DNA from: Arthrobacter sp. ov407
GTDB lineage: Bacteria; Actinomycetota; Actinomycetes; Actinomycetales; Micrococcaceae
DNA length: 64,000 bases
Assembly: GCF_900102895.1 (NCBI RefSeq)
Contig: NZ_FNGD01000004.1
Coordinates: forward strand, 1-64,000
Direction of reading: 5' to 3'
Shown: positions 1-64,000 of the stretch, piece after piece
How positions within the stretch are numbered: the first letter of the stretch is position 1
Layout of the letters: every line of letters starts with the position of its first letter
The notes under the pieces: generated by a model
The model's database searches: none
Told to the model about the DNA's origin: nothing
What the model saw: only the letters and a program-made list of their open reading frames with translations
Translations under genes and position numbers: made by a program

Positions 1-432
1 GGTCAGCGGCAGCGCCGTGGTCAGTGCCAGGGATTCGGACAGGAGGGCCCCGGCGGTGCGTTCGCTGACGGTCAGGACACAGGCGACCTCGGCGATCACG
101 GCAAGCTCCTGGGCGGTGTGTTCCTGCGGGGAGGCCGCCGGCGGCGCCAGAGCCTTGGTGGCCTGCACGTAGTCGGCGGCCAGCCTCACCTTCAGCGCGG
201 CGGTGCGGGCTTCCAGCCGGGCGACTTCGGCGAACCCGTCCAGGCAATCGTCCGCCAGCTTTCGCAGCGGATCGGCGTCCCGGAGTGGGTCGGCGACTTG
301 CAACGGATCGGCGGAAGGCGGATCAGCATGGTCCGCACCGGTGCCGGTGATGGCAGCAAGCGCAGCAACGGACGCGGCAACGGCCTCCACGGCCGCCCTG
401 CTTTCCGCGCTCCAAGCTGCTCTGCTTTCCAT
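1..432 (-). CDS. DUF222 HNH endonuclease family protein, N-terminal part
   Basis: The frame opens at ATG 432 and runs without a stop through position 1, so 144 codons are present and the C-terminus lies outside the window. The translation begins MESRAAWSAESRAAVEAV and continues with the alanine-rich helical pattern of DUF222, including KLADDCLDGFAEVARLEAR and SERTAGALLSESLALTTALP. In this family a DUF222 domain is usually followed by a C-terminal HNH nuclease motif, which cannot be seen here. Such genes occur in many copies in Arthrobacter-like genomes and their role is not settled. The family call is fairly sure; nuclease activity is inferred from the family. Confidence 0.75.
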   Translation of the reverse strand, partial: MESRAAWSAESRAAVEAVAASVAALAAITGTGADHADPPSADPLQVADPLRDADPLRKLADDCLDGFAEVARLEARTAALKVRLAADYVQATKALAPPAASPQEHTAQELAVIAEVACVLTVSERTAGALLSESLALTTALPLT

Positions 433-722
433 ACCCAAATCATCGCAGGAGGCACCGACAGTATTTGATGAGCATGGCTGTCTTGCGGCGTGACTCTCGG
501 CCCCCGGCATGCCCCGAATGAAGGACAAAGGACCATGCGCCAATTTGGCGCCCGCTTTCATGCGGCGGCCGCTGTTCGAGGCCCCCAGATGTCCGGATGG
601 ACTTCAGGCTCGAGGGGACGCGGACGTTCGGCAACGGCGTGGTTCTGCTCCACTACTCGAACGACGGCGCCTAAGGGGCCCACCCGTTGGGATCCGAGTT
701 TCAGGCCTGAAGTGGCATCGTT
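433..722. other. Intergenic region, no convincing gene
   Basis: This 290-base stretch separates the DUF222 gene from the GNAT gene. The only protein-like reading is a plus-strand ORF at 597-674 coding for MDFRLEGTRTFGNGVVLLHY plus five residues, with no clear ribosome site. It could be the decayed tail of an older gene. No terminator hairpin or promoter stands out. Confidence 0.3.
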
Positions 723-1613
723 TCAGCAGCCGGTCAAGTGCCGCTTCGGCCTCTCCTGCCGGTAGAGGTACCGGCTGGCTTCGCGGAAACCGGCGTGGGC
801 GTACACGCTCCTGGCACCGGCGTTGGATGCCATCACCAAGAGCCAGTACCCGGCCACGCCACGGGCCCCGCCCTCACGCAGCAGCGCCCGGACAATCCGG
901 CCGCCATAGCCCTGCCGCCGCGCATCCGGACGCGTAGCCATGCAGTACAGGCCACCCCACGGGCGCCCGGTTGGCCCTGTGGGTCCGGTGCCGGGCAACG
1001 CGAGCCGTCCGACGGCGGCAGGCACGCCGCAGTCGTCCCGCACCAGCGCGTACAGGGCCGGGCACCCTGCCAGGATGCCGCGGGCTACGGCGAGCTCGTC
1101 CGCTCCCCCGCGGCCGTCAACGCTCCACCACAGGTCCAGCCACTCCGCCGACGGCTCGGCCGAGATTTCCACGGCGGGGTCCGGGTCGCCGGAATCCGCG
1201 CCGGGCCCCGCCCCGGGCTGCGCCCCAGGTCGCCGGACCAGGACCAGGGTTTCGGACTGCCGGGTGAATCCTTCGTCGTCGAGCACCGCGTGCAGTGCCG
1301 CATAGCGCGGACCGTCAAAGATCTGGAAGATCACCGGAAGCCGGCGCTTCCGGTACCAAAGCCGTGCCTCCCGGACTGCGGCGAGCTGCCGGTGCGGGTC
1401 ATCAACGCCAGGATCCCGCGTCCACACTGAGTTGGCCCTCTGCGTCACCCCGGACGCCGCCCGCAGCACCCAATCGCCGGACTCCTGCCGTTCGGCGGCT
1501 GGCCACGCGGCATCCATCAGTGCCTCCAGCCCCGGAATGGCTTTGGCGATGGCTTCGGCGTTGCCTTCCGGGATAGCTTCGGCGGTCGCTGCGGGGTGCG
1601 GGATCAGGTCCAT
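723..1613 (-). CDS. GNAT family N-acetyltransferase
   Basis: This 296-residue protein has a C-terminal GNAT fold. The acetyl-CoA-binding signature is around RPDARRQGYGGRIVRALL, followed by GYWLLVMASNAGARSVYAHAGF, the usual strand-helix end of the domain. The N-terminal half looks like a degenerate second GNAT-like region that ends in a proline- and glycine-rich linker (PGAQPGAGPGADSGDPDP). A GGAGAG ribosome site lies a few bases before ATG 1613. The gene follows aspS in the same direction but is separated from it by a strong hairpin, so it is probably transcribed separately. The substrate is unknown. Confidence 0.8.
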   Translation of the reverse strand: MDLIPHPAATAEAIPEGNAEAIAKAIPGLEALMDAAWPAAERQESGDWVLRAASGVTQRANSVWTRDPGVDDPHRQLAAVREARLWYRKRRLPVIFQIFDGPRYAALHAVLDDEGFTRQSETLVLVRRPGAQPGAGPGADSGDPDPAVEISAEPSAEWLDLWWSVDGRGGADELAVARGILAGCPALYALVRDDCGVPAAVGRLALPGTGPTGPTGRPWGGLYCMATRPDARRQGYGGRIVRALLREGGARGVAGYWLLVMASNAGARSVYAHAGFREASRYLYRQERPKRHLTGC

Positions 1614-1655
1614 CGAGGTTCTCTCCGTCCGGAACGAATGCGGCCGATTATGACA

Positions 1656-1695
1656 GCAGCAGGGGCTCTCCGGTTGCCCGGGGAGCCCCTGCTGC
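1656..1695 (-). terminator. Strong hairpin terminator after aspS
   Basis: Bases 1656-1668 pair perfectly with 1683-1695. The stem continues inward through 1669-1673 and 1678-1682 with one G-U pair, leaving a TTGC loop. It lies just past the aspS stop codon on the minus strand. There is no long T run, which is common for actinobacterial terminators. Confidence 0.75.
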
Positions 1696-1714
1696 TCATG
1701 CTGATGCCGCTCTC

Positions 1715-3502
1715 TTAGTTCTTGCCGTCCTCGGGCTTCTTCTTGGCCTCGGGCTTGAAATCGACGCCGGCTTCCTTGCGCTGCTGCGCCGTGATGGGAG
1801 CGGGAGCCTGGGTCAGGGGGTCGAAGCCGCCACCGGACTTCGGGAACGCGATGACGTCGCGGATGGACTCCACACCAGCCAGCAGGGCAACCACCCGGTC
1901 CCAGCCGAATGCGATGCCGCCGTGCGGAGGGGCACCGAACTTGAAGCCCTCCAGGAGGAAGCCGAACTTGGTCTGCGCGTCTGCCTTGTCAAGGCCCATG
2001 AGCTCGAAGACCCGTTCCTGGACGTCGCGCTCGTGGATACGGATCGAGCCGCCGCCGATTTCGTTGCCGTTGCAGACGATGTCGTAGGCGTAGGACAGCG
2101 CCGACTCGGGATCCGCGTCGAAGGAGTCCATGAACTCGGGCTTGGGCGAGGTGAACGCGTGGTGCACAGCGGTCCACTGGCCGGCGCCGACGGCGACGTC
2201 GCCGGAGGCGACTGCGGCGGCGGCGGGCTCGAACATCGGCGCGTCCACGACCCAGCAGAAGGCCCAGTCAGCGGGGTTGATGAGTCCGGTGCGGTGGCCG
2301 ATCTCCACGCGGGCAGCCCCGAGGAGCGCCCGGGACGGGGTCTTCTCTCCGGCTGCGAAGAAGATGCAGTCACCGGGCTTGGCGCCGACGGCGTCGGCGA
2401 GGCCCGCACGCTCGGTGTCGGTGAGGTTCTTGGCGACGGGACCGGCGAGTTCGCCGTCCTCCTTGTACAGGACGTACGCCAAGCCCTTGGCGCCGCGCTG
2501 CTTGGCCCATTCCTGCCAGGCGTCGAGGGCACGGCGGGCCTGGGAGGCGCCGCCGGGCATGACGACGGCACCGACGTAGGGCGCCTTGAAGACGCCGAAG
2601 TTGGTGTCCTTGAAGAATTCGGTCAGCTCGCTGAGCTCCTGGCCGAAGCGCAGGTCCGGCTTGTCCGAGCCGTAGCGGGCCATGGCGTCGTGGTACGTGA
2701 TGCGCTGGATCGGCGTCGGGATCTCGACGTCGATCAGCTTCCACAGCGCTTTGACGATGTTCTCGCCGAGACGGATGATGTCGTCCTGCTCCACGAAGCT
2801 GGCCTCGATGTCGAGCTGCGTGAATTCCGGCTGGCGGTCCGCACGGAAGTCTTCATCGCGGTAGCAGCGGGCGATCTGGTAGTACTTTTCGAAGCCGCCC
2901 ACCTGCAGGAGCTGCTTGAACAGCTGCGGGGACTGCGGCAGCGCGTACCAGGAACCCGGCGCGAGGCGTGCCGGGACCACAAAGTCGCGGGCACCTTCCG
3001 GCGTCGAACGGGTCAGCGTGGGGGTCTCGATCTCCACGTAGCCGTCCTGGTGGAGCAGTTCGCGGGCCACACGGTTGGCTTCCGACCGCAGGCGCAGGTT
3101 GCGGGCGGGGCCCGGGCGGCGCAGGTCCAGGTAGCGGTGCTTCAGGCGCGCTTCCTCGCCCACCTCAACGTGCTCGTCGATCTGGAACGGCAGCGGATCG
3201 GAGGTGTTGAGGATGGTGACCTTCTCGGCCATGACCTCGATCTCACCTGTGGGCAGCGCCGGATTCTCGTTGCCCTCGGGACGCTGGGACACCGTGCCGA
3301 CAATCTGCAGCACATACTCGTTGCGCAGACCGTGGAAGACCTCTTCTTCGCGGACCACAACCTGGGCGACGCCGGACGCGTCGCGCAGGTCAACGAATGC
3401 GACACCACCGTGGTCACGACGCCGGCCGACCCAGCCGGCGAGAGTTACGGTTTGTCCAATGTGCTCGGAGCGAAGCGATCCGAGGTCATGTGTGCGCAGC
3501 AC
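1715..3502 (-). CDS. aspS: Aspartyl-tRNA synthetase
   Basis: Class II aminoacyl-tRNA synthetase of 595 residues, the normal length for bacterial AspRS, charging tRNA-Asp in the cytoplasm. An N-terminal OB-fold anticodon-binding domain begins [19 protein letters not shown] and contains [19 protein letters not shown]. Catalytic signatures include [12 protein letters not shown], motif 2 around [20 protein letters not shown] and motif 3 at [16 protein letters not shown]. The bacterial GAD insertion lies between motifs 2 and 3. The C-terminus is lysine-rich ([13 protein letters not shown]). Whether it also charges tRNA-Asn depends on whether the genome carries AsnRS, which cannot be judged here. 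It is divergent from the permease gene. Confidence 0.97.
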
Positions 3503-3654
3503 AGCATTCCTTTCAGCGGAAAATCAAAAGTGACGTTGAAAACGATGTTCAAGAAACCGTGTTCAATAAAACGATGTTCAGTAAAAGAACTTCAATAGGA
3601 TCGCCTCAGGAACGATCCCGTTCGAGTTTACCCGTTGGAAAGGCCCCTCCCGCC

Positions 3655-5016
3655 ATGGCAACCCGGCACAACGGAACCGAGCCCGGTGATGCGCCCAGTG
3701 AGCAGCCCGATGATCAGCCCGGTGACCGCCCCGGCCAGCAGCGGCCGCAGCAGCGGCTGCAGCGCCGGCTCGGCGTGTTCGATTCCACGGCAATCGGCCT
3801 GGGTTCCATGCTGGGCGCTGGCGTGTTCGTCGTGTTCGCCCCCGCCGCCGCCCTGGCCGGGCCGCTGCTGACACTCGCCGTGGCCGTGGCCGGCGTCATC
3901 GCCTACTGCAACGCTGTCGCGTCGGCGCAACTGGCGGCCAGATACCCCGCCAGCGGGGGATCTTATGTATATGGACGCCGGCAGCTCGGCGAGTGGCCCG
4001 GCTTCATTGCGGGCTGGGGTTTCGTTACGGGCAAGACGGCGTCCTGCGCGGCGATGGCCCTGACGTTCGGGCACTATGTGGCGCCGGCTTACGCCACGCC
4101 GCTGGCGGTCGCCGGCGTCGTGGTCCTCACAGGCGTCAACCTGCTCGGCATCACACGGACCGCGCTGCTGACCAGGATCCTGCTGGCCGTAGTGCTGGCC
4201 ACGCTTGTCTTTGTCGCCGTGGCGTCGCTGCTGGGCCCGCACCCGGAGGGCGCCCCCGCGGTGTCGGCGGCGCCGGCCTACCCTGCGGCGCCCTCCGGCG
4301 GCTGGGGCGTCCTTCCCGCGGCGGGCTTGATGTTCTTCGCCTTCGCGGGCTATGCGCGGATCGCCACCCTGGGCGAGGAGGTCAAGGACCCCGCGCGCAC
4401 CATCCCTCGGGCCATCCTGGCCGCGCTGGCCGGCGCCTTCGTGATCTATCTGGGCCTGGCCGCGCTGCTGCAGTGGCACCTGCCGCCGCAGCAGCTGGCG
4501 GGTTCGACGGCGCCGCTGCTTGACGCGGTGGCGGTCTCGCAGCTCAGCGCCGGCGTTCCCTTCGTCCAGGCCGGGGCGGCGGCCGCCTGCCTGGGCGCGC
4601 TGCTGGCCCTGATCACCGGGGTAGGCAGGACCACCCTGGCGATGGCACGGGAGCGGGACCTGCCCGCCCCGCTGGCACAGGTGGGCCGCGCCCACACAGT
4701 CCCGTTCGTAGCGGAACTGGCCGTTGCCGCCGTCGTGATCATCCTGTTGCTGAGCACCGACGTGATGACCGTGGTCGGATTTTCCAGCTTCGGCGTGCTG
4801 ATCTATTACGCCGTGACCAACGCCTCGGCCTTCACGCTGGCCGGCCGGTCTTGGCACGCGCCGCGCTGGCTCAATGTGCTGGGCTTCCTCGGCTGCCTGG
4901 TCCTGGCGATCACCCTGCCGCCGGCCTCGATGCTGGTCATGGCGGCGGTGTTGGCCGCCGGGGTGGCCGGGCGGTTCCTAGTCGTGCGGATGCGCAGGGC
5001 ACCCCACAAGAACTAG
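3655..5016 (+). CDS. APC-family amino-acid permease
   Basis: Predicted integral membrane transporter of 453 residues from ATG 3655, with a hydrophilic N-terminus of about 40 residues and roughly a dozen hydrophobic segments. The APC signature is visible: LGVFDSTAIGLGSMLGAGVF in TM1, the conserved EEVKDPARTIPRAI in the loop after TM6, and LALITGVGRTTLAMARERDLP further on. These features fit a proton- or sodium-coupled amino-acid uptake carrier, but the substrate is not readable. The reading frame is open far upstream into the aspS promoter region, but ATG 3655 removes that non-conserved extension. The gene ends inside a 15-bp triple repeat shared with the convergent hisS end. Confidence 0.88.
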   Translation: MATRHNGTEPGDAPSEQPDDQPGDRPGQQRPQQRLQRRLGVFDSTAIGLGSMLGAGVFVVFAPAAALAGPLLTLAVAVAGVIAYCNAVASAQLAARYPASGGSYVYGRRQLGEWPGFIAGWGFVTGKTASCAAMALTFGHYVAPAYATPLAVAGVVVLTGVNLLGITRTALLTRILLAVVLATLVFVAVASLLGPHPEGAPAVSAAPAYPAAPSGGWGVLPAAGLMFFAFAGYARIATLGEEVKDPARTIPRAILAALAGAFVIYLGLAALLQWHLPPQQLAGSTAPLLDAVAVSQLSAGVPFVQAGAAAACLGALLALITGVGRTTLAMARERDLPAPLAQVGRAHTVPFVAELAVAAVVIILLLSTDVMTVVGFSSFGVLIYYAVTNASAFTLAGRSWHAPRWLNVLGFLGCLVLAITLPPASMLVMAAVLAAGVAGRFLVVRMRRAPHKN

Positions 5017-5046
5017 CCCCGCAAGAACTAGGCCCGAACGAACTAG
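5002..5046. repeat. 15-bp tandem triplet repeat carrying stop codons
   Basis: Three consecutive 15-base units (5002-5016, 5017-5031, 5032-5046) all end in GAACTAG. Because 15 is a multiple of three, the permease stop TAG is repeated in frame twice more. The CTAG of the last unit also supplies the hisS stop on the opposite strand. Confidence 0.85.
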
Positions 5047-6386
5047 CGCCCGGCGGTTACGCGCACGTGCAGATCCTCCTCGGCGGGCATCCACGCGTCC
5101 GGGTCGGCGTCGTACTGCTCGCCCGTGCGGATGTCCTTGACCTGGTGCTTGCCGTCGTCGTCGGTGAACCAGACAAACGGGATGCCGCGACGGTCGGCGA
5201 ATTTGATCTGCTTGCCGAACTTCTCGGCCTTCGCGGCGACCTCCGTGGCGATGCCGCGGCTGCGCAGCTGCGCAGCGACATCCTGCGCCGCGGCCCAGCT
5301 GTCGTCGTTGTTAAGCGTCACCAGCACGGCGGTCGGCACCGAGCGCGTGGCCTTGGCCAAGTCCTGGCTCAAGATCCGCGACACCAGGCGGGTCACGCCG
5401 ATTGAGAGGCCGACGCCGGGGAATTTGCGGTTGCCCTTGCTGGCCAGTGCATCGTAGCGGCCGCCTGAGCAGATCGAGCCCAGCTGCTCGTGCCCCACCA
5501 GGACGGTTTCCACCACGGTGCCCGTGTAATAGTCCAGGCCGCGGGCGATGCTGAGATCCGCTACGACTCGTCCCGGGGCGTGCTGGACGGCAGCCGCGAT
5601 GACTTGCTCCAGCTCGTTCAGGCCTTCCTCCAGCAGCTCGTTGGTGACGCCCAGCGCCCGGACCTGCTCCACGAAAGACGTGTCCGTTGTACGGATGCCG
5701 GCGAGCTTCAGGGCGGCCTGCGCCTGATCGTCAGTGGCGCCGAGTTCCTCCTTGAGCAACTCGGCCACCTTCGCGGGCCCGACCTTCTCGAGTTTGTCGA
5801 TGCTGCGGAGAACGCCCGCGGTGTCCGTGAGCCCGATCCCGGTGTAGAAGCCCTCGGCCAGCTTGCGGTTGTTGATCCGCAGCAGGAAATCGGGGATGGG
5901 CAGCGCATTGAGCGCCTCGGCGATCACGAGCGCGATTTCAACGTCGTAGCGGAACGGCAGGTCGCCGTCGCCGACGACGTCGATGTCCGCCTGGGTGAAT
6001 TCGCGGGCACGTCCCTCCTGGGGGCGTTCGCCGCGCCAGACCTTCTGGATCTGGTAACGGCGGAACGGGAAGGCAAGGTAGCCGGCGTTTTCCACGACGT
6101 ACCGGGCGAAGGGCACGGTGAGGTCGAAGTGAAGGGCAAGAGCATGTGGGTCGGTCCGGGCCATCGTGTCCGCCTCCTCATCCTGGAGCCGGCTCAGCCC
6201 GTAGACCTCTTTGTCGATCTCTCCCTTGCGCAGCAACTGGCCCACCGTTTCGACGGCGCGGGTCTCGATCGAGGAGAAACCATGGAGCTCGAACGTCCGG
6301 CGCAGCGTGTCCAGGACATGGAGTTCCACCAGCCGCTCCTCGGGAAGCCACTCGGGGAATCCTGACAGGGAGGCTGTGCGTGCCAT
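5043..6386 (-). CDS. hisS: Histidyl-tRNA synthetase
   Basis: Class II synthetase of 447 residues that charges tRNA-His. Motif 2 is seen at QIQKVWRGERPQEGRAREFTQ, the HisRS-specific histidine loop at ARGLDYYTGTVVE, motif 3 at SGGRYDALASKGNRKFPGVG with GLSIGVTRL, and a C-terminal anticodon-binding domain begins near VPTAVLVTL. I place the start at ATG 6386 (MARTASLSGFPEWLPEE) because an AGAGGAGA ribosome site lies nine bases upstream. An in-frame start nine codons earlier, at 6413, has none. The gene is divergent from the cyclophilin gene across a 277-base gap. Confidence 0.96.
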   Translation of the reverse strand: MARTASLSGFPEWLPEERLVELHVLDTLRRTFELHGFSSIETRAVETVGQLLRKGEIDKEVYGLSRLQDEEADTMARTDPHALALHFDLTVPFARYVVENAGYLAFPFRRYQIQKVWRGERPQEGRAREFTQADIDVVGDGDLPFRYDVEIALVIAEALNALPIPDFLLRINNRKLAEGFYTGIGLTDTAGVLRSIDKLEKVGPAKVAELLKEELGATDDQAQAALKLAGIRTTDTSFVEQVRALGVTNELLEEGLNELEQVIAAAVQHAPGRVVADLSIARGLDYYTGTVVETVLVGHEQLGSICSGGRYDALASKGNRKFPGVGLSIGVTRLVSRILSQDLAKATRSVPTAVLVTLNNDDSWAAAQDVAAQLRSRGIATEVAAKAEKFGKQIKFADRRGIPFVWFTDDDGKHQVKDIRTGEQYDADPDAWMPAEEDLHVRVTAGR

Positions 6387-6513
6387 GGTGAAATTTTCTC
6401 CTCTGGTTACCACTGCGGTATCTCGTTGCTACTGCAGTATCTTCGGGCGCGGGCATCACGCGGCATTCATCTGTCGAAACGTAACGAAGATAAGCGGCAG
6501 ACCGGCCAGTCGT

Positions 6514-6544
6514 GCATAAACTGTGTGCGGCAGTCAGTTTATGC
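6514..6544. promoter_or_regulatory. Inverted repeat between hisS and the cyclophilin gene
   Basis: GCATAAACTG at 6514-6523 is repeated inverted at 6535-6544, a perfect 10-bp match with an 11-base spacer in an otherwise unassigned divergent intergenic region. No T run follows, so an operator or RNA hairpin in the leader of the downstream plus-strand gene is as likely as a terminator. Its function is unknown. Confidence 0.45.
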
Positions 6545-6663
6545 GTTCGGCGCCCGCTTCTTCCAACGGAGCCAGCCCCGGCGGGACTGCCGGCAGCTTG
6601 CTGCTGCTACCGCGACGGCGCCTAGGGCCCGTCACGGTAGCGGCCATACAACCAGGAGGACCT

Positions 6664-7470
6664 TTGGCGGCCAGTTCACGCAGCGCACGCGAGGCGAAGC
6701 GGCGCGTCCAGCAGATGGAGGCCAGGCGCGGCCTGCGCATGGACCAGGACAAGCGCCGCAAGCGCGACAACGTCCTGGCCATCAGCGCCGGCACAGCGGC
6801 GATCGGCCTGGCCCTGGTCCTGCAGCTCACGGTCTTCGCGTCGAACCCGACCGAAGAGGAGTTCGCGGCCGTGCAGGAGGGGCTCCAGAGCCCGTCGGCG
6901 TCCGCCACGCCGACAGCTGCCACCACGAATGCTGCGAACATCCCCAAGCCGGAAACCGCGGCGGGCAAGACGTTCACGGGCGAGCTCAAGCTCAACCGCG
7001 GCGCGCTCGGCGTCAAGCTTGACGGCACGAAGGCCCCGCAGGCCGCGGCCGTCTTCAAATCCCTCGCCGACCAAAACTTCTACAAGGGCCTCAGCTGCCA
7101 CCGGCTGACTACGGCCGAGACCTTCGGCGTCCTGCAGTGCGGTTCCAAGGCCGGCAACGGCAGCAGCGACGCGAGCTACACCTGGGGCCCGCTGGAAAAC
7201 ACCCCGCAGGACAACAAATACCCCGCTGGAACGATCGCCGTGGCCCGGACCAGCGGGAACGCCAACAGCAACGGCACCCAGTTCTTCATTGTGTACAAGG
7301 ACACCGTCATTCCGGCGGATAGCGCCGGCGGCTATACGGTGGTGGGCAAGGTTACCTCGGGGCTCGACGTGGTGAGCGGGATTGCCGCGGCCGGACTGAA
7401 GCCCGGCGGCAACGCCACCGACGGCGCACCTGTGGAACCAGTCACGATAGACTCGTTCTCACTGAAGTAA
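6664..7470 (+). CDS. Membrane-anchored cyclophilin-type peptidyl-prolyl isomerase
   Basis: Predicted prolyl cis-trans isomerase of 268 residues that should act outside the membrane. The start is TTG 6664, chosen because AGGAGGACC sits directly upstream; the open frame extends further back without a ribosome site. A charged N-terminus (SAREAKRRVQQMEARRGL) is followed by one transmembrane helix (VLAISAGTAAIGLALVLQLT), a Ser/Thr/Ala-rich linker and a cyclophilin domain with KAPQAAAVFKSLADQNFYKG, YPAGTIAVARTSGNANSNGT and QFFIVYKD. The anchored form is common in actinobacteria and is thought to help fold exported proteins. The DUF349 gene follows 61 bases downstream. Confidence 0.9.
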   Translation: MAASSRSAREAKRRVQQMEARRGLRMDQDKRRKRDNVLAISAGTAAIGLALVLQLTVFASNPTEEEFAAVQEGLQSPSASATPTAATTNAANIPKPETAAGKTFTGELKLNRGALGVKLDGTKAPQAAAVFKSLADQNFYKGLSCHRLTTAETFGVLQCGSKAGNGSSDASYTWGPLENTPQDNKYPAGTIAVARTSGNANSNGTQFFIVYKDTVIPADSAGGYTVVGKVTSGLDVVSGIAAAGLKPGGNATDGAPVEPVTIDSFSLK

Positions 7471-7531
7471 CCAGCCTCGGCCCTGAAGGCCGTGGTCCCG
7501 GTATTTCCCTCCAAGCGAAAGACTTCTAGCG

Positions 7532-9238
7532 GTGACAGACAGTCAGAAATCCGACGAAACATTGGCAACAGCAGCTGCCAACGAAACCGAAGCCGAGGCA
7601 ACCCCTGCCGAGACTGCAGGCGCTGCCGTAGAGGCCGCCGGCGAGACTGCGGCAACCGCAGACGCGGCAACCGCAGACCCGGCAACCGCAGGCGCAGCAG
7701 CCGCCGCAGCCGAGGCCTCAGCAGAGGTGCCCGCGGCAGAGTCGGCGGAGCTCACCGAGCCCGTTGAGCCCACGGAGTCCACCGTGGCACCGTCGGCGGA
7801 GACGGCGGAGACGGCGGCCGAACCGGCAGCCGAGCCTGTCGCTGAAGCCGCGGCCACTGCTGCCCCGGCCCCCACGCCGGCCGCGCGTCCCGCGCCGAGC
7901 CCGGCAGCGTTTGCTGCCCGGCCGAAGGCCAAGCCGTCTCCGGCCGCACCAGCTCCCGCGCCGGTGGCCGTGTCCTCCGCAGCCTCACTGGCGGAAGCAG
8001 CCCGCTGGGGCCGTGTTGAAGGCGACGGCCACGTTTTCCTGACCGTTGACGGCACGGAATATCCCGTCGGCCAGTACCCGGGAGTCAGCGCCGACGAGGC
8101 CCTGGGCTACTTTGCCCGGAAGTTCGACGACGTCGTAGCCCAGATCGTCCTGCTGGAACAGCGCGTGAGCTCCAAGGCGCCCACAACGGACATGCAGAAG
8201 ACCGTCACGCACCTGCGCGAGCAGCTCGCCGAGCGCAACATGGTGGGCGACTTCCGCTCCGCCGAGGCACGGCTGGATGCACTCGTGACGCAGATCGGCG
8301 AGCTTGAAAAGGCCGAGAAAGCCGAACACGACGCCGTCCGCGCCGCCGAGCTTGCCGCCCGCGAGGCCATCGTGGCAGAGGCCGAGGAAATCGCCGGCCA
8401 CGATCCCGCGCAGATCCAGTGGAAGACCTCCAGCGCGCGGATGAACGAACTCTTCGAGAGCTGGAAGACCGCGCAGAAGAGCGGTGTCCGGCTCGGCCGC
8501 AGCAACGAGGACGCACTGTGGAAGCGGTTCCGCGCCGCCCGCACGGTGTTTGACCGGCACCGCCGCGCCTACTTCTCCCAGCTGGACAGCACCAATTCGG
8601 CTGCCAAGGCAGCAAAAGAGAAGCTGATCACCGAAGCCGAGGCCCTTTCCTCCTCAACCGACTGGGGTTTTGCCGCCGGCGAGTACCGCCGCCTGATGGA
8701 TGAGTGGAAAGCCTCCCCCCGCGCCAGCCGCAAGGACGACGACGCCCTGTGGGCCCGCTTCCGCGCGGCCCAGGACGTCTTCTTCACCAACCGGCAGGCA
8801 GCCAACGACGAGATCGACCAGGAATACGGTGCGAACCTGGTGGTGAAGGAAGCGCTCCTGGTGGAGGCCAACGAGCTGCTGCCGATCAAGGACCTCCCGG
8901 CGGCCAAGAAGGCGCTGCAGTCCATCCGGGACCGCTGGGAAGAAGCCGGCAAGGTTCCCCGCGCCGACATGGGCCGCGTCGAGGCCGGCCTGCGGAAGGT
9001 CGAAGACGCCGTCCGCCACGCCGAGGACGAAAACTGGAAGCGCTCCAACCCCGAGACGAAGGCGCGCACCAACAGCGCCCTGACCCAGCTCGAAGCCGCC
9101 ATTGCCGGTCTTAAGGAAGACCTGGCCAAGGCAGAGAAGGCCGGCGACGAGCGGAAGATCAAGGCAGCCCGGGAAGCCCTCGAGGCGCGCCAGGCGTGGC
9201 TGGAGCAGCTCGAGCGTTCAGCGAGCGAGCTCTCCTAG
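7532..9238 (+). CDS. DUF349 domain protein
   Basis: A 568-residue cytoplasmic protein starting at GTG 7532. The first 150 or so residues are a low-complexity stretch rich in Ala, Glu, Thr and Pro. The rest is long charged alpha-helix with repeated DUF349 units, recognisable by the alternating motifs ALWKRFRAARTVFDRHRRAYF, ALWARFRAAQDVFFTNRQAA and IRDRWEEAGKVPRADMGRVE, and by EYRRLMDEWKASPRASRKDD. It ends in a predicted coiled coil. The molecular role of the family is not established. A strong hairpin follows the stop. Confidence 0.88.
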   Translation: MTDSQKSDETLATAAANETEAEATPAETAGAAVEAAGETAATADAATADPATAGAAAAAAEASAEVPAAESAELTEPVEPTESTVAPSAETAETAAEPAAEPVAEAAATAAPAPTPAARPAPSPAAFAARPKAKPSPAAPAPAPVAVSSAASLAEAARWGRVEGDGHVFLTVDGTEYPVGQYPGVSADEALGYFARKFDDVVAQIVLLEQRVSSKAPTTDMQKTVTHLREQLAERNMVGDFRSAEARLDALVTQIGELEKAEKAEHDAVRAAELAAREAIVAEAEEIAGHDPAQIQWKTSSARMNELFESWKTAQKSGVRLGRSNEDALWKRFRAARTVFDRHRRAYFSQLDSTNSAAKAAKEKLITEAEALSSSTDWGFAAGEYRRLMDEWKASPRASRKDDDALWARFRAAQDVFFTNRQAANDEIDQEYGANLVVKEALLVEANELLPIKDLPAAKKALQSIRDRWEEAGKVPRADMGRVEAGLRKVEDAVRHAEDENWKRSNPETKARTNSALTQLEAAIAGLKEDLAKAEKAGDERKIKAAREALEARQAWLEQLERSASELS

Positions 9239-9264
9239 GCACGCGACACACCACCAAGCCAGAC

Positions 9265-9306
9265 CAGGCCCCGTTTCGGTTATCCACATGACCGGAACGG
9301 GGCCTG
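9265..9306 (+). terminator. Hairpin terminator after the DUF349 gene
   Basis: Bases 9265-9280 pair with 9291-9306, a 16-bp stem with one G-U pair around a 10-base loop, starting 26 bases past the DUF349 stop codon. Confidence 0.8.
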
Positions 9307-9339
9307 TCCTATGTCCGGGGAACCGGGAACGATGGCGGA

Positions 9340-10062
9340 ATGGAACACATGCCCCGCGCTCCCGCCGCACCTTCCGGCCGGCCCGTTCCGGGGCCGTCTG
9401 TTCCGGGGCCGTCTGTTCCGGGGCCGTCTGTTCCAGGGCCGTCTGTTCCGGGGCAGCGCGCTCCCCGGGCGGGGCCGGAGCACTGCGAGCTCTACTCCCC
9501 CGGCGCCCTGTTCTCCTGGCCGGAGCTGCAGGCCATGGCGGCCGACGGCGTGCTGACGCAGCTGTATCAGCGCGGCTACCTGCCGCCCGGCGCCCACGCC
9601 AGTCCGCAGCTTCGCGCCCGTGCCGCGTCCCTGGCCGTGGCGCCGGCGATCCGGCAGCGGGTAGTGGCGGGGCGGATGACAGCGGCATGGATCTACGGTT
9701 GCGCCGCTGAGCCGGACCGCCTCGCGCTGCTGGTTGACGCCAACCGGCGGATCTCTAGCCTGAGGTCTCTGCGCGGCTGCACCTTCCACGAAGTTCGGCT
9801 GGGGCCGTTCGACGTCGTGAGCATGGGAGGCCTCATGGTGTCCAGCCCGTTGCGCACGGCCGTGGACGTTGCATTGCACGTGGATGCGGAACGTGCCGTG
9901 CCGGCCCTGAAGGCGCTACTGTCCCGTCCCGAGCTGGGCGTGCGTCTCCGGCTCCTCAGGCTTGCCGTCGACGCCAGCCCGCGCGTCCCCCACAAACGGG
10001 CGGCGCTGGCGAAGCTCGCCGCCCTCGTGGCGCCGCCGGCGGCGCCCGATGCAGCCAGCTAG
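9340..10062 (+). CDS. Hypothetical protein, possibly AbiEi-antitoxin-like
   Basis: Predicted 240-residue protein. The N-terminal 40 residues are a proline-rich tail with four PGPSV repeats encoded by a 15-bp tandem repeat. The folded part begins near CELYSPGALFSWPELQAMAA, which resembles the short winged-helix start of AbiEi-type antitoxins and related actinobacterial proteins of unknown function. It is followed by AAWIYGCAAEPDRLALLVDA and SSPLRTAVDVALHVD. No toxin-like partner lies next to it, so a toxin-antitoxin role is not supported. The start at ATG 9340 places the repeat inside the protein; a start beyond the repeat is possible. Confidence 0.65.
   Translation: MEHMPRAPAAPSGRPVPGPSVPGPSVPGPSVPGPSVPGQRAPRAGPEHCELYSPGALFSWPELQAMAADGVLTQLYQRGYLPPGAHASPQLRARAASLAVAPAIRQRVVAGRMTAAWIYGCAAEPDRLALLVDANRRISSLRSLRGCTFHEVRLGPFDVVSMGGLMVSSPLRTAVDVALHVDAERAVPALKALLSRPELGVRLRLLRLAVDASPRVPHKRAALAKLAALVAPPAAPDAAS
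9385..9444 (+). repeat. 15-bp tandem repeat, four copies
   Basis: The unit GTTCCGGGGCCGTCT occurs at 9385-9399, 9400-9414 and 9415-9429, and with one change (A for G) at 9430-9444. A partial fifth copy follows. It lies in the N-terminal coding part of the hypothetical gene and encodes a Val-Pro-Gly-Pro-Ser repeat, so copy-number changes would keep the frame. Confidence 0.9.
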
Positions 10063-10110
10063 TGTGGCTGGGTGCCGTGAGGCTATCTGGGCGGGGCTAC
10101 CTGGGCCGGG

Positions 10111-12504
10111 TCAGCTGCGGCGACGGTTTCCGGTGGTGCGGTACACGTCGAAGACGCCGTCGATCCTGCGGACTGCGCTGAGCACGTGGCTGAGGTACTT
10201 GGGATCGCCCATCTCGAACGCAAACTTCGAGATTGCCACGCGGTCCGTGGAGGTGTGGACGCTCGCCGCAAGGATGTTGACGTGGTTTTCCGAGAGCACC
10301 CGGGTGACGTCGGAGAGGAGCGATTTGCGGTCCAGCGCTTCGACCTGGATCTCCACGAGGAACACGCTGGACTGGGTGGGCGCCCAGTCCACGTCCACGA
10401 TCCTGTCCGGTTGATCCATCAGTCCGCTCACGTTCGTGCAGTCGGTCCGGTGCACAGAGACGCCGGAGCCGCGCGTAACGAAGCCAAGGATCGGGTCCGG
10501 CGGGACCGGCGTGCAGCACCGGGCGAGCTTCACCCAGACGTCGTCCACGCCGCGGACAACAACACCGGAATCGGAAAAGCGGGCCTTGCTGACCTGGGTG
10601 GGGATGGAGACCTCGGCGAGGGCGTCGTCGGGGTGCTCGTTTCCGCCGAGGCTCTCCACCAGGCGTTCCATAACGGACTGTGCGGAGGTGTGTCCGTCGC
10701 CCACGCCGGCGTAGAGCCCGGAGATGTCGGCGTACTTGAAGTCCTCCGCGATCGCGGCGAGGGCGTCGTGGGTCATGAGGCGCTGCAGCGGGAGGTTTTG
10801 CTTCCGCATCGCCTTGGTGAGCAGCTCCTTGCCGCGGTCAATCGCTTCCTCGCGGCGTTCCTTGCTGAACCATTGCCTGATCTTGTTCCGGGCCCGGGCG
10901 CTCTTGACGAAGTGCTGCCAGTCCTGGCTGGGGCCGGCGCCTTCAGCCTTGGAGGTGAAGATCTCCACCCAGTCACCGTGGTTCAGTTCGCTGTTGAGCG
11001 GAACGAGCTTGCCGTTGACGCGTGCGCCGATGGTCCGGTGGCCCACTTCGGTGTGTACGGCGTAGGCGAAGTCAACGGGCGTGGACCCGGCAGGCAGGGC
11101 CATGACCTCGCCCTTGGGGGTGAAGACGAACACTTCGCGGGCATTGATTTCAAAGCGCAGGGAGTCGAGGAACTCGCCGGGGTCCGACGTTTCCTGCTGC
11201 CAGTCCACGAGGGAGCGCAGCCAGCCCATGTCGCCGTCGCGCGGGCTGCCTGGGCCGGCAGCCGTCCGGTTGGGCTGGTCCTTGTACTTCCAGTGCGCGG
11301 CGACGCCGTACTCGGCGCGCCGGTGCATTTCATGGGTGCGGATCTGGATTTCCACCGGCTTGCCGCCAGGACCGATCACCGTGGTGTGCAGCGACTGGTA
11401 CATGTTGAACTTGGGCATCGCGATGTAGTCCTTGAACCGCCCGGGCAGGGGATTCCAGCGCGAGTGCATCGCGCCCAGGGCCGCATAACAGTCCCGGACT
11501 GAATCGACCAGGACCCGGACGCCCATGAGGTCGTTGATGTCGTCAAAGTCTTTGTCGCGGACGATCATCTTTTGGTAGATCGAGTAGTAGTGCTTTGGCC
11601 GGCCGGTGATCGTCGCCTTGATCTTGGCTGCCCGGAGGTCCTCGGTGATCTGGTTGCGGATGACCCCCAGGTTCTTTTCGCGCTCCGGGGTCCGGTCCCC
11701 CACCATCCGCACAATTTCCTCGTACACCTTGGGATACAGAGCGGCGAAGGACAGATCCTCCAGTTCCCACTTGATGGTGTTCATGCCGAGCCGGTGGGCC
11801 AGCGGCGCGAAGATTTCCAGGGTTTCGCGCGCCTTGCGGGCCGAAGACTCAGCCGAGACGAAGCGCCACGTGCGGGCATTGTGGAGCCGGTCGGCGAGTT
11901 TGATCATCAGGACGCGGATGTCCTTGGCCATGGCGACGACCATCTTGCGCACGGTCTCGGACTGGGCCGCCTCACCGAAGCTGACCTTGTCCAGCTTGGT
12001 GACGCCGTCCACCAGCATGGCCACTTCGGGGCCGAACTCGGCCTTCAGATCGGCCAGTGTGTATGAGGTGTCTTCGACGGTGTCGTGCAGCAAGGCCGCG
12101 GCCAGCGTGGTGCCGCTGAGGCCGAGTTCGGCAAGGATGGTGGCCACCGCGACCGGGTGGGTAATGTACGGATCGCCGCTCTTACGCTTTTGGCCCCGGT
12201 GGCAGCGCTCGGCAACCACGAAGGCGCGCTGGATGAGGTCGAAATCCTCTTTGGGGTTGTTGGCACGGACCGTGCGCAGCAACGGCTCCAGGATCGGGGA
12301 ATACGCCGGAGCACCGCGGCCCGTCAGCCGGGCAAGACGTGACCTCGTGCGTTCGCGCCGGCCAGGAAACGTCGGCCGGGCATGCGAATTGTCAACCGCC
12401 ACGGGAACATCTGGACGTCCGGGAACCACCAGGTCAGTCTGAGAACCCTGACCTTGGGCCTTGTCCGCAGGTGCCTCCGGCACCGGCGTCGAACGTTCTT
12501 CCAA
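10111..12504 (-). CDS. rel: Bifunctional (p)ppGpp synthetase/hydrolase, Rel family
   Basis: Long RelA/SpoT homologue of 797 residues that makes and degrades the stringent-response alarmone. The HD hydrolase domain is intact ([17 protein letters not shown], His-Asp at residues 140-141), so it is probably bifunctional, unlike E. coli RelA. The synthetase domain shows [33 protein letters not shown] and [15 protein letters not shown] domain begins [20 protein letters not shown], and an ACT domain lies at the C-terminus. The start is TTG 12504 with GAGAGG seven bases upstream. It is the last gene of the conserved minus-strand sec-ruv-pdx block and is separated from secF by a hairpin. Confidence 0.96.
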
Positions 12505-12585
12505 TGGAGCACCTCTCGCGACCGGTTAATTATTCAAGTGTATTCCCGCAGCAGGATACTTCGATAACCGGCCGGGAAACGGCGA

Positions 12586-12623
12586 CGGGCCGGAGGCCGT
12601 CCCAATGGACGCTCTCCGGCCCG
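12586..12623 (-). terminator. Hairpin between secF and rel
   Basis: CGGGCCGGAG at 12586-12595 pairs perfectly with 12614-12623 around an 18-base loop. It lies downstream of secF on the minus strand and upstream of the rel start, and probably terminates the secDF transcript. Confidence 0.55.
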
Positions 12624-12712
12624 CCTGCTGTCCGTTCAGGACGGCTCAGGCCTTGGCCCCTGCCTCATCGAGGCAAAGGGACCGTGGCCTGCTCGTCTGT
12701 GCGTGGCTGGGT

Positions 12713-13732
12713 TCAGGCCGTAGCGGGCGACGCCGGCGCTGCGGTCTTGGCTGCCGCTTCGGCGCGCCTCTGTTCCACGCGCTTGGCCTGCTTGACCAGA
12801 TCGGGTTCGCCCTGCCGCAGCGCGGCGTAGAGCGGAGCCGCGATAAAGATGGTGGCCGCAGTGCCAACCAGGATGCCGACGAACAGCGCCAGGGACAGGT
12901 CCCGCAGGGTTCCGGCACCGAGCAGCCCGGCACCGATGAAGAGGATCGCTCCGACGGGCAGGATGGCCACCACCATGGTGTTGATAGACCGGACGAGGGT
13001 CTGGTTGATGGCGAGGTTGACCTCTTCGGCGAAGGTCCGCCGGGTGGAGGCCTGCATATCCGAGGTGTTCTCCCGGATCTTGTCGAACACCACCACCGTG
13101 TCGTACAGCGAATAGCTGAGCACCGTCAGGAAGCCGATGATGGCCGACGGCGTCACTTCGAAGTCACTGAGGCCGTAGATACCGGCGGTCATGAACATTG
13201 TGACGGCCATGCCGACCAGTGCCGAGAGCGACATCTTCCAGGTCCGGAAGTAGAGCGCCATCAGAACGGCGGCCAGACCCACAAAGATTGCCAGGCCCAT
13301 GAGTGCCTGCTTCGTGACGTCCGCACCCCAGGTGGGGCCGACGAAGGTTGAGGTGACTTCGTTATCCGTCACGCCGTAGGCCTTGGTGAGGCCATCCTTG
13401 ATCTGCAGTGTCTCGTCGTCGGTGAGCTTGTCCGTCTGGATGCGCATGGTGGTGCCGGCGACGTTGGCCACGCGCGGCACGGACCCCGACACGACGTCCT
13501 GGACGGCTTTCTCGCCGCGGGAAGCATCGGTGGTCTTGACGTTGGAGACCGTGAACTCAGAGCCGCCGCGGAACTCGATGCCGAGGTTGAAGCCACCCTT
13601 GGCGATCGGGATCAGGATTGAGAGCGCGACGGCGATCCCGGCGATCAGGAACCAGAGCTTCCTGTAACCGACGAAGTCGTACGAGCGCTTGCCCGTGTAC
13701 AGCTCATTGCCGAATGTTGAGAAGTTGACCAT
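12713..13732 (-). CDS. secF: Protein translocase subunit SecF
   Basis: Membrane protein of 339 residues that with SecD forms the proton-driven complex assisting Sec export. An N-terminal membrane segment (KLWFLIAGIAVALSILIPIA) precedes a periplasmic loop with the family motif FNLGIEFRGGSEFTV. The five-helix bundle follows, including VLSYSLYDTVVVFDKIREN and NLAINQTLVRSINTMVVA. A charged, Ala-rich cytoplasmic tail closes the protein. Its ATG directly abuts the secD stop codon, showing translational coupling. Confidence 0.96.
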   Translation of the reverse strand: MVNFSTFGNELYTGKRSYDFVGYRKLWFLIAGIAVALSILIPIAKGGFNLGIEFRGGSEFTVSNVKTTDASRGEKAVQDVVSGSVPRVANVAGTTMRIQTDKLTDDETLQIKDGLTKAYGVTDNEVTSTFVGPTWGADVTKQALMGLAIFVGLAAVLMALYFRTWKMSLSALVGMAVTMFMTAGIYGLSDFEVTPSAIIGFLTVLSYSLYDTVVVFDKIRENTSDMQASTRRTFAEEVNLAINQTLVRSINTMVVAILPVGAILFIGAGLLGAGTLRDLSLALFVGILVGTAATIFIAAPLYAALRQGEPDLVKQAKRVEQRRAEAAAKTAAPASPATA

Positions 13733-15508
13733 TTACTTGCCCTCCTTGGACGCGCTCTTGGAGGTACCGGCGAGCTGTGCCTGTTGTGCCTGATCCTGCT
13801 TTTCGGCGAGGCGGCGTTCTGCAATGGTCATCCGGCGTTCTGCCTCGGCGGCTGCACCTGTGTTCTTCGCGCGCACCACAGCCACGGGCTTGTCCTCCGG
13901 AGTACGAACCCGTCCGGCACCGCGGTACAGCGGGACGGCGCCGAGGCGCTTCGGGTCCAGACCCGAGAACCTGTGGCCTTCGCCGAAGAACTTGGTCCGG
14001 GCCAGCAACTGCAGGGTGGGGTGGGTGAACATGAAGACGACGATGAGGTCGGCGATCGCCGTGAGACCGAGGGTGAACGCGAAGCCGCGGACGTTGCCCA
14101 CTGCGACGAAGAACAGCACCACTGCGGCGAGGAGGTTCACGGCCTTGGAGGCGAGGATGGTGCGCTTGGCCCGCTTCCAGCCGTTCTCCACGGCCGAGAC
14201 CAGGCCGCGGCCTTCGCGGAGCTCATCGCGGATGCGTTCGAAGTAGACGATGAACGAGTCGGCCGTCTGGCCGATCGCCACGATCAGGCCGGCGACGCCA
14301 GCGAGGGAAAGCCGGTAGTTTTCGGTCCAGCCGAGGATGGCGATGGCCAGGAACGTCAGTACCCCGGCGATCACGAGGGAGGCCACGGTCACGAGGCCAA
14401 GGGCCCGGTACTGGAACAGCGAGTAGACAAACACCAGCAGGAGGCCGATCACGCCGGCGAGCATACCCATGCGGAGTTGCTCCCCGCCGAGGGTTGCCGA
14501 GATCTGCTGTTCGCTCTGGATTTCGAAGCTGATGGGCAGGGCACCGAAACGAAGCTGGTCCGAAAGGGCCTTAGCCGATTCCTCGGTAAACCCGCCGGTG
14601 ATCTGCGGCCGGCCGTCGGTGATGACGGCGAGGGAACGCGGGGCGGAGATGACCTGGTCGTCCAGGACGATTGCGAACTGGGCCTTCGGATCCGAGCCGG
14701 TCTGGCCGCCGCCGGCGGCATAGAACTGGTACAGGCGCTCGGTAACTTCCTTGAACTTGGCGGTGCCCGCGTCATCGAACTGGATGTTGACGGCCCATTC
14801 ATTGGTCACGGCACCCTGGGCGCCGCGCTGCAGCTGGAATGAGGAGGACTTGATGTTCGAGCCCTTCACCTCAACCGGACCGAGGATGTACTTGATGGCC
14901 GGTGACTTGGCCGAGGCCGGTTCACACGTCACGAGCGGCTTGGTCGGGTCGGAGCGCTGCTGCTTGTCCTGGGAGGGGTGGTCGCAGTCAAGAGCCTCAA
15001 ACTGCTTGTAGATCTGAGGGGTAACCCAGTTCTCATCGCTGCTGTTGGCGGGTTTGGCAGTCGGCTTCGGCAGCTGGGCTTCCGGGGTCCGGGACGCAGC
15101 GGGGACCGCAGCGCCGGGGCCCGCCTGGATGACCGGACGGAAGTTCATGTCGGCGGAGGCCTGAATCAGCGCACGGGTTTCCTTGGCAGGCGTTCCCGGA
15201 AGGCTGACGACGACGTTGCGGCCGGACTGCGTGCTGATTTCAGCTTCCGCGACACCCGAGCCGTCCACGCGCTGGCGAATGATCGCCACGGCCTGGTTGA
15301 GCTGGTCTTCGGTGATACCCGAACCGCCCTCAACCTTGGGCGCCAGGATCATCTGGGTGCCGCCTTCAAGGTCCAGGGCGAGCTTTGGAGCCCAGCCCGC
15401 CTGGCCGGCAATCGTGCCGCCTGCCAGGACAGCCGTCATGGCGGCGATGAGTACGCCAAGCCAGACCAGCATCCTGATGGCTGAGTTTTTGGGGCCAGTT
15501 CGTGCCAT
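13733..15508 (-). CDS. secD: Protein translocase subunit SecD
   Basis: Membrane protein of 591 residues, partner of SecF. It shows one N-terminal helix, then the motif APKLALDLEGGTQMILAPK, a large extracytoplasmic region with an inserted Pro/Lys-rich stretch near residues 165-230, and a C-terminal bundle with the signature VASLVIAGVLTFLAIAILG, VAIGQTADSFIVYFERIRDE and ASKAVNLLAAVVLFF. The tail is rich in Lys, Ala and Gln. An AGAAAGA site precedes ATG 15508. yajC lies upstream, with a GC-rich hairpin in the 104-base gap. Confidence 0.96.
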   Translation of the reverse strand: MARTGPKNSAIRMLVWLGVLIAAMTAVLAGGTIAGQAGWAPKLALDLEGGTQMILAPKVEGGSGITEDQLNQAVAIIRQRVDGSGVAEAEISTQSGRNVVVSLPGTPAKETRALIQASADMNFRPVIQAGPGAAVPAASRTPEAQLPKPTAKPANSSDENWVTPQIYKQFEALDCDHPSQDKQQRSDPTKPLVTCEPASAKSPAIKYILGPVEVKGSNIKSSSFQLQRGAQGAVTNEWAVNIQFDDAGTAKFKEVTERLYQFYAAGGGQTGSDPKAQFAIVLDDQVISAPRSLAVITDGRPQITGGFTEESAKALSDQLRFGALPISFEIQSEQQISATLGGEQLRMGMLAGVIGLLLVFVYSLFQYRALGLVTVASLVIAGVLTFLAIAILGWTENYRLSLAGVAGLIVAIGQTADSFIVYFERIRDELREGRGLVSAVENGWKRAKRTILASKAVNLLAAVVLFFVAVGNVRGFAFTLGLTAIADLIVVFMFTHPTLQLLARTKFFGEGHRFSGLDPKRLGAVPLYRGAGRVRTPEDKPVAVVRAKNTGAAAEAERRMTIAERRLAEKQDQAQQAQLAGTSKSASKEGK

Positions 15509-15537
15509 TGTCGATCTTTCTATTATTTACGAGGGAT

Positions 15538-15569
15538 CCGTCGGCGCGGGCACTGGGCCCCGCCGACGG
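15538..15569 (-). terminator. GC-rich hairpin between yajC and secD
   Basis: CCGTCGGCG at 15538-15546 pairs perfectly with 15561-15569, and the loop contains a further GGG/CCC pairing. It lies inside what otherwise looks like one operon, so it may act as a partial terminator or an RNA-processing site that sets the secDF to yajC ratio. Confidence 0.45.
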
Positions 15570-15612
15570 ATGCCCGCAACCGTTGCTTCGCGGGATAACT
15601 CAGGTAGGCAGA

Positions 15613-16119
15613 CTAGCTGTCTTTTTTGCCTTCGTCGTTGAGGCGGCGCAGGGTTTCCTCGGGAGTTTCGTTGATGGGCGCTTCGTTGACAGCGGCGGCG
15701 CTGTCCGTGTTCTCAGCGTTCACCTTTTCAGTGGTCAGCGAGGACGCGTCGTCGGGGACAACGGTGGGTTCCTCGGCCGCAACAACCGGCTCCACAATCT
15801 TGGTGACGGCCTGGCGGTGCACGGTGGCCGTGTTGCCCGGGGAGAGTTCCAGCGTGACCTTGTTCTCCGCCTCATCGATGTTGACGATCCGGCCGAACAG
15901 CCCGAAACTCGTCATGACCTCGACGCCGGGCTCGAACTCGGACTGGAGCTTGGCCTGCTGCTGCTGGGTCTTCTTGTTGCGGCGGAACATCATGAAGACA
16001 AAGAGTCCGAGCAAGACGAACAAGAGAATCGTCATGATGTCGATACCGCCGCCGGCCTGCGGCTGGTTCTGGGCAGAAATAAGTCCGAACACAGGGATTG
16101 TTCCGTTCTGTACTTGCAT
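15613..16119 (-). CDS. yajC: Preprotein translocase subunit YajC
   Basis: Small Sec accessory protein of 168 residues. One N-terminal membrane helix (IDIMTILLFVLLGLFVFMMF) is followed by the cytoplasmic YajC domain: RRNKKTQQQQAKLQSEFEPG, VEVMTSFGLFGRIVNIDEAE and NTATVHRQAVTKIVEP. The tail is acidic and about 60 residues longer than in E. coli YajC, as is usual in Micrococcaceae. Its position between ruvB and secD matches the conserved actinobacterial order. Confidence 0.93.
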   Translation of the reverse strand: MQVQNGTIPVFGLISAQNQPQAGGGIDIMTILLFVLLGLFVFMMFRRNKKTQQQQAKLQSEFEPGVEVMTSFGLFGRIVNIDEAENKVTLELSPGNTATVHRQAVTKIVEPVVAAEEPTVVPDDASSLTTEKVNAENTDSAAAVNEAPINETPEETLRRLNDEGKKDS

Positions 16120-16294
16120 AGCTGTTTTTCAGCAACGTCCGTTTGCTCCGGGCGGCGTGGGCAGAGGCCTGCACAGCAAGCTGGCAGCGAAACCATCCCC
16201 CAACCGCCGGCGGCTACCTGCTCTCCGCCCACGGAAACAACCCGAACGTGCCGAGCGTCATACCAGTCTAAAGGGAAAAGCTGAACGTATGGTG

Positions 16295-17431
16295 CTAGCG
16301 GCTGTTTCGGATCCGTTGCGGACCGGTTTCTTCACCGAGATCCCCGCCGGATCCACCCTGCGGGCCCCCGCCCAGCTCATCCCCCAGATCATCGGCCTGG
16401 AACAGCTCCAGCGGGTCTTGGCCGAAGACGCCGGCAGGAACGGCGAAGCCCAAGTGCGTCCACGCCGGCGCCAGGGCAATACGGCCGCGCGGCGTCCGGC
16501 CCAACAGTCCCTCCCGCACCAGGTAAGGCTCGGCGACCGTTTCCACGGTCTCCGTTTCCTCTCCGACGGCGATCGCGAGGGTGGACAGGCCCACCGGCCC
16601 ACCGCCGAATTTGGTTATGAGGGCCTCGAGAACGGCACGGTCCAGCCGATCCAGGCCACGCTTGTCTACCTCGTACATGTCCAAGGCCGCAGACGCCGCC
16701 CGGGCATCAATTTGATCGATGCCGTGCACCAGCGCCCAGTCCCTGACCCGGCGCAGGAGCCGGTTGGCGATGCGCGGCGTTCCCCGTGACCGGCCGGCGA
16801 TCTCGCTAAATCCGGCCGAATTGACCTTCAGGTCCAGCAGGCCCGCGGACCGGCGCAGGACCAATTCCAACTCTTCGACGGAGTAGAACTCAAGGTGGCC
16901 AGTGAATCCGAAGCGGTCCCGCAGCGGCCCGGGAAGCAGGCCGGCCCGCGTAGTGGCGCCGACCAGCGTGAAGGGCGGCAGTTCAAGCGGGATGGCCGTG
17001 GCGCCGGCACCCTTGCCGACGACGATATCGACGCGGAAGTCCTCCATCGCCATGTACAGCATTTCCTCGGCCGGCCGGGACATCCGGTGGATTTCGTCCA
17101 GGAACAGGACCTCGCCTTCAGAAAGCGAAGACAGGATGGCCGCGAGGTCGCCCGCGTGCTGGATGGCCGGGCCGCTGCTGATCCGCAGCGGGACGTTCAT
17201 TTCGGCGGCGATGATCATCGACAGCGTGGTCTTACCGAGGCCCGGAGGGCCGGAGAGCAACACGTGGTCCGCGCTGCGGCCGCGCATGCGCGAGGCCTCC
17301 AAGACGAGGGAGAGTTGCTTGCGGACCCGGTGCTGGCCCACGAAGTCGTGCAGGTTCTTGGGCCGCAGGGCGGCTTCGATGACGCGCTCCTCCGGTTCCT
17401 CTCCCCCGGCGACAATCGACGCTTCAGCCAC
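16295..17431 (-). CDS. ruvB: Holliday junction branch-migration ATPase RuvB
   Basis: AAA+ motor of 378 residues that forms hexamers and, with RuvA, moves Holliday junctions. Walker A is [20 protein letters not shown], Walker B is [13 protein letters not shown], the sensor region is [20 protein letters not shown], and the C-terminal winged helix includes [17 protein letters not shown]. The start GTG 17431 overlaps the ruvA end by eight bases, so the two are coupled. The C-terminus is about 30 residues longer than usual and poorly conserved in appearance. Confidence 0.97.
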
Positions 17432-18068
17432 GCGCGCCTACCCGGTTTCCGGCGCGGGCGCCGTCCTGCCCCAGCCAGCGCAGCGTGGCGCGCAGGATCT
17501 CCGCCACATTGCCGTTGGCGGCCAAGTCCGGGGAATCGGCCAGGGATTTGTCGATGCTGGCCGTGGCATCCTTTTCGGACCAGCCAAGGCTTGTCATCGC
17601 GGCGACGACCTGCGGCTTCCAGACGGATTCCGCGGAAACCGCCGCGGCCGGCGCGCCAGCGGTGCCGTGCGGCACGAGCTTGCCGGCGAGTTCCAGCACG
17701 ATCCGGCCGGCCACCTTCGGTCCAATTCCGGGGACCTTCGTGAATGCCTTGCCGTCGCCGGAGTGGGCGGCCACCCGGATGGCTTCCGGCTCGTGGACGG
17801 CCAGCACGGCCAGGGCCAGACGGGGTCCGACGCCGCTGACGCTGAGCAGGACATCGAACACAACACGTTCATCGTCGCTGGCGAAACCGAACAGGGTCAG
17901 CGAGTCCTCCCGCACGATCAGGGACGTGAACAGCTTCCCCTCCTCCCCCAACCGCAGGCCGCTGAGGGTCTGCGGCGTCGCGTTGACGCTCATGCCGGCG
18001 CCGTTGAGGTCGATCACGGCGGAGGACAGGCCAACATGCGCAACGGTTCCGCGAAGAAAACTGATCAA
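17424..18068 (-). CDS. ruvA: Holliday junction DNA-binding protein RuvA
   Basis: RuvA of 214 residues. It has the N-terminal OB fold ([20 protein letters not shown]), central helix-hairpin-helix motifs ([17 protein letters not shown] and [19 protein letters not shown]) and a C-terminal RuvB-binding domain ([19 protein letters not shown]). It is the first gene after a 119-base gap that contains a LexA-like palindrome, which suggests that ruvAB can be induced separately from ruvC. Confidence 0.97.
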
Positions 18069-18143
18069 GGCCGGGCTCCTGGGTCTACAGCGAAAATAAC
18101 AGCGAATACACAGACAGCGAATATAAGGGCACGAAACGCCCGC

Positions 18144-18165
18144 TATCCGAACATATCTACGAATA
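18144..18165 (-). promoter_or_regulatory. LexA-like (SOS) operator upstream of ruvA
   Basis: The 22-base element TATCCGAACATATCTACGAATA lies about 75 bases before the ruvA start and after the ruvC stop. It matches the element before the DUF6504-dnaE2 genes at 20 of 22 positions. On the minus strand it contains the GTTC half of the actinobacterial LexA consensus GAAC-N4-GTTC, and the other half is degenerate. Confidence 0.65.
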
Positions 18166-18187
18166 CCCTAGCAAGCGGGACGGACAT

Positions 18188-18799
18188 TCAGCGCGCACGG
18201 CGCGCTTTTGCCTCCGCGTCCGCCCATGCCCGCTGGGCAGGCGTGAGGGACTGGCTGCCCGGGCCGGTGGTCGCCACGGCGGCGCCGCTGCCGGCCCGCC
18301 AGGCGTGGGTAATGGCCAGTGCGAGGGCGTCGGCGGCGTCGGCCGGGCGCGGGGGCGCGTCCAGCCGGAGGATCTTGGTCACCAGCTTCGTGACGGCGTC
18401 CTTGTTCGAGGTCCCACTTCCCGTCACGGCGGCCTTGACCTCTGACGGGGTGTGCAGCGCCACCGGGATGCCACGGCGTGCGGCAGCCGCAATGACCACT
18501 CCGGATGCCTGCGCCACCCCCATGACCGTGCTGACGTTGAGCTGGGAAAAGACCCGCTCCACGGCGAGGACGTGCGGTTCGTACTTGTCCAGCCACTCGT
18601 CGATCGACGTGGCGATGACGAGCAGCCGCTGGTCCAGGCTCTCCTCGGGGGAAGTTCCCACCACACCGAAGGCCACCATGGTGGCCCGCCGGTTCCTTTC
18701 GACGTCGACGACGCCGATCCCGCACCGGGTGAGGCCTGGGTCAACCCCCAACACGCGCAGCGTCAAGGTTGGGCCGTCAAGACCGGGCCTCAAAATCAC
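18188..18799 (-). CDS. ruvC: Crossover junction endodeoxyribonuclease RuvC
   Basis: Holliday junction resolvase of 203 residues, Mg-dependent with an RNase H fold. The first acidic residue lies in [20 protein letters not shown]. Further motifs are [40 protein letters not shown] and [13 protein letters not shown]. The start is uncertain: GTG 18799 gives the listed frame, while TTG 18766 (reading TLRVLG) fits the usual RuvC N-terminus better. Neither has a clear ribosome site. It follows yebC by 15 bases. Confidence 0.95.
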
Positions 18800-18814
18800 G
18801 GCTGGGTGAGCGTG

Positions 18815-19570
18815 TCACTCGGCTTCCAGTGCGGCCTGCACTTCGTCACTGAGGTCGGCGTTGCTGTAAACGTTCTGGACGTCGTCGAGTTCTTCCAGCG
18901 CGTCCACGAGCTTCATGAACTTCTTGGCGGCGTCGAGGTCCAGCGGCACCTGCATGGACGGCACAAACTCGGCCTCATCGGTGTCGTACTCGATTCCGGC
19001 CTCTTTGAGGGCATCGCGGATGGCCTGGAGATCAGTCGGCTCGGAGTGGATCTCGAAGCTGTCGCCGTTGTCCTTGACTTCCTCGGCCCCGGCGTCAAGG
19101 ACGGCCATCAGGACGTCGTCCTCGCTCAGGGAGTTCTTGGGCAGCGAGACGACGCCCTTGCGGCTGAAGAGGTAGCTGACCGAACCGGGATCGGCAATCG
19201 TGCCGCCGTTGCGGGAGATGGCGAGCCGGACCTCGGAGGCGGCGCGGTTCTTGTTGTCCGTGAGGCACTCGATCAGCAGGGCGGAACCCTGCGGGCCGCG
19301 GCACTCGTACATGATTTCGGTGTAGTCCACGACCTCGCCGGTGAGCCCGGCGCCGCGCTTGATGGCGCGGTCGATGTTGTCAGCGGGCACCGAGGTCTTC
19401 TTGGCCTTGGTGACGGCGAGTTCCAGGCCCGGGTTGCCGGACAGGTCAGGGCCGCCCATCCGTGCAGCAACTTCGATGTTCTTGATCAGCTTGGCGAACG
19501 ACTTGGCCCGGCGGCTATCAAGGATGGCCTTCTTATGCTTGGTCGTCGCCCATTTGGAGTGGCCTGACAT
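18815..19570 (-). CDS. yebC: YebC/PmpR-family regulatory protein
   Basis: Full-length 251-residue member of the YebC family, which begins [20 protein letters not shown] and contains [20 protein letters not shown] and [14 protein letters not shown]. Family members bind DNA or associate with ribosomes (TACO1-like); the precise role in this lineage is unsettled. It sits three bases after pdxT and 15 bases before ruvC, the conserved actinobacterial arrangement. Confidence 0.95.
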
Positions 19571-19573
19571 GCT

Positions 19574-20275
19574 TTACGCTTCTCCTCTGATCATTCGAAT
19601 AAACAGTTCATGCACGCGCCTTTCCCCCGTCACTTCCGGGTGGAAGGAGGTGGCCAGCAGCTTGCCGGAACGCACTGCAACAATTCTAGCCGTCCCGTCC
19701 AGTGATTCGGGGTGGCCGGCTTTGGACGGTTCCACCTGGGCAAGGACTTCCACGCCGTCGCCGACGCGCTCCACCCAGGGCCCGCGGATGAAGACAGCGT
19801 GGACCGGGGCCACGGCTCCGCCGGCGGCACTGAACTCCAGCCCCCGGAAGTCGAGATCCGTCTCGAAGGACTCGCGCTGCCGGCCAAAGGCGTTGCGGCG
19901 CACGGTGATGTCGAGTCCGCCGAATGTCTGCTGCGGGTTTCCTGCCAGGTCCGTCGCCGGGTCCGCAATTTCGTCGGCCAGCAGGATCATCCCGGCGCAC
20001 GAGCCGTACACGGGCAGGCCGCCCTGGATGCATTCGCGCAGCGGATCCCGGAGCCCGAAAATCCTGGAGAGCTTGTCAATCGTGGTCGATTCGCCGCCGG
20101 GGATGATGAGCCCGTCCAGGCCGTCAAGTTCGGCGGGGCGGCGGATCCCGACGCCGGCGGCACCGGCGGTTTCCACGGCGTGCAGATGCTCCCGGAAATC
20201 GCCCTGGAGCGCCAGGACGCCAATCCGGAGACCCGAACCCGCGCGGGATTCAGGGGAAAAAGAGGGGGTGGTCAT
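19574..20275 (-). CDS. pdxT: Pyridoxal 5'-phosphate synthase glutaminase subunit PdxT
   Basis: Class I glutamine amidotransferase that supplies ammonia to PdxS for de novo vitamin B6 synthesis. Motifs: [17 protein letters not shown], the oxyanion strand [15 protein letters not shown], the nucleophile in [16 protein letters not shown], and the His-Glu pair in [21 protein letters not shown] take ATG 20275 as start; a GTG two codons upstream (20281) is an equal candidate. Unusually, pdxS is not adjacent but about 8 kb away, on the far side of seven unrelated genes. Confidence 0.95.
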
Positions 20276-20378
20276 CCCCACAGCATAATGCTCTGCACCT
20301 GCGCGGTACGCATGGAGATCGCATGTCCGAGCCCCCGGCGTCCGGGGTCCATGCCTCTACTGGGATATATTACAGAGC

Positions 20379-21668
20379 ATGCTTTACTTCAGCGTTCCGC
20401 TCGGCAAGCTCGTCCGCCGGGTCTCCCGGCTCAGGGGCGGAGGCTCGGCCCTTCCCGGGCTTGTGGTCGAAAAAATCGATCCCGGTTTCATGCGGCGGAC
20501 ACTTTCCACGCTGCCGCTGGGGGTCGCCGTCGTCAGTGGCACGAACGGGAAAACCACCACCACGAAGATGGTGGTGGAACTGCTGGAGAGCCAGGGGCTG
20601 AAGGTCTTCACGAACCGCACCGGCAGCAACTTCACCCGCGGCGTGGCCGCGGCGCTCCTGGGCGAGGTGGACTGGCGGGGCCGGCTCGATGCCGACGTCG
20701 CGGTCCTGGAACTGGACGAGGCGCATGCCGTGCACTTCGTCAACAAGGTCCCGCCGCGGTACAGCCTCCTGCTCAATGTCCTCCGCGACCAGCTGGACCG
20801 TTTCGGCGAGATCGACAAGACCGCCGAGCTGCTCCAGCACATCGCGTCCAAGACCACCGGAACCGTGGTCCTGAACCGGGAAGACCCCCGTGTGGCCCGG
20901 ATCGCCCAGACCCTGGCCGGGCCGGAGGTGCTCTACTTCGGGCTGGACGATTCCCTGCTGAGCACCTTCCCCAACGACGATGACATGCGCGCCGCCCCGG
21001 GGAGCCCGGTGCCTCCCGCCCCCGCCCGGCCGGCCGCCGACGTCGTGCTGCGCCGAGTGGGCGCCGACGACGCCGATTTCGAATACGACGGCGCGACTGT
21101 CACCACGGCAATGAAGCTGCGCGGCGTCTACAACATCTTCAATGCCGCCGCCGCGCTGACCCTGGCCCGCGGCGTCTCCGGCGCCCGCGGCACCGGTACC
21201 GACCAGGCCGGCCTACTCACGGCGCTGTCCAAGGTGGCGCCGGCATTCGGCCGCGGCGAAAGCCTCGTGGTCGACGGCCTGCCTCTGGAGCTGGTGCTGG
21301 TCAAGAACCCCAGCGGTTTCCGGCTCGGCCTGAAATCATTCCCGGCCGCCGGGTACGCCACGATGATCGCGATCAATGACAATTACGCTGACGGCCGGGA
21401 CATGTCCTGGCTGTGGGACGTCGAATTCGATACGCTCCGCAACGGCGGCGTTGACCAGCTCACGGGCTCCCGCGCATACGATATGGCGCTGCGGCTGCAG
21501 TACGACGACGTCGCCATCGGCGCCGTCGATCCGGAGATCGCGCCGGCACTGGCAGCGTTCATCCGCGGCGGCCAGGGCAAGCCGAAGAGGATCTTCTGCA
21601 CTTACACGGCCATGCTGGCCATCCGCCGCGAGCTGTCCAAAATCACCACAGTGGAGGTGGTCTCATGA
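20379..21668 (+). CDS. murT: Lipid II isoglutaminyl synthase, Mur-ligase subunit MurT
   Basis: A 429-residue Mur ligase-like enzyme that with GatD amidates the D-Glu of lipid II to isoglutamine. The ATP-binding loop is GVAVVSGTNGKTTTTKMVVE. Further motifs are VLELDEAHAVHFVNKVPPR, LLNVLRDQLDRFGEIDKTAE and NREDPRVARIAQTLAG. A C-terminal DUF1727 domain has NPSGFRLGLKSF and the ligase-type DNYADGRDMSWLWDVEF. The stop overlaps gatD by four bases (ATGA). Confidence 0.95.
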   Translation: MLYFSVPLGKLVRRVSRLRGGGSALPGLVVEKIDPGFMRRTLSTLPLGVAVVSGTNGKTTTTKMVVELLESQGLKVFTNRTGSNFTRGVAAALLGEVDWRGRLDADVAVLELDEAHAVHFVNKVPPRYSLLLNVLRDQLDRFGEIDKTAELLQHIASKTTGTVVLNREDPRVARIAQTLAGPEVLYFGLDDSLLSTFPNDDDMRAAPGSPVPPAPARPAADVVLRRVGADDADFEYDGATVTTAMKLRGVYNIFNAAAALTLARGVSGARGTGTDQAGLLTALSKVAPAFGRGESLVVDGLPLELVLVKNPSGFRLGLKSFPAAGYATMIAINDNYADGRDMSWLWDVEFDTLRNGGVDQLTGSRAYDMALRLQYDDVAIGAVDPEIAPALAAFIRGGQGKPKRIFCTYTAMLAIRRELSKITTVEVVS

Positions 21669-22462
21669 CCCCGCGGTCCCCCGAAACCCCGCACGAGCTC
21701 TCCTTTGGGCACGAACTTCCGCCCGAAGATTCCGCGGCCCCCAGCAAGGGAACCATCCGGGTCCTGCAGCTATACCCGCGGGACATGAACATCTACGGCG
21801 ACTGGGGCAATGCCCTGGTCATCGCCCAGCGCCTGCGCTGGCACGGCTACACGCCGGAACTGCTCGAATACAACGTCGGTGACCCGTTCCCTGAAGACGT
21901 GGACCTGATTGTCGGTGGCGGCGGACAGGACAGCGGACAGCTCGTCATCCAGGACGATCTCCTCTCGCGCGAGTCCACCCTGAAACAACTGGCCGACGAC
22001 GGCACCCCGATGCTCGTGATCTGCGGGCTGTACCAGCTTTTCGGGAAATTCTTCAAGACCCGGCTCGGCTCGGTCCTCCCCGGCATCGGCATCCTGGACG
22101 TGGAGACCCACGGCACCGACGAACGCCTGATCGGGAACGTCACCGTCTCCTCGCCCGAGTTCGGCAGCATCCTGGGCTATGAGAACCACAGCGGCCAGAC
22201 CACACTGGGACCCGGCGTCGAACCGCTCGGAACCACCGCCAAGGGCACCGGCAACAACAGCGCCGACGGCCAGGAAGGCGCCCGCTACCGCAACGTCGTG
22301 GCGAGCTACCTGCACGGGTCGCTGCTGCCCAAGAACCCGGCCCTCGCGGACTTCCTGATCCGTACCGCCGTCGAACGCAAATATGGCAGCTTCACGCCGG
22401 GCACCCCGGACGACTCCTACGCGGTGCTGGCGCGTGAACACGCCGCCCGCCGGCCCCGCTGA
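21665..22462 (+). CDS. gatD: Lipid II isoglutaminyl synthase, glutaminase subunit GatD
   Basis: Glutamine amidotransferase of the CobB/CobQ-like type, 265 residues, that feeds ammonia to MurT. The nucleophile region is TPMLVICGLYQLFGKFF, and the catalytic His lies in NVVASYLHGSLLPKNPALAD. Other conserved stretches are VDLIVGGGGQDSGQLVIQDD and ILGYENHSGQTTLGPG. It is translationally coupled to murT, the order seen in Staphylococcus and actinobacteria. Confidence 0.95.
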   Translation: MTPRSPETPHELSFGHELPPEDSAAPSKGTIRVLQLYPRDMNIYGDWGNALVIAQRLRWHGYTPELLEYNVGDPFPEDVDLIVGGGGQDSGQLVIQDDLLSRESTLKQLADDGTPMLVICGLYQLFGKFFKTRLGSVLPGIGILDVETHGTDERLIGNVTVSSPEFGSILGYENHSGQTTLGPGVEPLGTTAKGTGNNSADGQEGARYRNVVASYLHGSLLPKNPALADFLIRTAVERKYGSFTPGTPDDSYAVLAREHAARRPR

Positions 22463-22466
22463 CCAG

Positions 22467-22955
22467 ATGGCAGGCACGCCTGGCGGCACGATCCTGATTG
22501 GGCGCGACACCCCGGAACGGGAGGACGTCCAACAGCTTCTGGGCGAGCACCTCGCCGACATGTACGCGACCTCGCCGCCGGAAAGCGTCCACGCCCTTGA
22601 TCCCGCCGCCTTGGCCGGACCGGGCATCAGCTTCTGGACCGCCCGGGAGGGCTCACGACTGTTGGGCTGCGCGGCGCTGAAACACCTGGCTCCGGGCGAG
22701 GCTGAGATCAAGTCGATGCGCACCGCGGCAGCAGCGCGCGGGCGCGGCGTTGCCTCGGCGCTGCTCCGTCACCTCCTGGCGGAGGCCCGGCACAGCGGCT
22801 ACCGGCGGTTGTTCCTGGCGACGGGGAGCCAGGAGTTTTTCGCTCCCGCGCGGCGGCTGTACGAGCGGCACGGCTTCGCGGACTGCCCGCCGTTCGCCGG
22901 TTACGAGCTCGATCCCAACAGCGTCTTCATGTCCTTGCTCCTCGACGCCGCCTAG
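22467..22955 (+). CDS. GNAT family N-acetyltransferase
   Basis: Small 162-residue acetyltransferase. The CoA-binding motif is EIKSMRTAAAARGRGVASAL, followed by GYRRLFLATGSQEFFAPARR and LYERHGFADCPPFAGY. I chose ATG 22467 because an upstream ATG at 22383 lies inside gatD and adds a non-conserved extension. It begins five bases after gatD and may be cotranscribed with murT-gatD. The substrate is unknown. Confidence 0.85.
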   Translation: MAGTPGGTILIGRDTPEREDVQQLLGEHLADMYATSPPESVHALDPAALAGPGISFWTAREGSRLLGCAALKHLAPGEAEIKSMRTAAAARGRGVASALLRHLLAEARHSGYRRLFLATGSQEFFAPARRLYERHGFADCPPFAGYELDPNSVFMSLLLDAA

Positions 22956-22984
22956 CTGCGCGGGAGCTGGCCGCCAATGGCCGC

Positions 22985-23497
22985 CTAACGGCCGGTTACG
23001 GACCGAATTTCCAGGCCCTCGTCGGGCCCTGGAGGTTCGAAGATGCCGGCCAGATGCCGCACACCGCCCTCCTCCAGCCGGTGGGACCAAGGATCCCCAT
23101 CCGCGGCTCTTCTGCCAACACGCTCAATGGCGGCGTCCAAAGGTGTACGGACGTGGTGCAGCACAGCGGGGAATCCCGCGGCTCTTGCCTTGTCCCTCCA
23201 GACTGCGCGTCTAGCGCGGCTCCACTGGTTCCAGTCCAGAACTACGTCCGTGCCGGAATGCAGTACTTGCCGCGCGGTATCCCAGATCAGGAGTTTGCAG
23301 GACTCGGCAAGGTCACCGTATTCCGCGGCTGCGAAGTGGACTCCGGGATAGAGCCGCAGCATCCATTCGTCCAGGCTGAAGCGCGCTGCCGGAAGTTCCG
23401 TCTGAAGTTCCCTGGCCAGTGCCGTCTTGCCTGCACCGTTGAGGCCACAGAGCAGATGGATAGTGGGGGGCAGACGGACCGTGGGGAGCAGATGCAT
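22985..23497 (-). CDS. P-loop kinase-like ATPase
   Basis: Protein of 170 residues with a Walker A motif (IHLLCGLNGAGKTALARELQ) and a kinase-like lid. It looks like the AAA_33/zeta-toxin-like group of small P-loop kinases: SLDEWMLRLYP resembles their substrate-binding Asp-Glu, and DVVLDWNQWSRARRAVWRDK resembles their catalytic strand. No antitoxin-like gene is adjacent, so a housekeeping or antibiotic/nucleotide kinase role is as likely as a toxin. It is the last of three minus-strand genes, eight bases after the alpha/beta hydrolase. Confidence 0.75.
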   Translation of the reverse strand: MHLLPTVRLPPTIHLLCGLNGAGKTALARELQTELPAARFSLDEWMLRLYPGVHFAAAEYGDLAESCKLLIWDTARQVLHSGTDVVLDWNQWSRARRAVWRDKARAAGFPAVLHHVRTPLDAAIERVGRRAADGDPWSHRLEEGGVRHLAGIFEPPGPDEGLEIRSVTGR

Positions 23498-23504
23498 CGC
23501 CAGC

Positions 23505-24356
23505 TTACGGTGTTGTCTGCGGCTGCCGCAGCAGTGCCGCGAATTCGGCCGGCCGGGTCACGGGCCACCAATGGCCGCCGTCGACCCTCGTCACGGTCAC
23601 GTCGTCCACCCACGTTTCGAGCCCCTCCACGAGGGCCGGCCCGAGGAACTGATCCTTCAGCGGCACCACCACGTGGACGGGCATCGTCACGCGGCCGCCT
23701 GCCGGCCAGTTCGCGGCCGAGAAGAAGTTGGCGCGATAGAGCGCCAGCCCCCGGATGGGATCATCGCCGACGTCGCGCTTCGCCGTCCGCTCGTAGCGTT
23801 TGGTGAGGAACAGGCGCCAGGCGGCCTCCGGCAGCTGGGGCACGAGGAACGCTGCGATGTACCAGCTCCGGGCCAGTTGCCCAGCCAGCTGCGGCCACGC
23901 GCGGGGACGCGCATACCGGCTTCGCACCCAGCGGGCAAAGTGCCGCAGGTCCGGGCCCGAGATGCTCGTGTACCGGCCGATCAGGCCGGCTGCCCTGCGG
24001 TCCTGGACGGCGGCCCAGCCCTGGATCGATCCCCAGTCATGGCCCACGAGATGGATGTCCGTGGCGCCGACAGCAGCAAGCACTGCGAGCGTGTCATCCA
24101 CGAGCGTCTTCAGGGTGAAGTCCCTGGGGAAGCCGATGACGGCGGAGGCGCCCGCGTTCCGGGTGTCATAGGCCACCACGTGATGCGTCCGTGCGAGCTC
24201 GCGGATGGCCGGGAGGAACACCCGGTGGTCATCGGGGTAGCCGTGCACGAGGAGCAGCGTGGGCACCTCGGGTCCCGGCTCCGGGCCGTACTCAAACACA
24301 GCCAGCTCAGCCCCGTGCGACGCGACGGTACGCCGCCGTTCGTTGATCATCTCCAT
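23505..24356 (-). CDS. Alpha/beta hydrolase
   Basis: Soluble hydrolase of 283 residues with the epoxide-hydrolase/haloalkane-like layout. The oxyanion region is TLLLVHGYPDDHRVFLPAI, the nucleophile elbow is DIHLVGHDWGSIQGWAAVQ with Asp in the nucleophile position, and the late His is in VTRVDGGHWWPVTRPAEFAA. The GHDWG nucleophile favours an epoxide hydrolase-type mechanism. I start at ATG 24356, eleven bases after the CapA stop; an open frame extends far upstream through capA and is not real. The substrate is unknown. Confidence 0.85.
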   Translation of the reverse strand: MEMINERRRTVASHGAELAVFEYGPEPGPEVPTLLLVHGYPDDHRVFLPAIRELARTHHVVAYDTRNAGASAVIGFPRDFTLKTLVDDTLAVLAAVGATDIHLVGHDWGSIQGWAAVQDRRAAGLIGRYTSISGPDLRHFARWVRSRYARPRAWPQLAGQLARSWYIAAFLVPQLPEAAWRLFLTKRYERTAKRDVGDDPIRGLALYRANFFSAANWPAGGRVTMPVHVVVPLKDQFLGPALVEGLETWVDDVTVTRVDGGHWWPVTRPAEFAALLRQPQTTP

Positions 24357-24367
24357 GCTGCCCAAGC

Positions 24368-25639
24368 TTAGGGCTTCCGGGAAAGAATCAGCTCGTGGGC
24401 GCCCGCCGCCGGGGCGCCCATCGACTCCACCACGGCCGTTGTGCGCCGGCGCGTGGCGGCGTCCGCCGCCGTACCTGCGCAGCGGCCCTGCGGCGCGTCG
24501 GCAGCCACCGAACACCAGCGGTAGGGTCCGCGGACCACCACCGACGGCGCCCAGGCCAGGTCCGAGGCAGCCCAGGCCCCGGCCGCATCCTGGCTGAACT
24601 GCACCCGGACCAACAGGCCCTCGTTGTTTACCACGAACGACGGCGAGAGTTCGGTGATGCCGTTGCCGAGCCCGTACACAATCCACGTTCCCTTGTACTT
24701 CTCGATCGGCAGCACCGAATGGCTGTGGTGACCGTAGATCATGCTGAACTGGCCGCTGTCCACGAGCGTATGGGCGACCTCCCGCTGCTGGACGTTCGGC
24801 TCACTGGAGTACTCATCGCCGGCGTGCATGACCCCCAGCACGATGTCCGCGCCCAATGCCCGGGCCCTGCGCGCCTTGGAAATCATTGCGGCCGGATCGA
24901 GCAGGTCGACCTGCCAGGACTGCTCGGCACGCAGCCCATTGAGGCCGTACGCGGCATCGACGACGGCGATTTTGGCCGCTGCGGTCTGCAGGATCAGCAC
25001 TCCCTTCGACTCCGCCTCGGTCCGGTATGAGCCCGTGTGCCGCAGCCCGGCGGCGTCGAGGGCGTCCAGGGTGCGGACGAGGCCCGCGCTGCCACGGTCA
25101 ACGGTGTGGTTGCTGGCCGTCGTGCAGGCCTGATAGCCCACACCCCGGACGGCCGTGACGATCTGCGGCGGAACGTTGAAGGAGGGGTACCCGGAGAACG
25201 GTCCGTCCGGGCCCGCCACCGGGGTTTCAAGATGGCAGATCGCCACGTCGCTCTGCTCGATGTAGCGCCGCTGGCCCTCCAGCAACGGCCCGAAGTCCAG
25301 CCCCGCCGCACCGGCAGCGCGGGCGTCCTCGCGTGCCTGCTGCCAGAGCTGGGGGTGAACCAGCATGTCCCCGGTGACCAGGACGGAGGTGCACCGGACG
25401 GCCGCACAGCCGGGACCCTTACCCGGCGTCGGCGTCGGGGTACGAGTCGGAGTCGGCGTCGGCGTGCCCGACGGCGGCCGGGCGCCGTCTGCCGCTCCCC
25501 CAGTGCTTCCGGTTGCCGACGAGGGACTTAGTCCGCCCGGCCCGGCGAGGAGTCCGCAAGATGTCAGCAGCGACGCGAGGACAACGCCCGTGGCAGCGGC
25601 AACGATCCGGCCACGCAGACCGGCACTGATTTTCCCCAT
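24368..25639 (-). CDS. CapA-family lipoprotein
   Basis: Predicted lipoprotein of 423 residues with the PGA_cap metallophosphatase-like fold of poly-gamma-glutamate capsule protein CapA. The signal peptide (GRIVAAATGVVLASLLTSCG) ends in a lipobox with Cys. A Thr-Pro repeat linker (TPTPTRTPTPTP) follows, then the core motifs SVLVTGDMLVHP, VAICHLETPVAG, ASNHTVDRG, LGVMHAGDEYSSEPN, IYGHHSHSVLPIEKYKGTW and YGLGNGI. ATG 25639 has AGGA eight bases upstream and gives the best signal peptide. Capsule genes capB/capC are not present, so a function in polyglutamate synthesis is not implied. Confidence 0.85.
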   Translation of the reverse strand: MGKISAGLRGRIVAAATGVVLASLLTSCGLLAGPGGLSPSSATGSTGGAADGARPPSGTPTPTPTRTPTPTPGKGPGCAAVRCTSVLVTGDMLVHPQLWQQAREDARAAGAAGLDFGPLLEGQRRYIEQSDVAICHLETPVAGPDGPFSGYPSFNVPPQIVTAVRGVGYQACTTASNHTVDRGSAGLVRTLDALDAAGLRHTGSYRTEAESKGVLILQTAAAKIAVVDAAYGLNGLRAEQSWQVDLLDPAAMISKARRARALGADIVLGVMHAGDEYSSEPNVQQREVAHTLVDSGQFSMIYGHHSHSVLPIEKYKGTWIVYGLGNGITELSPSFVVNNEGLLVRVQFSQDAAGAWAASDLAWAPSVVVRGPYRWCSVAADAPQGRCAGTAADAATRRRTTAVVESMGAPAAGAHELILSRKP

Positions 25640-25721
25640 GCCGGCCATCCTACGGTGAGCGGAACCACAACACACGGAGGCGATCGTTGAGAACACGGGC
25701 CGTGCATGAAAGAGTCACTTC

Positions 25722-27734
25722 ATGACCAATCCCCTCCTGAGCCCCAGCACCCTGCCCTACGGCCTGCCACCCTTCGCGGACATCGAAGACGCGCACTACG
25801 CCGAGGCCGTTGAGGCAGGCCTGGCCGAGCATCTTGCCGAAATTCAGGCCATCGTGGCCGACCCGGCCGCCCCGAACTTCGAAAACACGGCCTTGGCGAT
25901 GGAACGCTCCGGCCGGCTGCTGGAACGGGCCGCCGCGTCCCTTTTCACCTTGGTTTCCGCGGACGCCTCGGATTCCATCCGGGATCTCGAGACCCGCCTG
26001 TCCCCGCTCTTTGCCGCCCACGAGGACGCCGTCTACCTCAACCGCGGGCTCTACGAACGCTTCGCTGCGCTGGACACAGCCGTCCTGGACGCGGAGTCCG
26101 CCCGGCTCGTGGAGGAGTACCTCAAGGAGTTCCGGGCCTCCGGCATCCAGCTGGACGACGCCGGCCAGGAGCGCCTCAAGGACGTCAACGCAGAGCTTTC
26201 CCGGCTCGGCACCGAGTTCGGCCAGCGCGTCAAGGAAGGCATGAAGTCCGCTGCCCTGCTGCTTGACGACGCCGCCGACCTCGCCGGCCTGCCCGCCGAC
26301 GACGTCGCCAGCGCCGCCGAGGCCGCCCGGACCGCCGGGCACGAGGGCAAGTTCCTGCTGACCCTGATCCAGCCAAGCAACCAGCCCGCCATGGCCGCGC
26401 TGGCGAACCGGGACGTCCGCCGGCGGCTCTACGAGGCCTCGATCGGCCGCGGCAGCGACGGCGGCAGCTTCGATGTGCTCGATCTGGTCAAGGACATGGT
26501 CCGGCTCCGCGCCGAGAAGGCCGGCCTGCTGGGGTTCGCGAACTTCGCCGAACTCAGTGTGGACCGGCAGACGGCACCGGACTTCCAGGCCGTTCAGGCC
26601 ATGATGAGCCGGCTGGCCCCGGCCGCCGTCCGCAACGCCGACGCCGAGGCCGAGGCGCTGGCCGAGGCCGCCGGCCACCCCCTCGAGGCCTGGGACTGGG
26701 CGTACTACTCGGCCAAGGTCAAGCGCGAGCGGTATGCCGTGGATGAGCAGGCCCTGCGCCCCTACTTTGAGCTGGACCGGGTGTTGAACGACGGTGTGTT
26801 CTTCGCGGCGACCGCCCTGTACGGCGTCACCTTCCACGAACGCGCCGATCTCGCCGGCTACCACCCGGACGTGCGCGTCTGGGAGGTGAGGAATTCCGAC
26901 GGCACGGACCTGGGCTTGTTCCTCGGCGACTACTACACGCGGGAGACGAAGCGCGGGGGCGCGTGGATGAATTCCCTCGTGGAGCAGTCCGGGCTGCTGA
27001 ACACCCGTCCGGTGGTGATCAACAACCTCAACATCTCCAAGCCGCCGGCCGGCGAGCCCACCCTGCTGACGCTGGATGAACTCCGCACCACGTTCCACGA
27101 GTTCGGCCATGCCCTGCACGGCTTGTTTTCCGCCGTCACATATCCGCGGTTCTCCGGCACCAACGTGCCGCGGGACTTCGTGGAATACCCTTCGCAGGTC
27201 AACGAAATGTGGATTATGTGGCCCGAGGTCCTGGCCAACTATGCGCGGCACCATGCGACCGGCGAACCCCTGCCGCAGGAAACCGTGGACAAGCTCAACG
27301 CCGCACAGCTCTGGGGCGAAGGCTTCGGCACCACGGAATACCTCGGCGCGGCCCTGCTGGACCTGGCGTGGCATGTCCTGGACGGCTCCGATGTCCCGGA
27401 CGACGTCCTCGAGTTCGAAGCGAAGGCACTGGCCGCGGCCGGCGTGGCGCACAGCCTTATCCCGCCGCGCTACCGGACAGGCTACTTCCAGCACATCTTC
27501 GCCGGCGGCTGGTACGCCGCCGGCTACTACTCCTACATCTGGAGCGAAGTCCTGGACGCCGACACCGTGGAATGGTTCAAGGAAAACGGCGGCATCAGCC
27601 GCGCCAACGGCGATTTCTTCCGGGCCGAACTGCTTTCCCGCGGCAACAGCCGGGACCCGCTGGAGTCATTCCGCGCCTTCCGGGGCCGGGACGCGGATCT
27701 CGGGCCGCTGCTGAAGCGCCGCGGCCTCGACTAA
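25722..27734 (+). CDS. M3-family zinc metallopeptidase (Dcp/OpdA-like)
   Basis: Cytoplasmic oligopeptidase of 670 residues, the usual length for dipeptidyl carboxypeptidase/oligopeptidase A. The zinc site is the HEFGH of TTFHEFGHALHGLFSAV, with the third ligand region in DFVEYPSQVNEMWIMWPEV. Substrate-side motifs include YYTRETKRGGAWMNSLVEQ and HIFAGGWYAAGYYSYIWSEV. No signal peptide is seen. The gene stands alone between divergent and convergent neighbours and ends at a perfect 14-bp hairpin. Confidence 0.95.
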   Translation: MTNPLLSPSTLPYGLPPFADIEDAHYAEAVEAGLAEHLAEIQAIVADPAAPNFENTALAMERSGRLLERAAASLFTLVSADASDSIRDLETRLSPLFAAHEDAVYLNRGLYERFAALDTAVLDAESARLVEEYLKEFRASGIQLDDAGQERLKDVNAELSRLGTEFGQRVKEGMKSAALLLDDAADLAGLPADDVASAAEAARTAGHEGKFLLTLIQPSNQPAMAALANRDVRRRLYEASIGRGSDGGSFDVLDLVKDMVRLRAEKAGLLGFANFAELSVDRQTAPDFQAVQAMMSRLAPAAVRNADAEAEALAEAAGHPLEAWDWAYYSAKVKRERYAVDEQALRPYFELDRVLNDGVFFAATALYGVTFHERADLAGYHPDVRVWEVRNSDGTDLGLFLGDYYTRETKRGGAWMNSLVEQSGLLNTRPVVINNLNISKPPAGEPTLLTLDELRTTFHEFGHALHGLFSAVTYPRFSGTNVPRDFVEYPSQVNEMWIMWPEVLANYARHHATGEPLPQETVDKLNAAQLWGEGFGTTEYLGAALLDLAWHVLDGSDVPDDVLEFEAKALAAAGVAHSLIPPRYRTGYFQHIFAGGWYAAGYYSYIWSEVLDADTVEWFKENGGISRANGDFFRAELLSRGNSRDPLESFRAFRGRDADLGPLLKRRGLD

Positions 27735-27756
27735 CCCACGCAGAACGCAAACGACG

Positions 27757-27788
27757 CCGGCCCGTCACCTGGAAAGGTGACGGGCCGG
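27757..27788 (+). terminator. Perfect hairpin terminator after the M3 peptidase
   Basis: CCGGCCCGTCACCT at 27757-27770 pairs with 27775-27788 without mismatch around a GGAA tetraloop, 22 bases past the stop. Confidence 0.85.
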
Positions 27789-27823
27789 ACTCGTACTAAT
27801 ACTTCGGCGACAATCGCGCCCGA

Positions 27824-27901
27824 CTCTCTTGGCTTAATAAGAGAGACTGCAGAGGCTCCATGGATGAGGCGCCTTGGCGCCGAGTCTGTGGAGAAGCAGT
27901 C
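27824..27901. repeat. Nested inverted repeats after pdxS
   Basis: CTCTCTT at 27824-27830 is inverted at 27839-27845. Overlapping this, a three-tier structure pairs 27845-27850 with 27896-27901, 27856-27860 with 27889-27893, and GGCGCC at 27868-27873 with 27876-27881. It lies directly downstream of pdxS on the minus strand and could be a terminator or a cruciform-forming small repeat element. Confidence 0.45.
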
Positions 27902-27906
27902 GAACG

Positions 27907-28833
27907 TTACCAGCCGCGCTCGGCGAGGCGGTGCGGCTGCGGGATTTCGTCGACGTTGATCCCGACCATGGCCTCGCCCAGGCCGCGGGAGGCCTTTGCG
28001 ATCTCGTCCGGGTCATCGAAGAAGGTGGTGGCCTTCACGACGGCGGCGGCACGCTGGGCCGGGTTGCCGGACTTGAAGATGCCGGAGCCGACGAACACGC
28101 CGTCGGCGCCGAGCTGCATCATCATCGCGGCGTCGGCCGGGGTGGCGATACCGCCGGCGGTGAACAGCACCACGGGGAGCTTGCCGGTCGCGGCAACTTC
28201 CTTGACCAGTTCGTACGGTGCCTGCAGCTCCTTGGCCGCGACGTAGAGCTCGTCCTCGGCCATGCCGGCAAGCTTCTTGATCTCGGCGCGGATCTGGCGC
28301 ATGTGCGTGGTGGCGTTGGAGACGTCTCCGGTGCCGGCCTCACCCTTGGACCGGATCATCGCCGCGCCCTCGTTGATGCGGCGCAGGGCCTCACCGAGGT
28401 TGGTCGCACCGCAGACGAACGGAACGGTGAAGTTCCACTTGTCGATGTGGTTGGTGTAGTCGGCCGGGGTCAGGACCTCGGACTCGTCGATGTAGTCCAC
28501 GCCGAGGGACTGCAGGACCTGCGCCTCGACGAAGTGCCCGATCCGGGCCTTGGCCATGACGGGCACGGACACGGACGCGATGATCTTGTCGATCATGTCG
28601 GGATCGGACATGCGGGACACGCCGCCCTGGGCGCGGATATCGGCCGGAACGCGTTCCAGCGCCATCACGGCCACGGCACCGGCGTCTTCGGCGATGCGGG
28701 CCTGCTCGGCGTTGACGACGTCCATGATGACGCCGCCTTTGAGCATCTCAGCCATGCCGCGCTTGACGCGGCTGCTGCCCGTGACGTTCTTCGCGGACGC
28801 GCCGGCTTCGCTGCTTACCTCAGGTGTAGACAC
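27907..28833 (-). CDS. pdxS: Pyridoxal 5'-phosphate synthase subunit PdxS
   Basis: A 308-residue (beta/alpha)8 enzyme making PLP from ribose 5-phosphate, glyceraldehyde 3-phosphate and ammonia from PdxT. The first catalytic Lys region is [19 protein letters not shown] and the second is [19 protein letters not shown]. Phosphate-binding motifs are [17 protein letters not shown] and [17 protein letters not shown] 28833 is chosen because AGGGG lies upstream and the protein then starts near the conserved [19 protein letters not shown]; the frame is open further up. It is separated from pdxT, which is unusual. Confidence 0.95.
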
Positions 28834-29040
28834 AAAAACCCCTATGGGTAGATAGATGACCTCGCCGGGGCGCGGACGGCAGGTAAATGCCGTGTCTCGC
28901 ACACACCGGATTACCGGATCCATTGGCCGGTAAAGCTAATACTATCCCCCGGCCGGGGCACGGCAGAACTCAAGTTACAGCAGTCGAATCTCGCGCGGGA
29001 CCGGGGATTCGGCGAGCCCGCCGCGGGGCCGTGTGGCGCG

Positions 29041-29679
29041 TCAGGCGGACCGTTCCGTGGCGGTACCTTCGGGTTCTTCCAGCGACTGGCGGTGGACTGT
29101 CACGATGCGCTGGATTACTGTCACCAGGCTCGCCGTCGCCAGGAGGCACAGCGTCACGAACAGCACCACGACGGGCAGGCCCAGGCCCGTGAGACCCGTG
29201 ACCACCAGCACGGACACGAGGCGCTCGGCGCGCTCGGCGATGCCGACGTTGGCGTGAAACCCCAGGGCTTCCGCCTTGGCCCGCGCGTATGACACCACCA
29301 TGCCGAGTACGAGGCAGACGATGGCGGCGACGGCGATCGGCGGGTTGGCGCCGCCGGTGAAGAACCAGACGGCGAGGCCGGCGAAGAGGGCGCCGTCGGC
29401 CACGCGGTCCAGGGTGGAGTCCAGGAAATTGCCCCACCGGCCGCCGCGCTGCTGCATCCGGGCCATAATGCCGTCAATGACGTCGGAGAAAATGAACGCC
29501 GTGATGAACACGGTCCCCCACAGGAGCTGCCCGAGCGGGTAGAAGACGAGGGCGCCGATCACCACACCGAGCGTGCCGACCACAGTCACGGCGTCGGGCG
29601 ACACCCCGATCCGCAGCAGCCAGCGGGCAACCGGAGAGAACAGTGCGGTGAAGAAACCACGGGCGTGCCTGTTAAGCAT
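29041..29679 (-). CDS. pgsA: Phosphatidylinositol phosphate synthase (CDP-alcohol phosphotransferase)
   Basis: Membrane enzyme of 212 residues that joins CDP-diacylglycerol to inositol 1-phosphate, the first step toward phosphatidylinositol in actinobacteria. The CDP-alcohol phosphotransferase motif D-x2-D-G-x2-A-R-x8-G-x3-D-x3-D is complete: SDVIDGIMARMQQRGG then RWGNFLDSTLDRVADG. The N-terminal MLNRHARGFFTALFSPVARW is typical. ATG 29679 overlaps the HIT-gene stop by eight bases. The acyltransferase and mannosyltransferase genes that often follow are absent; pdxS comes next after a 207-base gap. Confidence 0.9.
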   Translation of the reverse strand: MLNRHARGFFTALFSPVARWLLRIGVSPDAVTVVGTLGVVIGALVFYPLGQLLWGTVFITAFIFSDVIDGIMARMQQRGGRWGNFLDSTLDRVADGALFAGLAVWFFTGGANPPIAVAAIVCLVLGMVVSYARAKAEALGFHANVGIAERAERLVSVLVVTGLTGLGLPVVVLFVTLCLLATASLVTVIQRIVTVHRQSLEEPEGTATERSA

Positions 29680-30310
29680 CCTTCTCCCCGGTTGTTTCCC
29701 GCTCCGCGGGCATATTCTGCCCCGCTGGCGTTTCCTGCGGCCACGCGTCAGCCACCTGCTGGCGAACCTCGCCGAGGGTCTGCGTGATCGCCTTGGTCTG
29801 GGCAATGATGGGGAAGAAATTTCCGTCCCCGCCCCAGCGCGGCACCACGTGCTGGTGCAGGTGGCCGGCGATGCCCGCCCCGCCGGTGACGCCCTGGTTC
29901 ATGCCCAGATTGAAACCGGAGGGGTTGGCGACCTTGCGCAGCACCCGCATGGCGGTCTGGGTCAGCTCGGCGAATTCCGCCGTTTCCTCGACCGTCAGAT
30001 CCGTGTAGTCAGGGATGTGCCGGTAGGGGCAGACCAGCAGGTGGCCCGGGTTGTACGGAAAGAGGTTCAGCACCACGTAGCTGGTCCTGCCCCGGTACAC
30101 GATCAGGGAGTCCTCGTCCCCCCGCTCGGGTGCTGCGCAGAACGGGCAGTCGTCCGGGTTCTTGAACTGCTGCTGGCCGCCCTTGATGTACGCCATCCGG
30201 TGCGGGGTCCACAGGCGCTGGAAAGCGTCAGGGACCCCGGCCAGGCCGAAGTCGTCCGTCACGTCGTGGTCGCCCGGATACTCCGGCCCGGCCCCTGGGG
30301 TTTCCTGCAC
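29672..30310 (-). CDS. HIT-domain nucleotide hydrolase/phosphorylase
   Basis: Histidine-triad protein of 212 residues. The triad is HLHQHVVPRWGGDGNF, preceded by GFNLGMNQGVTGGAGIAG. The N-terminal region has FKNPDDCPFCAAPERGDEDS with a CxxC pair, and LNLFPYNPGHLLVCPYRHI. The arrangement matches the mycobacterial Ap4A phosphorylase group, so dinucleoside polyphosphate breakdown is likely. GTG 30310 has GGAAGG five bases upstream. It sits between thrS and pgsA, the conserved actinobacterial order. Confidence 0.88.
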   Translation of the reverse strand: MQETPGAGPEYPGDHDVTDDFGLAGVPDAFQRLWTPHRMAYIKGGQQQFKNPDDCPFCAAPERGDEDSLIVYRGRTSYVVLNLFPYNPGHLLVCPYRHIPDYTDLTVEETAEFAELTQTAMRVLRKVANPSGFNLGMNQGVTGGAGIAGHLHQHVVPRWGGDGNFFPIIAQTKAITQTLGEVRQQVADAWPQETPAGQNMPAERETTGEKDA

Positions 30311-30328
30311 GCGCTGCCTTCCGTCTGC

Positions 30329-32338
30329 CTAGCTGGTCCGGTTTCGGACAGCGTCGACGATCCGCTGGACGGCCTCGGCCACGGGCACGCCGTTGTCCTG
30401 GCTGCCGTCGCGGAAGCGGAAGGACACGGCTCCTGCCTCGGCGTCGTCTCCGCCGGCGATCAGCACGAACGGGATCTTGTCCTTGCTTGCCGTGCGGATC
30501 TTCTTCGGGAAACGGTCCGAGGAGATGTCGACCTCGGCGCGGATGCCGGCCGCCTTGAGCTGGTCCACGACGTCGAACATGTAGTCGTTGAAGGCCTCAG
30601 CCACCGGGATGCCCACCACCTGCACGGGCGCCAGCCAGGCGGGGAAGGCACCGGCGTAGTGTTCGGTCAGCACGCCCATGAAGCGCTCCACCGAGCCGAA
30701 CAAGGCACGGTGGATCATCACGGGCCGCTGCCGGGTGCCGTCGGCGGCCTGGAACTCGAGCTCGAAGCGCTCGGGCAGGTTGAAGTCCAGCTGGATCGTT
30801 GACATCTGCCAGGTGCGGCCGAGCGCGTCCTTGGTCTGGACGGAAATCTTGGGGCCGTAGAACGCGGCTCCGCCCGGATCCGGGATGAGCTCAAGCCCGG
30901 AGGCTTCGGCCACCTCGGCAAGGGTGCGGGTGGCTTCATCCCAGGTGGCGTCGTCGCCCACGAACTTGTCTTCGTTCTTGGTGGAGAGCTCGAGGTAGAA
31001 GTCGTCCAGGCCGTAGTCCTTGAGCAGGCCGAGGACGAAGTTCAGCGTGGTGGTCAGCTCGTCCTTCATCTGCTCGCGGGTGCAGTAAATGTGGGCGTCG
31101 TCCTGGGTCATGCCCCGGACGCGGGTCAGGCCGTGTACCACGCCGGACTTCTCATAACGGTAAACCGAACCGAACTCGAAGAGCCGCAGCGGCAGTTCGC
31201 GGTACGAGCGTCCGCGGGACCGGAAGATCAGGTTGTGCATGGGGCAGTTCATCGGCTTGAGGTAGTAGTCCTGGCCGGGCTTGCGGACCGTGCCGTCCTC
31301 GTTCAGCTCCGCGTCGATGTGCATCGCCGGGAACATGCCTTCCTTGTACCAGTCCAGGTGGCCTGAGACTTCGTAGAGGTGGCCCTTGGTGATGTGCGGG
31401 GTGTAGACGAAATCGTAGCCGGCATCCACGTGGCGCTGGCGGGAATAGTCCTCCATGGCCTTGCGGATGATGCCGCCCTTGGGGTGGAAGACCGGCAGGC
31501 CTGAGCCGAGCTCGTCCGGGAAGGAGAACAGGTCCAGCTCCGCGCCGAGCTTGCGGTGGTCGCGGCGCTCGGCCTCGGCGATGCGCTCCTGGTAGGCCTT
31601 GAGTGCGTCCTTGGTGGGCCAGGCGGTGCCGTAGATGCGCTGCAGCTGCTGGTTGTTCTGGTTGCCCAGCCAGTAGGCGGCCGAGGACCGGGTCAGTGCG
31701 AAGGCGTTGGAGATCAGCTTGGTGTTCGGCAGGTGCGGACCGCGGCACAGATCGCACCAGATGCTGTCCCCGCTCTTGCGGTCCACGTTGTCGTAGATGG
31801 TGATGTCGCCAGCGCCGACCTCGACGTTGACGCCCTCTCCGGCCTCCGCGGCGTTGTTCTTCTTGCCCAGGAGTTCGAGCTTGTAGGGCTCGTCCTTCAT
31901 CGCTTCGCGGGCCTCGTCCTCGGACACCACGCGGCGCACGAACTTCTGGTTCTGGTTGATGATCTTCTGCATCATCTTTTCGAGCTGGCGGAGGTCTTCC
32001 GGGGTGAACGGTTCCGCGACGTCGAAGTCGAAGTAGAAGCCGTCGGTGATGTAGGGGCCGATGCCGAGTTTCGCGTCGGGGCGCAGCTGCTGCACGGCCT
32101 GGGCCATGACGTGGGCCGTGGAGTGGCGCAGGACGTTGAGCCCGTCCGGGGAATCAATCGTGACGGCCTCAACGGCGGCGTCCTCGGGAAGGGGCTGGTC
32201 CAGGTCCTTCAACTCGCCGTTAACGCGGGCCACAACGACGTCGCGGCGCTCAAAGAAGAGTTCCGCGCCGGTGGTCCCGGTAGTCACCTTGGTCTCTTCG
32301 CCGTCGACGAGAAGGGTGATCTGCTGGGCATCTGACAC
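30329..32338 (-). CDS. thrS: Threonyl-tRNA synthetase
   Basis: Class II synthetase of 669 residues, full length. It has an N-terminal TGS domain ([20 protein letters not shown]), an editing domain with the HxxxH of [16 protein letters not shown], and a catalytic core with motif 1 near [20 protein letters not shown], the zinc-site Cys in [19 protein letters not shown], motif 2 [20 protein letters not shown] and motif 3 [17 protein letters not shown]. The C-terminal anticodon domain begins [18 protein letters not shown] 32338 has AGGAGA six bases upstream. I see no T-box leader in the 190-base upstream gap. Confidence 0.97.
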
Positions 32339-32509
32339 GGGTGTCTCCTATTCAAAGTTAAGGCTTCGTAGCTTGTGGCGTACGGGGACCACAGCCAGCC
32401 TCGTCCATGCTATCGGTTTCTCCAGAGGCCAACCAACGCGTCTGCGCAGTTCACACTGAGCAGTAGAGCCCCGGCCGCAACCCAGCCCCAGCCCGGCTGG
32501 GCCCCAGGG

Positions 32510-32527
32510 CGCCCGCTCCGACGGGCG
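32510..32527 (-). terminator. Small GC hairpin after dnaE2
   Basis: CGCCCG at 32510-32515 pairs with 32522-32527 around six bases, immediately after the dnaE2 stop on the minus strand. It is short, and it lies near a second GC-rich palindrome (around 32490-32500). The terminator role is tentative. Confidence 0.3.
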
Positions 32528-32528
32528 G

Positions 32529-35500
32529 TCAGCCGCCCAGCCCGGTGATGGCAAGGTTCCTGCTGATCCCGTCAAGGGGACCGGGCAGGGCAGGTGCGTG
32601 CTGGACGGTGGCGCCGGCAACGTATTCCGGGAACGGCAGAGTCTCCGGGCGGCTGAGGTCCCAGGCCATGCTGGCGCTGATGCTGATCCCCCGCGGCCCG
32701 GTCCGGCGGGTGGTGCCGCGGATCAGCAGCAGGCGGGTGCCGAACAGCAAGGATCCGGACTGCTCCTGCGCTTCGTGGAAGAAGACCGAATCCACGCAAC
32801 CCGTGCCGTCGTCAATGCTGATGAACACCACCCGCCGACCGCCCCGCATGGGCGGGGTCTGGGTGGCCACCCGGACCCCGGCAACCAGCACCTCCGTGCC
32901 GTTGCGCAGTCCCAGCAGCTTGTCCGCGGTGGTGACGCCGAGCCGGTCCAGCAGCGGGCGATGGCTGGTCATGAGGTGCTCGCTGACGTCCACAGCCATC
33001 AGGTCCAGTTCCGCCCGGACGTTGTCCACCATGCTGGGCGCGGGCAGCACCGCCTTTAGGTTCTTCAGTTCCACGTCCCCCAGCGGCAACGCCAGCTGGC
33101 CCTCAATGACCTCCATGCCCTTGCGCAAGGGGCGGGTTTGGAGTTTCTGCAGGTGCTGGACCAGGTCCGCCCGGTTGGCTGCTCCCCCGGACGCCCGGTG
33201 CAGCGAATCGAAGGCGCCCAGCTGGGCCAGGCGCTGGATGCTGGGCCTGCTCAGCCGCGACCGGGCGCGCAGGTCCGCCAGGGAGTCGTAGGGCTGGCCG
33301 GCCACTATCCGTTTCAGCTCGGCGCCGGAAAGTCCGAAGATGCCGTTCAGGCTCAGCCGGATGCCCAGCCTGCCCCGGTCCGACCCGGATTCCACACGTT
33401 CCACCCGGTACTCGGCCTGGCTCCGGTTGATGTCGAGGGGAAGGATGGGGATCCCCAGGCGGCGGGCCTCGGCGACGAGCAGGCGTTTGGGGTACATGCC
33501 GGGGTCGTGTTCCCAGAGCCCGGCGAGGAAGGCCTCCGGGTGGTGCGCCTTGAGCCAGGCCGACTGGTAGGTGGGCACGGCGAAGGCGGCTCCGTGGGCC
33601 TTGCAGAACCCGAAGCTGCCAAAGGCCTTCAGCGTGCCCCAGACCTTGTCCACCACTTCGGGACTGTAGTTCCGGGCCCGCGCCTCCTTCCGGAAGAACT
33701 CCTCCACCCTGGCTTCCAGCACCTCGTTGCCCAGCGCGCGGCGGAACTCGTCGGCGCGCGCCAGACCGCACCCGGTCATGACATCGAAGGTCTTGAGGAT
33801 TTGTTCGTGGAAAACCGTGACCCCGTGGGTTTCCTGGAGGACCGGTTTGAGGTCGGGATGCGGGTAGACCTCGGGGGCGAACCCGTGCCGGTGCTCCAGG
33901 AAGGGCCGGACCATGTCGGATTTCATCGGGCCGGGGCGGAACAGCGAGATGTCAATGATGAGATCGTTGAATTCCCGGGGCGCCATCTTGCCGATCAGTT
34001 CACGCTGGCCCGGGGATTCGATCTGGAAGCAGCCCAGGGTGTGGGTGCTGCGGATCAGTTCAAAGGTTGGCTCGTCATCGAGCGGGACCGCATTGAGGTC
34101 GATGTGCCCGTCCTCGGCGATGTAATCCGGGCCGGTCCCGTCCGGGCCGGCCGGATGCGCGCCGGCGGCCACCACCTCGGCCTTGGAGGGGTGGAGCCGG
34201 ATGACTTCCCGGACGGCGAAGGCCATGGCGCTCTGCATCCGGACGCCCAGGACATCGAGTTTGAGCATGCCCATGGGGTCCATGTCGTGCTTGTCGAACT
34301 GGCTCATGGGCAGGCCCAGTCCGCTGGGCTGGACGGGGGTGCGGTCCAACAGGGTGGCATCGCCGAGGATGACGCCGCAGGGGTGCATGGAGATGTGCCG
34401 GGGCAGCCGGTCCAGCCGTTCCGTGAGGTCCACCAGCAGGTCCAGTTGCTGGTTTTCAGTGAAGTCGCGTTGCTCCACCCGGTCCGCGAATTCCTTCAGC
34501 TCGGGTTTCTCCACGAGGGCTTCGCGGAAGTGCCGGGCCGAGAACCGCCACAGCTGCTTGGCGATTTCACCGACCTCGCCGTCGTCCATGCCCAGGGCCA
34601 GGCCGGCGTCGCGAACGGCACCGCGAGCGCGGTAGCCGTTCTGCATGCTCATCAGCGTGACGCGTTCGGCTCCGAAGCGCTCAAAGATCTTCCGGTAGAC
34701 GTTGTGCCGTTCGGCGCTTTCGACGTCGATGTCAATGTCGGGCAGCGTGGCGCGGTCGCGGGAAAGGAAGCGTTCAAAGATGAGGTCGTGCTGGAGCGGG
34801 TTCACCTGGCTGATGTCGATCAGGTAGTTGACCAGGCTGGAGGCACCCGAACCGCGCGCGGCCGCCCGGACGCCCAGGGCCAGGATCATCCGTGAGACCT
34901 CGGCGACGGTCAGGAAGTAGGAGGCGAAGCCCAGCGAGTCGGTGATCCGGAGCTCGTGCTCCAACCGGGTCCGCAGCTGCTGTTCCCGCTGCCCGGAGAT
35001 TCCCGGGAAGCGGCGGCCGATGCCGGCCTCACAGCGCAGGGTCAGCTCGGCGAGCGCGTCGCCGGCGATCCCGATCACGGATGCCTCCGGGACCACGGGC
35101 TGTTTCCAGCCCATGTCGGCAACAGGATCCATACGGCAGCGGTCCGCGAGCGCCTCGGTCTGGGCCAGGAGCCGTTTGAGGTCCGCCGTGCCGTAGCCGG
35201 CGGCGTGGATGATCTCCTTGCCCAGCTGCAGCATCTGGGCCGCCGATTTGAGCCAGCCCTGCCCGTTGGGCTGCAGCAGCGGGGCGGCGGAGAGCTCGGG
35301 GAGGGATTTCAGCGTCCGGGCCGAGTCCAGCACATCGGCGGTGGCCGCGCCGTCCTCTGCCACGTACCGCACGGCGTTGCTCAGCACGGCGGGCACCCCG
35401 TGCTCTGCGGCGAGCTTGAGCATGCGCACCGCGTGGGCGGTGCTCAGCGGTTCCCCTGGCGGGCTGAGCTGGGACACAACCTCCGCCGCCACCGTCCCGG

Positions 35501-36029
35501 GGGGCATGGCGTCCAGCCAGCGTTTGAACAGGGTGCGGGGCCGCAGGTAGCGCCGGCCTCCCATGGCTCGGCCGACGTCGGAGTCCGGGCCGATCAGCAC
35601 TGTCAGAACCGGCTGCAGGGTTTCCGGGTGCAGGGTGCGGGAGGCCAGTTCCGCCCGGGTGACGGCCACCGGCACCGCTCCCCCGGCCTTGCCCGTAGTG
35701 CGGGCATGGGCGTCGGAGATCAGCCGGCACAACGCCCGGTACCCGGCGCCGTTGTTGTGTCCGTGCGCCAACACGACGACGCGTCCCCCGAGCTGGGTGC
35801 GGAGGTCGCCGTCGTCGTCAAAGACCGCAAGGTCCACCCCGACGATCGCATCGAGCCCGGCGGCCATGCACGCCTTCAGGTGCTTGACGGTGCCGTACAG
35901 CCCGTCACGGTCTGTGCAGGCCAGCGCGGTGGCGCCGTCTGCGGCGGCCGCGGCGGCCAGTTCATCCGGCCAGGAGACGCCGTAGTGGGCGCTGAAGGCG
36001 GTGGAGACGTGCAGGTGGGTGAAGTTCAT
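32529..36029 (-). CDS. dnaE2: Error-prone DNA polymerase III alpha subunit DnaE2
   Basis: C-family polymerase of 1166 residues used in damage-induced translesion synthesis. An N-terminal PHP domain begins MNFTHLHVSTAFSAHYGVSW. The polymerase core has the catalytic acidic motif TLPDIDIDVESAERHNVYRK and the palm segment DPMGMLKLDVLGVRMQSAMA. The fingers/tandem HhH region includes LGIRLSLNGIFGLSGAELKR. A C-terminal OB domain (LLGLRNGTEVLVAGVRVATQ) ends in VQHAPALPGPLDGIS. It lacks the longer C-terminus of replicative DnaE. ATG 36029 overlaps the DUF6504 stop (ATGA). An upstream LexA-like box suggests SOS control. Confidence 0.95.
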   Translation of the reverse strand: MNFTHLHVSTAFSAHYGVSWPDELAAAAAADGATALACTDRDGLYGTVKHLKACMAAGLDAIVGVDLAVFDDDGDLRTQLGGRVVVLAHGHNNGAGYRALCRLISDAHARTTGKAGGAVPVAVTRAELASRTLHPETLQPVLTVLIGPDSDVGRAMGGRRYLRPRTLFKRWLDAMPPGTVAAEVVSQLSPPGEPLSTAHAVRMLKLAAEHGVPAVLSNAVRYVAEDGAATADVLDSARTLKSLPELSAAPLLQPNGQGWLKSAAQMLQLGKEIIHAAGYGTADLKRLLAQTEALADRCRMDPVADMGWKQPVVPEASVIGIAGDALAELTLRCEAGIGRRFPGISGQREQQLRTRLEHELRITDSLGFASYFLTVAEVSRMILALGVRAAARGSGASSLVNYLIDISQVNPLQHDLIFERFLSRDRATLPDIDIDVESAERHNVYRKIFERFGAERVTLMSMQNGYRARGAVRDAGLALGMDDGEVGEIAKQLWRFSARHFREALVEKPELKEFADRVEQRDFTENQQLDLLVDLTERLDRLPRHISMHPCGVILGDATLLDRTPVQPSGLGLPMSQFDKHDMDPMGMLKLDVLGVRMQSAMAFAVREVIRLHPSKAEVVAAGAHPAGPDGTGPDYIAEDGHIDLNAVPLDDEPTFELIRSTHTLGCFQIESPGQRELIGKMAPREFNDLIIDISLFRPGPMKSDMVRPFLEHRHGFAPEVYPHPDLKPVLQETHGVTVFHEQILKTFDVMTGCGLARADEFRRALGNEVLEARVEEFFRKEARARNYSPEVVDKVWGTLKAFGSFGFCKAHGAAFAVPTYQSAWLKAHHPEAFLAGLWEHDPGMYPKRLLVAEARRLGIPILPLDINRSQAEYRVERVESGSDRGRLGIRLSLNGIFGLSGAELKRIVAGQPYDSLADLRARSRLSRPSIQRLAQLGAFDSLHRASGGAANRADLVQHLQKLQTRPLRKGMEVIEGQLALPLGDVELKNLKAVLPAPSMVDNVRAELDLMAVDVSEHLMTSHRPLLDRLGVTTADKLLGLRNGTEVLVAGVRVATQTPPMRGGRRVVFISIDDGTGCVDSVFFHEAQEQSGSLLFGTRLLLIRGTTRRTGPRGISISASMAWDLSRPETLPFPEYVAGATVQHAPALPGPLDGISRNLAITGLGG

Positions 36030-36358
36030 GCTGTTTTGGGCTTCCGGAGGGGCTGCAGGGCGTCGTGGATCCTCAGGAGCCGCCACCGGCCGCTGCCGAC
36101 ATGCCGGGTCAGGTCAAGGGTGAGGGTGGAGTCCGCGGCATGGTCCCCGGCGGCACGCACCTGGACCCGCCAGATCTCGTGATCCACCAGGCCCGGACCG
36201 CTCCCGAGCGGCGCCCGGCTCTCCTCCGTCCACCACTGGCGGCGCTCATACCAGCGGACGGGTTCCGCGCAGACCGTGTAGCGCCGGCCGGCCCAGTCGA
36301 GGCGCAGGGGCTGGCCGGCGGGCGTGCAGACAACATCCACAGACTCGCTGAACATGCC
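36026..36358 (-). CDS. DUF6504-type small protein
   Basis: Predicted 110-residue protein starting at ATG 36358 (MFSESVDVVCTPAGQPLRLD). It contains LDWAGRRYTVCAEPVRWYER, the aromatic-rich RQWWTEESRAP, and a C-terminal GRWRLLRIHDALQPLRKPKT. Proteins of this kind often sit beside dnaE2 and imuB in actinobacteria; their job is unknown. An open frame extends 30 codons upstream, but it is compositionally odd and has no ribosome site. The gene is coupled to dnaE2 by an ATGA overlap. No imuA or imuB gene is present upstream. Confidence 0.75.
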   Translation of the reverse strand, partial: GMFSESVDVVCTPAGQPLRLDWAGRRYTVCAEPVRWYERRQWWTEESRAPLGSGPGLVDHEIWRVQVRAAGDHAADSTLTLDLTRHVGSGRWRLLRIHDALQPLRKPKTA

Positions 36359-36451
36359 CACGTTGCCTCCCGACCCAGTCCGGGCTGGAGCCGGCCCAGT
36401 CCCCGCTTCTTCTAGCGCTTCTGCTTGCAGAAGCACTAGCACTACCACTTA

Positions 36452-36473
36452 TATTCGAACATATCTTCGAATA
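36452..36473 (-). promoter_or_regulatory. LexA-like (SOS) operator upstream of DUF6504-dnaE2
   Basis: TATTCGAACATATCTTCGAATA is palindromic at ten of eleven base pairs and lies about 94 bases upstream of the DUF6504 start. It differs from the actinobacterial LexA consensus GAAC-N4-GTTC by one base in one half-site. An almost identical element precedes ruvA. Confidence 0.75.
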
Positions 36474-36551
36474 GAACCAGTCTACGACGGAGGAGCGACA
36501 AAACCCAGATCGGGGGTGGACGGACGCAGATGCAGGTAGCAGGATTGAGCC

Positions 36552-36938
36552 ATGAGCTCCCATAACGCACTACTGAAGCACGTAAGCATCGCCGCCAAGG
36601 ATTCAATCTTGGTGGCGACTTTTGCTATAGACGGAAACATCCCCGGCCAGGGCGCCTATGTGGTGGGCCTCGTGGCGGCAACCCCGGACTATTCCCATCA
36701 GCGAAGAATGGGGATCGAGTTCATGAACGGCGAGGCCGTGTCCTTCTATTGCTTCAGCCATGACGGCACTGAGGAAAATTTCGACCTCAAGGGGGTCGAA
36801 CACTCGGGCAACACCATCACCGGCAATTTCCCGCTCACCACGGTGCTGGGCCTGCCCAAGGGCCACCTCATGACGGCCTTCAGTGATTGTGACGGCCGGG
36901 AATACCAAGCCAACGTGCCTGTCGAAGAGGCCCTCTAG
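36552..36938 (+). CDS. Hypothetical protein
   Basis: A 128-residue protein of unknown function starting at ATG 36552, with AGGA seven bases upstream. It looks like a compact mostly-beta soluble protein (SILVATFAIDGNIPGQGAYV, MGIEFMNGEAVSFYCFSHDG, GNTITGNFPLTTVLG) with no signal peptide or membrane segment. It is divergent from the dnaE2 unit, so it may share the SOS-operator region. Its stop TAG overlaps the stop of the convergent GMC gene in a shared CTAG. Confidence 0.65.
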   Translation: MSSHNALLKHVSIAAKDSILVATFAIDGNIPGQGAYVVGLVAATPDYSHQRRMGIEFMNGEAVSFYCFSHDGTEENFDLKGVEHSGNTITGNFPLTTVLGLPKGHLMTAFSDCDGREYQANVPVEEAL

Positions 36939-38467
36939 GCGGCAGGAACCGACCCCGGCCGTGCGGAAGTGTCTAGTCGAAGCCGGGTCGCGATGTGCTC
37001 GGCGACCATTATCGTGGGGATGTTGATGTTAGCCGACGGCGGTTCAGGAAGGATCGAGGCGTCGACTACCGAGAGGCCCGGCACTCCGTACACCCGTCCC
37101 GAGGTGTCGACCACGGCGCCGTCCCGAGGGTCCGTTCCCATCGCACAGGTGCCCACGGGATGGTGGTAAGTCGTGGCCGTGGCCTTGATCCAGGCGCGAA
37201 CGGCGACTGCGTCAGCGACCAGGTCCTGCTGGGGCGCGACCCGGGAACCGCGAGTGATCCGGGTCAGGTGAGGGTGGGCCACGGCAGCGTCCGCGAGCTG
37301 CAGGCCCTCCACCATTCGATCGATGTCCACCGGATTACGGAAGTACCCGAGGTTGATGGCCGGTGCGGCGATCGGGTCGAGTGTGAGCAGCCGCACCTCA
37401 CCGCGCGACGCCGGCTTCAACAACGCTGCGGCGAGCAAGCAGCGGTACCCGTCCCCGAGCTGGTACGGTCCGCACACCATGAGCTGGAGATCCGGGGGAT
37501 CCGCCGCGGAACTCCGGCTGCTCCGGGCTGTCGCCAGCACCTGGAAGAGCGGAGGGTCTCCCAGCGGTTGGAGACAGGGCAGGTCGATTGCCACCCAGGG
37601 GTGGTCGGCGAGATTCGTCCCCACACCGGGCAGGTCCATCGTGACGGGTCTGCCCAATGCGGCTACGTCCGCGGCGGGGCCGATTCCAGACCGGATGAGC
37701 AGCGCGGGCGAGTGGTAGGCGCCAGCGCAGACAATCACCTCATCGGCCGCGATGATCTCGCCGTCGGAGGATCGCACACCTATCGCACGCCCGCGACGTA
37801 ACACGACCTCGGCGATCGGACAGGTCGCGCGGATCGTCAGGTTGGGCCGGGAGCGGATGGGATCCAGATAGGCCCGCGCGGTGCTGACCCGGACGCCTCG
37901 CACACAGTTGACTGGTAGCGCCGACAGACCGACGGCCCCCGGGGCGTTGTGGTCTGGAATTCGCGGGATCCCCACCTCCGCGATGGCGTCCTCCATCGCG
38001 AGCGTGAGCTCGGACCGTTCGTCCCCCCGATAGCGGCGGATCGGCACCGGGCCGTCCGTCCCGTGATAGGGCGACGAACCGAAGTCCAGGTCATGCTCGA
38101 GGCGCAGGAAAGACGGCAGCACGTCCGCGAAAGTCCATCCCGGCAATGCCCAGCCGTCGTAATCGGCCGGATGCCCCCGCAGGGCGAAGGTGGCATTGAC
38201 GGCCGACGAGCCCCCGGTCACCCGCCCCTGTGGAAGGTCCAACGGAGGACCGCCGGCGACGCCCGTCCCATGAAGCCCCCAGTCGTGCGAGGCCGTGCTG
38301 GTGCCATGGATGCCGTCCGCGAGGTCGGCCGGAAGCCTCGCCGACGGGTAGTCCGGCCCCGCTTCGAACAGCACCACCTCGCGGTCGGCGTCCTCGCTAA
38401 GCCGCGAAGCCAACACACAGCCTGCACTGCCCGCACCCACCACGGCCACGTCATACCGGCTCTTCAT
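36935..38467 (-). CDS. GMC-family FAD-dependent oxidoreductase
   Basis: Flavoprotein of 510 residues of the glucose-methanol-choline family, likely an alcohol or choline-type dehydrogenase. The FAD-binding motif is YDVAVVGAGSAGCVLASRLS with EVVLFEAGPDY. The GMC signatures are LPQGRVTGGSSAVNATFALR and VIVCAGAYHSPALLIRSGIG. The C-terminal active-site region is TYHHPVGTCAMGTDPRDGAV with VVDASILPEPPSANINIPTI. GAGGGCAGGG precedes ATG 38467. A strong palindrome about 50 bases upstream suggests a dedicated repressor, but none is adjacent. The substrate is unknown. Confidence 0.9.
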   Translation of the reverse strand: MKSRYDVAVVGAGSAGCVLASRLSEDADREVVLFEAGPDYPSARLPADLADGIHGTSTASHDWGLHGTGVAGGPPLDLPQGRVTGGSSAVNATFALRGHPADYDGWALPGWTFADVLPSFLRLEHDLDFGSSPYHGTDGPVPIRRYRGDERSELTLAMEDAIAEVGIPRIPDHNAPGAVGLSALPVNCVRGVRVSTARAYLDPIRSRPNLTIRATCPIAEVVLRRGRAIGVRSSDGEIIAADEVIVCAGAYHSPALLIRSGIGPAADVAALGRPVTMDLPGVGTNLADHPWVAIDLPCLQPLGDPPLFQVLATARSSRSSAADPPDLQLMVCGPYQLGDGYRCLLAAALLKPASRGEVRLLTLDPIAAPAINLGYFRNPVDIDRMVEGLQLADAAVAHPHLTRITRGSRVAPQQDLVADAVAVRAWIKATATTYHHPVGTCAMGTDPRDGAVVDTSGRVYGVPGLSVVDASILPEPPSANINIPTIMVAEHIATRLRLDTSARPGSVPAA

Positions 38468-38515
38468 CCCTGCCCTCGCCTCCGAGTCCAGTCTCGGCCG
38501 GCGGTCGGGATTTTA

Positions 38516-38535
38516 CTAGTTCGAATTCGAACCAG
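38516..38535 (-). promoter_or_regulatory. 20-bp palindrome upstream of the GMC oxidoreductase gene
   Basis: CTAGTTCGAATTCGAACCAG is symmetric at nine of ten base pairs, with a perfect 14-bp core at 38519-38532. It lies about 50 bases before ATG 38467 on the minus strand, a normal operator position for TetR- or MarR-type regulators. The half-site order is the reverse of a LexA box. Confidence 0.55.
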
Positions 38536-38591
38536 CCCTGGTTGGTCGAGAGCCTACAACTCCCCCGATCCAGACCCAATCACCGCAAGGA

Positions 38592-38918
38592 TTAGCTGCC
38601 GGCTTTGTACACTTCCAGCTCGAGTGTGATGAAGGCGTCGATCATCGCCCGGTAGGTCTTCTCGACGAGTTCGACGTCGATGTCCTTATGTTCCGCCGTG
38701 GCGCGGACGTGTTCGATGACCCGCTCCACGCGCCCGGGCGCACGGACCTCGGCGCTGTCCGCCTTGAGGGTTCCGGCGATCCGGATCAGCCGTTCGCGGC
38801 GCCCGATCAAAGACACGATCTGCTCGTCCACCTCGTCAACAGCCACCCGCACGGCGGCAAGCTGTTCCCGGTCGGCCTGGGCGGCCTTGTCGTCTGCGTG
38901 ATTTGAGGGCATGTGCAT
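38592..38918 (-). CDS. Chorismate mutase (AroQ type)
   Basis: All-helical AroQ-class chorismate mutase of 108 residues, converting chorismate to prephenate for Phe and Tyr synthesis. Conserved features are LAAVRVAVDEVDEQIVSLIG, RRERLIRIAGTLKA and the active-site Arg region VRAPGRVERVIEHVRATAE, then VEKTYRAMIDAFITLELEVY. ATG 38918 is my choice; ATG 38912 is equally possible and neither has a clear ribosome site. The gene lies 14 bases from, and divergent to, the VOC gene. Confidence 0.88.
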   Translation of the reverse strand: MHMPSNHADDKAAQADREQLAAVRVAVDEVDEQIVSLIGRRERLIRIAGTLKADSAEVRAPGRVERVIEHVRATAEHKDIDVELVEKTYRAMIDAFITLELEVYKAGS

Positions 38919-38932
38919 GACAGTATCGAAAG

Positions 38933-39355
38933 ATGCAGCCACGAGTCGACTTAATTTCGCTGGGTGTCCGTAGTGTTGACGCCTCACGCCGCTTCTACGT
39001 TGATGGCCTCGGATGGCCGGTGCACCGGGAAGTCCCCGGCGAGGTGCTCTTCATCCAGGCCAACCACGGCCTCATCCTTTCGCTCTGGGACGCGGGCCAA
39101 ATGCAGTCCGAAGCGGCCACCGATCCCCCTGCCGGCATTGCGTGCATCACGCTCAGCCACAACCTGGCCAGCACGGCGGAAGTCGACTGGGTGATGGCCG
39201 AAGCCGAGACCGCGGGAGCCCTCATCGTCGCGGCACCGAAGACCCAGCCCTGGGGCGGCTACACCGGCTACTTTGCCGATCCCGACGGCTACCGCTGGGA
39301 GGTCGCCTTCAACCCCGGCTGGGCGGTCGACGGCGGCGGCAAAGTGACGCTCTAA
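38933..39355 (+). CDS. VOC-family (glyoxalase-like) protein
   Basis: Single vicinal-oxygen-chelate domain protein of 140 residues. It shows the beta-alpha-beta start PRVDLISLGVRSVDASRRFY, VDGLGWPVHREVPGEVLFIQ, and the C-terminal metal-site strand GGYTGYFADPDGYRWEVAFN with a conserved Glu. Members include dioxygenases, resistance proteins and isomerases; nothing here picks one. The start ATG 38933 follows a GAAAG stretch. Confidence 0.82.
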   Translation: MQPRVDLISLGVRSVDASRRFYVDGLGWPVHREVPGEVLFIQANHGLILSLWDAGQMQSEAATDPPAGIACITLSHNLASTAEVDWVMAEAETAGALIVAAPKTQPWGGYTGYFADPDGYRWEVAFNPGWAVDGGGKVTL

Positions 39356-39383
39356 CCAAATACACCGGACCTGCGCCGCTCCC

Positions 39384-40130
39384 CTAGAACAGGCTCCCCA
39401 CCGGCTGGATGAGTTCCGGTGAGTCATTCTTGACGTTCCCGACCGCGGTGCCGACAGCGTCGATCATCCAGCCTTCCGCGACGTCGTGCGCCCCGGCCCG
39501 GACCAGGTCCACCAGCCCGGCAGCGTCATCGGCCTGCGGGTCCAGCCACGTCTGCATGGTCTCGCGGTTCATGGGCAGCGGAACCCTGTCATGCAGCGCG
39601 GTCAGCTCGGCCAGCATTCCCCCGGCGTAGCCCTCCGGCGGGGAGTCGGTGGTCATGATCGAGGTCGAGAGCATCCAGCGCTCCGGGTCGTCCTCCGCCT
39701 TGGACGGATCCCTCCACCATTCATAGAGTCCGGCGAAGACAATGGGGCGCCCGTCCTTGGGATGGACGTAGTAGGGCTGCTTGCTGCGGCCCTCGCCCTT
39801 CCACTCGTAGTAGCCGTCCGCGGGGACGGCACAGCGACGGGAGCGGGTCGCTTTCCGGAAGGCGGGCTTCTCCAGCACCGTCTCGCTGCGGGCATTGATC
39901 ATCTTGGACCCAATTCCCGGATCCTTGGCCCAGGAGGGCACCAGACCCCAGCGCGCAATGTGCAGCTGGCGGACCGGCCCTCCTTCCGCCAGCCGTTCGA
40001 GCAGGATCGGCACATCCGCTGTCGGGGCCACATTCCACGACGGCGGAATCGCGATCTCATCCTCCAGCCCGGCATCGAATTCGGCCAGCAGGTCTCCGAC
40101 GGCCCGGGCCATCACGTAGCGTCCACACAT
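39384..40130 (-). CDS. SOS response-associated peptidase family protein (SRAP, YedK/HMCES-like)
   Basis: SRAP-domain protein of 248 residues that crosslinks to abasic sites in single-stranded DNA. After Met removal the catalytic Cys2 would be N-terminal (MCGRYVMARAV). The other conserved positions appear in WNVAPTADVPIL, KMINARSETVLEKPAFRKA, PADGYYEWKGEG and LTALHDRVPLPMNRE. The open frame runs about 70 codons further upstream, but SRAP chemistry requires Cys2, so ATG 40130 is firm. It fits the DNA-damage theme with dnaE2, but I see no LexA box here. Confidence 0.93.
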   Translation of the reverse strand: MCGRYVMARAVGDLLAEFDAGLEDEIAIPPSWNVAPTADVPILLERLAEGGPVRQLHIARWGLVPSWAKDPGIGSKMINARSETVLEKPAFRKATRSRRCAVPADGYYEWKGEGRSKQPYYVHPKDGRPIVFAGLYEWWRDPSKAEDDPERWMLSTSIMTTDSPPEGYAGGMLAELTALHDRVPLPMNRETMQTWLDPQADDAAGLVDLVRAGAHDVAEGWMIDAVGTAVGNVKNDSPELIQPVGSLF

Positions 40131-40296
40131 GGCACCAGCATGCCACCGCACCCAGTCCATGTCATCCGCCCCCATGCCGGGCCACGCGCCTGCGGGAATA
40201 GCGGGCTCCGGGGTACGGTTGTTGGCAATGACGTATGACTTTAGTGGGAGCCCGGCCCTACACGCCGGCCCCAACCACAAGCTTGAGGAGAACTTC

Positions 40297-40554
40297 GTGG
40301 ACTTCACCCCCGAATCGGGCACCATCACCATGTTTTCGACCACGTGGTGCGGCTACTGCAACCGGTTGAAGAAGCAGCTGGACGCGCAGGGCATCGGGTA
40401 CACCGAGATCAACATCGAGGAAGTCGAAGGCACCGCGGATCTCGTCGAGCAGCTCAACGGAGGCAACCGCACCGTCCCCACGGTGCTGTTCCCGGACGGC
40501 ACCGCCGCCACCAATCCCTCCGCAGCAGAAGTCAAGAGCCGGCTCGCCGCCTAG
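40297..40554 (+). CDS. mrx1: Mycoredoxin (glutaredoxin-like)
   Basis: Small thiol oxidoreductase of 85 residues with the redox pair in MFSTTWCGYCNRLKKQL and the cis-Pro segment GNRTVPTVLFPDGTAATNPS. The length and motifs match mycoredoxin-1, which reduces mycothiol mixed disulfides. GTG 40297 is chosen because GAGGAG lies seven bases upstream; the upstream extension in the same frame runs through the divergent SRAP gene. Its neighbours are mycothiol-dependent enzymes, which supports the call. Confidence 0.9.
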   Translation: MDFTPESGTITMFSTTWCGYCNRLKKQLDAQGIGYTEINIEEVEGTADLVEQLNGGNRTVPTVLFPDGTAATNPSAAEVKSRLAA

Positions 40555-40599
40555 TCCTGTCCTGTCCCTTCCTGTATCCAAGGACACACCAAACCACGA

Positions 40600-40626
40600 C
40601 GGCGCGGCCTCCCAAGGGCCGCGCCG
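40600..40626 (+). terminator. Hairpin terminator after mycoredoxin
   Basis: CGGCGCGGCC at 40600-40609 pairs perfectly with 40617-40626 around a seven-base loop, 45 bases past the stop. Confidence 0.75.
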
Positions 40627-40687
40627 CCGCCCGTTGTGCCAGTAAGTTGTGCGAGAAATCCGCGTTCAGAGCAGAGGAGCTTGTTTC

Positions 40688-41773
40688 ATGGTCCATAAAG
40701 TCAAGGCCGCAGTAGTCCGTTCCAAGAATGCCGACGTCACCCTGGAGACGATCCTGGTGCCGGACCCCGGCCCCGGCGAGGCCCTGGTGGACATCCTCAC
40801 TTGCGGCGTCTGCCACACCGACCTGCACTACAAGCAGGGCGCCATCAACGACGACTTCCCCTTCCTGCTCGGCCACGAGGCCACCGGCGTTGTCAGCGCC
40901 GTCGGGCCGGACGTCACCGAGGTTGCCCCCGGTGACCGCGTGGTGCTGAACTGGCGGGCCGTCTGCGGCGAGTGCCGTGCCTGCCGGCGGGGTCAGCCCC
41001 AGTACTGCTTCAACACCCACAACGCCACCCAGAAGATGACGCTGGAGGACGGCACGGAGCTGACGGCCGCGCTGGGCATCGGCGCCTTCGCCGAAAAGAC
41101 CCTCGTTGCCGCCGGCCAGTGCACCAAGGTGGACCCCGACGCCGACCCCGCTGCGGTCGGCCTGCTCGGCTGCGGCGTCATGGCAGGCATCGGCGCGGCG
41201 ATCAACACCGGAAACGTCCAGCGCGGCGATTCGGTCGCCGTGATCGGCTGCGGCGGAGTGGGCGTGGCGGCGGTGGCCGGCGCGGCTCTTGCCGGCGCCA
41301 CCACCGTGATCGCCGTCGACATCGACGGCAAAAAGCTCCAGCGCGCCAAGGAGCTAGGCGCCACCCACACGGTGGACTCCTCCGCCGCCGACCCCGTGGA
41401 GGCCATCCGCGAACTGACCGGAGGTTTCGGCGCCGATGTGGTGATCGACGCCGTCGGCCGCCCGGAAACGTACAAGCAGGCCTTCTACGCCCGGGACCTC
41501 GCCGGCACGGTGGTCCTTGTGGGCGTGCCAAGCCCCGAGATGACGCTGGAACTGCCACTGCTGGACGTGTTCGGCCGCGGCGGCTCGCTGAAGTCCTCCT
41601 GGTACGGCGACTGCCTGCCCTCGCGCGACTTCCCCACGCTGATCAGCCTCTACCGGCAGGGCAAGCTGGACCTGGACGCCTTCGTGACGGAGCGGATCAC
41701 GATCGACCAGATCGAGGAAGCCTTCGCAAAGATGCACGCCGGCGCGGTGCTGCGCTCGGTGGTGGAGCTGTGA
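40688..41773 (+). CDS. mscR: S-(hydroxymethyl)mycothiol dehydrogenase
   Basis: Zinc-dependent class III-type alcohol dehydrogenase of 361 residues. It oxidises the formaldehyde-mycothiol adduct (and may reduce S-nitrosomycothiol). The catalytic zinc Cys is in [18 protein letters not shown] with [17 protein letters not shown]. The structural-zinc region is [19 protein letters not shown], and the NAD-binding loop is [38 protein letters not shown] is typical of this group. ATG 40688 has AGAGGAG upstream. It overlaps the MBL gene by four bases (GTGA). Confidence 0.92.
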
Positions 41774-42399
41774 GCGTCCGGATCGACCGGCTGGTCACCT
41801 CCGGGACGTTTTCGCTCGACGGCGGGACCTGGGACGTTGAAAACAACGTTTGGATCCTCGGGGATGACGCCGAATGCGTCATCATCGACCCGGCGCACGA
41901 TCCCGCCGCCGTCGCCGCCGCCGTCGCGGGCCGGAAGGTCACGGCGATCCTGCTCACGCACGGCCACGATGACCACATCGGCGCCGTCGGCGCCCTCCGG
42001 ATGCTCGTGAATGCGCCCGTGTACCTGAACCGGGGCGACTGGATGCTGTGGGAGCGGGTGTTCCCCGGCACCGAACCGGACCACGCCATTGCCGACGGCG
42101 ACACGTTCGACGTCGCAGGGGCGAGTCTGGTGGCGCTGCACACCCCCGGCCACTCGCCGGGGTCCGTGTGCTTCCTCCTCGAAAGCGAAAGCACAGTGTT
42201 TAGCGGGGACACGCTGTTCAGGGGCGGCCCGGGAGCGACCGGACGTTCCTTCAGCGACTTCCCGACCATCATCGAGTCCATCCGGAACCGGCTCCTGCCG
42301 CTCCCCGCGGACACGGTCGTCCGGACCGGGCATGGGGATCCGACCACGATCGGTGCCGAAGCTCCGCACCTTGAGGAATGGATCGCGCGGGGGCACTGA
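41770..42399 (+). CDS. MBL-fold metallohydrolase coupled to the mycothiol dehydrogenase gene
   Basis: Metallo-beta-lactamase-fold protein of 209 residues from GTG 41770. The zinc motif is [16 protein letters not shown], with further ligands in [38 protein letters not shown] and [16 protein letters not shown]. It is glyoxalase II-like. Because it overlaps mscR by four bases, its likely role is hydrolysis of S-formylmycothiol to formate and mycothiol, completing formaldehyde detoxification. That role is inferred from context. Confidence 0.88.
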
Positions 42400-42428
42400 C
42401 CGGTGTCCGCATCCAGCCATTGACACCC

Positions 42429-42471
42429 GCGGGGGCCCGGTCCGGCCAGGATTTCCGGACCGGGCCCCCGC
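42429..42471 (+). terminator. Strong hairpin terminator after the MBL gene
   Basis: Bases 42429-42445 pair perfectly with 42455-42471 (17 bp) around a nine-base loop. It ends just before the next gene's ribosome site, insulating the mycothiol operon from the DinB gene. Confidence 0.85.
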
Positions 42472-42489
42472 GCCATAGGATGTGGGGCC

Positions 42490-42990
42490 ATGAGCCCATC
42501 CCCCAGCATGGATCCAACAACCTTCACCGCAGACATGCGGACCCAGTTCGATACCTTCCTCGATGAGCACCGGGCGGCGCTGAACAGCTGCCTGGACGGG
42601 CTCTCAGAGCAGGAGGCCCGGACGTCTCTTGTGCCATCGCGGACCACCCTCCTGGGGCTGGTCAAGCACGCCACGTTCGTGGAAAAGGTCTGGTTTGACG
42701 AGGCCATCACGTGCAGGACCCGGCAGGAGATCGGAATCCCGGCCAGCCCGGATGAATCGTTCATCCTGGCGGAGGCCGACACGATCCCGGGCGTCCAGGC
42801 GGCTTACAGCCGGGCCTGTGCAGATTCCCGCCGCCGGACCGCTCCCCTCGACCTTGACGACGTCGTCAGGGGCAACCGGCGCGGTCCCCTGCCCCTGCGG
42901 TGGGTCTACCTGCACCTGCTCAGGGAACTCGCCCAGCATTGCGGTCACGCGGACATTCTGCGCGAGCAGGTCCTCGCTGCCCGTGCCTGA
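42490..42990 (+). CDS. DinB/DUF664-family protein
   Basis: Four-helix-bundle protein of 166 residues of the DinB/DUF664 group. The family pattern is seen in MRTQFDTFLDEHRAALNSCL, TLLGLVKHATFVEKVWFDEA and the C-terminal WVYLHLLRELAQHCGHADIL, where two His residues and one more (LVKHATF) would bind a divalent metal. Some relatives are thiol-dependent (mycothiol or bacillithiol) transferases, so the position beside mycothiol genes is suggestive only. ATG 42490 follows GTGGGGCC. Confidence 0.82.
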   Translation: MSPSPSMDPTTFTADMRTQFDTFLDEHRAALNSCLDGLSEQEARTSLVPSRTTLLGLVKHATFVEKVWFDEAITCRTRQEIGIPASPDESFILAEADTIPGVQAAYSRACADSRRRTAPLDLDDVVRGNRRGPLPLRWVYLHLLRELAQHCGHADILREQVLAARA

Positions 42991-43014
42991 CGGCGCCGGC
43001 CGCCCAGGCGCCTC

Positions 43015-43758
43015 CTACAAGTCGAAGCGCGAAGGGATATCCGTGGTGCCGGCGATTGCGGCGACGACCGATGCCGCGACATCACGCAGCTTGGTGTTGC
43101 GGGCGTTGGAGGCTTTGCGGAGCAATGTGAATGCCTCGTCCGGGGGGCATCTGTTCTGGGCCATGACCACGCCGATAGCCATGTCGATGACCGTACGCGA
43201 TTTCATTGCGGACGCGAGGTCGTCGCGGGCGTCCTGGAGGCGGCCGATTCGCAAGGCCAGGCGCAGTGGCCTAGAGACCTGCCGGGCAACGTTTTCTGCG
43301 GTGAGGATCTCGCCGTCAGTAGACCCGCAACGGTGCGTGGCGTAGAAGCTCAGGGCGGCCCGGCATTCGTCGTCCAAATCGATGGGGACCACCAGGACGG
43401 CAACGTATCCCCGCTCCGCAGCCGCTTGGCCGAATTCCGGCCACCGGCTCTCGCGCGTCACGTCCGTGACAGATACAGTGTGTGCTCCGCTCATGGCGGT
43501 GATGCAGGGCCCCTCGCCGGCCTCGACCTGTTGCTCTTCAAGTTCAAATGCCCTCTGGCTGCCGGCACCGGTCGCGGCGGGTTTCTTAGGCCTCGCGACA
43601 GTTACGGCGCAAATGACTTCTCGCTCTGCGTGGGATAACGCAATGGCTGCATGCTGGGCCAGTCCGCCCAAAAACTCTTCCAGATCCTCGCTTGAGAGCA
43701 CGAGGTCCTGAAGCTGCTCCGCGGCCCTGCCAACAAAACGCTGCCCTGCAAGATCCAC
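43015..43758 (-). CDS. GAF and ANTAR domain response protein
   Basis: Signal-responsive RNA-binding antiterminator of 247 residues. A GAF domain covers roughly the first 150 residues (FLGGLAQHAAIALSHAEREV, VEAGEGPCITAMSGAHTVSV, GYVAVLVVPIDLDDECRAAL). A C-terminal three-helix ANTAR domain follows (SRTVIDMAIGVVMAQNRCPP and DEAFTLLRKASNARNTKLRD). ANTAR proteins bind paired RNA hairpins to prevent termination. I chose GTG 43758 since GGAAGGAG sits five bases upstream. No receiver or kinase partner is adjacent. Confidence 0.9.
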   Translation of the reverse strand: MDLAGQRFVGRAAEQLQDLVLSSEDLEEFLGGLAQHAAIALSHAEREVICAVTVARPKKPAATGAGSQRAFELEEQQVEAGEGPCITAMSGAHTVSVTDVTRESRWPEFGQAAAERGYVAVLVVPIDLDDECRAALSFYATHRCGSTDGEILTAENVARQVSRPLRLALRIGRLQDARDDLASAMKSRTVIDMAIGVVMAQNRCPPDEAFTLLRKASNARNTKLRDVAASVVAAIAGTTDIPSRFDL

Positions 43759-43883
43759 TCCGGCTCCTTCCAGCCACGCCCCCAAAACATGCTACATCGC
43801 GAACACCGGGGCGGGACGGGTCATAGTGCCTGGAATCAGCGTCGGCCGAGTACACGTATTCTTTGCACTATGGGTGCCGGTAA

Positions 43884-43931
43884 GCGCGGATGCGGCCACC
43901 CCCGATATGTTTCACAGGGCCGCATCCGCGC
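43884..43931 (-). terminator. Hairpin terminator after the small-gene pair
   Basis: GCGCGGATGCGGCC at 43884-43897 pairs perfectly with 43918-43931 around a 20-base loop. The stem begins four bases past the stop of the minus-strand gene at 43936. Confidence 0.75.
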
Positions 43932-43935
43932 TGGT

Positions 43936-44232
43936 CTAGGGGAGGCCTGGATCAGGGTTCTGGTCCTTTTTGCCGGACCGTCTGCCCGCGTGCCGGCGGC
44001 GTGATCGCGCCCCGACCACGTGCAGGCGCCACTCGCGGCGCCGGCCGCGCGCGCGCAATTCCGCGTTGAGGATCCGAAGGAGTTCGGACGCTGCATCTTC
44101 GTCTGCCGGTTCCTGCCACTGCGCCAGGGCCTGCCGGAGTTGCAGGAGGTCGCCAGTCGGCACCTGCGGCCAGTGCCGGAATGTGTAAAAGATCCTGTTG
44201 CCCGGGCGCCGCTGTGACCCTGGGCCGATCAT
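43936..44232 (-). CDS. Hypothetical 98-residue basic protein
   Basis: Protein of unknown function from ATG 44232: MIGPGSQRRPGNRIFYTFRH, then WPQVPTGDLLQLRQALAQWQ and EPADEDAASELLRILNAELR. The tail is very basic (RGRRREWRLHVVGARSRRRH and on), which suggests nucleic-acid binding. Its ATG overlaps the stop of the 40-residue gene upstream (ATGA), and a strong hairpin follows. The coupling plus the hairpin argue that it is a real gene although no family is recognised. An alternate frame over the same bases lacks these features. Confidence 0.55.
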   Translation of the reverse strand: MIGPGSQRRPGNRIFYTFRHWPQVPTGDLLQLRQALAQWQEPADEDAASELLRILNAELRARGRRREWRLHVVGARSRRRHAGRRSGKKDQNPDPGLP

Positions 44233-44351
44233 GCTGCACCGCCCCAACCGGACAAGGTGACCCCGCCGTGGCCCGTCACGTTGGCCGGTGCCTTCAGGGC
44301 GACCGTCAGCGAGTCCGCGTCGGAGACAGTGACATCGAGTCCGGTGGTCAT
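44229..44351 (-). CDS. 40-residue micro-protein, translationally coupled
   Basis: Short ORF from ATG 44351 to the TGA at 44229-44231. It encodes a compact hydrophobic/beta-like peptide beginning MTTGLDVTVSDADSLTVALK and ending GHGGVTLSGWGGAA. Its stop codon overlaps the start of the 98-residue gene (ATGA), which is strong evidence for translation as a pair. The function is unknown. It may be a leader peptide controlling the second gene or a structural partner. Confidence 0.5.
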   Translation of the reverse strand: MTTGLDVTVSDADSLTVALKAPANVTGHGGVTLSGWGGAA

Positions 44352-44389
44352 GAGTCAGGAACTCCCCGCAACGAAGTGAGCGGCCTCTT

Positions 44390-44580
44390 CCTGACCACGA
44401 TCAGAATATCAATTGCATTTGCCGCGCAAAAGGAAACGACAGTAACAATTCGCAATTCATATGCAATTTTTCCGCCGACATCGGCGAGTGATTCCCCACT
44501 GACCCCTTTGAGTAATCTAGATCTCTGTTAACGCCATTATGGTCTTGCTTGAATGCGCGTGCAGGGGAAACAATGTTCCC
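44390..44580. other. AT-rich island in the intergenic region before the VOC gene
   Basis: The region is clearly lower in G+C than its surroundings: 44401-44460 has 23 G/C of 60. It carries TTTGC-N3-GCAAA at 44418-44430 and repeated AATT/GCAATT words around 44449-44468. It separates the divergent micro-gene pair and the VOC gene, so it probably holds promoters and operators. No coding signal is seen. Confidence 0.45.
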
Positions 44581-44614
44581 GCCGAACCTGCCCCCGGACG
44601 AAAGGATTTCTTCA

Positions 44615-45373
44615 ATGACAGCGCGAGATACCTCCTCAGTCGGTGCTCCGTGCTGGGTCGACACTCTGCAGCCAGATCCCCGGGCAGCCCAAGACTTTTA
44701 CGGTCCGCTCTTCGGCTGGAGTTTCGACGACCCAACTCCGATGCCGTCCGGTCTCGACGGCGACTATTACGCCGCCCGCCTGGGCGGACGGCTGGTGGCC
44801 GGCATCGGACAGGCGCCGCCGCAATCGCCTCCGGGGTGGATCACCCACGTGCGAGTCGACGACGTTGGGGAAACCTTGGCTCGAGCCGAGCGGGCGGGAG
44901 GCAAACCGCTGGGGCCTTTTGATGCCGGCTCAGGGGACCGCGTTGCGGTGCTGACCGACCCCACCGGCGTTCCATTCTGCCTGCGGCAGGCTGGCGAGAA
45001 CGACGGCGCCGAGCTGGTCAATGAGCCCAATTCCTGGGCCATGAGCTCGCTGCACACCACAGATGTCGGGCGGGCCCGAACGTTCTACGGCGCATTGTTC
45101 GACTGGGAGCTCCAAACGGTGCCGGACGCCCCATTCTCGCTGTGGCTCCGGTCGGGCCAAGTCGTGGCGGTCGTGACGGCCACGGACGGCGTCGCTGTCC
45201 CGCCGCACTGGAGCGTCAATTTTGCTGTCCGCGACGCGGACGCCATCGCCCAGCACGCCGTAGCACTGGGTGGTGGCATTTTGATGGCGCCCATGGACAC
45301 CCCGGGATTCCGCAGCGCCGTGATAAGAGACCCCCAGGGCGGCACCATCGCAGTCAGCGCAACCGCCGGCTGA
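44615..45373 (+). CDS. VOC-family protein with two glyoxalase domains
   Basis: Protein of 252 residues built from two tandem VOC units. The first is PCWVDTLQPDPRAAQDFYGP with LFGWSFDDPTPMPSGLDGDY and DRVAVLTDPTGVPFCLRQ. The second is AMSSLHTTDVGRARTFYGAL with FDWELQTVPDAPFSLWLRSG and SAVIRDPQGGTIAVSAT. This layout is common in actinobacterial hydroxylase-like or bleomycin-resistance-like proteins of unknown substrate. ATG 44615 has AAAGGA upstream; an ATG 22 codons earlier lacks this. Confidence 0.85.
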   Translation: MTARDTSSVGAPCWVDTLQPDPRAAQDFYGPLFGWSFDDPTPMPSGLDGDYYAARLGGRLVAGIGQAPPQSPPGWITHVRVDDVGETLARAERAGGKPLGPFDAGSGDRVAVLTDPTGVPFCLRQAGENDGAELVNEPNSWAMSSLHTTDVGRARTFYGALFDWELQTVPDAPFSLWLRSGQVVAVVTATDGVAVPPHWSVNFAVRDADAIAQHAVALGGGILMAPMDTPGFRSAVIRDPQGGTIAVSATAG

Positions 45374-45431
45374 CATTTTCCTGGAGCGAATAAGCGTCAA
45401 TACCAGTTTGCGGCGCTGGTAGGGTCGGCGC

Positions 45432-46868
45432 ATGGATGAAAATTTGGGGAAGTTCATCGACAATTTCGCGCGGCTGGTGGAGCTTGCTCAGTCCGGGCAG
45501 CATCGGGCGCAACCTGGAACCCAGCTGCTGACTACGCTCACCGACCATTTGGCGGTCGAGGCAGAATCAGTGGCTGTGGTGGTTGAGGAGATTCCGCCGC
45601 ACCGATTCGTGGACGCAGACATCCTTATGGAAGAGCTCGCCGCAGAGGACCCCGAATTCCGACTCGTGGGCATCGGCGGAGGAGACCAACGGCACCATAA
45701 TTCGCTGAGCGACATGCTGCAGCGGTCCCAACTATTTCCGCAATTTCCCTTGTCTCAGCCGGACTATGCCAACCTCGCTGTCGGTCCTGACGAACAGCGG
45801 CAGGCCGTGGCACTGGGACTGTGGCTCTTCAGCCATGAAGGCAGTCCAATCGCGGTGTTGCAGAGGGACGCCAACCCCCGGTATGGCCGTCAGTCAGCGT
45901 CCCTTGAAGTTTTGGCGGACGCTACAGACAAGGCCGCGCGCTTCCTCTCTGAGTTTCGCCGGCGGATGCAGCACCGCAGCGTGCTGAAGGGGCAGGTCAT
46001 TTCCTTGGTGATGGGCGAGTATGGTCCTAGCTCTGCCGGGGTGACGTTTCACCCCCGGCCGGCCGTTGCCGCGTCCGATGTCATCCTGCCGGATGACCTG
46101 CTGGGGAAGGTGTCGGACCACGCCTTGGGTATCGCCGAACACCGGGACTCTCTGAACAGGTACGGCCAGCACCTCAAACGCGGCGTCCTGCTCTATGGCA
46201 GTCCGGGGACCGGCAAGACCCACACGGTGCGGTATTTGTTGAGCCGGAGTGAAGGTGTCACAGCAATCCTGCTTTCGGGGGGATCACTCGCCAGGATCTC
46301 GGAAGCCGCCACTATGGCCAGGGCCCTGCAGCCCTCCATCGTCGTTCTTGAGGACTGTGATCTCATCGCCGAGGACCGCAGCTTCGGACACGGACCTCAG
46401 CCGCTGCTATTCGAGGTGCTGGACGCCATGGACGGTTTGGCCAGCGACGCCGACGTGGCGTTCGTCCTCACCACCAACCGCGTGGACATGCTCGAACGCG
46501 CCCTGGCACAGCGTCCAGGACGCGTGGACCTGGCCGTGGAAATCCCCCTCCCTGCCCAGGCGGAGCGGGTCTCGCTGATCAAACTGTATGCCCGCGGTAT
46601 CCCCTTCAGCCCGAACTCGATTGAAGATGCCGCAGCCCGCACCGAAGGCACCACCGCCTCGTTCGCACGCGAGCTCGTCCGCCGGGCAGTCGTTGCCAGC
46701 GCATTGGACGGCGTGCCGGTCGCGGACAATCATCTGGGGAAGGCTGTGGATGACCTGATGGCCGACAGCGCGGCCCTCACCCGAAGCCTCCTCGGCAGCG
46801 GGGGCGATTCCGACGGCAGTGGAGCACCGTTCCCCGGAGCGCCGGCAGCCTTTCATCCCGGGGGCTAG
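45432..46868 (+). CDS. Single-domain AAA+ ATPase (classic FtsH/Cdc48-like clade)
   Basis: A 478-residue ATPase. An uncharacterised N-terminal domain of about 240 residues is followed by one AAA module: Walker A LLYGSPGTGKTHTVRYLLSR, Walker B QPSIVVLEDCDLIAEDR with Glu-Asp where most relatives have Asp-Glu, sensor 1/second region of homology VAFVLTTNRVDMLERALAQR, and arginine-finger segment PGRVDLAVEIPLPAQAERVS. There is no protease domain, membrane helix or zinc site, so it is not FtsH. It resembles lone AAA proteins that remodel unknown partners. The gene stands alone, ending at a bidirectional hairpin. Confidence 0.8.
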   Translation: MDENLGKFIDNFARLVELAQSGQHRAQPGTQLLTTLTDHLAVEAESVAVVVEEIPPHRFVDADILMEELAAEDPEFRLVGIGGGDQRHHNSLSDMLQRSQLFPQFPLSQPDYANLAVGPDEQRQAVALGLWLFSHEGSPIAVLQRDANPRYGRQSASLEVLADATDKAARFLSEFRRRMQHRSVLKGQVISLVMGEYGPSSAGVTFHPRPAVAASDVILPDDLLGKVSDHALGIAEHRDSLNRYGQHLKRGVLLYGSPGTGKTHTVRYLLSRSEGVTAILLSGGSLARISEAATMARALQPSIVVLEDCDLIAEDRSFGHGPQPLLFEVLDAMDGLASDADVAFVLTTNRVDMLERALAQRPGRVDLAVEIPLPAQAERVSLIKLYARGIPFSPNSIEDAAARTEGTTASFARELVRRAVVASALDGVPVADNHLGKAVDDLMADSAALTRSLLGSGGDSDGSGAPFPGAPAAFHPGG

Positions 46869-46876
46869 GAAAGAGA

Positions 46877-46919
46877 CGCTGGCGGCGATTCCCGGCTTGG
46901 GTCGTCAGCGCCGCCAGCG
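46877..46919. terminator. Bidirectional hairpin between AAA+ and GNAT genes
   Basis: CGCTGGCGGCG at 46877-46887 pairs perfectly with 46909-46919 around a 21-base loop. The right arm falls within the last codons of the convergent GNAT gene, so it can serve both transcripts. Confidence 0.65.
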
Positions 46920-47693
46920 GTATGGAGTTGTTGTTGACACCCGGTGCAGACCATAGCGTTCCAGAATCGGTCGCGAATATTCTGTTGAGTCGCTGTGGAT
47001 GAGTGTCTTTCCGAGCGTTAGCGCGGCTCGTGCCCGGGCCGCGGTGAGCGCCCGATAAATACCGCGACCGCGCCATTCTTCACGCGTTGCCCCGCCCCAG
47101 ATACCCGCGAATTCCGTGTCCGGTACCGGCTCGAGGCGGCCCGCACTCACAATCGCCCTTTCGTGTTCGGCAACCCACAATTCCATGCCATCGTCGAGAG
47201 CCACGCGACGCAGGATTGCGTCGGCATTGCCCTCGGAGACGTCAGTGCCGAAAACCTCGTCCTGCATTGCGCTCATGGCGCGAATGTCCCGTTCTTCGGT
47301 CACCCGCCGCAGGCTGATGCCGGGCGGGAGCTGCACATCCACATTCAATGCGCTGGCCGGCCCGATCATGACCGACTCGGTCTCATCGGGCTCAAACCCG
47401 TTGTCGAGCAGTGCCTTATGGAGGCCAGGCGCATGATCGTGGCCACGGGTTTTCCACTCAACCCGCACGATTGCGGGATCACTGCGGTAAAACGCGAGCG
47501 CTTCGACCACCCAATGCGCGATCGTCCGGGCGCTGGCCCCATCGAGGTCCTGATAAGTCACGAAACCTCTGCCGCCTGCGAAGCTCACCAGACGTAACGG
47601 GCCGAGCCGTTCAACGGCGATGGCACTGGGTGTCTCGGCATCTGTCCGGAGTTGCTGGTCGTACGCCATAAGAAGTTCTTCAGAAAGAGTCAT
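46905..47693 (-). CDS. GNAT family N-acetyltransferase
   Basis: Protein of 262 residues with a C-terminal GNAT domain: TEFAGIWGGATREEWRGRGI, YRALTAARARAALTLGKTLI and HSDSTEYSRPILERYGLHRV. The N-terminal part (LRLVSFAGGRGFVTYQDLDG, HAPGLHKALLDNGFEPDETE) looks like a second degenerate GNAT unit. ATG 47693 has GTGGAGG five bases upstream. The substrate is unknown. Confidence 0.85.
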   Translation of the reverse strand: MTLSEELLMAYDQQLRTDAETPSAIAVERLGPLRLVSFAGGRGFVTYQDLDGASARTIAHWVVEALAFYRSDPAIVRVEWKTRGHDHAPGLHKALLDNGFEPDETESVMIGPASALNVDVQLPPGISLRRVTEERDIRAMSAMQDEVFGTDVSEGNADAILRRVALDDGMELWVAEHERAIVSAGRLEPVPDTEFAGIWGGATREEWRGRGIYRALTAARARAALTLGKTLIHSDSTEYSRPILERYGLHRVSTTTPYRWRR

Positions 47694-47765
47694 CGGCCTC
47701 CACGGTACAGTGTGCGGATTCGGACCTGGAAGGATCGCACCCCAGGAACCTCAGCGCCTCGACCC

Positions 47766-48242
47766 TCAGTAGCCGTAGCGTTCAACCACGATCTGGATCG
47801 TGTAACTGTCGGACGCCGGGCCATAGTCGTCAATGGTGATCCGTACGTCCCAGCCGTCGATCCTCCCGACTCCCCGACACATCAGGCCTCCTGAGTTATA
47901 CCTTTGTTCCCTGAGGCACGGCTCGTACTCGTCGGGAGTCAGTCCAACCTGATCGATGTAGCGCTCCAGGTCACCGGCGCGGTACGGCCTGTGGGTGTCC
48001 CACCTGTTGTCATAGATTGCGCACGGTCCGTCAAGGGGGATGCAAAACGCTCCACCCAGCGGTGCTTGTGTCGGTCCGATGGGTTCCCACCCGGGTGAAG
48101 TCTGCAGCCGATCCGCGATTGCCTTCATCTGTCTAATGTTGGCTTCATTCTGAAAATGGACATTTGTGAAAAAGCCGGCAACGCCTACGACCATAACCAC
48201 CGCGGCCAGCACCGCGATCATGGATGTCTTGTGATGCCTCAT
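47766..48242 (-). CDS. Hypothetical membrane-anchored protein
   Basis: A 158-residue protein with one N-terminal membrane helix (MIAVLAAVVMVVGVAGFFTN) and an extracytoplasmic domain with four Cys residues (AFCIPLDGPCAIYDNRW, EYEPCLREQ, GLMCRGVGRIDGWDVRITI). No family is recognised. GGGGA lies eight bases before ATG 48242. It and the next lipoprotein gene upstream are both small exported unknowns on the same strand. Confidence 0.65.
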   Translation of the reverse strand: MRHHKTSMIAVLAAVVMVVGVAGFFTNVHFQNEANIRQMKAIADRLQTSPGWEPIGPTQAPLGGAFCIPLDGPCAIYDNRWDTHRPYRAGDLERYIDQVGLTPDEYEPCLREQRYNSGGLMCRGVGRIDGWDVRITIDDYGPASDSYTIQIVVERYGY

Positions 48243-48353
48243 TGCGCTGTCCCCTTCAGCCTTTTGATGACGGCGAGCCTACACCCCGCTCCGCACGTTC
48301 GTGCTGGCGGGTCGAATAGTTCTGGGGCCAGCGCTTTAGCGGGAGGCGGTCGC

Positions 48354-48842
48354 TCAGTGGGTGATGGTCAGGGGCTTCACAGGCACCGCACACGACACCC
48401 GCACGAAAGGTACGTCTCGTGCTCGCGCCACGCGGTTATTCCTGCCGGTGTCATCGCACCAATCAATGTTGTACGGCATTGCGGTTACGGCCGCTTCCCC
48501 TACGGCTGTCCCGGCGGGTACGACAAACGTGTAGGTGAACCCACCGGCGTCGTTCATGGCGGAAGTAGTGTTGACGACTTCCACCCCTGTGGCGTCGGTG
48601 ACGCTCACCTGGATGCGCGCATTCTTGCCGTAACGGGGGTTGCAGTCAGCGTCCGGCGCGGCCACTGTCACGCTTAGCCCCGGTTTGGCTTCTGTCGGGG
48701 TCAGCGAATAGGCGGGCGGGAGGCACGGCGGCTCCCCGCCCGTGGTGGACGAGCAACCCGATATCGAGGCAGCCAGCACCAGTGCGCCAACCGAGGCAAA
48801 GATCGCGGGGCGCCGATCACGGTCCTTCAGGCGGAAAGCCAT
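48354..48842 (-). CDS. Hypothetical lipoprotein
   Basis: A 162-residue predicted lipoprotein. The signal peptide AIFASVGALVLAASISGCSS ends in a lipobox. The mature part is a single beta-sandwich-like domain (YSLTPTEAKPGLSVTVAAPD, NARIQVSVTDATGVEVVNTT, GGFTYTFVVPAGTAVGEAAV) with several Cys that could pair outside the cell. No function is recognised. ATG 48842 lacks a strong ribosome site. Confidence 0.7.
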   Translation of the reverse strand: MAFRLKDRDRRPAIFASVGALVLAASISGCSSTTGGEPPCLPPAYSLTPTEAKPGLSVTVAAPDADCNPRYGKNARIQVSVTDATGVEVVNTTSAMNDAGGFTYTFVVPAGTAVGEAAVTAMPYNIDWCDDTGRNNRVARARDVPFVRVSCAVPVKPLTITH

Positions 48843-48978
48843 GCCGTCAGTGTCGCTGGTACAGCACTCGACGCCTACTGTTGCCCCGAATTCGTACCCG
48901 AATTGTTGCCGGCGCGTACCGAGGCCAAATTCAGCGTCGCCCGCATGGCAACGACTCCCGCACCGCTACGTCGGGCCT

Positions 48979-49839
48979 ATGATCGTGGCCATGGGAGTAC
49001 CCGGAATTTCTCGACGCAGCCTGCTGGGGCTCGGAGCAGGCGCCGTGGCGGCGGCGTCGGTCGCGGGGTGCGCCGGCCCAGGCACGTCCAGCCAGGCAGC
49101 ACCACCGGCCCCACCAATCGCCATGCGCAGCGGCAGCTTCACCTCGCAGTTCCGGCCGGAGGAACCCACGGGCTGGTCACTGGCCGTGCCCGGATCCACC
49201 GACGGCGGCCCTTCCGGTCCGTTGCCTGTTGCACTGTTCCTGCATGGCACGGGCGCCGACCACCGCATGGTCTTCGACGAGCTCGACGCGGGCGGCGAGC
49301 TGGCACGGCATGTGGCCCGCGGAGGGACGCCTTTCGCGATCGCTGCCATCGACGGAGGCGAAACGTGGTGGCATCGCCGGGAATCCGGTACAGACACGCA
49401 GTCCATGCTGGTGCAGGAATTCCTTCCCCTGCTGGCCGGCCAGGGAGTCGACACCGGCAGGATCGCCGTGTTCGGCCTGTCGATGGGCGGCTTCGGCGCG
49501 CTGCTCCTGGCCTCCCAGCACCGCGTCCCCGGTCTCCGAGCCGTCGCCGCGATGAGCCCCGCAGTCTGGAGCCTGTACGACGCCGGCCGGTCCGACAACT
49601 TCGACAGCGCCGCGGACTTTGCGGCCAACGACATCTTTGCCCTGCGGCCGGAGCTGGAGTCACTGCCGAAGCGAATTGACTGCGGCACGGCGGACAACCT
49701 GCTCTTCAGTGTGAAGGACTACGTGAAGGACCTGCCAGGGGCACACGAGGGAGGCTTCCGGTCTGGCGGCCACGACAGCGGCTACTGGCGCTCCATCCTC
49801 CCGGACGTCGTCGCGTTCCTGGGCAAGAGCCTGGCTTGA
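48979..49839 (+). CDS. Tat-exported alpha/beta hydrolase (esterase-like)
   Basis: Predicted serine esterase of 286 residues. The N-terminus has a twin-arginine signal and lipobox (GISRRSLLGLGAGAVAAASV then AGCAG), so it is probably a Tat-exported lipoprotein. The oxyanion segment is VALFLHGTGADHRMVFDEL, the nucleophile elbow is GRIAVFGLSMGGFGALLLAS and a late His lies in FRSGGHDSGYWRSILPDV. The layout resembles feruloyl esterase/antigen 85-like S-esterases. ATG 48979 or 48991 could be the start. Its last 58 bases overlap the end of the convergent A-ACP-acyltransferase gene. Confidence 0.82.
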   Translation: MIVAMGVPGISRRSLLGLGAGAVAAASVAGCAGPGTSSQAAPPAPPIAMRSGSFTSQFRPEEPTGWSLAVPGSTDGGPSGPLPVALFLHGTGADHRMVFDELDAGGELARHVARGGTPFAIAAIDGGETWWHRRESGTDTQSMLVQEFLPLLAGQGVDTGRIAVFGLSMGGFGALLLASQHRVPGLRAVAAMSPAVWSLYDAGRSDNFDSAADFAANDIFALRPELESLPKRIDCGTADNLLFSVKDYVKDLPGAHEGGFRSGGHDSGYWRSILPDVVAFLGKSLA

Positions 49840-52364
49840 CGCTGGCCGCGAGCGCGCGACCCGGCAGCGCGAGCCCGCCGCCGGTTGACTGAACCCATCA
49901 CCCGCGCACAGAGCGTCCAGTAGGCTACTCCCGCGGCGAGCGAGACTGCCACGGCTAGCACTGGGCTTATCCCGGCCAGCGGTGGATAGACCAGCCAGTG
50001 GACCAGGTACGCGTAGAGCGAAGCGCTCGCCAGCACCACCGTGAGGCGGCGGAGGCCCCTGGGCACCGGAATGCTGGGCAGCCAGATGAGCAGCAGGATT
50101 CCGACGAGGAGCGTGCACTCCCGGCCCGGGTTCTCGAAGAATCCCGGAACGGTCAGTGCCGCAATGACCGAGACAATGCAACGCTGGGCTATGGTCCGGG
50201 TCCGTGCGATAGCCCAACCCAGGGCGAAGAGCCAGAGCGCAGGCGCCGTGTGCGGCACCCCGGGGTTTACCAACTCATAGCGGGTCAGGAGCCCCGCGCC
50301 GGTCAGCGCCAGGGGAAACAGTAAGGGGAAGCGCCGCTCGGCTCGGTCCGCCCACGGAATGGCCAGCAGCGCCGTCGCCCCCACAAGCAGGTAGACAAGA
50401 ATTTCGATGAACCAGAAGTGCCACTGGGTGGTCACCGCTTCCGGCCCGAGGATGGCGTTGAGCAGCAGGATGTTAGCGGGAGCGTAGTTGTCGGTGACCA
50501 GGTAGGCCACCGCGATGAATGCCATGCTCGGCACCACGATTCTGGCCACGCTGGCGAGCTGCCGCCGCAGCCGCGGGACCCGTGCTCCGGAGAGCTGGAA
50601 GCGGGCGAAGTTGTAGCCGGCCACAGCCATGAGCACGTGGGCCGCACCCTGCCAACTGAACAGACCAACGTGTGTGCCGACGATCAGGACGATCCCCACG
50701 GCCCGCAGCACGATGCTCGTCTCGACCGGCGCAAAGAACCGTCGACGCTTCCCGACCGGTACGGTGCGGGGCCGCGGCTCCAGGTCTCGGACCCGGGTGA
50801 CGTGCCAGTCCGGCGGGAGATGGTCCAGGGCTTGTTCCAGTCGGACTGACGCGGCCACATACGAGAGCGAGTCGCCGCCCAGGGAGACGAAGGTGTCGTC
50901 GTCGCCGATCTCGGCGCACTCCAGTGCGTCCTCGAAGATCTTCCGGACGCTGTCCGGCGCGCCGCTTTGCGCCGCGGGCTCAGGTTGCGGCCGGGACAGC
51001 GCCTGGACAGCTTTGTAGTCCAGTTTGCCCGTGGCTAGGCGCGGGAGATGCTCGACGGCGTGTACTTCGAGGGCCGCGCGCGGCAGTCCCATGCCCTGGG
51101 CGAGCACCTTGGCCAGCAGCTGCGGGTCGTGATCGCCCTCAACGGCGACAACGACGCCGTCGTCTGTTCCCGCGCTGGCCGCCTGCACCCCGAGGTCCGC
51201 CAGGAGCCGCTCCACCTGTCCCAGGTCAACGCGCAGTCCCACGATCTTGACGAAACGGCTGCGCCGTCCCACCACCTCGTAGACGCCTGCAGGGTGTTGG
51301 CGGGCGAGGTCGCCGGTACGGAGCTCGGTGACGGTCCGGCCTGCGGCAAGGTCCGCCTGGCTCTCGGCATAGCCGAGCATGACGTTGGGGCCGGTGTAGA
51401 CGAGTTCGCCGTGCTCCAGGCCCGGCACTGGGTCGATGCGGAACGATCCGCCGGGCACCGGGATGCCCACCGCACCTGGGACCTCGGCCGCCAGACCCGG
51501 CGGGAGGTACGCCATCCGGGCCGTCGCCTCGGTCTGGCCGTACATCACGAAAAATTCCCAGCCGTTTCGGTGGCCCAGTTCCGCGTATTTCCTCACCGAT
51601 TCCGGCGCCAGCCGCCCCCCGGCCTGGGTGATGTAGCGCAGGCTGGGCAGGTCCATTTCCGCGAACCCGACCCGTTCCAGCAGTTCAAAGGTGTACGGAA
51701 CGGCCGCCAGCGAAGTGGCCCCACGGCGTCGGAAGAGCTCCCAAAAGCATGGATCAACCACGGAAAGGTCGGTCAGGACCAGACCGGCACCGCGGAGCAG
51801 GTAGCTGTTGATCACCGACGAGCCGTAGCAGTAGGACATGGGCAGCGTCGTCGCTGCGCGGTCATCCGGGCCGATCTTCAGGTACTCGGAAATCGACTCG
51901 GCGTTGGACTGCAGGTTCGCGTGCGAGAGGCGCACGAGTTTGGGTGAGCCCGTAGATCCGGACGTGCTGAGCAGGAGCGCCAGGTCCGGATGCAGCTCGT
52001 GCCGGGTGCCGGGCCGGCGTTCCTCCAGCACGGTCCGCCCGTTCCCGGACCGCATCACGACGTCGGGGTCGTAGGCCGTAACCAGAGATTCCAAGGCGGC
52101 CGGTTTGTCCTCGGGCAAGAGGATCAGGGGGTGCCCGCCCACCAGCGCCGCGAGGTAGGCGACTATCGAGTCGAGGTCGTTCGTTGCGGCCAACGCGACG
52201 AGCCGCCGCTCGGTGCCGAGCCGGACGGCCAGGTCATCGACGCGCTCCGCCAGCTCCCGGTAGGTCAGTGCGAAGGTATCCGTGAGGATGGCAGGTCTGT
52301 CCCCGTAGCTCGCAAGATCGGCGGCAAAGGGCACCCGCATGAAATCAAGCTGCTGCGTGGTCAC
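49782..52364 (-). CDS. Fused adenylation - carrier - membrane acyltransferase protein
   Basis: An 860-residue three-part protein. Residues 1-460 form an adenylation domain: A3 LLLSTSGSTGSPKLVRLSH (131-149), A5 MYGQTEATA (274-282), A7 ELRTGDLAR (347-355), A8 GRRSRFVKIVGLRVDLGQVE (366-385) and A10 RLATGKLDYK with catalytic Lys 447. Residues about 470-520 form a carrier domain with phosphopantetheine Ser 499 (LGGDSLS). Residues about 548-825 form a ten-or-so-helix OafA-like acyltransferase with the R-x10-H signature (RAVGIVLIVGTHVGL, Arg 554, His 565) and WHFWFIEILVYL. It should activate an acid, load it on the carrier and transfer it to a membrane acceptor. The substrate and acceptor are unknown. 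The GTG start lies at the edge of an iron-box promoter. Confidence 0.85.
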   Translation of the reverse strand: MTTQQLDFMRVPFAADLASYGDRPAILTDTFALTYRELAERVDDLAVRLGTERRLVALAATNDLDSIVAYLAALVGGHPLILLPEDKPAALESLVTAYDPDVVMRSGNGRTVLEERRPGTRHELHPDLALLLSTSGSTGSPKLVRLSHANLQSNAESISEYLKIGPDDRAATTLPMSYCYGSSVINSYLLRGAGLVLTDLSVVDPCFWELFRRRGATSLAAVPYTFELLERVGFAEMDLPSLRYITQAGGRLAPESVRKYAELGHRNGWEFFVMYGQTEATARMAYLPPGLAAEVPGAVGIPVPGGSFRIDPVPGLEHGELVYTGPNVMLGYAESQADLAAGRTVTELRTGDLARQHPAGVYEVVGRRSRFVKIVGLRVDLGQVERLLADLGVQAASAGTDDGVVVAVEGDHDPQLLAKVLAQGMGLPRAALEVHAVEHLPRLATGKLDYKAVQALSRPQPEPAAQSGAPDSVRKIFEDALECAEIGDDDTFVSLGGDSLSYVAASVRLEQALDHLPPDWHVTRVRDLEPRPRTVPVGKRRRFFAPVETSIVLRAVGIVLIVGTHVGLFSWQGAAHVLMAVAGYNFARFQLSGARVPRLRRQLASVARIVVPSMAFIAVAYLVTDNYAPANILLLNAILGPEAVTTQWHFWFIEILVYLLVGATALLAIPWADRAERRFPLLFPLALTGAGLLTRYELVNPGVPHTAPALWLFALGWAIARTRTIAQRCIVSVIAALTVPGFFENPGRECTLLVGILLLIWLPSIPVPRGLRRLTVVLASASLYAYLVHWLVYPPLAGISPVLAVAVSLAAGVAYWTLCARVMGSVNRRRARAAGSRARGQRQARLLPRNATTSGRMERQ

Positions 52365-52371
52365 CCGGACA

Positions 52372-52401
52372 ATGTTATTAGATTAGGCTTACCTAAAACA
52401 A
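52372..52401 (-). promoter_or_regulatory. Leaderless promoter of the fused acyltransferase gene
   Basis: On the minus strand a -35-like TTGTTT (52401-52396), an 18-base spacer and a -10-like TAACAT (52377-52372) are followed seven bases later by the GTG start at 52364. This is the spacing of a leaderless transcript, and no ribosome site is present. The DtxR/IdeR-like box fills the spacer. Confidence 0.5.
52378..52396 (-). promoter_or_regulatory. DtxR/IdeR-like iron box 1
   Basis: TTAGATTAGGCTTACCTAA matches the DtxR/IdeR consensus TTAGGTTAGGCTAACCTAA at 17 of 19 positions. It lies between the -35 and -10 elements of the fused acyltransferase gene, a position where an iron-loaded repressor would block transcription. 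Confidence 0.8.
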
Positions 52402-52452
52402 ATTAGGGTACGAAAGGTTTGCGTAATCGCCCGGAGTGGGTATTCTCCTTAT

Positions 52453-52466
52453 TTAGGTTCCCCTAA
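52453..52466 (+). promoter_or_regulatory. DtxR/IdeR-like iron box 2 and efe promoter
   Basis: TTAGGTTCCCCTAA matches the 14-base core of the DtxR/IdeR consensus at 11 positions. It lies just after a possible promoter (-35 TTGCGT at 52419-52424, 16-base spacer, -10 TATTCT at 52441-52446) reading toward efeM. It is weaker than box 1. Confidence 0.6.
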
Positions 52467-52576
52467 GTAAGAGTTCCTCAGCGGCGTCGCTGGAGGGAAT
52501 CCGTACGCCCAACGGCCCCCACGCTCCACACCTCAACCCCTAGCCGTTCCGCCCCACCGACCCAAGGAAATCCCCC

Positions 52577-53509
52577 ATGCCCAGTATTCCCCTGCCCAAA
52601 ACCGCTCCACGGTTCCGGAAGACGCTTGCCCTGGTTGCGGCGGCCATCGCCGCTCCGCTGGCCCTGGCCGGCTGCATGGACAACTCAAAAACCTCGGGCG
52701 CAGCCGACGGGCCGATCCAGGTCACAGAGTCCGGCACGAACGCCGCCGTCGACGCCGGACTCCAGGGGCTCCTGAACACCGGGACCCGGCAGTACTCCGC
52801 TTATGTGAAGGATCAGACCGCTCAGCTCGTGGACGGCACGAAGGCGTTTGCGGAGGCCTACGCCGCAGGAGATGCGGCTAAGGCCCGCGGGCTCTATGCC
52901 GCCACCCGCATGCACTGGGAACGCATTGAACCGGTCGCCGAGTCCTTCGGGGACCTTGACCCCAAGCTCGATGCCCGCGAAGCCGACCTCGAACCGGGCC
53001 AGAAATGGACAGGCTGGCACCGGGCCGAAAAGGACCTGTTCCCGCCCACCGCTTACACCGCCCTCACGGTGGCGGAGCGCGCTGACCTGGCCAGGCAACT
53101 CGTTGCCGACACCGAGGACTTGGCCGGTCGGACCCGCACGGTGGAACTCTCCGCGGACAAGATCGGCAACGGCGCCAAGGAACTCCTGGACGAAGTAGCC
53201 ACCGGAAAAGTCACCGGAGAGGAAGAAATCTGGTCCCACACCGATCTCTGGGACTTCCAGGCCAACGTGGACGGGGCCCGGATCGCCTTCGAAAGCCTGA
53301 AACCTGCGCTCCAGCGCAAGGACCCGGCCCTGGCCGAGGCGTTTGACGCAAAGTTCGCCGCGTTGCAGGCCGGGCTCAAGCAGCACTCCACTGGCCAAGG
53401 GTTCGCCTACTACAACGATCTCAGCCAGGCCCAGGTCCAGCAGCTCGCTTCCCTGGTTGATGCCCTGGGCGAGCCGCTCGCCAAGCTCACGTCGGCAGTC
53501 GTCCTGTGA
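52577..53509 (+). CDS. efeO: EfeM/EfeO-type iron-uptake lipoprotein
   Basis: Exported M75 (imelysin-like) protein of 310 residues of the Efe ferrous/ferric iron system. The signal peptide LALVAAAIAAPLALAGCMDN ends in a lipobox. The metal-site motif is RMHWERIEPVAESFGDLDPK (HxxE), with GWHRAEKDLFPP and GEEEIWSHTDLWDFQANVDG. It lacks the N-terminal cupredoxin domain of E. coli EfeO, so it is the short EfeM form. AAGGAAA lies before ATG 52577. It overlaps efeB by four bases (GTGA). Confidence 0.92.
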   Translation: MPSIPLPKTAPRFRKTLALVAAAIAAPLALAGCMDNSKTSGAADGPIQVTESGTNAAVDAGLQGLLNTGTRQYSAYVKDQTAQLVDGTKAFAEAYAAGDAAKARGLYAATRMHWERIEPVAESFGDLDPKLDAREADLEPGQKWTGWHRAEKDLFPPTAYTALTVAERADLARQLVADTEDLAGRTRTVELSADKIGNGAKELLDEVATGKVTGEEEIWSHTDLWDFQANVDGARIAFESLKPALQRKDPALAEAFDAKFAALQAGLKQHSTGQGFAYYNDLSQAQVQQLASLVDALGEPLAKLTSAVVL

Positions 53510-54831
53510 GCGGTTGCCCCTTCGGCGGCAGCCCCGGCCAGACGCCCGACGGCGGGAACAGTAGTTTGTCCCGCCGCGGACTCTTGTCCCTCGCAGGTGC
53601 CGGCGGCGCTGGCGCCGTCGCCGGGCTGGCGGCGGGTTTCCTCAGCCACGATGCCGTCGAGGCAGCGGCCGCTCCACTGGCGGCGTCCGGCGACATCATC
53701 TCCTTCCACGGTGACCGCCAGGCCGGCATCGTCACGCCGGCCCAGGACCGCCTTCACATTGCAGCGTTCGACGTCGTCACGGAGGACCGTGCAGAACTCA
53801 TCCGGCTCCTGAAGGACTGGACCGCCGCCGCCGCGGCCATGACCGCGGGGCGCAGCACGGGCACCAGCGGCGCCGTCGACGGCCCCTACGACGCGCCCCC
53901 GGAGGACACGGGCGAGGCCCTGGACCTTGGGGCCGGAAAGCTCACCCTCACGTTCGGGTTCGGCGCAGGCCTGTTCGAGAAGGCCGGCAAGGCCCGCTTC
54001 GGCCTGGACGGACGCCGCCCGGACGCCCTCATCGACCTGCCGCACTTCCCCGGCGATGATCTCCAGTCCGGACGCACCGGCGGCGACATCGTGGTGCAGG
54101 CCTGCGCCGACGACCCCCAAGTGGCCGTCCATGCCATCCGGAACGTGGCCCGCATCGGATTCGGGCAGACGCGCGTCCGCTGGTCACAGCTGGGGTTCGG
54201 CCGGACCTCCTCCACGTCACGGTCCCAGGCCACCCCGCGGAACCTCTTCGGGTTCAAGGACGGCACCAGCAACCTCAAAGCCGAGGACACCGCCCTGCTG
54301 GACGAGCACGTGTGGGCCGGCCCGGGAACCCGCCCGGGCGAGGCCTGGATGGCCGGCGGCACCTACCTCGTGGCGCGCCGGATCCGGATGCATATCGAGA
54401 TCTGGGATCGGACCTCACTGCGCGAACAGGAAGGCCTGATCGGCCGCACCAAGGGCACAGGATCCCCGCTTTCCGGCGGCGGGGAATTCACCGCCCCCGA
54501 CTTCGACAACACGGGGCACGGCGGCGAACCACTGATTCCGCTGGACGCCCACGTGCGGCTTGCGCACTCGAGCCGGAACGACGGCGTCAAGATGCTCCGG
54601 CGCGGCTACAACTACACCGACGGTTCGGACGGCCTGGGCCACCTTGACGCCGGACTGTTCTTCATCGCCTTCGTAACAGACCCCCGGACGCACTATGTGC
54701 CCATGCAGCTGGCCATGGCGAAGGAGGACACGCTGGCCCTGGAATACCTCAAGCACACCGGCTCGGGCCTGTTCGCGGTTCCCCCGGGAACCAGGGCGGG
54801 AGGCTTCATCGGCGAAGGTCTCTTCGCATGA
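53506..54831 (+). CDS. efeB: Dyp-type heme peroxidase / deferrochelatase EfeB
   Basis: Heme peroxidase of 441 residues exported folded by the Tat system: SLSRRGLLSLAGAGGAGAVA. The Dyp motif GxxDG appears in RNLFGFKDGTSNLKAEDTAL. Further landmarks are YLVARRIRMHIEIWDRTSLR, LAHSSRNDGVKMLRRGYNYT and GLFFIAFVTDPRTHYVPMQL. EfeB proteins oxidise substrates with peroxide and have been proposed to release iron from heme or to oxidise ferrous iron for EfeU. GTG 53506 overlaps the efeO stop, and the end overlaps the next gene (ATGA). Confidence 0.94.
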   Translation: MSGCPFGGSPGQTPDGGNSSLSRRGLLSLAGAGGAGAVAGLAAGFLSHDAVEAAAAPLAASGDIISFHGDRQAGIVTPAQDRLHIAAFDVVTEDRAELIRLLKDWTAAAAAMTAGRSTGTSGAVDGPYDAPPEDTGEALDLGAGKLTLTFGFGAGLFEKAGKARFGLDGRRPDALIDLPHFPGDDLQSGRTGGDIVVQACADDPQVAVHAIRNVARIGFGQTRVRWSQLGFGRTSSTSRSQATPRNLFGFKDGTSNLKAEDTALLDEHVWAGPGTRPGEAWMAGGTYLVARRIRMHIEIWDRTSLREQEGLIGRTKGTGSPLSGGGEFTAPDFDNTGHGGEPLIPLDAHVRLAHSSRNDGVKMLRRGYNYTDGSDGLGHLDAGLFFIAFVTDPRTHYVPMQLAMAKEDTLALEYLKHTGSGLFAVPPGTRAGGFIGEGLFA

Positions 54832-55484
54832 CGGCGGCAGTCACCGATGCCGGCAGTCCGCCCGGAACGGAGGCACCGGACCCACCCAACGGCACGGAAC
54901 TTCCGGAACCCAGCATCAGCGGGCCCGGCAGGCCGACGGGCAACGCCGCCCTGAAACTCGTGCTGCTGGGAGTGGTGTGCTCGGCGGCGTGGCTGGCGTC
55001 CGTGCTGATCGGCGGGTTCCTCGACCCGGGGCCGGAGATCCACCGGGTCGCTCTCGCCGCCCACATCCTGGCCCTCGTGCTGGCCTTCGGAGCCATACTG
55101 GTGCTCGACTGGGTCGGTTTGTTGTGGCTCCTGGGCCGCCGCGACGTCCACGACACCCGGCGGCTCGATTCCGCCGCGCAACCGCTGATCTGGGGTGGGC
55201 TGGCCATCCTGCTCATCTCCGGCGCGCTGCTGCACCCCGAGCTGTCCAGCCCTCCGACCCAAATCAAACTCGTGAGCATCCTGGTCCTCATGCTGAACGG
55301 ACTGGTCCTGACCCAAACCATGAAGCAACTGCATCAGCTACCGCCGGGAACCTTGTTCACGGCAATGGCAGCCGGGCTGCGGGCGCGCTTGCTCGTGGCT
55401 TTATGCCTCTCACAAACCTGCTGGTGGACGTCCGTGCTGGTCGGACTGCTCAACAGCACGCTGCGGCGCTGGACGGGCGCATGA
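54828..55484 (+). CDS. Integral membrane protein of the efe operon
   Basis: A 218-residue membrane protein with a disordered Pro-rich N-terminus of about 38 residues, then five or six helices: LKLVLLGVVCSAAWLASVLI, LAAHILALVLAFGAILVLDW, PLIWGGLAILLISGALL, QIKLVSILVLMLNGLVL and the C-terminal RLLVALCLSQTCWWTSVLVG. It has no REGLE iron motif, so it is not EfeU. ATG 54828 overlaps efeB by four bases, and this tight coupling makes a role in the same iron process likely. A His in HRVALAAHILAL could bind heme or metal. No family is recognised. Confidence 0.78.
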   Translation: MTAAVTDAGSPPGTEAPDPPNGTELPEPSISGPGRPTGNAALKLVLLGVVCSAAWLASVLIGGFLDPGPEIHRVALAAHILALVLAFGAILVLDWVGLLWLLGRRDVHDTRRLDSAAQPLIWGGLAILLISGALLHPELSSPPTQIKLVSILVLMLNGLVLTQTMKQLHQLPPGTLFTAMAAGLRARLLVALCLSQTCWWTSVLVGLLNSTLRRWTGA

Positions 55485-55502
55485 GGCCGGTGAGTCGTTC
55501 GG

Positions 55503-56036
55503 TTACCGCGCGGGCGAGAAGATCCGACTGTGGCGGTTCTCAGCCACAGGCGGATTGAATCTGGTGTCCTCCAGGGTCGCCCCGTCGTCGAGCCAGCGGC
55601 GGTGGCTGTAAAAGCTGATGGCCCGATTGTTGCCTCTCTCCACCCAGAGAAAGGCGCGGCGGTAGCCGAGCTCGATGAACTTTTGTTCGGCAGCCGCAAA
55701 CAGGACGGAGCCTGCGCCCTGCGCCCAGTTGTCCGGATGCACATTGATCGCGTGGAGCTGACCGCTTCCCGGGTCAGAGTCGCCGGCAGCAGGACCGAGG
55801 ATGGCGAAACCCACAACCTCATTGCCGCTTTGGACGACGAGGTGGTGCGTCCCTTCCTGGGGCTCGAGGATGTTTCGGCGCCACGCAGACGCTGCGCGCC
55901 CGACGTCGAGACCGTCAAGATACTCATCGGTCATGACTCCACGGTAGGTGGCTCGCCAGGCTGCAATATGGACCTCGGCCAGCCGTGCGGCGTCGTCTTC
56001 GGTCGCGGCCCTGACTCGGATATCCGGAGTGGTCAT
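55503..56036 (-). CDS. GNAT family N-acetyltransferase
   Basis: Single-domain GNAT protein of 177 residues. It starts MTTPDIRVRAATEDDAARLA, continues HIAAWRATYRGVMTDEYLDG, and has the CoA-binding segment LHAINVHPDNWAQGAGSVLF plus FLWVERGNNRAISFYSHRRW. ATG 56036 is favoured because the family N-terminus begins there; upstream sequence in the same frame is unrelated. It is convergent with the efe operon and its substrate is unknown. Confidence 0.85.
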   Translation of the reverse strand: MTTPDIRVRAATEDDAARLAEVHIAAWRATYRGVMTDEYLDGLDVGRAASAWRRNILEPQEGTHHLVVQSGNEVVGFAILGPAAGDSDPGSGQLHAINVHPDNWAQGAGSVLFAAAEQKFIELGYRRAFLWVERGNNRAISFYSHRRWLDDGATLEDTRFNPPVAENRHSRIFSPAR

Positions 56037-56059
56037 GGTGCCGAATCTATCAACTGAGG

Positions 56060-56335
56060 TCACCGGTCCCGTGCGGCGCGCACGAAGCGGCGGGCGAAAT
56101 AGCTGATGACGACGATGCTGACTGCTACAAGGAGCCACGTGCCTTCCGACCCAAGCGCCGGGCCGCTCGTGCAGGTGCTGACGGCGCCCGACTCGGCTGT
56201 GTAGTCGATGCACTCACCTGTCCGAAAGCCGAGAAGTATGGCGTCGACCGCGATCACCAGCCCAATGGCCACCGCCCAGGGCCACCTCGGACGCCGGCGC
56301 AACTGAGGCGCTTCATCCACGACCTTCCTCCGCAT
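56060..56335 (-). CDS. Hypothetical two-helix membrane protein
   Basis: A 91-residue protein with two membrane helices (WAVAIGLVIAVDAILLGF and WLLVAVSIVVISYFARRFVR) joined by an outer loop with two Cys (GECIDYTAESGAVSTCTSGP) that may form a disulfide. No family is recognised. It lies 23 bases upstream of the GNAT gene on the same strand and could be cotranscribed with it. Confidence 0.6.
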   Translation of the reverse strand: MRRKVVDEAPQLRRRPRWPWAVAIGLVIAVDAILLGFRTGECIDYTAESGAVSTCTSGPALGSEGTWLLVAVSIVVISYFARRFVRAARDR

Positions 56336-56410
56336 CTTCGCAAATGAGCTAGCCCTTAGAACTCCTGGCAGACATCACAACACGAATCGGCGCCTGCGGC
56401 GAGAGCCGAT

Positions 56411-57301
56411 TCATTGTTCTCTGACGGGCGGACCGGGCGCAGGGATTTCGAGGAGCTCCAACTCCTTCCCTGTAACACCCGGAATGCGTTGGAGAGTCGG
56501 AAAGAATTGTGGGTCGGTGATGTGTCCGTCAAACAGGACTGGGGTACCGCCGGCGTTCACCAGCACCTCTGCCATGCATGCGGCGACGTCGGCGCGCGCC
56601 AAGCGGTTTGCCGGGTCCAGGGATTCGCATATTGCCTCCACGTCCGGATCCCCGTCAGTACCGAAGACAAAGCACGCCGCAGCTACCCGGTCGTTCCTGA
56701 CGACGAAGACGCTTCGGGACGGGTCCAGTTCTGTCTGGATCATGGGTCCAAATTCGGCGAGAAGGCCACTGCGCGTCCCAGTGGGTGACCATGGCGCGTG
56801 CACGATTTCATACAATTCCGTCCATGCTTCAGTCAGTTGCTCCAGCGATAGTCGATCTCCGCTGCGGATGTCCTCGCGGCGGTTTTCGAGTGCCCATCGG
56901 CGCACCTCAACACTCGAGGTGTCAATCCGCTCAGGCGGGCACACTTGGTAGCGCACGGCGCCGAGCGATTTGTAGAACTCGTGGGTAAGCGTGCCCGGAT
57001 GGGCTTTGACCGACAGCGGCATCGAACGACGGGTTTGGATGGATTTCACCAGAGCCGACCCGATGCCCCGCCGCCGGAATGGCTCGGCGACGAACACGAA
57101 CGCCGGGTCCCGAGTCGGGTGGACGCGGTTGGTGGCCGAAACAACGATTCCCGCTGGCTCTCCCTTGATCTTTGCCACCAATGATGATCCCGCGGGACGC
57201 CATTCGTCGGCCCGGGCCCACGGCGCGTCGGCCGCGAAGCGATCCGCGTCAGCGACCGTCGCTGGTTCGATCACCAGATAGTTTCCTTGTCCGGTCAGCA
57301 T
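56411..57301 (-). CDS. GNAT family N-acetyltransferase
   Basis: Protein of 296 residues. The first half is a GNAT domain (DPAFVFVAEPFRRRGIGSAL, VKSIQTRRSMPLSVKAHPGT, LTHEFYKSLGAVRYQVCPPE). The second half is a GNAT-like unit without a clear CoA motif (TELYEIVHAPWSPTG, SVFVVRNDRVAAACFVFGTD). The tandem arrangement resembles mycothiol synthase-like proteins, but the motifs are too divergent to claim that. ATG 57301 is the first start in frame. Confidence 0.8.
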   Translation of the reverse strand: MLTGQGNYLVIEPATVADADRFAADAPWARADEWRPAGSSLVAKIKGEPAGIVVSATNRVHPTRDPAFVFVAEPFRRRGIGSALVKSIQTRRSMPLSVKAHPGTLTHEFYKSLGAVRYQVCPPERIDTSSVEVRRWALENRREDIRSGDRLSLEQLTEAWTELYEIVHAPWSPTGTRSGLLAEFGPMIQTELDPSRSVFVVRNDRVAAACFVFGTDGDPDVEAICESLDPANRLARADVAACMAEVLVNAGGTPVLFDGHITDPQFFPTLQRIPGVTGKELELLEIPAPGPPVREQ

Positions 57302-57397
57302 CTTGGCAGTCTAAGCGAGTCTTCCGGCCGTTCCCTTCAGCGCGGTAGCCTGCACTAGAAGAGTCCAGCAGAACCGTTTTCTTGGAAGGCCCACGCA

Positions 57398-57655
57398 ATG
57401 TCGGATTATGATCTTTCAGCACTCCGGGAGCGGGCTGCCCGTGGTGACAACGACGCCATCGGAGAGCTCATCGAGCTGGCCGCGGAGCGGGAAGACTTCG
57501 AGGAGCTGCGGCGCCTCGCCGACGGCGGCAGTCGCGACGCTGAGGATCAGCTGGTTGAACTCGCAGTTGAGAAGGAAGATCTAGAAGAGCTTCGGCGTCT
57601 GGCATCTGCAGGGAACACGGACGCGGCCGAAGTGCTGGCCGAACTCACTGAGTAG
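57398..57655 (+). CDS. Small helical-repeat protein
   Basis: An 85-residue acidic protein almost wholly made of two 28-residue repeats and a partial third, each starting LRxxA and ending EDxEE (ALRERAARGDNDAIGEL, RRLADGGSRDAEDQLVEL, RRLASAGNTDAAEVLAEL). The pattern is that of a Sel1/TPR-like helical hairpin stack, suggesting protein binding. GGAAGG lies eight bases before ATG 57398. The function is unknown. Confidence 0.7.
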   Translation: MSDYDLSALRERAARGDNDAIGELIELAAEREDFEELRRLADGGSRDAEDQLVELAVEKEDLEELRRLASAGNTDAAEVLAELTE

Positions 57656-57690
57656 ACCCTCCGCGCAACGGCAGGATCTCCGCAGCTGAA

Positions 57691-57705
57691 ATTGACTATG
57701 TCAAT
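57691..57705 (+). promoter_or_regulatory. Palindromic operator candidate before the GNAT/PH gene pair
   Basis: ATTGACTATGTCAAT is a perfect six-base inverted repeat with a three-base spacer, 85 bases before GTG 57790. Its left half also reads as a -35-like TTGACT. It may be a regulator site overlapping the promoter. Confidence 0.45.
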
Positions 57706-57789
57706 ATTCACTGGAGCATCTATGCTGCGCTGAGTCGCGAACGCGGCATCAACACTGGTATCCGTGAATGCTCAGGGAAGGAGCGGCCC

Positions 57790-58323
57790 GTGACACCTGA
57801 GGGGCTGGTGGTGCGCGCAGCCAGGCGGGAGGACGCGGCCGAGGTGCGTCGGTTGTCCATGTCATTCACCCCAGCCGCCCAGGAAGTTCCGCCGGAGGTC
57901 TTCCATAGCCGTTTCGCCCAGTTCCTGGCCGACGCCTCCTGGTGCCTTCCTGTGGCACAGGCTCGCGGCAGGCTGATCGGCTATGGCCTGGCCCAGGACT
58001 TCGGGCCAGGCCTGCGGGCTACCTTCACCACAGGCCGGGTCCACGACGTCTTTGTCGATCCCGACACGCGACTGGGCGGCACCGGCCGGGCCCTTATGAA
58101 CTTCATCTTCGACTGGTCGCGGGCCCGGCCGCAGCCGATGATCCTGGACTGGCAGGCAAGTCCCTCCGCCATCGGCTTTTACGAGGCTCTTGGCTTCACG
58201 GCCGATCGTGTTGGCGACTTTCCCGAGTATCCGGGTTTCACCCTTGACCATCGAATCGGACACTCTTTGCGATACATTGCTCCCATCCCGACGACGGCTC
58301 GGGCGATGGAGGGGGACCATTGA
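57790..58323 (+). CDS. GNAT family N-acetyltransferase
   Basis: A 177-residue GNAT protein from GTG 57790 with GGAAGGAG upstream. The N-terminal segment is VVRAARREDAAEVRRLSMSF, the CoA-binding region is VHDVFVDPDTRLGGTGRALM with a Gly-Gly-x-Gly variant of the usual motif, followed by DWQASPSAIGFYEALGFTAD. It overlaps the next gene by four bases, so the two are coupled. The substrate is unknown. Confidence 0.84.
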   Translation: MTPEGLVVRAARREDAAEVRRLSMSFTPAAQEVPPEVFHSRFAQFLADASWCLPVAQARGRLIGYGLAQDFGPGLRATFTTGRVHDVFVDPDTRLGGTGRALMNFIFDWSRARPQPMILDWQASPSAIGFYEALGFTADRVGDFPEYPGFTLDHRIGHSLRYIAPIPTTARAMEGDH

Positions 58324-58973
58324 AAGCGTCAAAAGAGAAGCAGCACCCGCGGCAGGCGGACTACTCAGCGTCCATTCAGCGGTCCGCCCGTCGAGCCAGA
58401 ACGCACCGCTCGGCGACGGGCCGCCCCGTGGCTGCAACCGTATGGGCCGCTGCCATCGGCACAATGTGCTGGCTGGCGGCCAGCGGAGAAACCAAGGCAG
58501 TGATGGACGCCGCACCCTGGCTGGTTCTGGTGTCCTGGTTCGTCTACGTAGCCCAGTGGCGGCCATGCCTGCGCGTTGATGACGACGGATTTACGCTGGT
58601 CAACGGACTGCGCGACCACCGGATACCCTTCGATACGGTCGAGGACATCGAGGTCCGTTATGCCGTAGCGGTCAGGGCCGCCGGCAAGAAGTATGTGAGC
58701 TGGGGCGCTCCGACCCCGCCGGGCTCGTTCGAATCCGGCTTTCAGCATGTCAGCGATCTGAAGAGCCGGCCGTACAGCGTCCTCCCAAGCAATGAACGGT
58801 TCAGCCAGCCCACGGTGACCACCGGCCGTGACGAGATCGCCCAGGCGTGGCAGGACGCCCGCGTCGCCGGGCTCCGCTCCTCCGACGGCACGGTAACCAC
58901 TACATGGAACGGCCCGATGATCGTCGTCGGCGTCGTGGTGCTCCTCTGGGTGATCGTTGCTGCGCTGATCTAG
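58320..58973 (+). CDS. PH-like domain membrane protein
   Basis: A 217-residue membrane protein starting at TTG 58320, which overlaps the GNAT stop. Two N-terminal helices (AATVWAAAIGTMCWLAASGE and WLVLVSWFVYVAQWRPCLRV) precede a bacterial PH-like domain (DDDGFTLVNGLRDHRIPFDT then VEDIEVRYAVAV). A C-terminal helix (MIVVGVVVLLWVIVAALI) closes the protein. Such proteins are frequent in actinobacteria with no known role. The translational coupling links it to the acetyltransferase. Confidence 0.75.
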   Translation: MKASKEKQHPRQADYSASIQRSARRARTHRSATGRPVAATVWAAAIGTMCWLAASGETKAVMDAAPWLVLVSWFVYVAQWRPCLRVDDDGFTLVNGLRDHRIPFDTVEDIEVRYAVAVRAAGKKYVSWGAPTPPGSFESGFQHVSDLKSRPYSVLPSNERFSQPTVTTGRDEIAQAWQDARVAGLRSSDGTVTTTWNGPMIVVGVVVLLWVIVAALI

Positions 58974-58974
58974 G

Positions 58975-60300
58975 TCAGACCGAGCGGTACCGGAGTGAGC
59001 CGGGAATCTCTCCCCGGGGCCCCAGGCCTTCCCCGTAGGCGAACCGCGCCCAGAGCGCCCGCATCGCCCGGCCGTGGGCGTTGATGTCCTCCCAAGTGGC
59101 GCCCGCCAGCAGTCCGGCGCCCTCCCACGTTTGTTGGTGGCCGAACAGCAGCGGCAGATCAACCGTGTGCGCGGCGCCGTAGAGATTTCCCGGTGCGCGC
59201 CAGGACAGCACGTAGCTGTGGGCCCGCCCGCCCGCGCGCACATGCCGCCTGGCAAACTGCCTGGCCGCTTTGCTGTACACCATTTCCGTGACCACCCAGG
59301 TGACTGCCTTGAGCACTGCGCTGCCAACCACGGGAATCCTCGCCACCCGGCTCAGGTGCGGGCTTCGCGGCAGAAACAGCCGGGCCTCCTCCGCTGTGTG
59401 GCCGATCAGGATGTCGATCCCTGGAGCGGCCGCATTCCAGGCACCGTCAAGCTTGGATTCCTCGGGCAGCGGTGAATGCCCGTACTGGATCCCGAACGGC
59501 ATGGCAGCCATCAGCCCGAACTTCCTCGCGGCCCGCGCAACGCCGTCTTCGAGGGCGACGACGTCCATCGCCGGAGTGCCGGCGGTGACCGCTTCCGCGG
59601 CGACGCCCATGGCGGCGTTCATCTTTTCCCGCCCCCGGGTAATACCCAGCGGGGCACTTTGAATGATGGCCCGCTGGAAGAGCGACGCTGCGTCCGGCGT
59701 CGCCATGAGATGCGCGACGGCGTCGCCCCCTGCGGACTGCCCGAACGCGGTGACCCTGCCCGGATCGCCGCCGAACGATGCGATGTTGCGCTGCACCCAC
59801 CGGAACGCCTCGATCTGGTCCAGCAGGCCCAGATTGGCGGGCCGGCCGGTGCTGGTGGACAAATATCCGAAGAGGCCCAGCCGGTAGGTTACCGAGACCA
59901 CGATCACGCGGGTTTCGGCAACCAGCGCTGCCGGGTCGAATATCGCCAGATCCCCCGATCCGGACGTGTAGGACCCGCCGTGCAGCCACACCATCACCGG
60001 CAGCCGCTCACCGTCGTCGAGATCCGCAGGCATGGCGATGGACAACCGCTGGCAATCCTCGCTGCCTGGAAGTTCGCCGTAGCGGGTGCCAAGCACATCG
60101 TCCAGGAAGGGCACCGGGGCCTGCGGGCACGCCGGAGACAGAGATGTCGCCTCGAGCACCTCCGACCAGTCGGTGGCCGGCGCCGGCGGCTGAAACCGCT
60201 CCGCGGTGGCGTAGGGAATGCCGGTGGCACGCACGACGGCGCCGTCGTGCCATCCGCGGATCGGGCCACACGGCGGCTCGAAGGCAAGGTCTACATTCAT
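58975..60300 (-). CDS. Type B carboxylesterase
   Basis: Carboxylesterase of 441 residues. The oxyanion segment is LPVMVWLHGGSYTSGSGDLA, the conserved VTYRLGLFGYLST and NLGLLDQIEAFRWVQRNIAS precede the nucleophile elbow VTAFGQSAGGDAVAHLMATP, and a late acid/His region is RAPGNLYGAAHTVDLPLLFG. No signal peptide is seen. It is slightly shorter than the usual 480-550 residues. GGAAGG lies about eight bases before ATG 60300. The substrate is unknown. Confidence 0.88.
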   Translation of the reverse strand: MNVDLAFEPPCGPIRGWHDGAVVRATGIPYATAERFQPPAPATDWSEVLEATSLSPACPQAPVPFLDDVLGTRYGELPGSEDCQRLSIAMPADLDDGERLPVMVWLHGGSYTSGSGDLAIFDPAALVAETRVIVVSVTYRLGLFGYLSTSTGRPANLGLLDQIEAFRWVQRNIASFGGDPGRVTAFGQSAGGDAVAHLMATPDAASLFQRAIIQSAPLGITRGREKMNAAMGVAAEAVTAGTPAMDVVALEDGVARAARKFGLMAAMPFGIQYGHSPLPEESKLDGAWNAAAPGIDILIGHTAEEARLFLPRSPHLSRVARIPVVGSAVLKAVTWVVTEMVYSKAARQFARRHVRAGGRAHSYVLSWRAPGNLYGAAHTVDLPLLFGHQQTWEGAGLLAGATWEDINAHGRAMRALWARFAYGEGLGPRGEIPGSLRYRSV

Positions 60301-60357
60301 ACTGCCAGCCTTCCACAAATACAGGACCCGTATCTCCGGCCCGGTTAACGGGCGCGC

Positions 60358-61104
60358 TTAGAGCAGGCTCGGGAACTCCGCGTAGCTGAGCGGGGCGTAG
60401 CGCCCGTAGGCGGCGATCACCGCGGCCTCGACAGTGTCGACGTCGAGGCCCGGCACGAGGTCATCGGCCGCGCCCGCCGTCGCCGGGTCCCACTCGAGGC
60501 CGAGGGCGGCGTAACTGGCCTCCAAAACCGCGCGGATCGGGGCGGAGTCCGCCACCACGATCACGGAGCTGAAAAGCCAGCCGCCGGCGACCACCCGCTG
60601 GGCGGTGCCGACCAGTTTGATCCGGCGCTCCGAGAACTCCGGGTTGCTGCCGTGCACGCTGAACTCGCCGGGGCAATATTCCCCCGGGATCTCACCGACG
60701 CCGGCATCCACGCCGGCGTCGCGCAGCGCCCGGGCGAGCAGTTCGCCAAAGCGCGAAAACCGCCCCTTGGCCCCGGCTATGGCATCCGCATCGGGCTCCA
60801 GGTGATCGATGACGAGCGTGCGCTCGTGGTACGCCGCCGCGCGGCCCCCGGCCTTCCGGACCAGCGGCTCGAAGCCGAGCTGCCTGCAGGCTGCCGCGGC
60901 GGCTTCGAAGCCGGGCAGGTGCGTGTCGCGCTGCCCGAAAGCGACCGTCGGAACCGGCCGGTACAGCCGCAGGGTGGGGCCCAACGAACCGGTCTTGACC
61001 TTCTGGAGGAGCCCGAGCGCGAAGTCGAGGTCGGCGGCGGCACCGAATGATTCCTGCTGCCGCACCACCGTCAGCGTCCGGGGCCCGGCTGGCGCCTGCG
61101 GCAT
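60358..61104 (-). CDS. Lipoate-protein ligase A family protein
   Basis: A 248-residue protein of the biotin/lipoate ligase fold. Conserved stretches are LRLYRPVPTVAFGQRDTHLP, GFEPLVRKAGGRAAAYHERT, and the catalytic-Lys segment RRIKLVGTAQRVVAGGWLFS. It lacks the C-terminal accessory domain of E. coli LplA. It may attach scavenged lipoate or octanoate to acceptor domains, or act as an amidotransferase. ATG 61104 has AAGGGAG about nine bases upstream, which decides against ATG 61128; the latter would overlap the divergent gene. Confidence 0.82.
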   Translation of the reverse strand: MPQAPAGPRTLTVVRQQESFGAAADLDFALGLLQKVKTGSLGPTLRLYRPVPTVAFGQRDTHLPGFEAAAAACRQLGFEPLVRKAGGRAAAYHERTLVIDHLEPDADAIAGAKGRFSRFGELLARALRDAGVDAGVGEIPGEYCPGEFSVHGSNPEFSERRIKLVGTAQRVVAGGWLFSSVIVVADSAPIRAVLEASYAALGLEWDPATAGAADDLVPGLDVDTVEAAVIAAYGRYAPLSYAEFPSLL

Positions 61105-61120
61105 GTTGTTATGCTCCCTT

Positions 61121-61510
61121 ATGGTCATTCTGCAATTCCTCGTCGTAGCCGCCGCGTTCGCCATCATCGACGCCATCTGGCTCAAGACGATGAACCCGTT
61201 CTACCGCCGCCAGATTGGTGAGCTGATGGCCGACAGGCCCAATCTAGGGTACGCGGTGGTCTTCTACGTGATCTACATTGCCGGGATCGTGTTCTTTGCC
61301 CTCAGGCCAGCGCTCGACGGCGGCAGCTGGCTGGGCGCCGTGGGCTACGGTGCCGCCCTGGGCGCGTTTGCCTACGCCACCTACGACCTCACCAATGCCG
61401 CCACGCTCAAGACCTGGCCGTGGCAGCTGGTTGTTGTCGACATCCTCTGGGGCGCCGCACTGACGGCACTGGCCACATTGGCCGGCTGGCTCGTCTTCCA
61501 CACCAACTAG
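61121..61510 (+). CDS. DUF2177 family membrane protein
   Basis: A 129-residue membrane protein with four helices (ILQFLVVAAAFAIIDAIWLK, VVFYVIYIAGIVFFALRP, WLGAVGYGAALGAFAYATYD, VVVDILWGAALTALATLAGW) and the DUF2177 landmarks NPFYRRQIGELMADRPN and YATYDLTNAATLKTWPW. The function is unknown. ATG 61121 is only 16 bases from the divergent ligase start, and no ribosome site is obvious. It ends in a region of triplicated gene-end sequence. Confidence 0.85.
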   Translation: MVILQFLVVAAAFAIIDAIWLKTMNPFYRRQIGELMADRPNLGYAVVFYVIYIAGIVFFALRPALDGGSWLGAVGYGAALGAFAYATYDLTNAATLKTWPWQLVVVDILWGAALTALATLAGWLVFHTN

Positions 61511-61548
61511 GGCCTTCCACACCCTAGGACTTGCACACCAACTAGGAC
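61496..61548. repeat. Triplicated gene-end repeat with CTAG
   Basis: Three related copies lie in a row at 61496-61514, 61515-61530 and 61531-61548, each with TTCCACACC or TTGCACACC followed by CTAGG. The first contains the DUF2177 stop, and the last supplies the stop of the convergent thioesterase gene on the other strand. Confidence 0.75.
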
Positions 61549-62345
61549 TTGCGCAGCGTCAGGATCTGCTCGGCGCGGCCGAACGGGCCCGTGAGGTCAT
61601 GCAGCACCGTGGAGGTCAGCCCGATCCCGTCCGTTCCGAACGAGACCTCGTTGTCCAGCCCCAGCCACTCCCCCTCCGGCTGCCGGTACATGTGGATCTG
61701 CAGGTCCAGGTTGGGGAAGGCGTAACTGCCGTTGCCCGGCGGGACCCGGGCGGCGATTCCGTTGGCCGTGTCCACCAGGCCGATCAGCCGGGCGAGGTCG
61801 CCGCTGTCTGCCCGGTCGGTCAGCGGATAGTCGGTGCGGAGCCAGACGGTTCCCGAGCCCGCCCGGTGGCCCTCGGCGATCCGCATGTGCAGTGAGGCGA
61901 TGTAGCCGCCGGGCCAGATGCTTGCGGCGTCGTACGGGTCGCAGTCCTCCGGCGCGGGGATCCGGGGATCCTCGAAAGCCGCGATGGCGGACGTGTCCGA
62001 GGTGATCATCCGCCAGGCCGTGGCGCGGATGGCCGTGCGGCCGCCGGCCACGAGTTCGGCCTGCACCAGCTCGATGGTCCGGCCGGGGCGGAGGGTGGAG
62101 GTCACGACCTCGAACTCGCCGCCGGGGATCAGCCCGAGGATTTCATAGCTGAGCCGCGCCATGCGCATGTCCTCGCGGGGCTCATGCCTGGCCAGGGCGT
62201 CGGCCATGATCCCGGACGCAGGGGCCATGTGCTGCTCGTGTTCGTTCCACGCGCCCTGGGCGTGAATAGTCGAGCGGAACCGCCCTTCCCCCAGAACCTC
62301 ATAGTAGAAATCGCCTTTGGCCAAAACAGGGAGTTCAGCAGTCAA
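61542..62345 (-). CDS. TesB-like acyl-CoA thioesterase
   Basis: A 267-residue double-hotdog protein. Features are GRFRSTIHAQGAWNEHEQHM with APASGIMADALARHEPREDM in the first hotdog, and RADSGDLARLIGLVDTANGI, AFPNLDLQIHMYRQPEGEWL and EVSFGTDGIGLTSTVLHDLT in the second, the typical end of TesB-like thioesterases. TTG 62345 is chosen because GAAAGG lies six bases upstream; an ATG at 62384 lacks one. It hydrolyses acyl-CoAs of unknown chain type. Confidence 0.83.
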   Translation of the reverse strand: MTAELPVLAKGDFYYEVLGEGRFRSTIHAQGAWNEHEQHMAPASGIMADALARHEPREDMRMARLSYEILGLIPGGEFEVVTSTLRPGRTIELVQAELVAGGRTAIRATAWRMITSDTSAIAAFEDPRIPAPEDCDPYDAASIWPGGYIASLHMRIAEGHRAGSGTVWLRTDYPLTDRADSGDLARLIGLVDTANGIAARVPPGNGSYAFPNLDLQIHMYRQPEGEWLGLDNEVSFGTDGIGLTSTVLHDLTGPFGRAEQILTLRKS

Positions 62346-62557
62346 CGTCGACCTTTCGCAGCTTCCATCGGAGAACTCCACCACCCTATCGCCTCAAGCG
62401 CCCACCGCCCGTGCTGCGGCTACCGGTGCTGCAGTCACCGGGGCCCAAACGCGCGGCAGACCCCAACGCCGGAGACGGCGGCCGTGTCAATGGTCAGTGT
62501 TCGGCCAGCCTGACTGGGTAGACTCGGTCACAGCGTCCGCAACTATCATCCGAAGAG

Positions 62558-63277
62558 GTGCTCCCCCTGATTAGAGTCATCAGCTACAACCTCCGCAAGC
62601 ACAATGCCAGCGGCGAGCTGGTCGATCTGGCCCGCGATTTCGAGATTGACGCTTTGTGCCTCCAGGAGTGCGACACGGACGATCTGCCGGAAACCATCGG
62701 GGATCTGCACCTGGCCGATTCCACCAAGGGCAACCGGCTGGGCCTGGCGATCTACTACCGAAAGGACCGCTTCACCGCCTACGACACCCAGACGTTCGCC
62801 TTGAAGAAGTCCCTCCACGACCGCGTCCTCTCCCCAGCACACGAGCGGCTCATCGGCACGCGCGTGACCGACAACAAGACCGACCACGAACTCGTCATCG
62901 CGTCCTTCCACGCGGCACCGCTGACGGCGTCGAACTCCCTGCGGCGGAACCAGATCCGTGCCGCCCACGCCGAGCTGCTCAGCATGGGCGGCGGCCTGAT
63001 GTCCCTTATGGTGGGTGACTTCAACTATCCGTTCTTCACCAAGTCCCTGACAGCGAAGATGAAGGACGCCGGCTACGACCTCACGATGAGTGACCGCCGG
63101 ACCTACACGCGGTACAAGGTCTTCAAGGGCCATTTCGACTTTGCCACCTCCCAGGGGCTGGAGATCGAAAGCGTCGAGACGCTGCCCCGCGGCGCCTCGG
63201 ACCACCTCCCCATCCTGATCTCCGCCGAATACGGTCAGGACAGCAACGGCAACGGGTCGGCACCTGAAGCCAGCTAG
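62558..63277 (+). CDS. Endonuclease/exonuclease/phosphatase (EEP) family protein
   Basis: A 239-residue Mg-dependent EEP-fold hydrolase. Motifs are RVISYNLRKHNASGELVDLA, the catalytic Glu in IDALCLQECDTDDLP, LMVGDFNYPFF with the Asp-x-Asn pair, and the terminal RGASDHLPILISAEY with the conserved Ser-Asp-His. The substrate could be DNA, a phospholipid or a phosphorylated small molecule. The start is uncertain: GTG 62558 is listed, but GAAGAGG sits where it would better serve a start near 62567. Confidence 0.87.
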   Translation: MLPLIRVISYNLRKHNASGELVDLARDFEIDALCLQECDTDDLPETIGDLHLADSTKGNRLGLAIYYRKDRFTAYDTQTFALKKSLHDRVLSPAHERLIGTRVTDNKTDHELVIASFHAAPLTASNSLRRNQIRAAHAELLSMGGGLMSLMVGDFNYPFFTKSLTAKMKDAGYDLTMSDRRTYTRYKVFKGHFDFATSQGLEIESVETLPRGASDHLPILISAEYGQDSNGNGSAPEAS

Positions 63278-63329
63278 CGGATGTTGCCAGCAGCCGCACT
63301 CGGGGAGAAATCCAGAAGTCCGGGCGCCG

Positions 63330-64000
63330 CTAGGAGCCCGCGTTGAAGACGTCCCCGCCGAAGCTGTTCAGGCCCGGCGCCCCGGCGTACCCGAGGCGCG
63401 GGAGCGAGAACGCGTCTTCGATGCTCGCCAGGAGGCTGAAGTGGTTGTAGGCCCGGTCCGACGTCGTGCCGCCCATGGTCAACGGCGAGAGCACCAAAGC
63501 ACCAATCCTGCCGCCGGCCGTGCCTCCGGGCAGCAGTCCTGACGGCCCCTCGGTCTTGCCCTCGGATTCATCGAAGGTGATGACCAGCATTCCGTCCTGC
63601 CGGAAGGCCGGGGAGTCCAGGATTGCCGGGACCTGCCGGCTCAACCAACTGTCGGCGGCGGCCAGCCCGCCTGCACTGCCATCGACGCAGGGGTGGTCGT
63701 GGCCGTCGTTGCAAAGATTGGGCGAGATGTAGGCCAGGTTCGGCGTCGTGGACACGGACTGGAGGTCGCCGCGGAGTTCACCAAAGTCCACCACATTGCT
63801 CTGGCATTCCGGTGACGAGGTGATGGCCTGGAAGTACACGAACGGATTGTGCCGCGTTGCATACTGGTCGCCCACCTTGGCGCCCTGGCTGGTGTCCTTC
63901 GCGCCAAGCTCGGGATGACGGCACGGGGTGCCCATGTCTTCCATATAGCCCTTCCAGGTCTTGCCGGCGGCGCTGAGCTGCCCGGCGACCGTGGGGACCG
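63330..64000 (-). CDS. Alkaline phosphatase-superfamily phosphoesterase, C-terminal part
   Basis: The frame is open from the window edge and the N-terminus lies outside. The 222 visible codons show VAGQLSAAGKTWKGYMEDMG, YATRHNPFVYFQAITSSPEC, DNLxxDL-like SNVVDFGELRGDLQSVST, LAYISPNLCNDGHDHPCVDG, ILDSPAFRQDGMLVITFDES with the metal-binding Asp-Glu, and RAYNHFSLLASIEDAFSLPR. This matches the acid phosphatase/phospholipase C-like phosphoesterase family, usually exported. The four or so Cys fit an extracellular location. Confidence 0.88.
   Translation of the reverse strand, partial: VPTVAGQLSAAGKTWKGYMEDMGTPCRHPELGAKDTSQGAKVGDQYATRHNPFVYFQAITSSPECQSNVVDFGELRGDLQSVSTTPNLAYISPNLCNDGHDHPCVDGSAGGLAAADSWLSRQVPAILDSPAFRQDGMLVITFDESEGKTEGPSGLLPGGTAGGRIGALVLSPLTMGGTTSDRAYNHFSLLASIEDAFSLPRLGYAGAPGLNSFGGDVFNAGS

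Follow-up and report, generated by a model that had tools for sequence, protein, structure and literature searches.

In the 64,000 nucleotides of Arthrobacter sp. ov407 DNA analysed here (the window) one gene encodes an adenylation domain, a carrier domain and a membrane acyltransferase of the AT3 type, and the fusion family to which it belongs seems to be a previously undescribed kind of iron-starvation enzyme. No A-carrier-AT3 enzyme was described in the literature searched (open-licence papers, several of the queries being narrow), and neither that search nor the homologue comparison gave a characterized close homologue having a different role. Taking the results jointly, we consider it rather probable that under iron starvation this enzyme adenylates a small acid other than an alpha-amino acid, loads the acid onto itself and transfers the acyl group across the membrane to give a product that aids ferric-iron capture (Table 1).

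Table 1 Coordinates in the window of the fusion gene, its domains, putative regulator sites and divergent neighbours.
Feature	Coordinates	Strand	Basis
A-carrier-AT3 fusion gene, 860 aa	49782..52364	-	ORF, domains, full-length homologues
Adenylation domain, residues 10-456	50997..52337	-	Pfam, alignments
Carrier domain, residues 470-520 (Ser499 codon 50868-50870)	50805..50957	-	Pfam, alignment
AT3/TmAT transmembrane acyltransferase, residues 538-838 (Arg554 codon 50703-50705, His565 codon 50670-50672)	49851..50753	-	Pfam, model, alignment
Putative DtxR/IdeR-type iron box before the fusion gene, 2 mismatches	52378..52396		Consensus scan
Second, weaker iron-box-like site between the fusion gene and efeO, 6 mismatches	52453..52471		Consensus scan
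efeO-like gene, divergent neighbour, aligned to the EfeO model from its position 98 onward only	52577..53509	+	Profile match
efeB (deferrochelatase/peroxidase)	53506..54831	+	TIGR01412, above cut-off

A single polypeptide with these three parts had been proposed by a sequence-only reading of the window. The extent it gave stands, with the correction that the gene is read from the minus strand, and the intact frame (GTG start, no internal stop), three Pfam regions and the motifs bear the proposal out. Pfam gave AMP-binding at residues 15-332 (6e-46), PP-binding at 472-514 (3e-6) and Acyl_transf_3 (PF01757) at 552-805 (7e-6), the last with 25.8 bits, under the curated cut-off of 31 that four of the six fusion proteins in the comparison set pass. 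Read directly, the motifs are A3 STSGSTGSPK, A5 MYGQTEA, A7 RTGDLAR, A8 GRRSRFVKIVGLR and A10 LPRLATGKLDY (containing Lys447), followed by the carrier motif LGGDS499 and R554-x10-H565. The Pfam scan of the 860-residue protein detected no SGNH domain and the chain stops after the last helix; hence the membrane domain is of the AT3-only type, not the AT3-SGNH type of OafA and OafB, and the earlier label "OafA-like" was loose. A Foldseek search with the full-length structure model gave adenylation domains in the 50 matches listed. How the domains are placed relative to one another in that model is uncertain (pTM 0.54), so delivery of the carrier arm into the membrane pore is not visible, which counts against our explanation.

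The fusion occurs in Actinomycetota and Alphaproteobacteria, and in Gram-positive and Gram-negative hosts. Counted as rows, 37 of 99 relatives matched with E no higher than 1e-100; within the genus the count was 32 of 61 (one of them broken), and in the rest of the order 5 of 38. Of 396 sampled genomes of the phylum 18 matched at 1e-60, three by the adenylation part only. Plasmid records gave 103 matches (Rhizobium 54, Leisingera 17, Rhodococcus 8), of which 81 cover at least 80%; in those of Rhizobium, Rhodococcus, Mycolicibacterium and Arthrobacter the usual label is 'AMP-binding protein'. Across 58 aligned members 54 residues are invariant, including Lys447, Arg283, Arg554, His565 and Trp651. 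A frameshift, a chance fusion or a decaying gene can be dismissed for practical purposes: some copies are broken (G030, G009:C57 and G040:C2), but many homologues are intact and full length, and dN/dS, computed with four close relatives, lies in the range 0.06-0.26 for each of the three domains.

The adenylation domain has the complete NRPS-type motif set with its catalytic lysine, Lys447. In NRPS domains that activate alpha-amino acids the residue at PheA position 235 is an aspartate that binds the amino group. No aspartate occupies that position in the fusion proteins: two alignments place Gly181 there and a hand count Cys179, position 181 being Gly and position 179 Cys or Ser in all 58 members. 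The pocket sequence suggests that the activated acid is a small carboxylic acid, not an alpha-amino acid. Arg283, which one alignment places at PheA position 331, suggests an acidic or hydroxy acid, yet this residue is also present in stand-alone relatives. The stand-alone relatives of the A domain include the L129 (50% identity) and L130 (46%) ligases. The motif YGQTEAT-A/S-R is common to L129, L130 and a third ligase, L131 (L209 was left out of this comparison). Assignment of the acid from the substrate code was given up, since Gly181 and Cys179 compete for one position and one of the two alignments is gapped near Arg283; we therefore name no acid.

Ser499, the candidate phosphopantetheine-bearing residue singled out in the sequence-only reading, is kept in 57 of the 58 members. 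The host genome has two phosphopantetheinyl transferase (PPTase) matches. In 9 of the 32 fusion-bearing genomes of the genus the only match is AcpS-sized, which counts against our explanation, and the fusion showed no positive co-occurrence with a second, Sfp-sized PPTase (rows for G000-G060).

Given the weak Pfam match, the AT3 part was modelled separately with AF2 (pLDDT 93.5, pTM 0.91). A second structure aligner found human HGSNAT as the best match to this model (Z 14.0, rmsd 4.7, 253 residues aligned) and GWT1 next (Z 9.7), these two proteins filling the top 11 rows and the following chain scoring Z 6.0; as helical models may reach Z 13-14 through common arrangement alone, the fold call is based jointly on how far the other rows fall behind, on coverage and on the motifs. 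Foldseek with the same model gave no PDB match at E < 0.001, and the best BFVD entry reached only E 0.0017. On these grounds the membrane part is predicted to have the ten-helix TmAT fold. Arg554 and His565 of the helix-1 R-x10-H are present in 58/58 members, the helix-9 Tyr in 56/58 and the Ser of SxxxY in 47/58.

Three residues of the CoA site, the helix-1 Asp, the helix-2 Phe and the first Arg of RxxR, are absent from all 58 members: position 551 is never acidic, 578 never Phe and 605 never Arg or Lys. The corresponding residues were found in 18/28, 25/28 (one doubtful) and 23/28 ordinary AT3 proteins, a set made up of 28 of 33 non-fusion rows from seven genomes. These losses fit a donor supplied by the protein's own carrier, and by inference they favour the direct handover of the acid to the membrane domain that the sequence-only reading proposed. 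This evidence is partial, in that the second Arg of RxxR persists in 40/58 members, and it is weakened by the helix-1 Asp, which is missing from 10/28 ordinary AT3 proteins and is reported to be dispensable in OacB. If the halves acted apart, the A-carrier part would serve a different enzyme in trans, while the AT3 part would use acyl-CoA. We consider this unlikely; the Rhizobium bangladeshense copy is annotated as two genes, but elsewhere the fusion is conserved, sequence identity in the A part tracks that in the AT3 part (r 0.94, 1653 pairs), the CoA-site residues are lost and the 41 loci compared showed no conserved partner gene.

Iron control of the gene had been proposed from the box upstream of it, and conserved putative sites support this. 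Scored against the DtxR/IdeR consensus TTAGGTTAGSCTAACCTAA, the box in the window is centred about 23 nt upstream of the start codon. A box with at most five mismatches lies just upstream in 31 of 37 homologues versus 13 of 1000 random stretches, and in 29 of 32 named-species loci versus 17 of 2000, the two sets of loci overlapping partly and the control stretches, taken from the same loci, containing real boxes. At this threshold none was found in L046, L047, L058, L060, L065 and L067 of the first set or in L092, L093 and L100 of the second. Where fbp genes come first, a box with at most five mismatches precedes fbpA in five of seven loci (L046, L058, L093, L119 and L123); L198 has one with six mismatches. 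In L125, the remaining fbp-first locus, and in L128, L060, L120 and L121 no box was found even at six mismatches. Rhodococcus has a weak box before the fusion (4-6 mismatches). Overall, a putative DtxR/IdeR-type box near the promoter is conserved across species.

In Rhizobiales the RirA-type pattern TGA-N9-TCA is upstream of the fusion in 11 of 12 loci versus 296 of 5000 control stretches (5.9%), the exception being Phyllobacterium (L204); several of the Rhizobium loci are closely related, L195 is a split and L214 a shortened copy, L201, whose record is unverified and carries the label Roseateles, was included among the Rhizobiales, and for L210, L211 and L214 the start codon was set by hand. 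In Rhodobacterales the pattern was found in one of five loci (L199), farther upstream, and a TTGACAAAATTA-like stretch is common to four of the five. Judged from these sites, the fusion gene is apparently induced by iron starvation in two distant bacterial groups. In Sinorhizobium meliloti Ak57 the fusion, with a RirA-type pattern upstream, lies three genes ahead of ndk, which in strain 1021 bears the name SMc00595; assuming the same gene order, SMc00592 is the likely orthologue. The one paper found to list SMc00592 calls it just a 'hypothetical, transmembrane protein', and in a published table it rises together with haem and siderophore uptake genes (PMC2848241).

Among the 23 actinobacterial loci from outside the Micrococcaceae, 12 have genes for an FbpABC-type ferric importer (fbpA/fbpB) adjoining the fusion. 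Two counts weigh against our explanation: efe or fbp genes of any kind are nearby in just 24 of the 111 loci searched, and in none of 17 proteobacterial loci (8 of them with only 3-kb flanks). Within the genus (G000-G037) the fusion and EfeO show no co-occurrence: EfeO is present in 12/25 genomes that have the fusion and in 9/13 that lack it. Most neighbours vary across the 41 loci, so no conserved partner enzyme can be named; the esterase gene convergent on the window gene was seen adjoining the fusion in L031 alone among them.

The sequence-only reading had noted no siderophore synthase in the window, and this now extends to the whole host genome for two families: no IucA/IucC synthetase and no NRPS condensation domain was found there, the host genome being the one scanned for condensation domains. 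These absences speak against a role in tailoring a siderophore whose synthesis is encoded at another place in the genome, as does the equal frequency of IucA/IucC with and without the fusion (12/25 and 6/13 genomes, G000-G037). Putative iron control would suit such a role and acylated siderophores exist, an example being rhizobactin 1021 (PMC2848241), but we regard it as quite improbable.

A stronger alternative, although we doubt it, is that cells short of iron add the acyl group to a lipid, a glycan or part of the wall and that the surface change, not iron binding, is the point. The AT3 modifications compiled in the literature are mostly of surface glycans (PMC9558356), and the family spans Gram-positive and Gram-negative bacteria with no importer beside the proteobacterial copies. 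Moreover, the stand-alone L129 and L130 relatives of the A domain adjoin LuxE, LuxC and SDR genes, L130 also PP-binding and flagellin genes, and the L209 relative shares a capsule-like locus with genes for an ACP and a ketoacyl synthase. Against envelope remodelling, the actinobacterial fusions repeatedly adjoin or share a unit with ferric-importer genes, which suggests a role in uptake.

In the mechanism we propose the cytoplasmic adenylation domain would activate a small carboxylic acid, not an alpha-amino acid, and the activated acid would be loaded onto the phosphopantetheine arm of the protein's own carrier at Ser499. The loaded arm would reach into the pore of the TmAT/AT3 domain fused to it, the place at which acyl-CoA is taken up in other AT3 enzymes, and an acceptor located on the external face of the membrane, or outside it, would receive the acyl group. 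Self-loading, independence of CoA and the direction of transfer are what we infer. The product would probably help ferric-iron capture for the siderophore-independent importers FbpABC and EfeUOB, either by being a simple chelator that has been acylated or by decorating the envelope with groups that bind iron, the least certain part of the proposal. These importers are usually taken to need no siderophore. Tentatively, the fusion could be a single-gene route to an iron ligand outside the cytoplasm, a transmembrane acyltransferase that charges itself, works without CoA and makes a simple metallophore or an iron-binding surface ester for FbpABC/EfeUOB. So read, the route spans two phyla under unrelated iron regulators.

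If the proposal is true, self-loading through an internal carrier would extend the TmAT mechanism beyond acyl-CoA, the donor type for which the superfamily has been described to date (PMC12423673). Bacteria without recognizable siderophore synthetases would have a single-gene iron-starvation chemistry, the 'AMP-binding protein' genes of the plasmid records would be given a function, and S. meliloti (SMc00592) would offer a likely tractable member.

With OafB, OacB, human HGSNAT and GWT1 the window protein shares the predicted ten-helix fold, the helix-1 R-x10-H and the helix-9 Tyr, but unlike them it has an activating domain and a carrier fused in front, and unlike its acyl-CoA-using AT3 relatives it lacks the three CoA-site residues. 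The AT3 fusion partners named in the literature consulted are SGNH, racemase and NRF. The stand-alone AMP-ligases of flagellin- and capsule-type loci (L129, L130, L131 and L209) are relatives of the A domain whose carrier is separate and which have no AT3 fusion; the surroundings of L129 and L130 have the same gene set as Aeromonas flagellar islands (PMC7874193). For L129, L130 and L131 the surroundings of the ligase gene showed no iron box. In mycobactin synthesis MbtM, MbtL and MbtK are separate soluble proteins, of which the GNAT-type transferase acts on a siderophore side chain. The fusion shares with them acid activation, carrier loading, acyl transfer and (putative) iron regulation, but it is one membrane protein in a host lacking both siderophore synthetase types searched for. 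The Dlt system (DltA, DltC, DltB and DltD) likewise adenylates, loads a carrier and transfers at the membrane, DltB being an MBOAT-type transferase. The Dlt analogy drawn earlier thus holds for the working principle and the order of events, not for family membership: the fusion is one polypeptide, its transferase is AT3/TmAT, its control is putatively by iron and its acid is probably not an alpha-amino acid.

The fusion gene encodes a single polypeptide, as the sequence-only reading had held, in which a Pfam scan found an AMP-binding domain, a phosphopantetheine site and a weakly matched acyltransferase-3 (AT3) domain. The model of the whole protein had a mean pLDDT of 87.2 but a pTM of 0.54; hence, the single domains are well modelled and their relative placement is not. 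Modelled alone, the AT3 membrane part gave a pLDDT of 93.5 and a pTM of 0.91. Its best structural alignments were with human HGSNAT (Z 14.0 over 253 residues) and GWT1 (Z 9.7), with a drop to Z 6.0 for the next chain. A common arrangement alone can bring helical models near the Z of the AT3 match. Foldseek alone, run against structures, missed the HGSNAT and GWT1 likeness. The available part of one account places HGSNAT, GWT1 and the AT3 family in the TmAT superfamily (PMC12423673). Taking fold, coverage and motifs together, we accept the membrane domain as AT3 despite a Pfam score below threshold.

Coordinates of the fusion gene, its window neighbours and features at compared loci
Feature	Sequence	Positions	Strand	Remarks
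Fusion gene	window	52364 to 49782	minus	uninterrupted frame, 860 codons
efeO	window	52577-53509		EfeO model matched only from position 98
Putative esterase	window	48742-49839		PF00756; convergent on fusion gene
Fusion gene	L212 (Rhizobium sp. Pop5)	2980-5589		Leu in place of carrier serine
Fusion gene	L195 (Rhizobium bangladeshense)	7980-10591		annotated as two adjoining CDS, AMP-binding and acyltransferase
Stand-alone adenylation-domain relative and neighbours	L130	1-5956		adjoins PP-binding, SDR, LuxE and LuxC genes; probably a flagellin glycosylation locus

With a cut-off of E 1e-100 the fusion protein was matched in 37 of 99 related genomes (rows counted by hand): 32 of 61 within the genus (one copy broken) and 5 of 38 in the rest of the order. 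In a sample of 396 genomes from the phylum, 18 matched with an E of 1e-60 or lower, three of them (G283, G298, G430) in the adenylation part only. Among the named taxa are Arthrobacter, Pseudarthrobacter, Zafaria, Micromonospora and Nocardioides. Searching plasmids yielded 103 records (e.g., Rhizobium 54, Leisingera 17, Rhodococcus 8), 81 of which cover at least 80% of the protein; the usual database label of homologues is 'AMP-binding protein'. Across 58 aligned members 54 residues are invariant, including Lys447 of motif A10, Arg283, Arg554 and His565 of the R-x10-H signature, and Trp651. The carrier serine, Ser499, is present in 57; Rhizobium sp. Pop5 lacks it and has two IS30 transposase genes directly upstream of the gene. 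Over 1653 pairs the identity of the adenylation part tracks that of the AT3 part (correlation 0.94), and every domain has a dN/dS of 0.06 to 0.26 when compared with four close relatives; both halves have evolved jointly under purifying selection. Some genomes hold two copies (Pseudarthrobacter sp. Fe7, at L098 and L099; G013; G009), and broken copies occur in G030, G009:C57 and G040:C2. Downstream of the split R. bangladeshense gene are cyclase, YcaO-like and TfuA-like genes.

NRPS adenylation domains hold the amino group by an Asp. The fusion adenylation domain lacks this residue, the position being Gly181 in two alignments and Cys179 by hand count, and the invariant Arg283 aligns with PheA 331 in one alignment. 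The closest unfused relatives are ligases adjoining SDR, LuxE and LuxC genes; a flagellin gene is near the L130 relative, and another relative, at L209, has ACP genes around it in what looks like a capsule locus. Aeromonas flagellar islands hold the same gene set, according to the available part of PMC7874193. The acid could fairly be guessed to be a small hydroxy or acidic one, no more.

Judged from putative sites, the fusion gene is very probably under iron control. The 19-mer TTAGGTTAGSCTAACCTAA, which we take to be the DtxR/IdeR box consensus, lies close to the start at five mismatches or fewer in 31 of 37 homologues, its centre mostly about 20 nt upstream of that start; among random stretches of the same length, 13 of 1000 contain it at this threshold. 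In named-species loci, a set sharing some members with the 37, such putative boxes were present in 29 of 32 versus 17 of 2000 control stretches. At seven loci fbp genes (FbpABC-type ferric importer) precede the fusion; the box stands before fbpA in five of these at the same threshold (L046, L058, L093, L119, L123) and with six mismatches in L198, and none was found before fbpA in L125. At L049 efeU (FTR1), efeO and efeB precede the fusion gene, with a box upstream of efeU.

Excluding the window, efe or fbp genes were found at 24 of 111 loci, some places having been fetched twice and L033 among the 24 being a permease match only. fbpA and fbpB adjoin the fusion in 12 of 23 actinobacterial loci outside Micrococcaceae; five of these 12 are Rhodococcus and Mycolicibacterium plasmids whose annotation names iron ABC transporters. 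The L119 and L128 neighbours have solute-binding, permease and ATPase parts (Pfam), and likeness to annotated genes suggests that these transporters carry iron. No efeU was found beside the window efeO, efeU being present at L049 and L098, and the late start of the model match indicates that the window EfeO lacks its N-terminal, presumably cupredoxin, part. The company of importer genes suggests that the product of the enzyme helps to capture ferric iron; that it binds iron is possible but somewhat doubtful. Envelope remodelling during iron starvation is a serious rival, and gains weight from the proteobacterial copies, near which no efe or fbp genes were found at any of 17 loci (eight with 3-kb flanks only). 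The remaining neighbourhood differs between loci, which suggests that the fusion gene works alone. An adjoining esterase recurs only in L031 among 41 loci; the N-terminus of the window esterase looks twin-arginine-like and lipobox-like by eye.

In Rhizobiales TGA-N9-TCA, which we take to be the RirA pattern, occurs within the upstream 150 nt in 11 of 12 partly non-independent loci, at -39 to -79, versus 296 of 5000 random stretches. With the actinobacterial DtxR/IdeR-type boxes, these putative sites make the same gene seem to be commanded by unrelated iron regulators in two phyla. GACAAAATTA, common to three Leisingera loci (L199, L216, L217) and one of Rhodobacter (L200) within 60 nt upstream of the fusion gene, was not assigned to a known consensus and may be a further iron-regulator site. 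As ndk is SMc00595 in S. meliloti and, in strain Ak57, the fusion lies three genes ahead of ndk, the S. meliloti member is likely SMc00592, provided strain 1021 keeps this order. SMc00592, named 'hypothetical, transmembrane protein', is up with hmuS, hmuT, hmuV, fhuP, shmR and exbBD under swarming conditions in the available part of PMC2848241.

The window's genome gave two PPTase matches, no Condensation domain and no IucA/IucC synthetase; within the genus, 9 of 32 genomes with the fusion have an AcpS-sized PPTase match only. Across genomes G000-G037 fusion presence is independent of IucA/IucC (12 of 25 with the fusion, 6 of 13 without) and has no positive link to EfeO (12 of 25 and 9 of 13).

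The acyl-CoA of TmAT enzymes reaches across the membrane in a site lined by conserved residues (PMC12423673, available part). Like these enzymes, the fusion family has the Arg and His of helix 1 in 58 of 58 members, the helix-9 Tyr in 56 and the Ser of SxxxY in 47 (Ala in 10 of 13 proteobacterial members). Three other residues are missing from all 58 members: a hydrophobic residue stands in place of the helix-1 Asp, Leu or Met in place of the helix-2 Phe, and Ser, Thr, Pro, Gly, Ala or Val in place of the first RxxR Arg. Among 28 ordinary AT3 proteins, drawn from seven genomes, 18, 25 (one doubtful) and 23, respectively, have these three. The same-chain carrier would bring its arm to the AT3 domain, the CoA site would no longer be needed, and its residues could thus be lost; from the loss of these three we infer that the donor is the protein's own carrier arm rather than CoA. 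This assignment stays conditional because the second RxxR Arg persists in 40 of 58 members and the helix-1 Asp is reported dispensable in OacB (PMC12423673, available part). We consider it probable that loading and transfer proceed within one chain.

Every single part of the fusion is already known. No description of the adenylation-carrier-AT3 combination, of putative iron control in two phyla or of the likely donor change was found in open-licence literature; the AT3 fusions named in the available parts of the sources are with SGNH and racemase (PMC9558356) and NRF (PMC12423673). We place the fusion family within the TmAT kind, as a variant of it.
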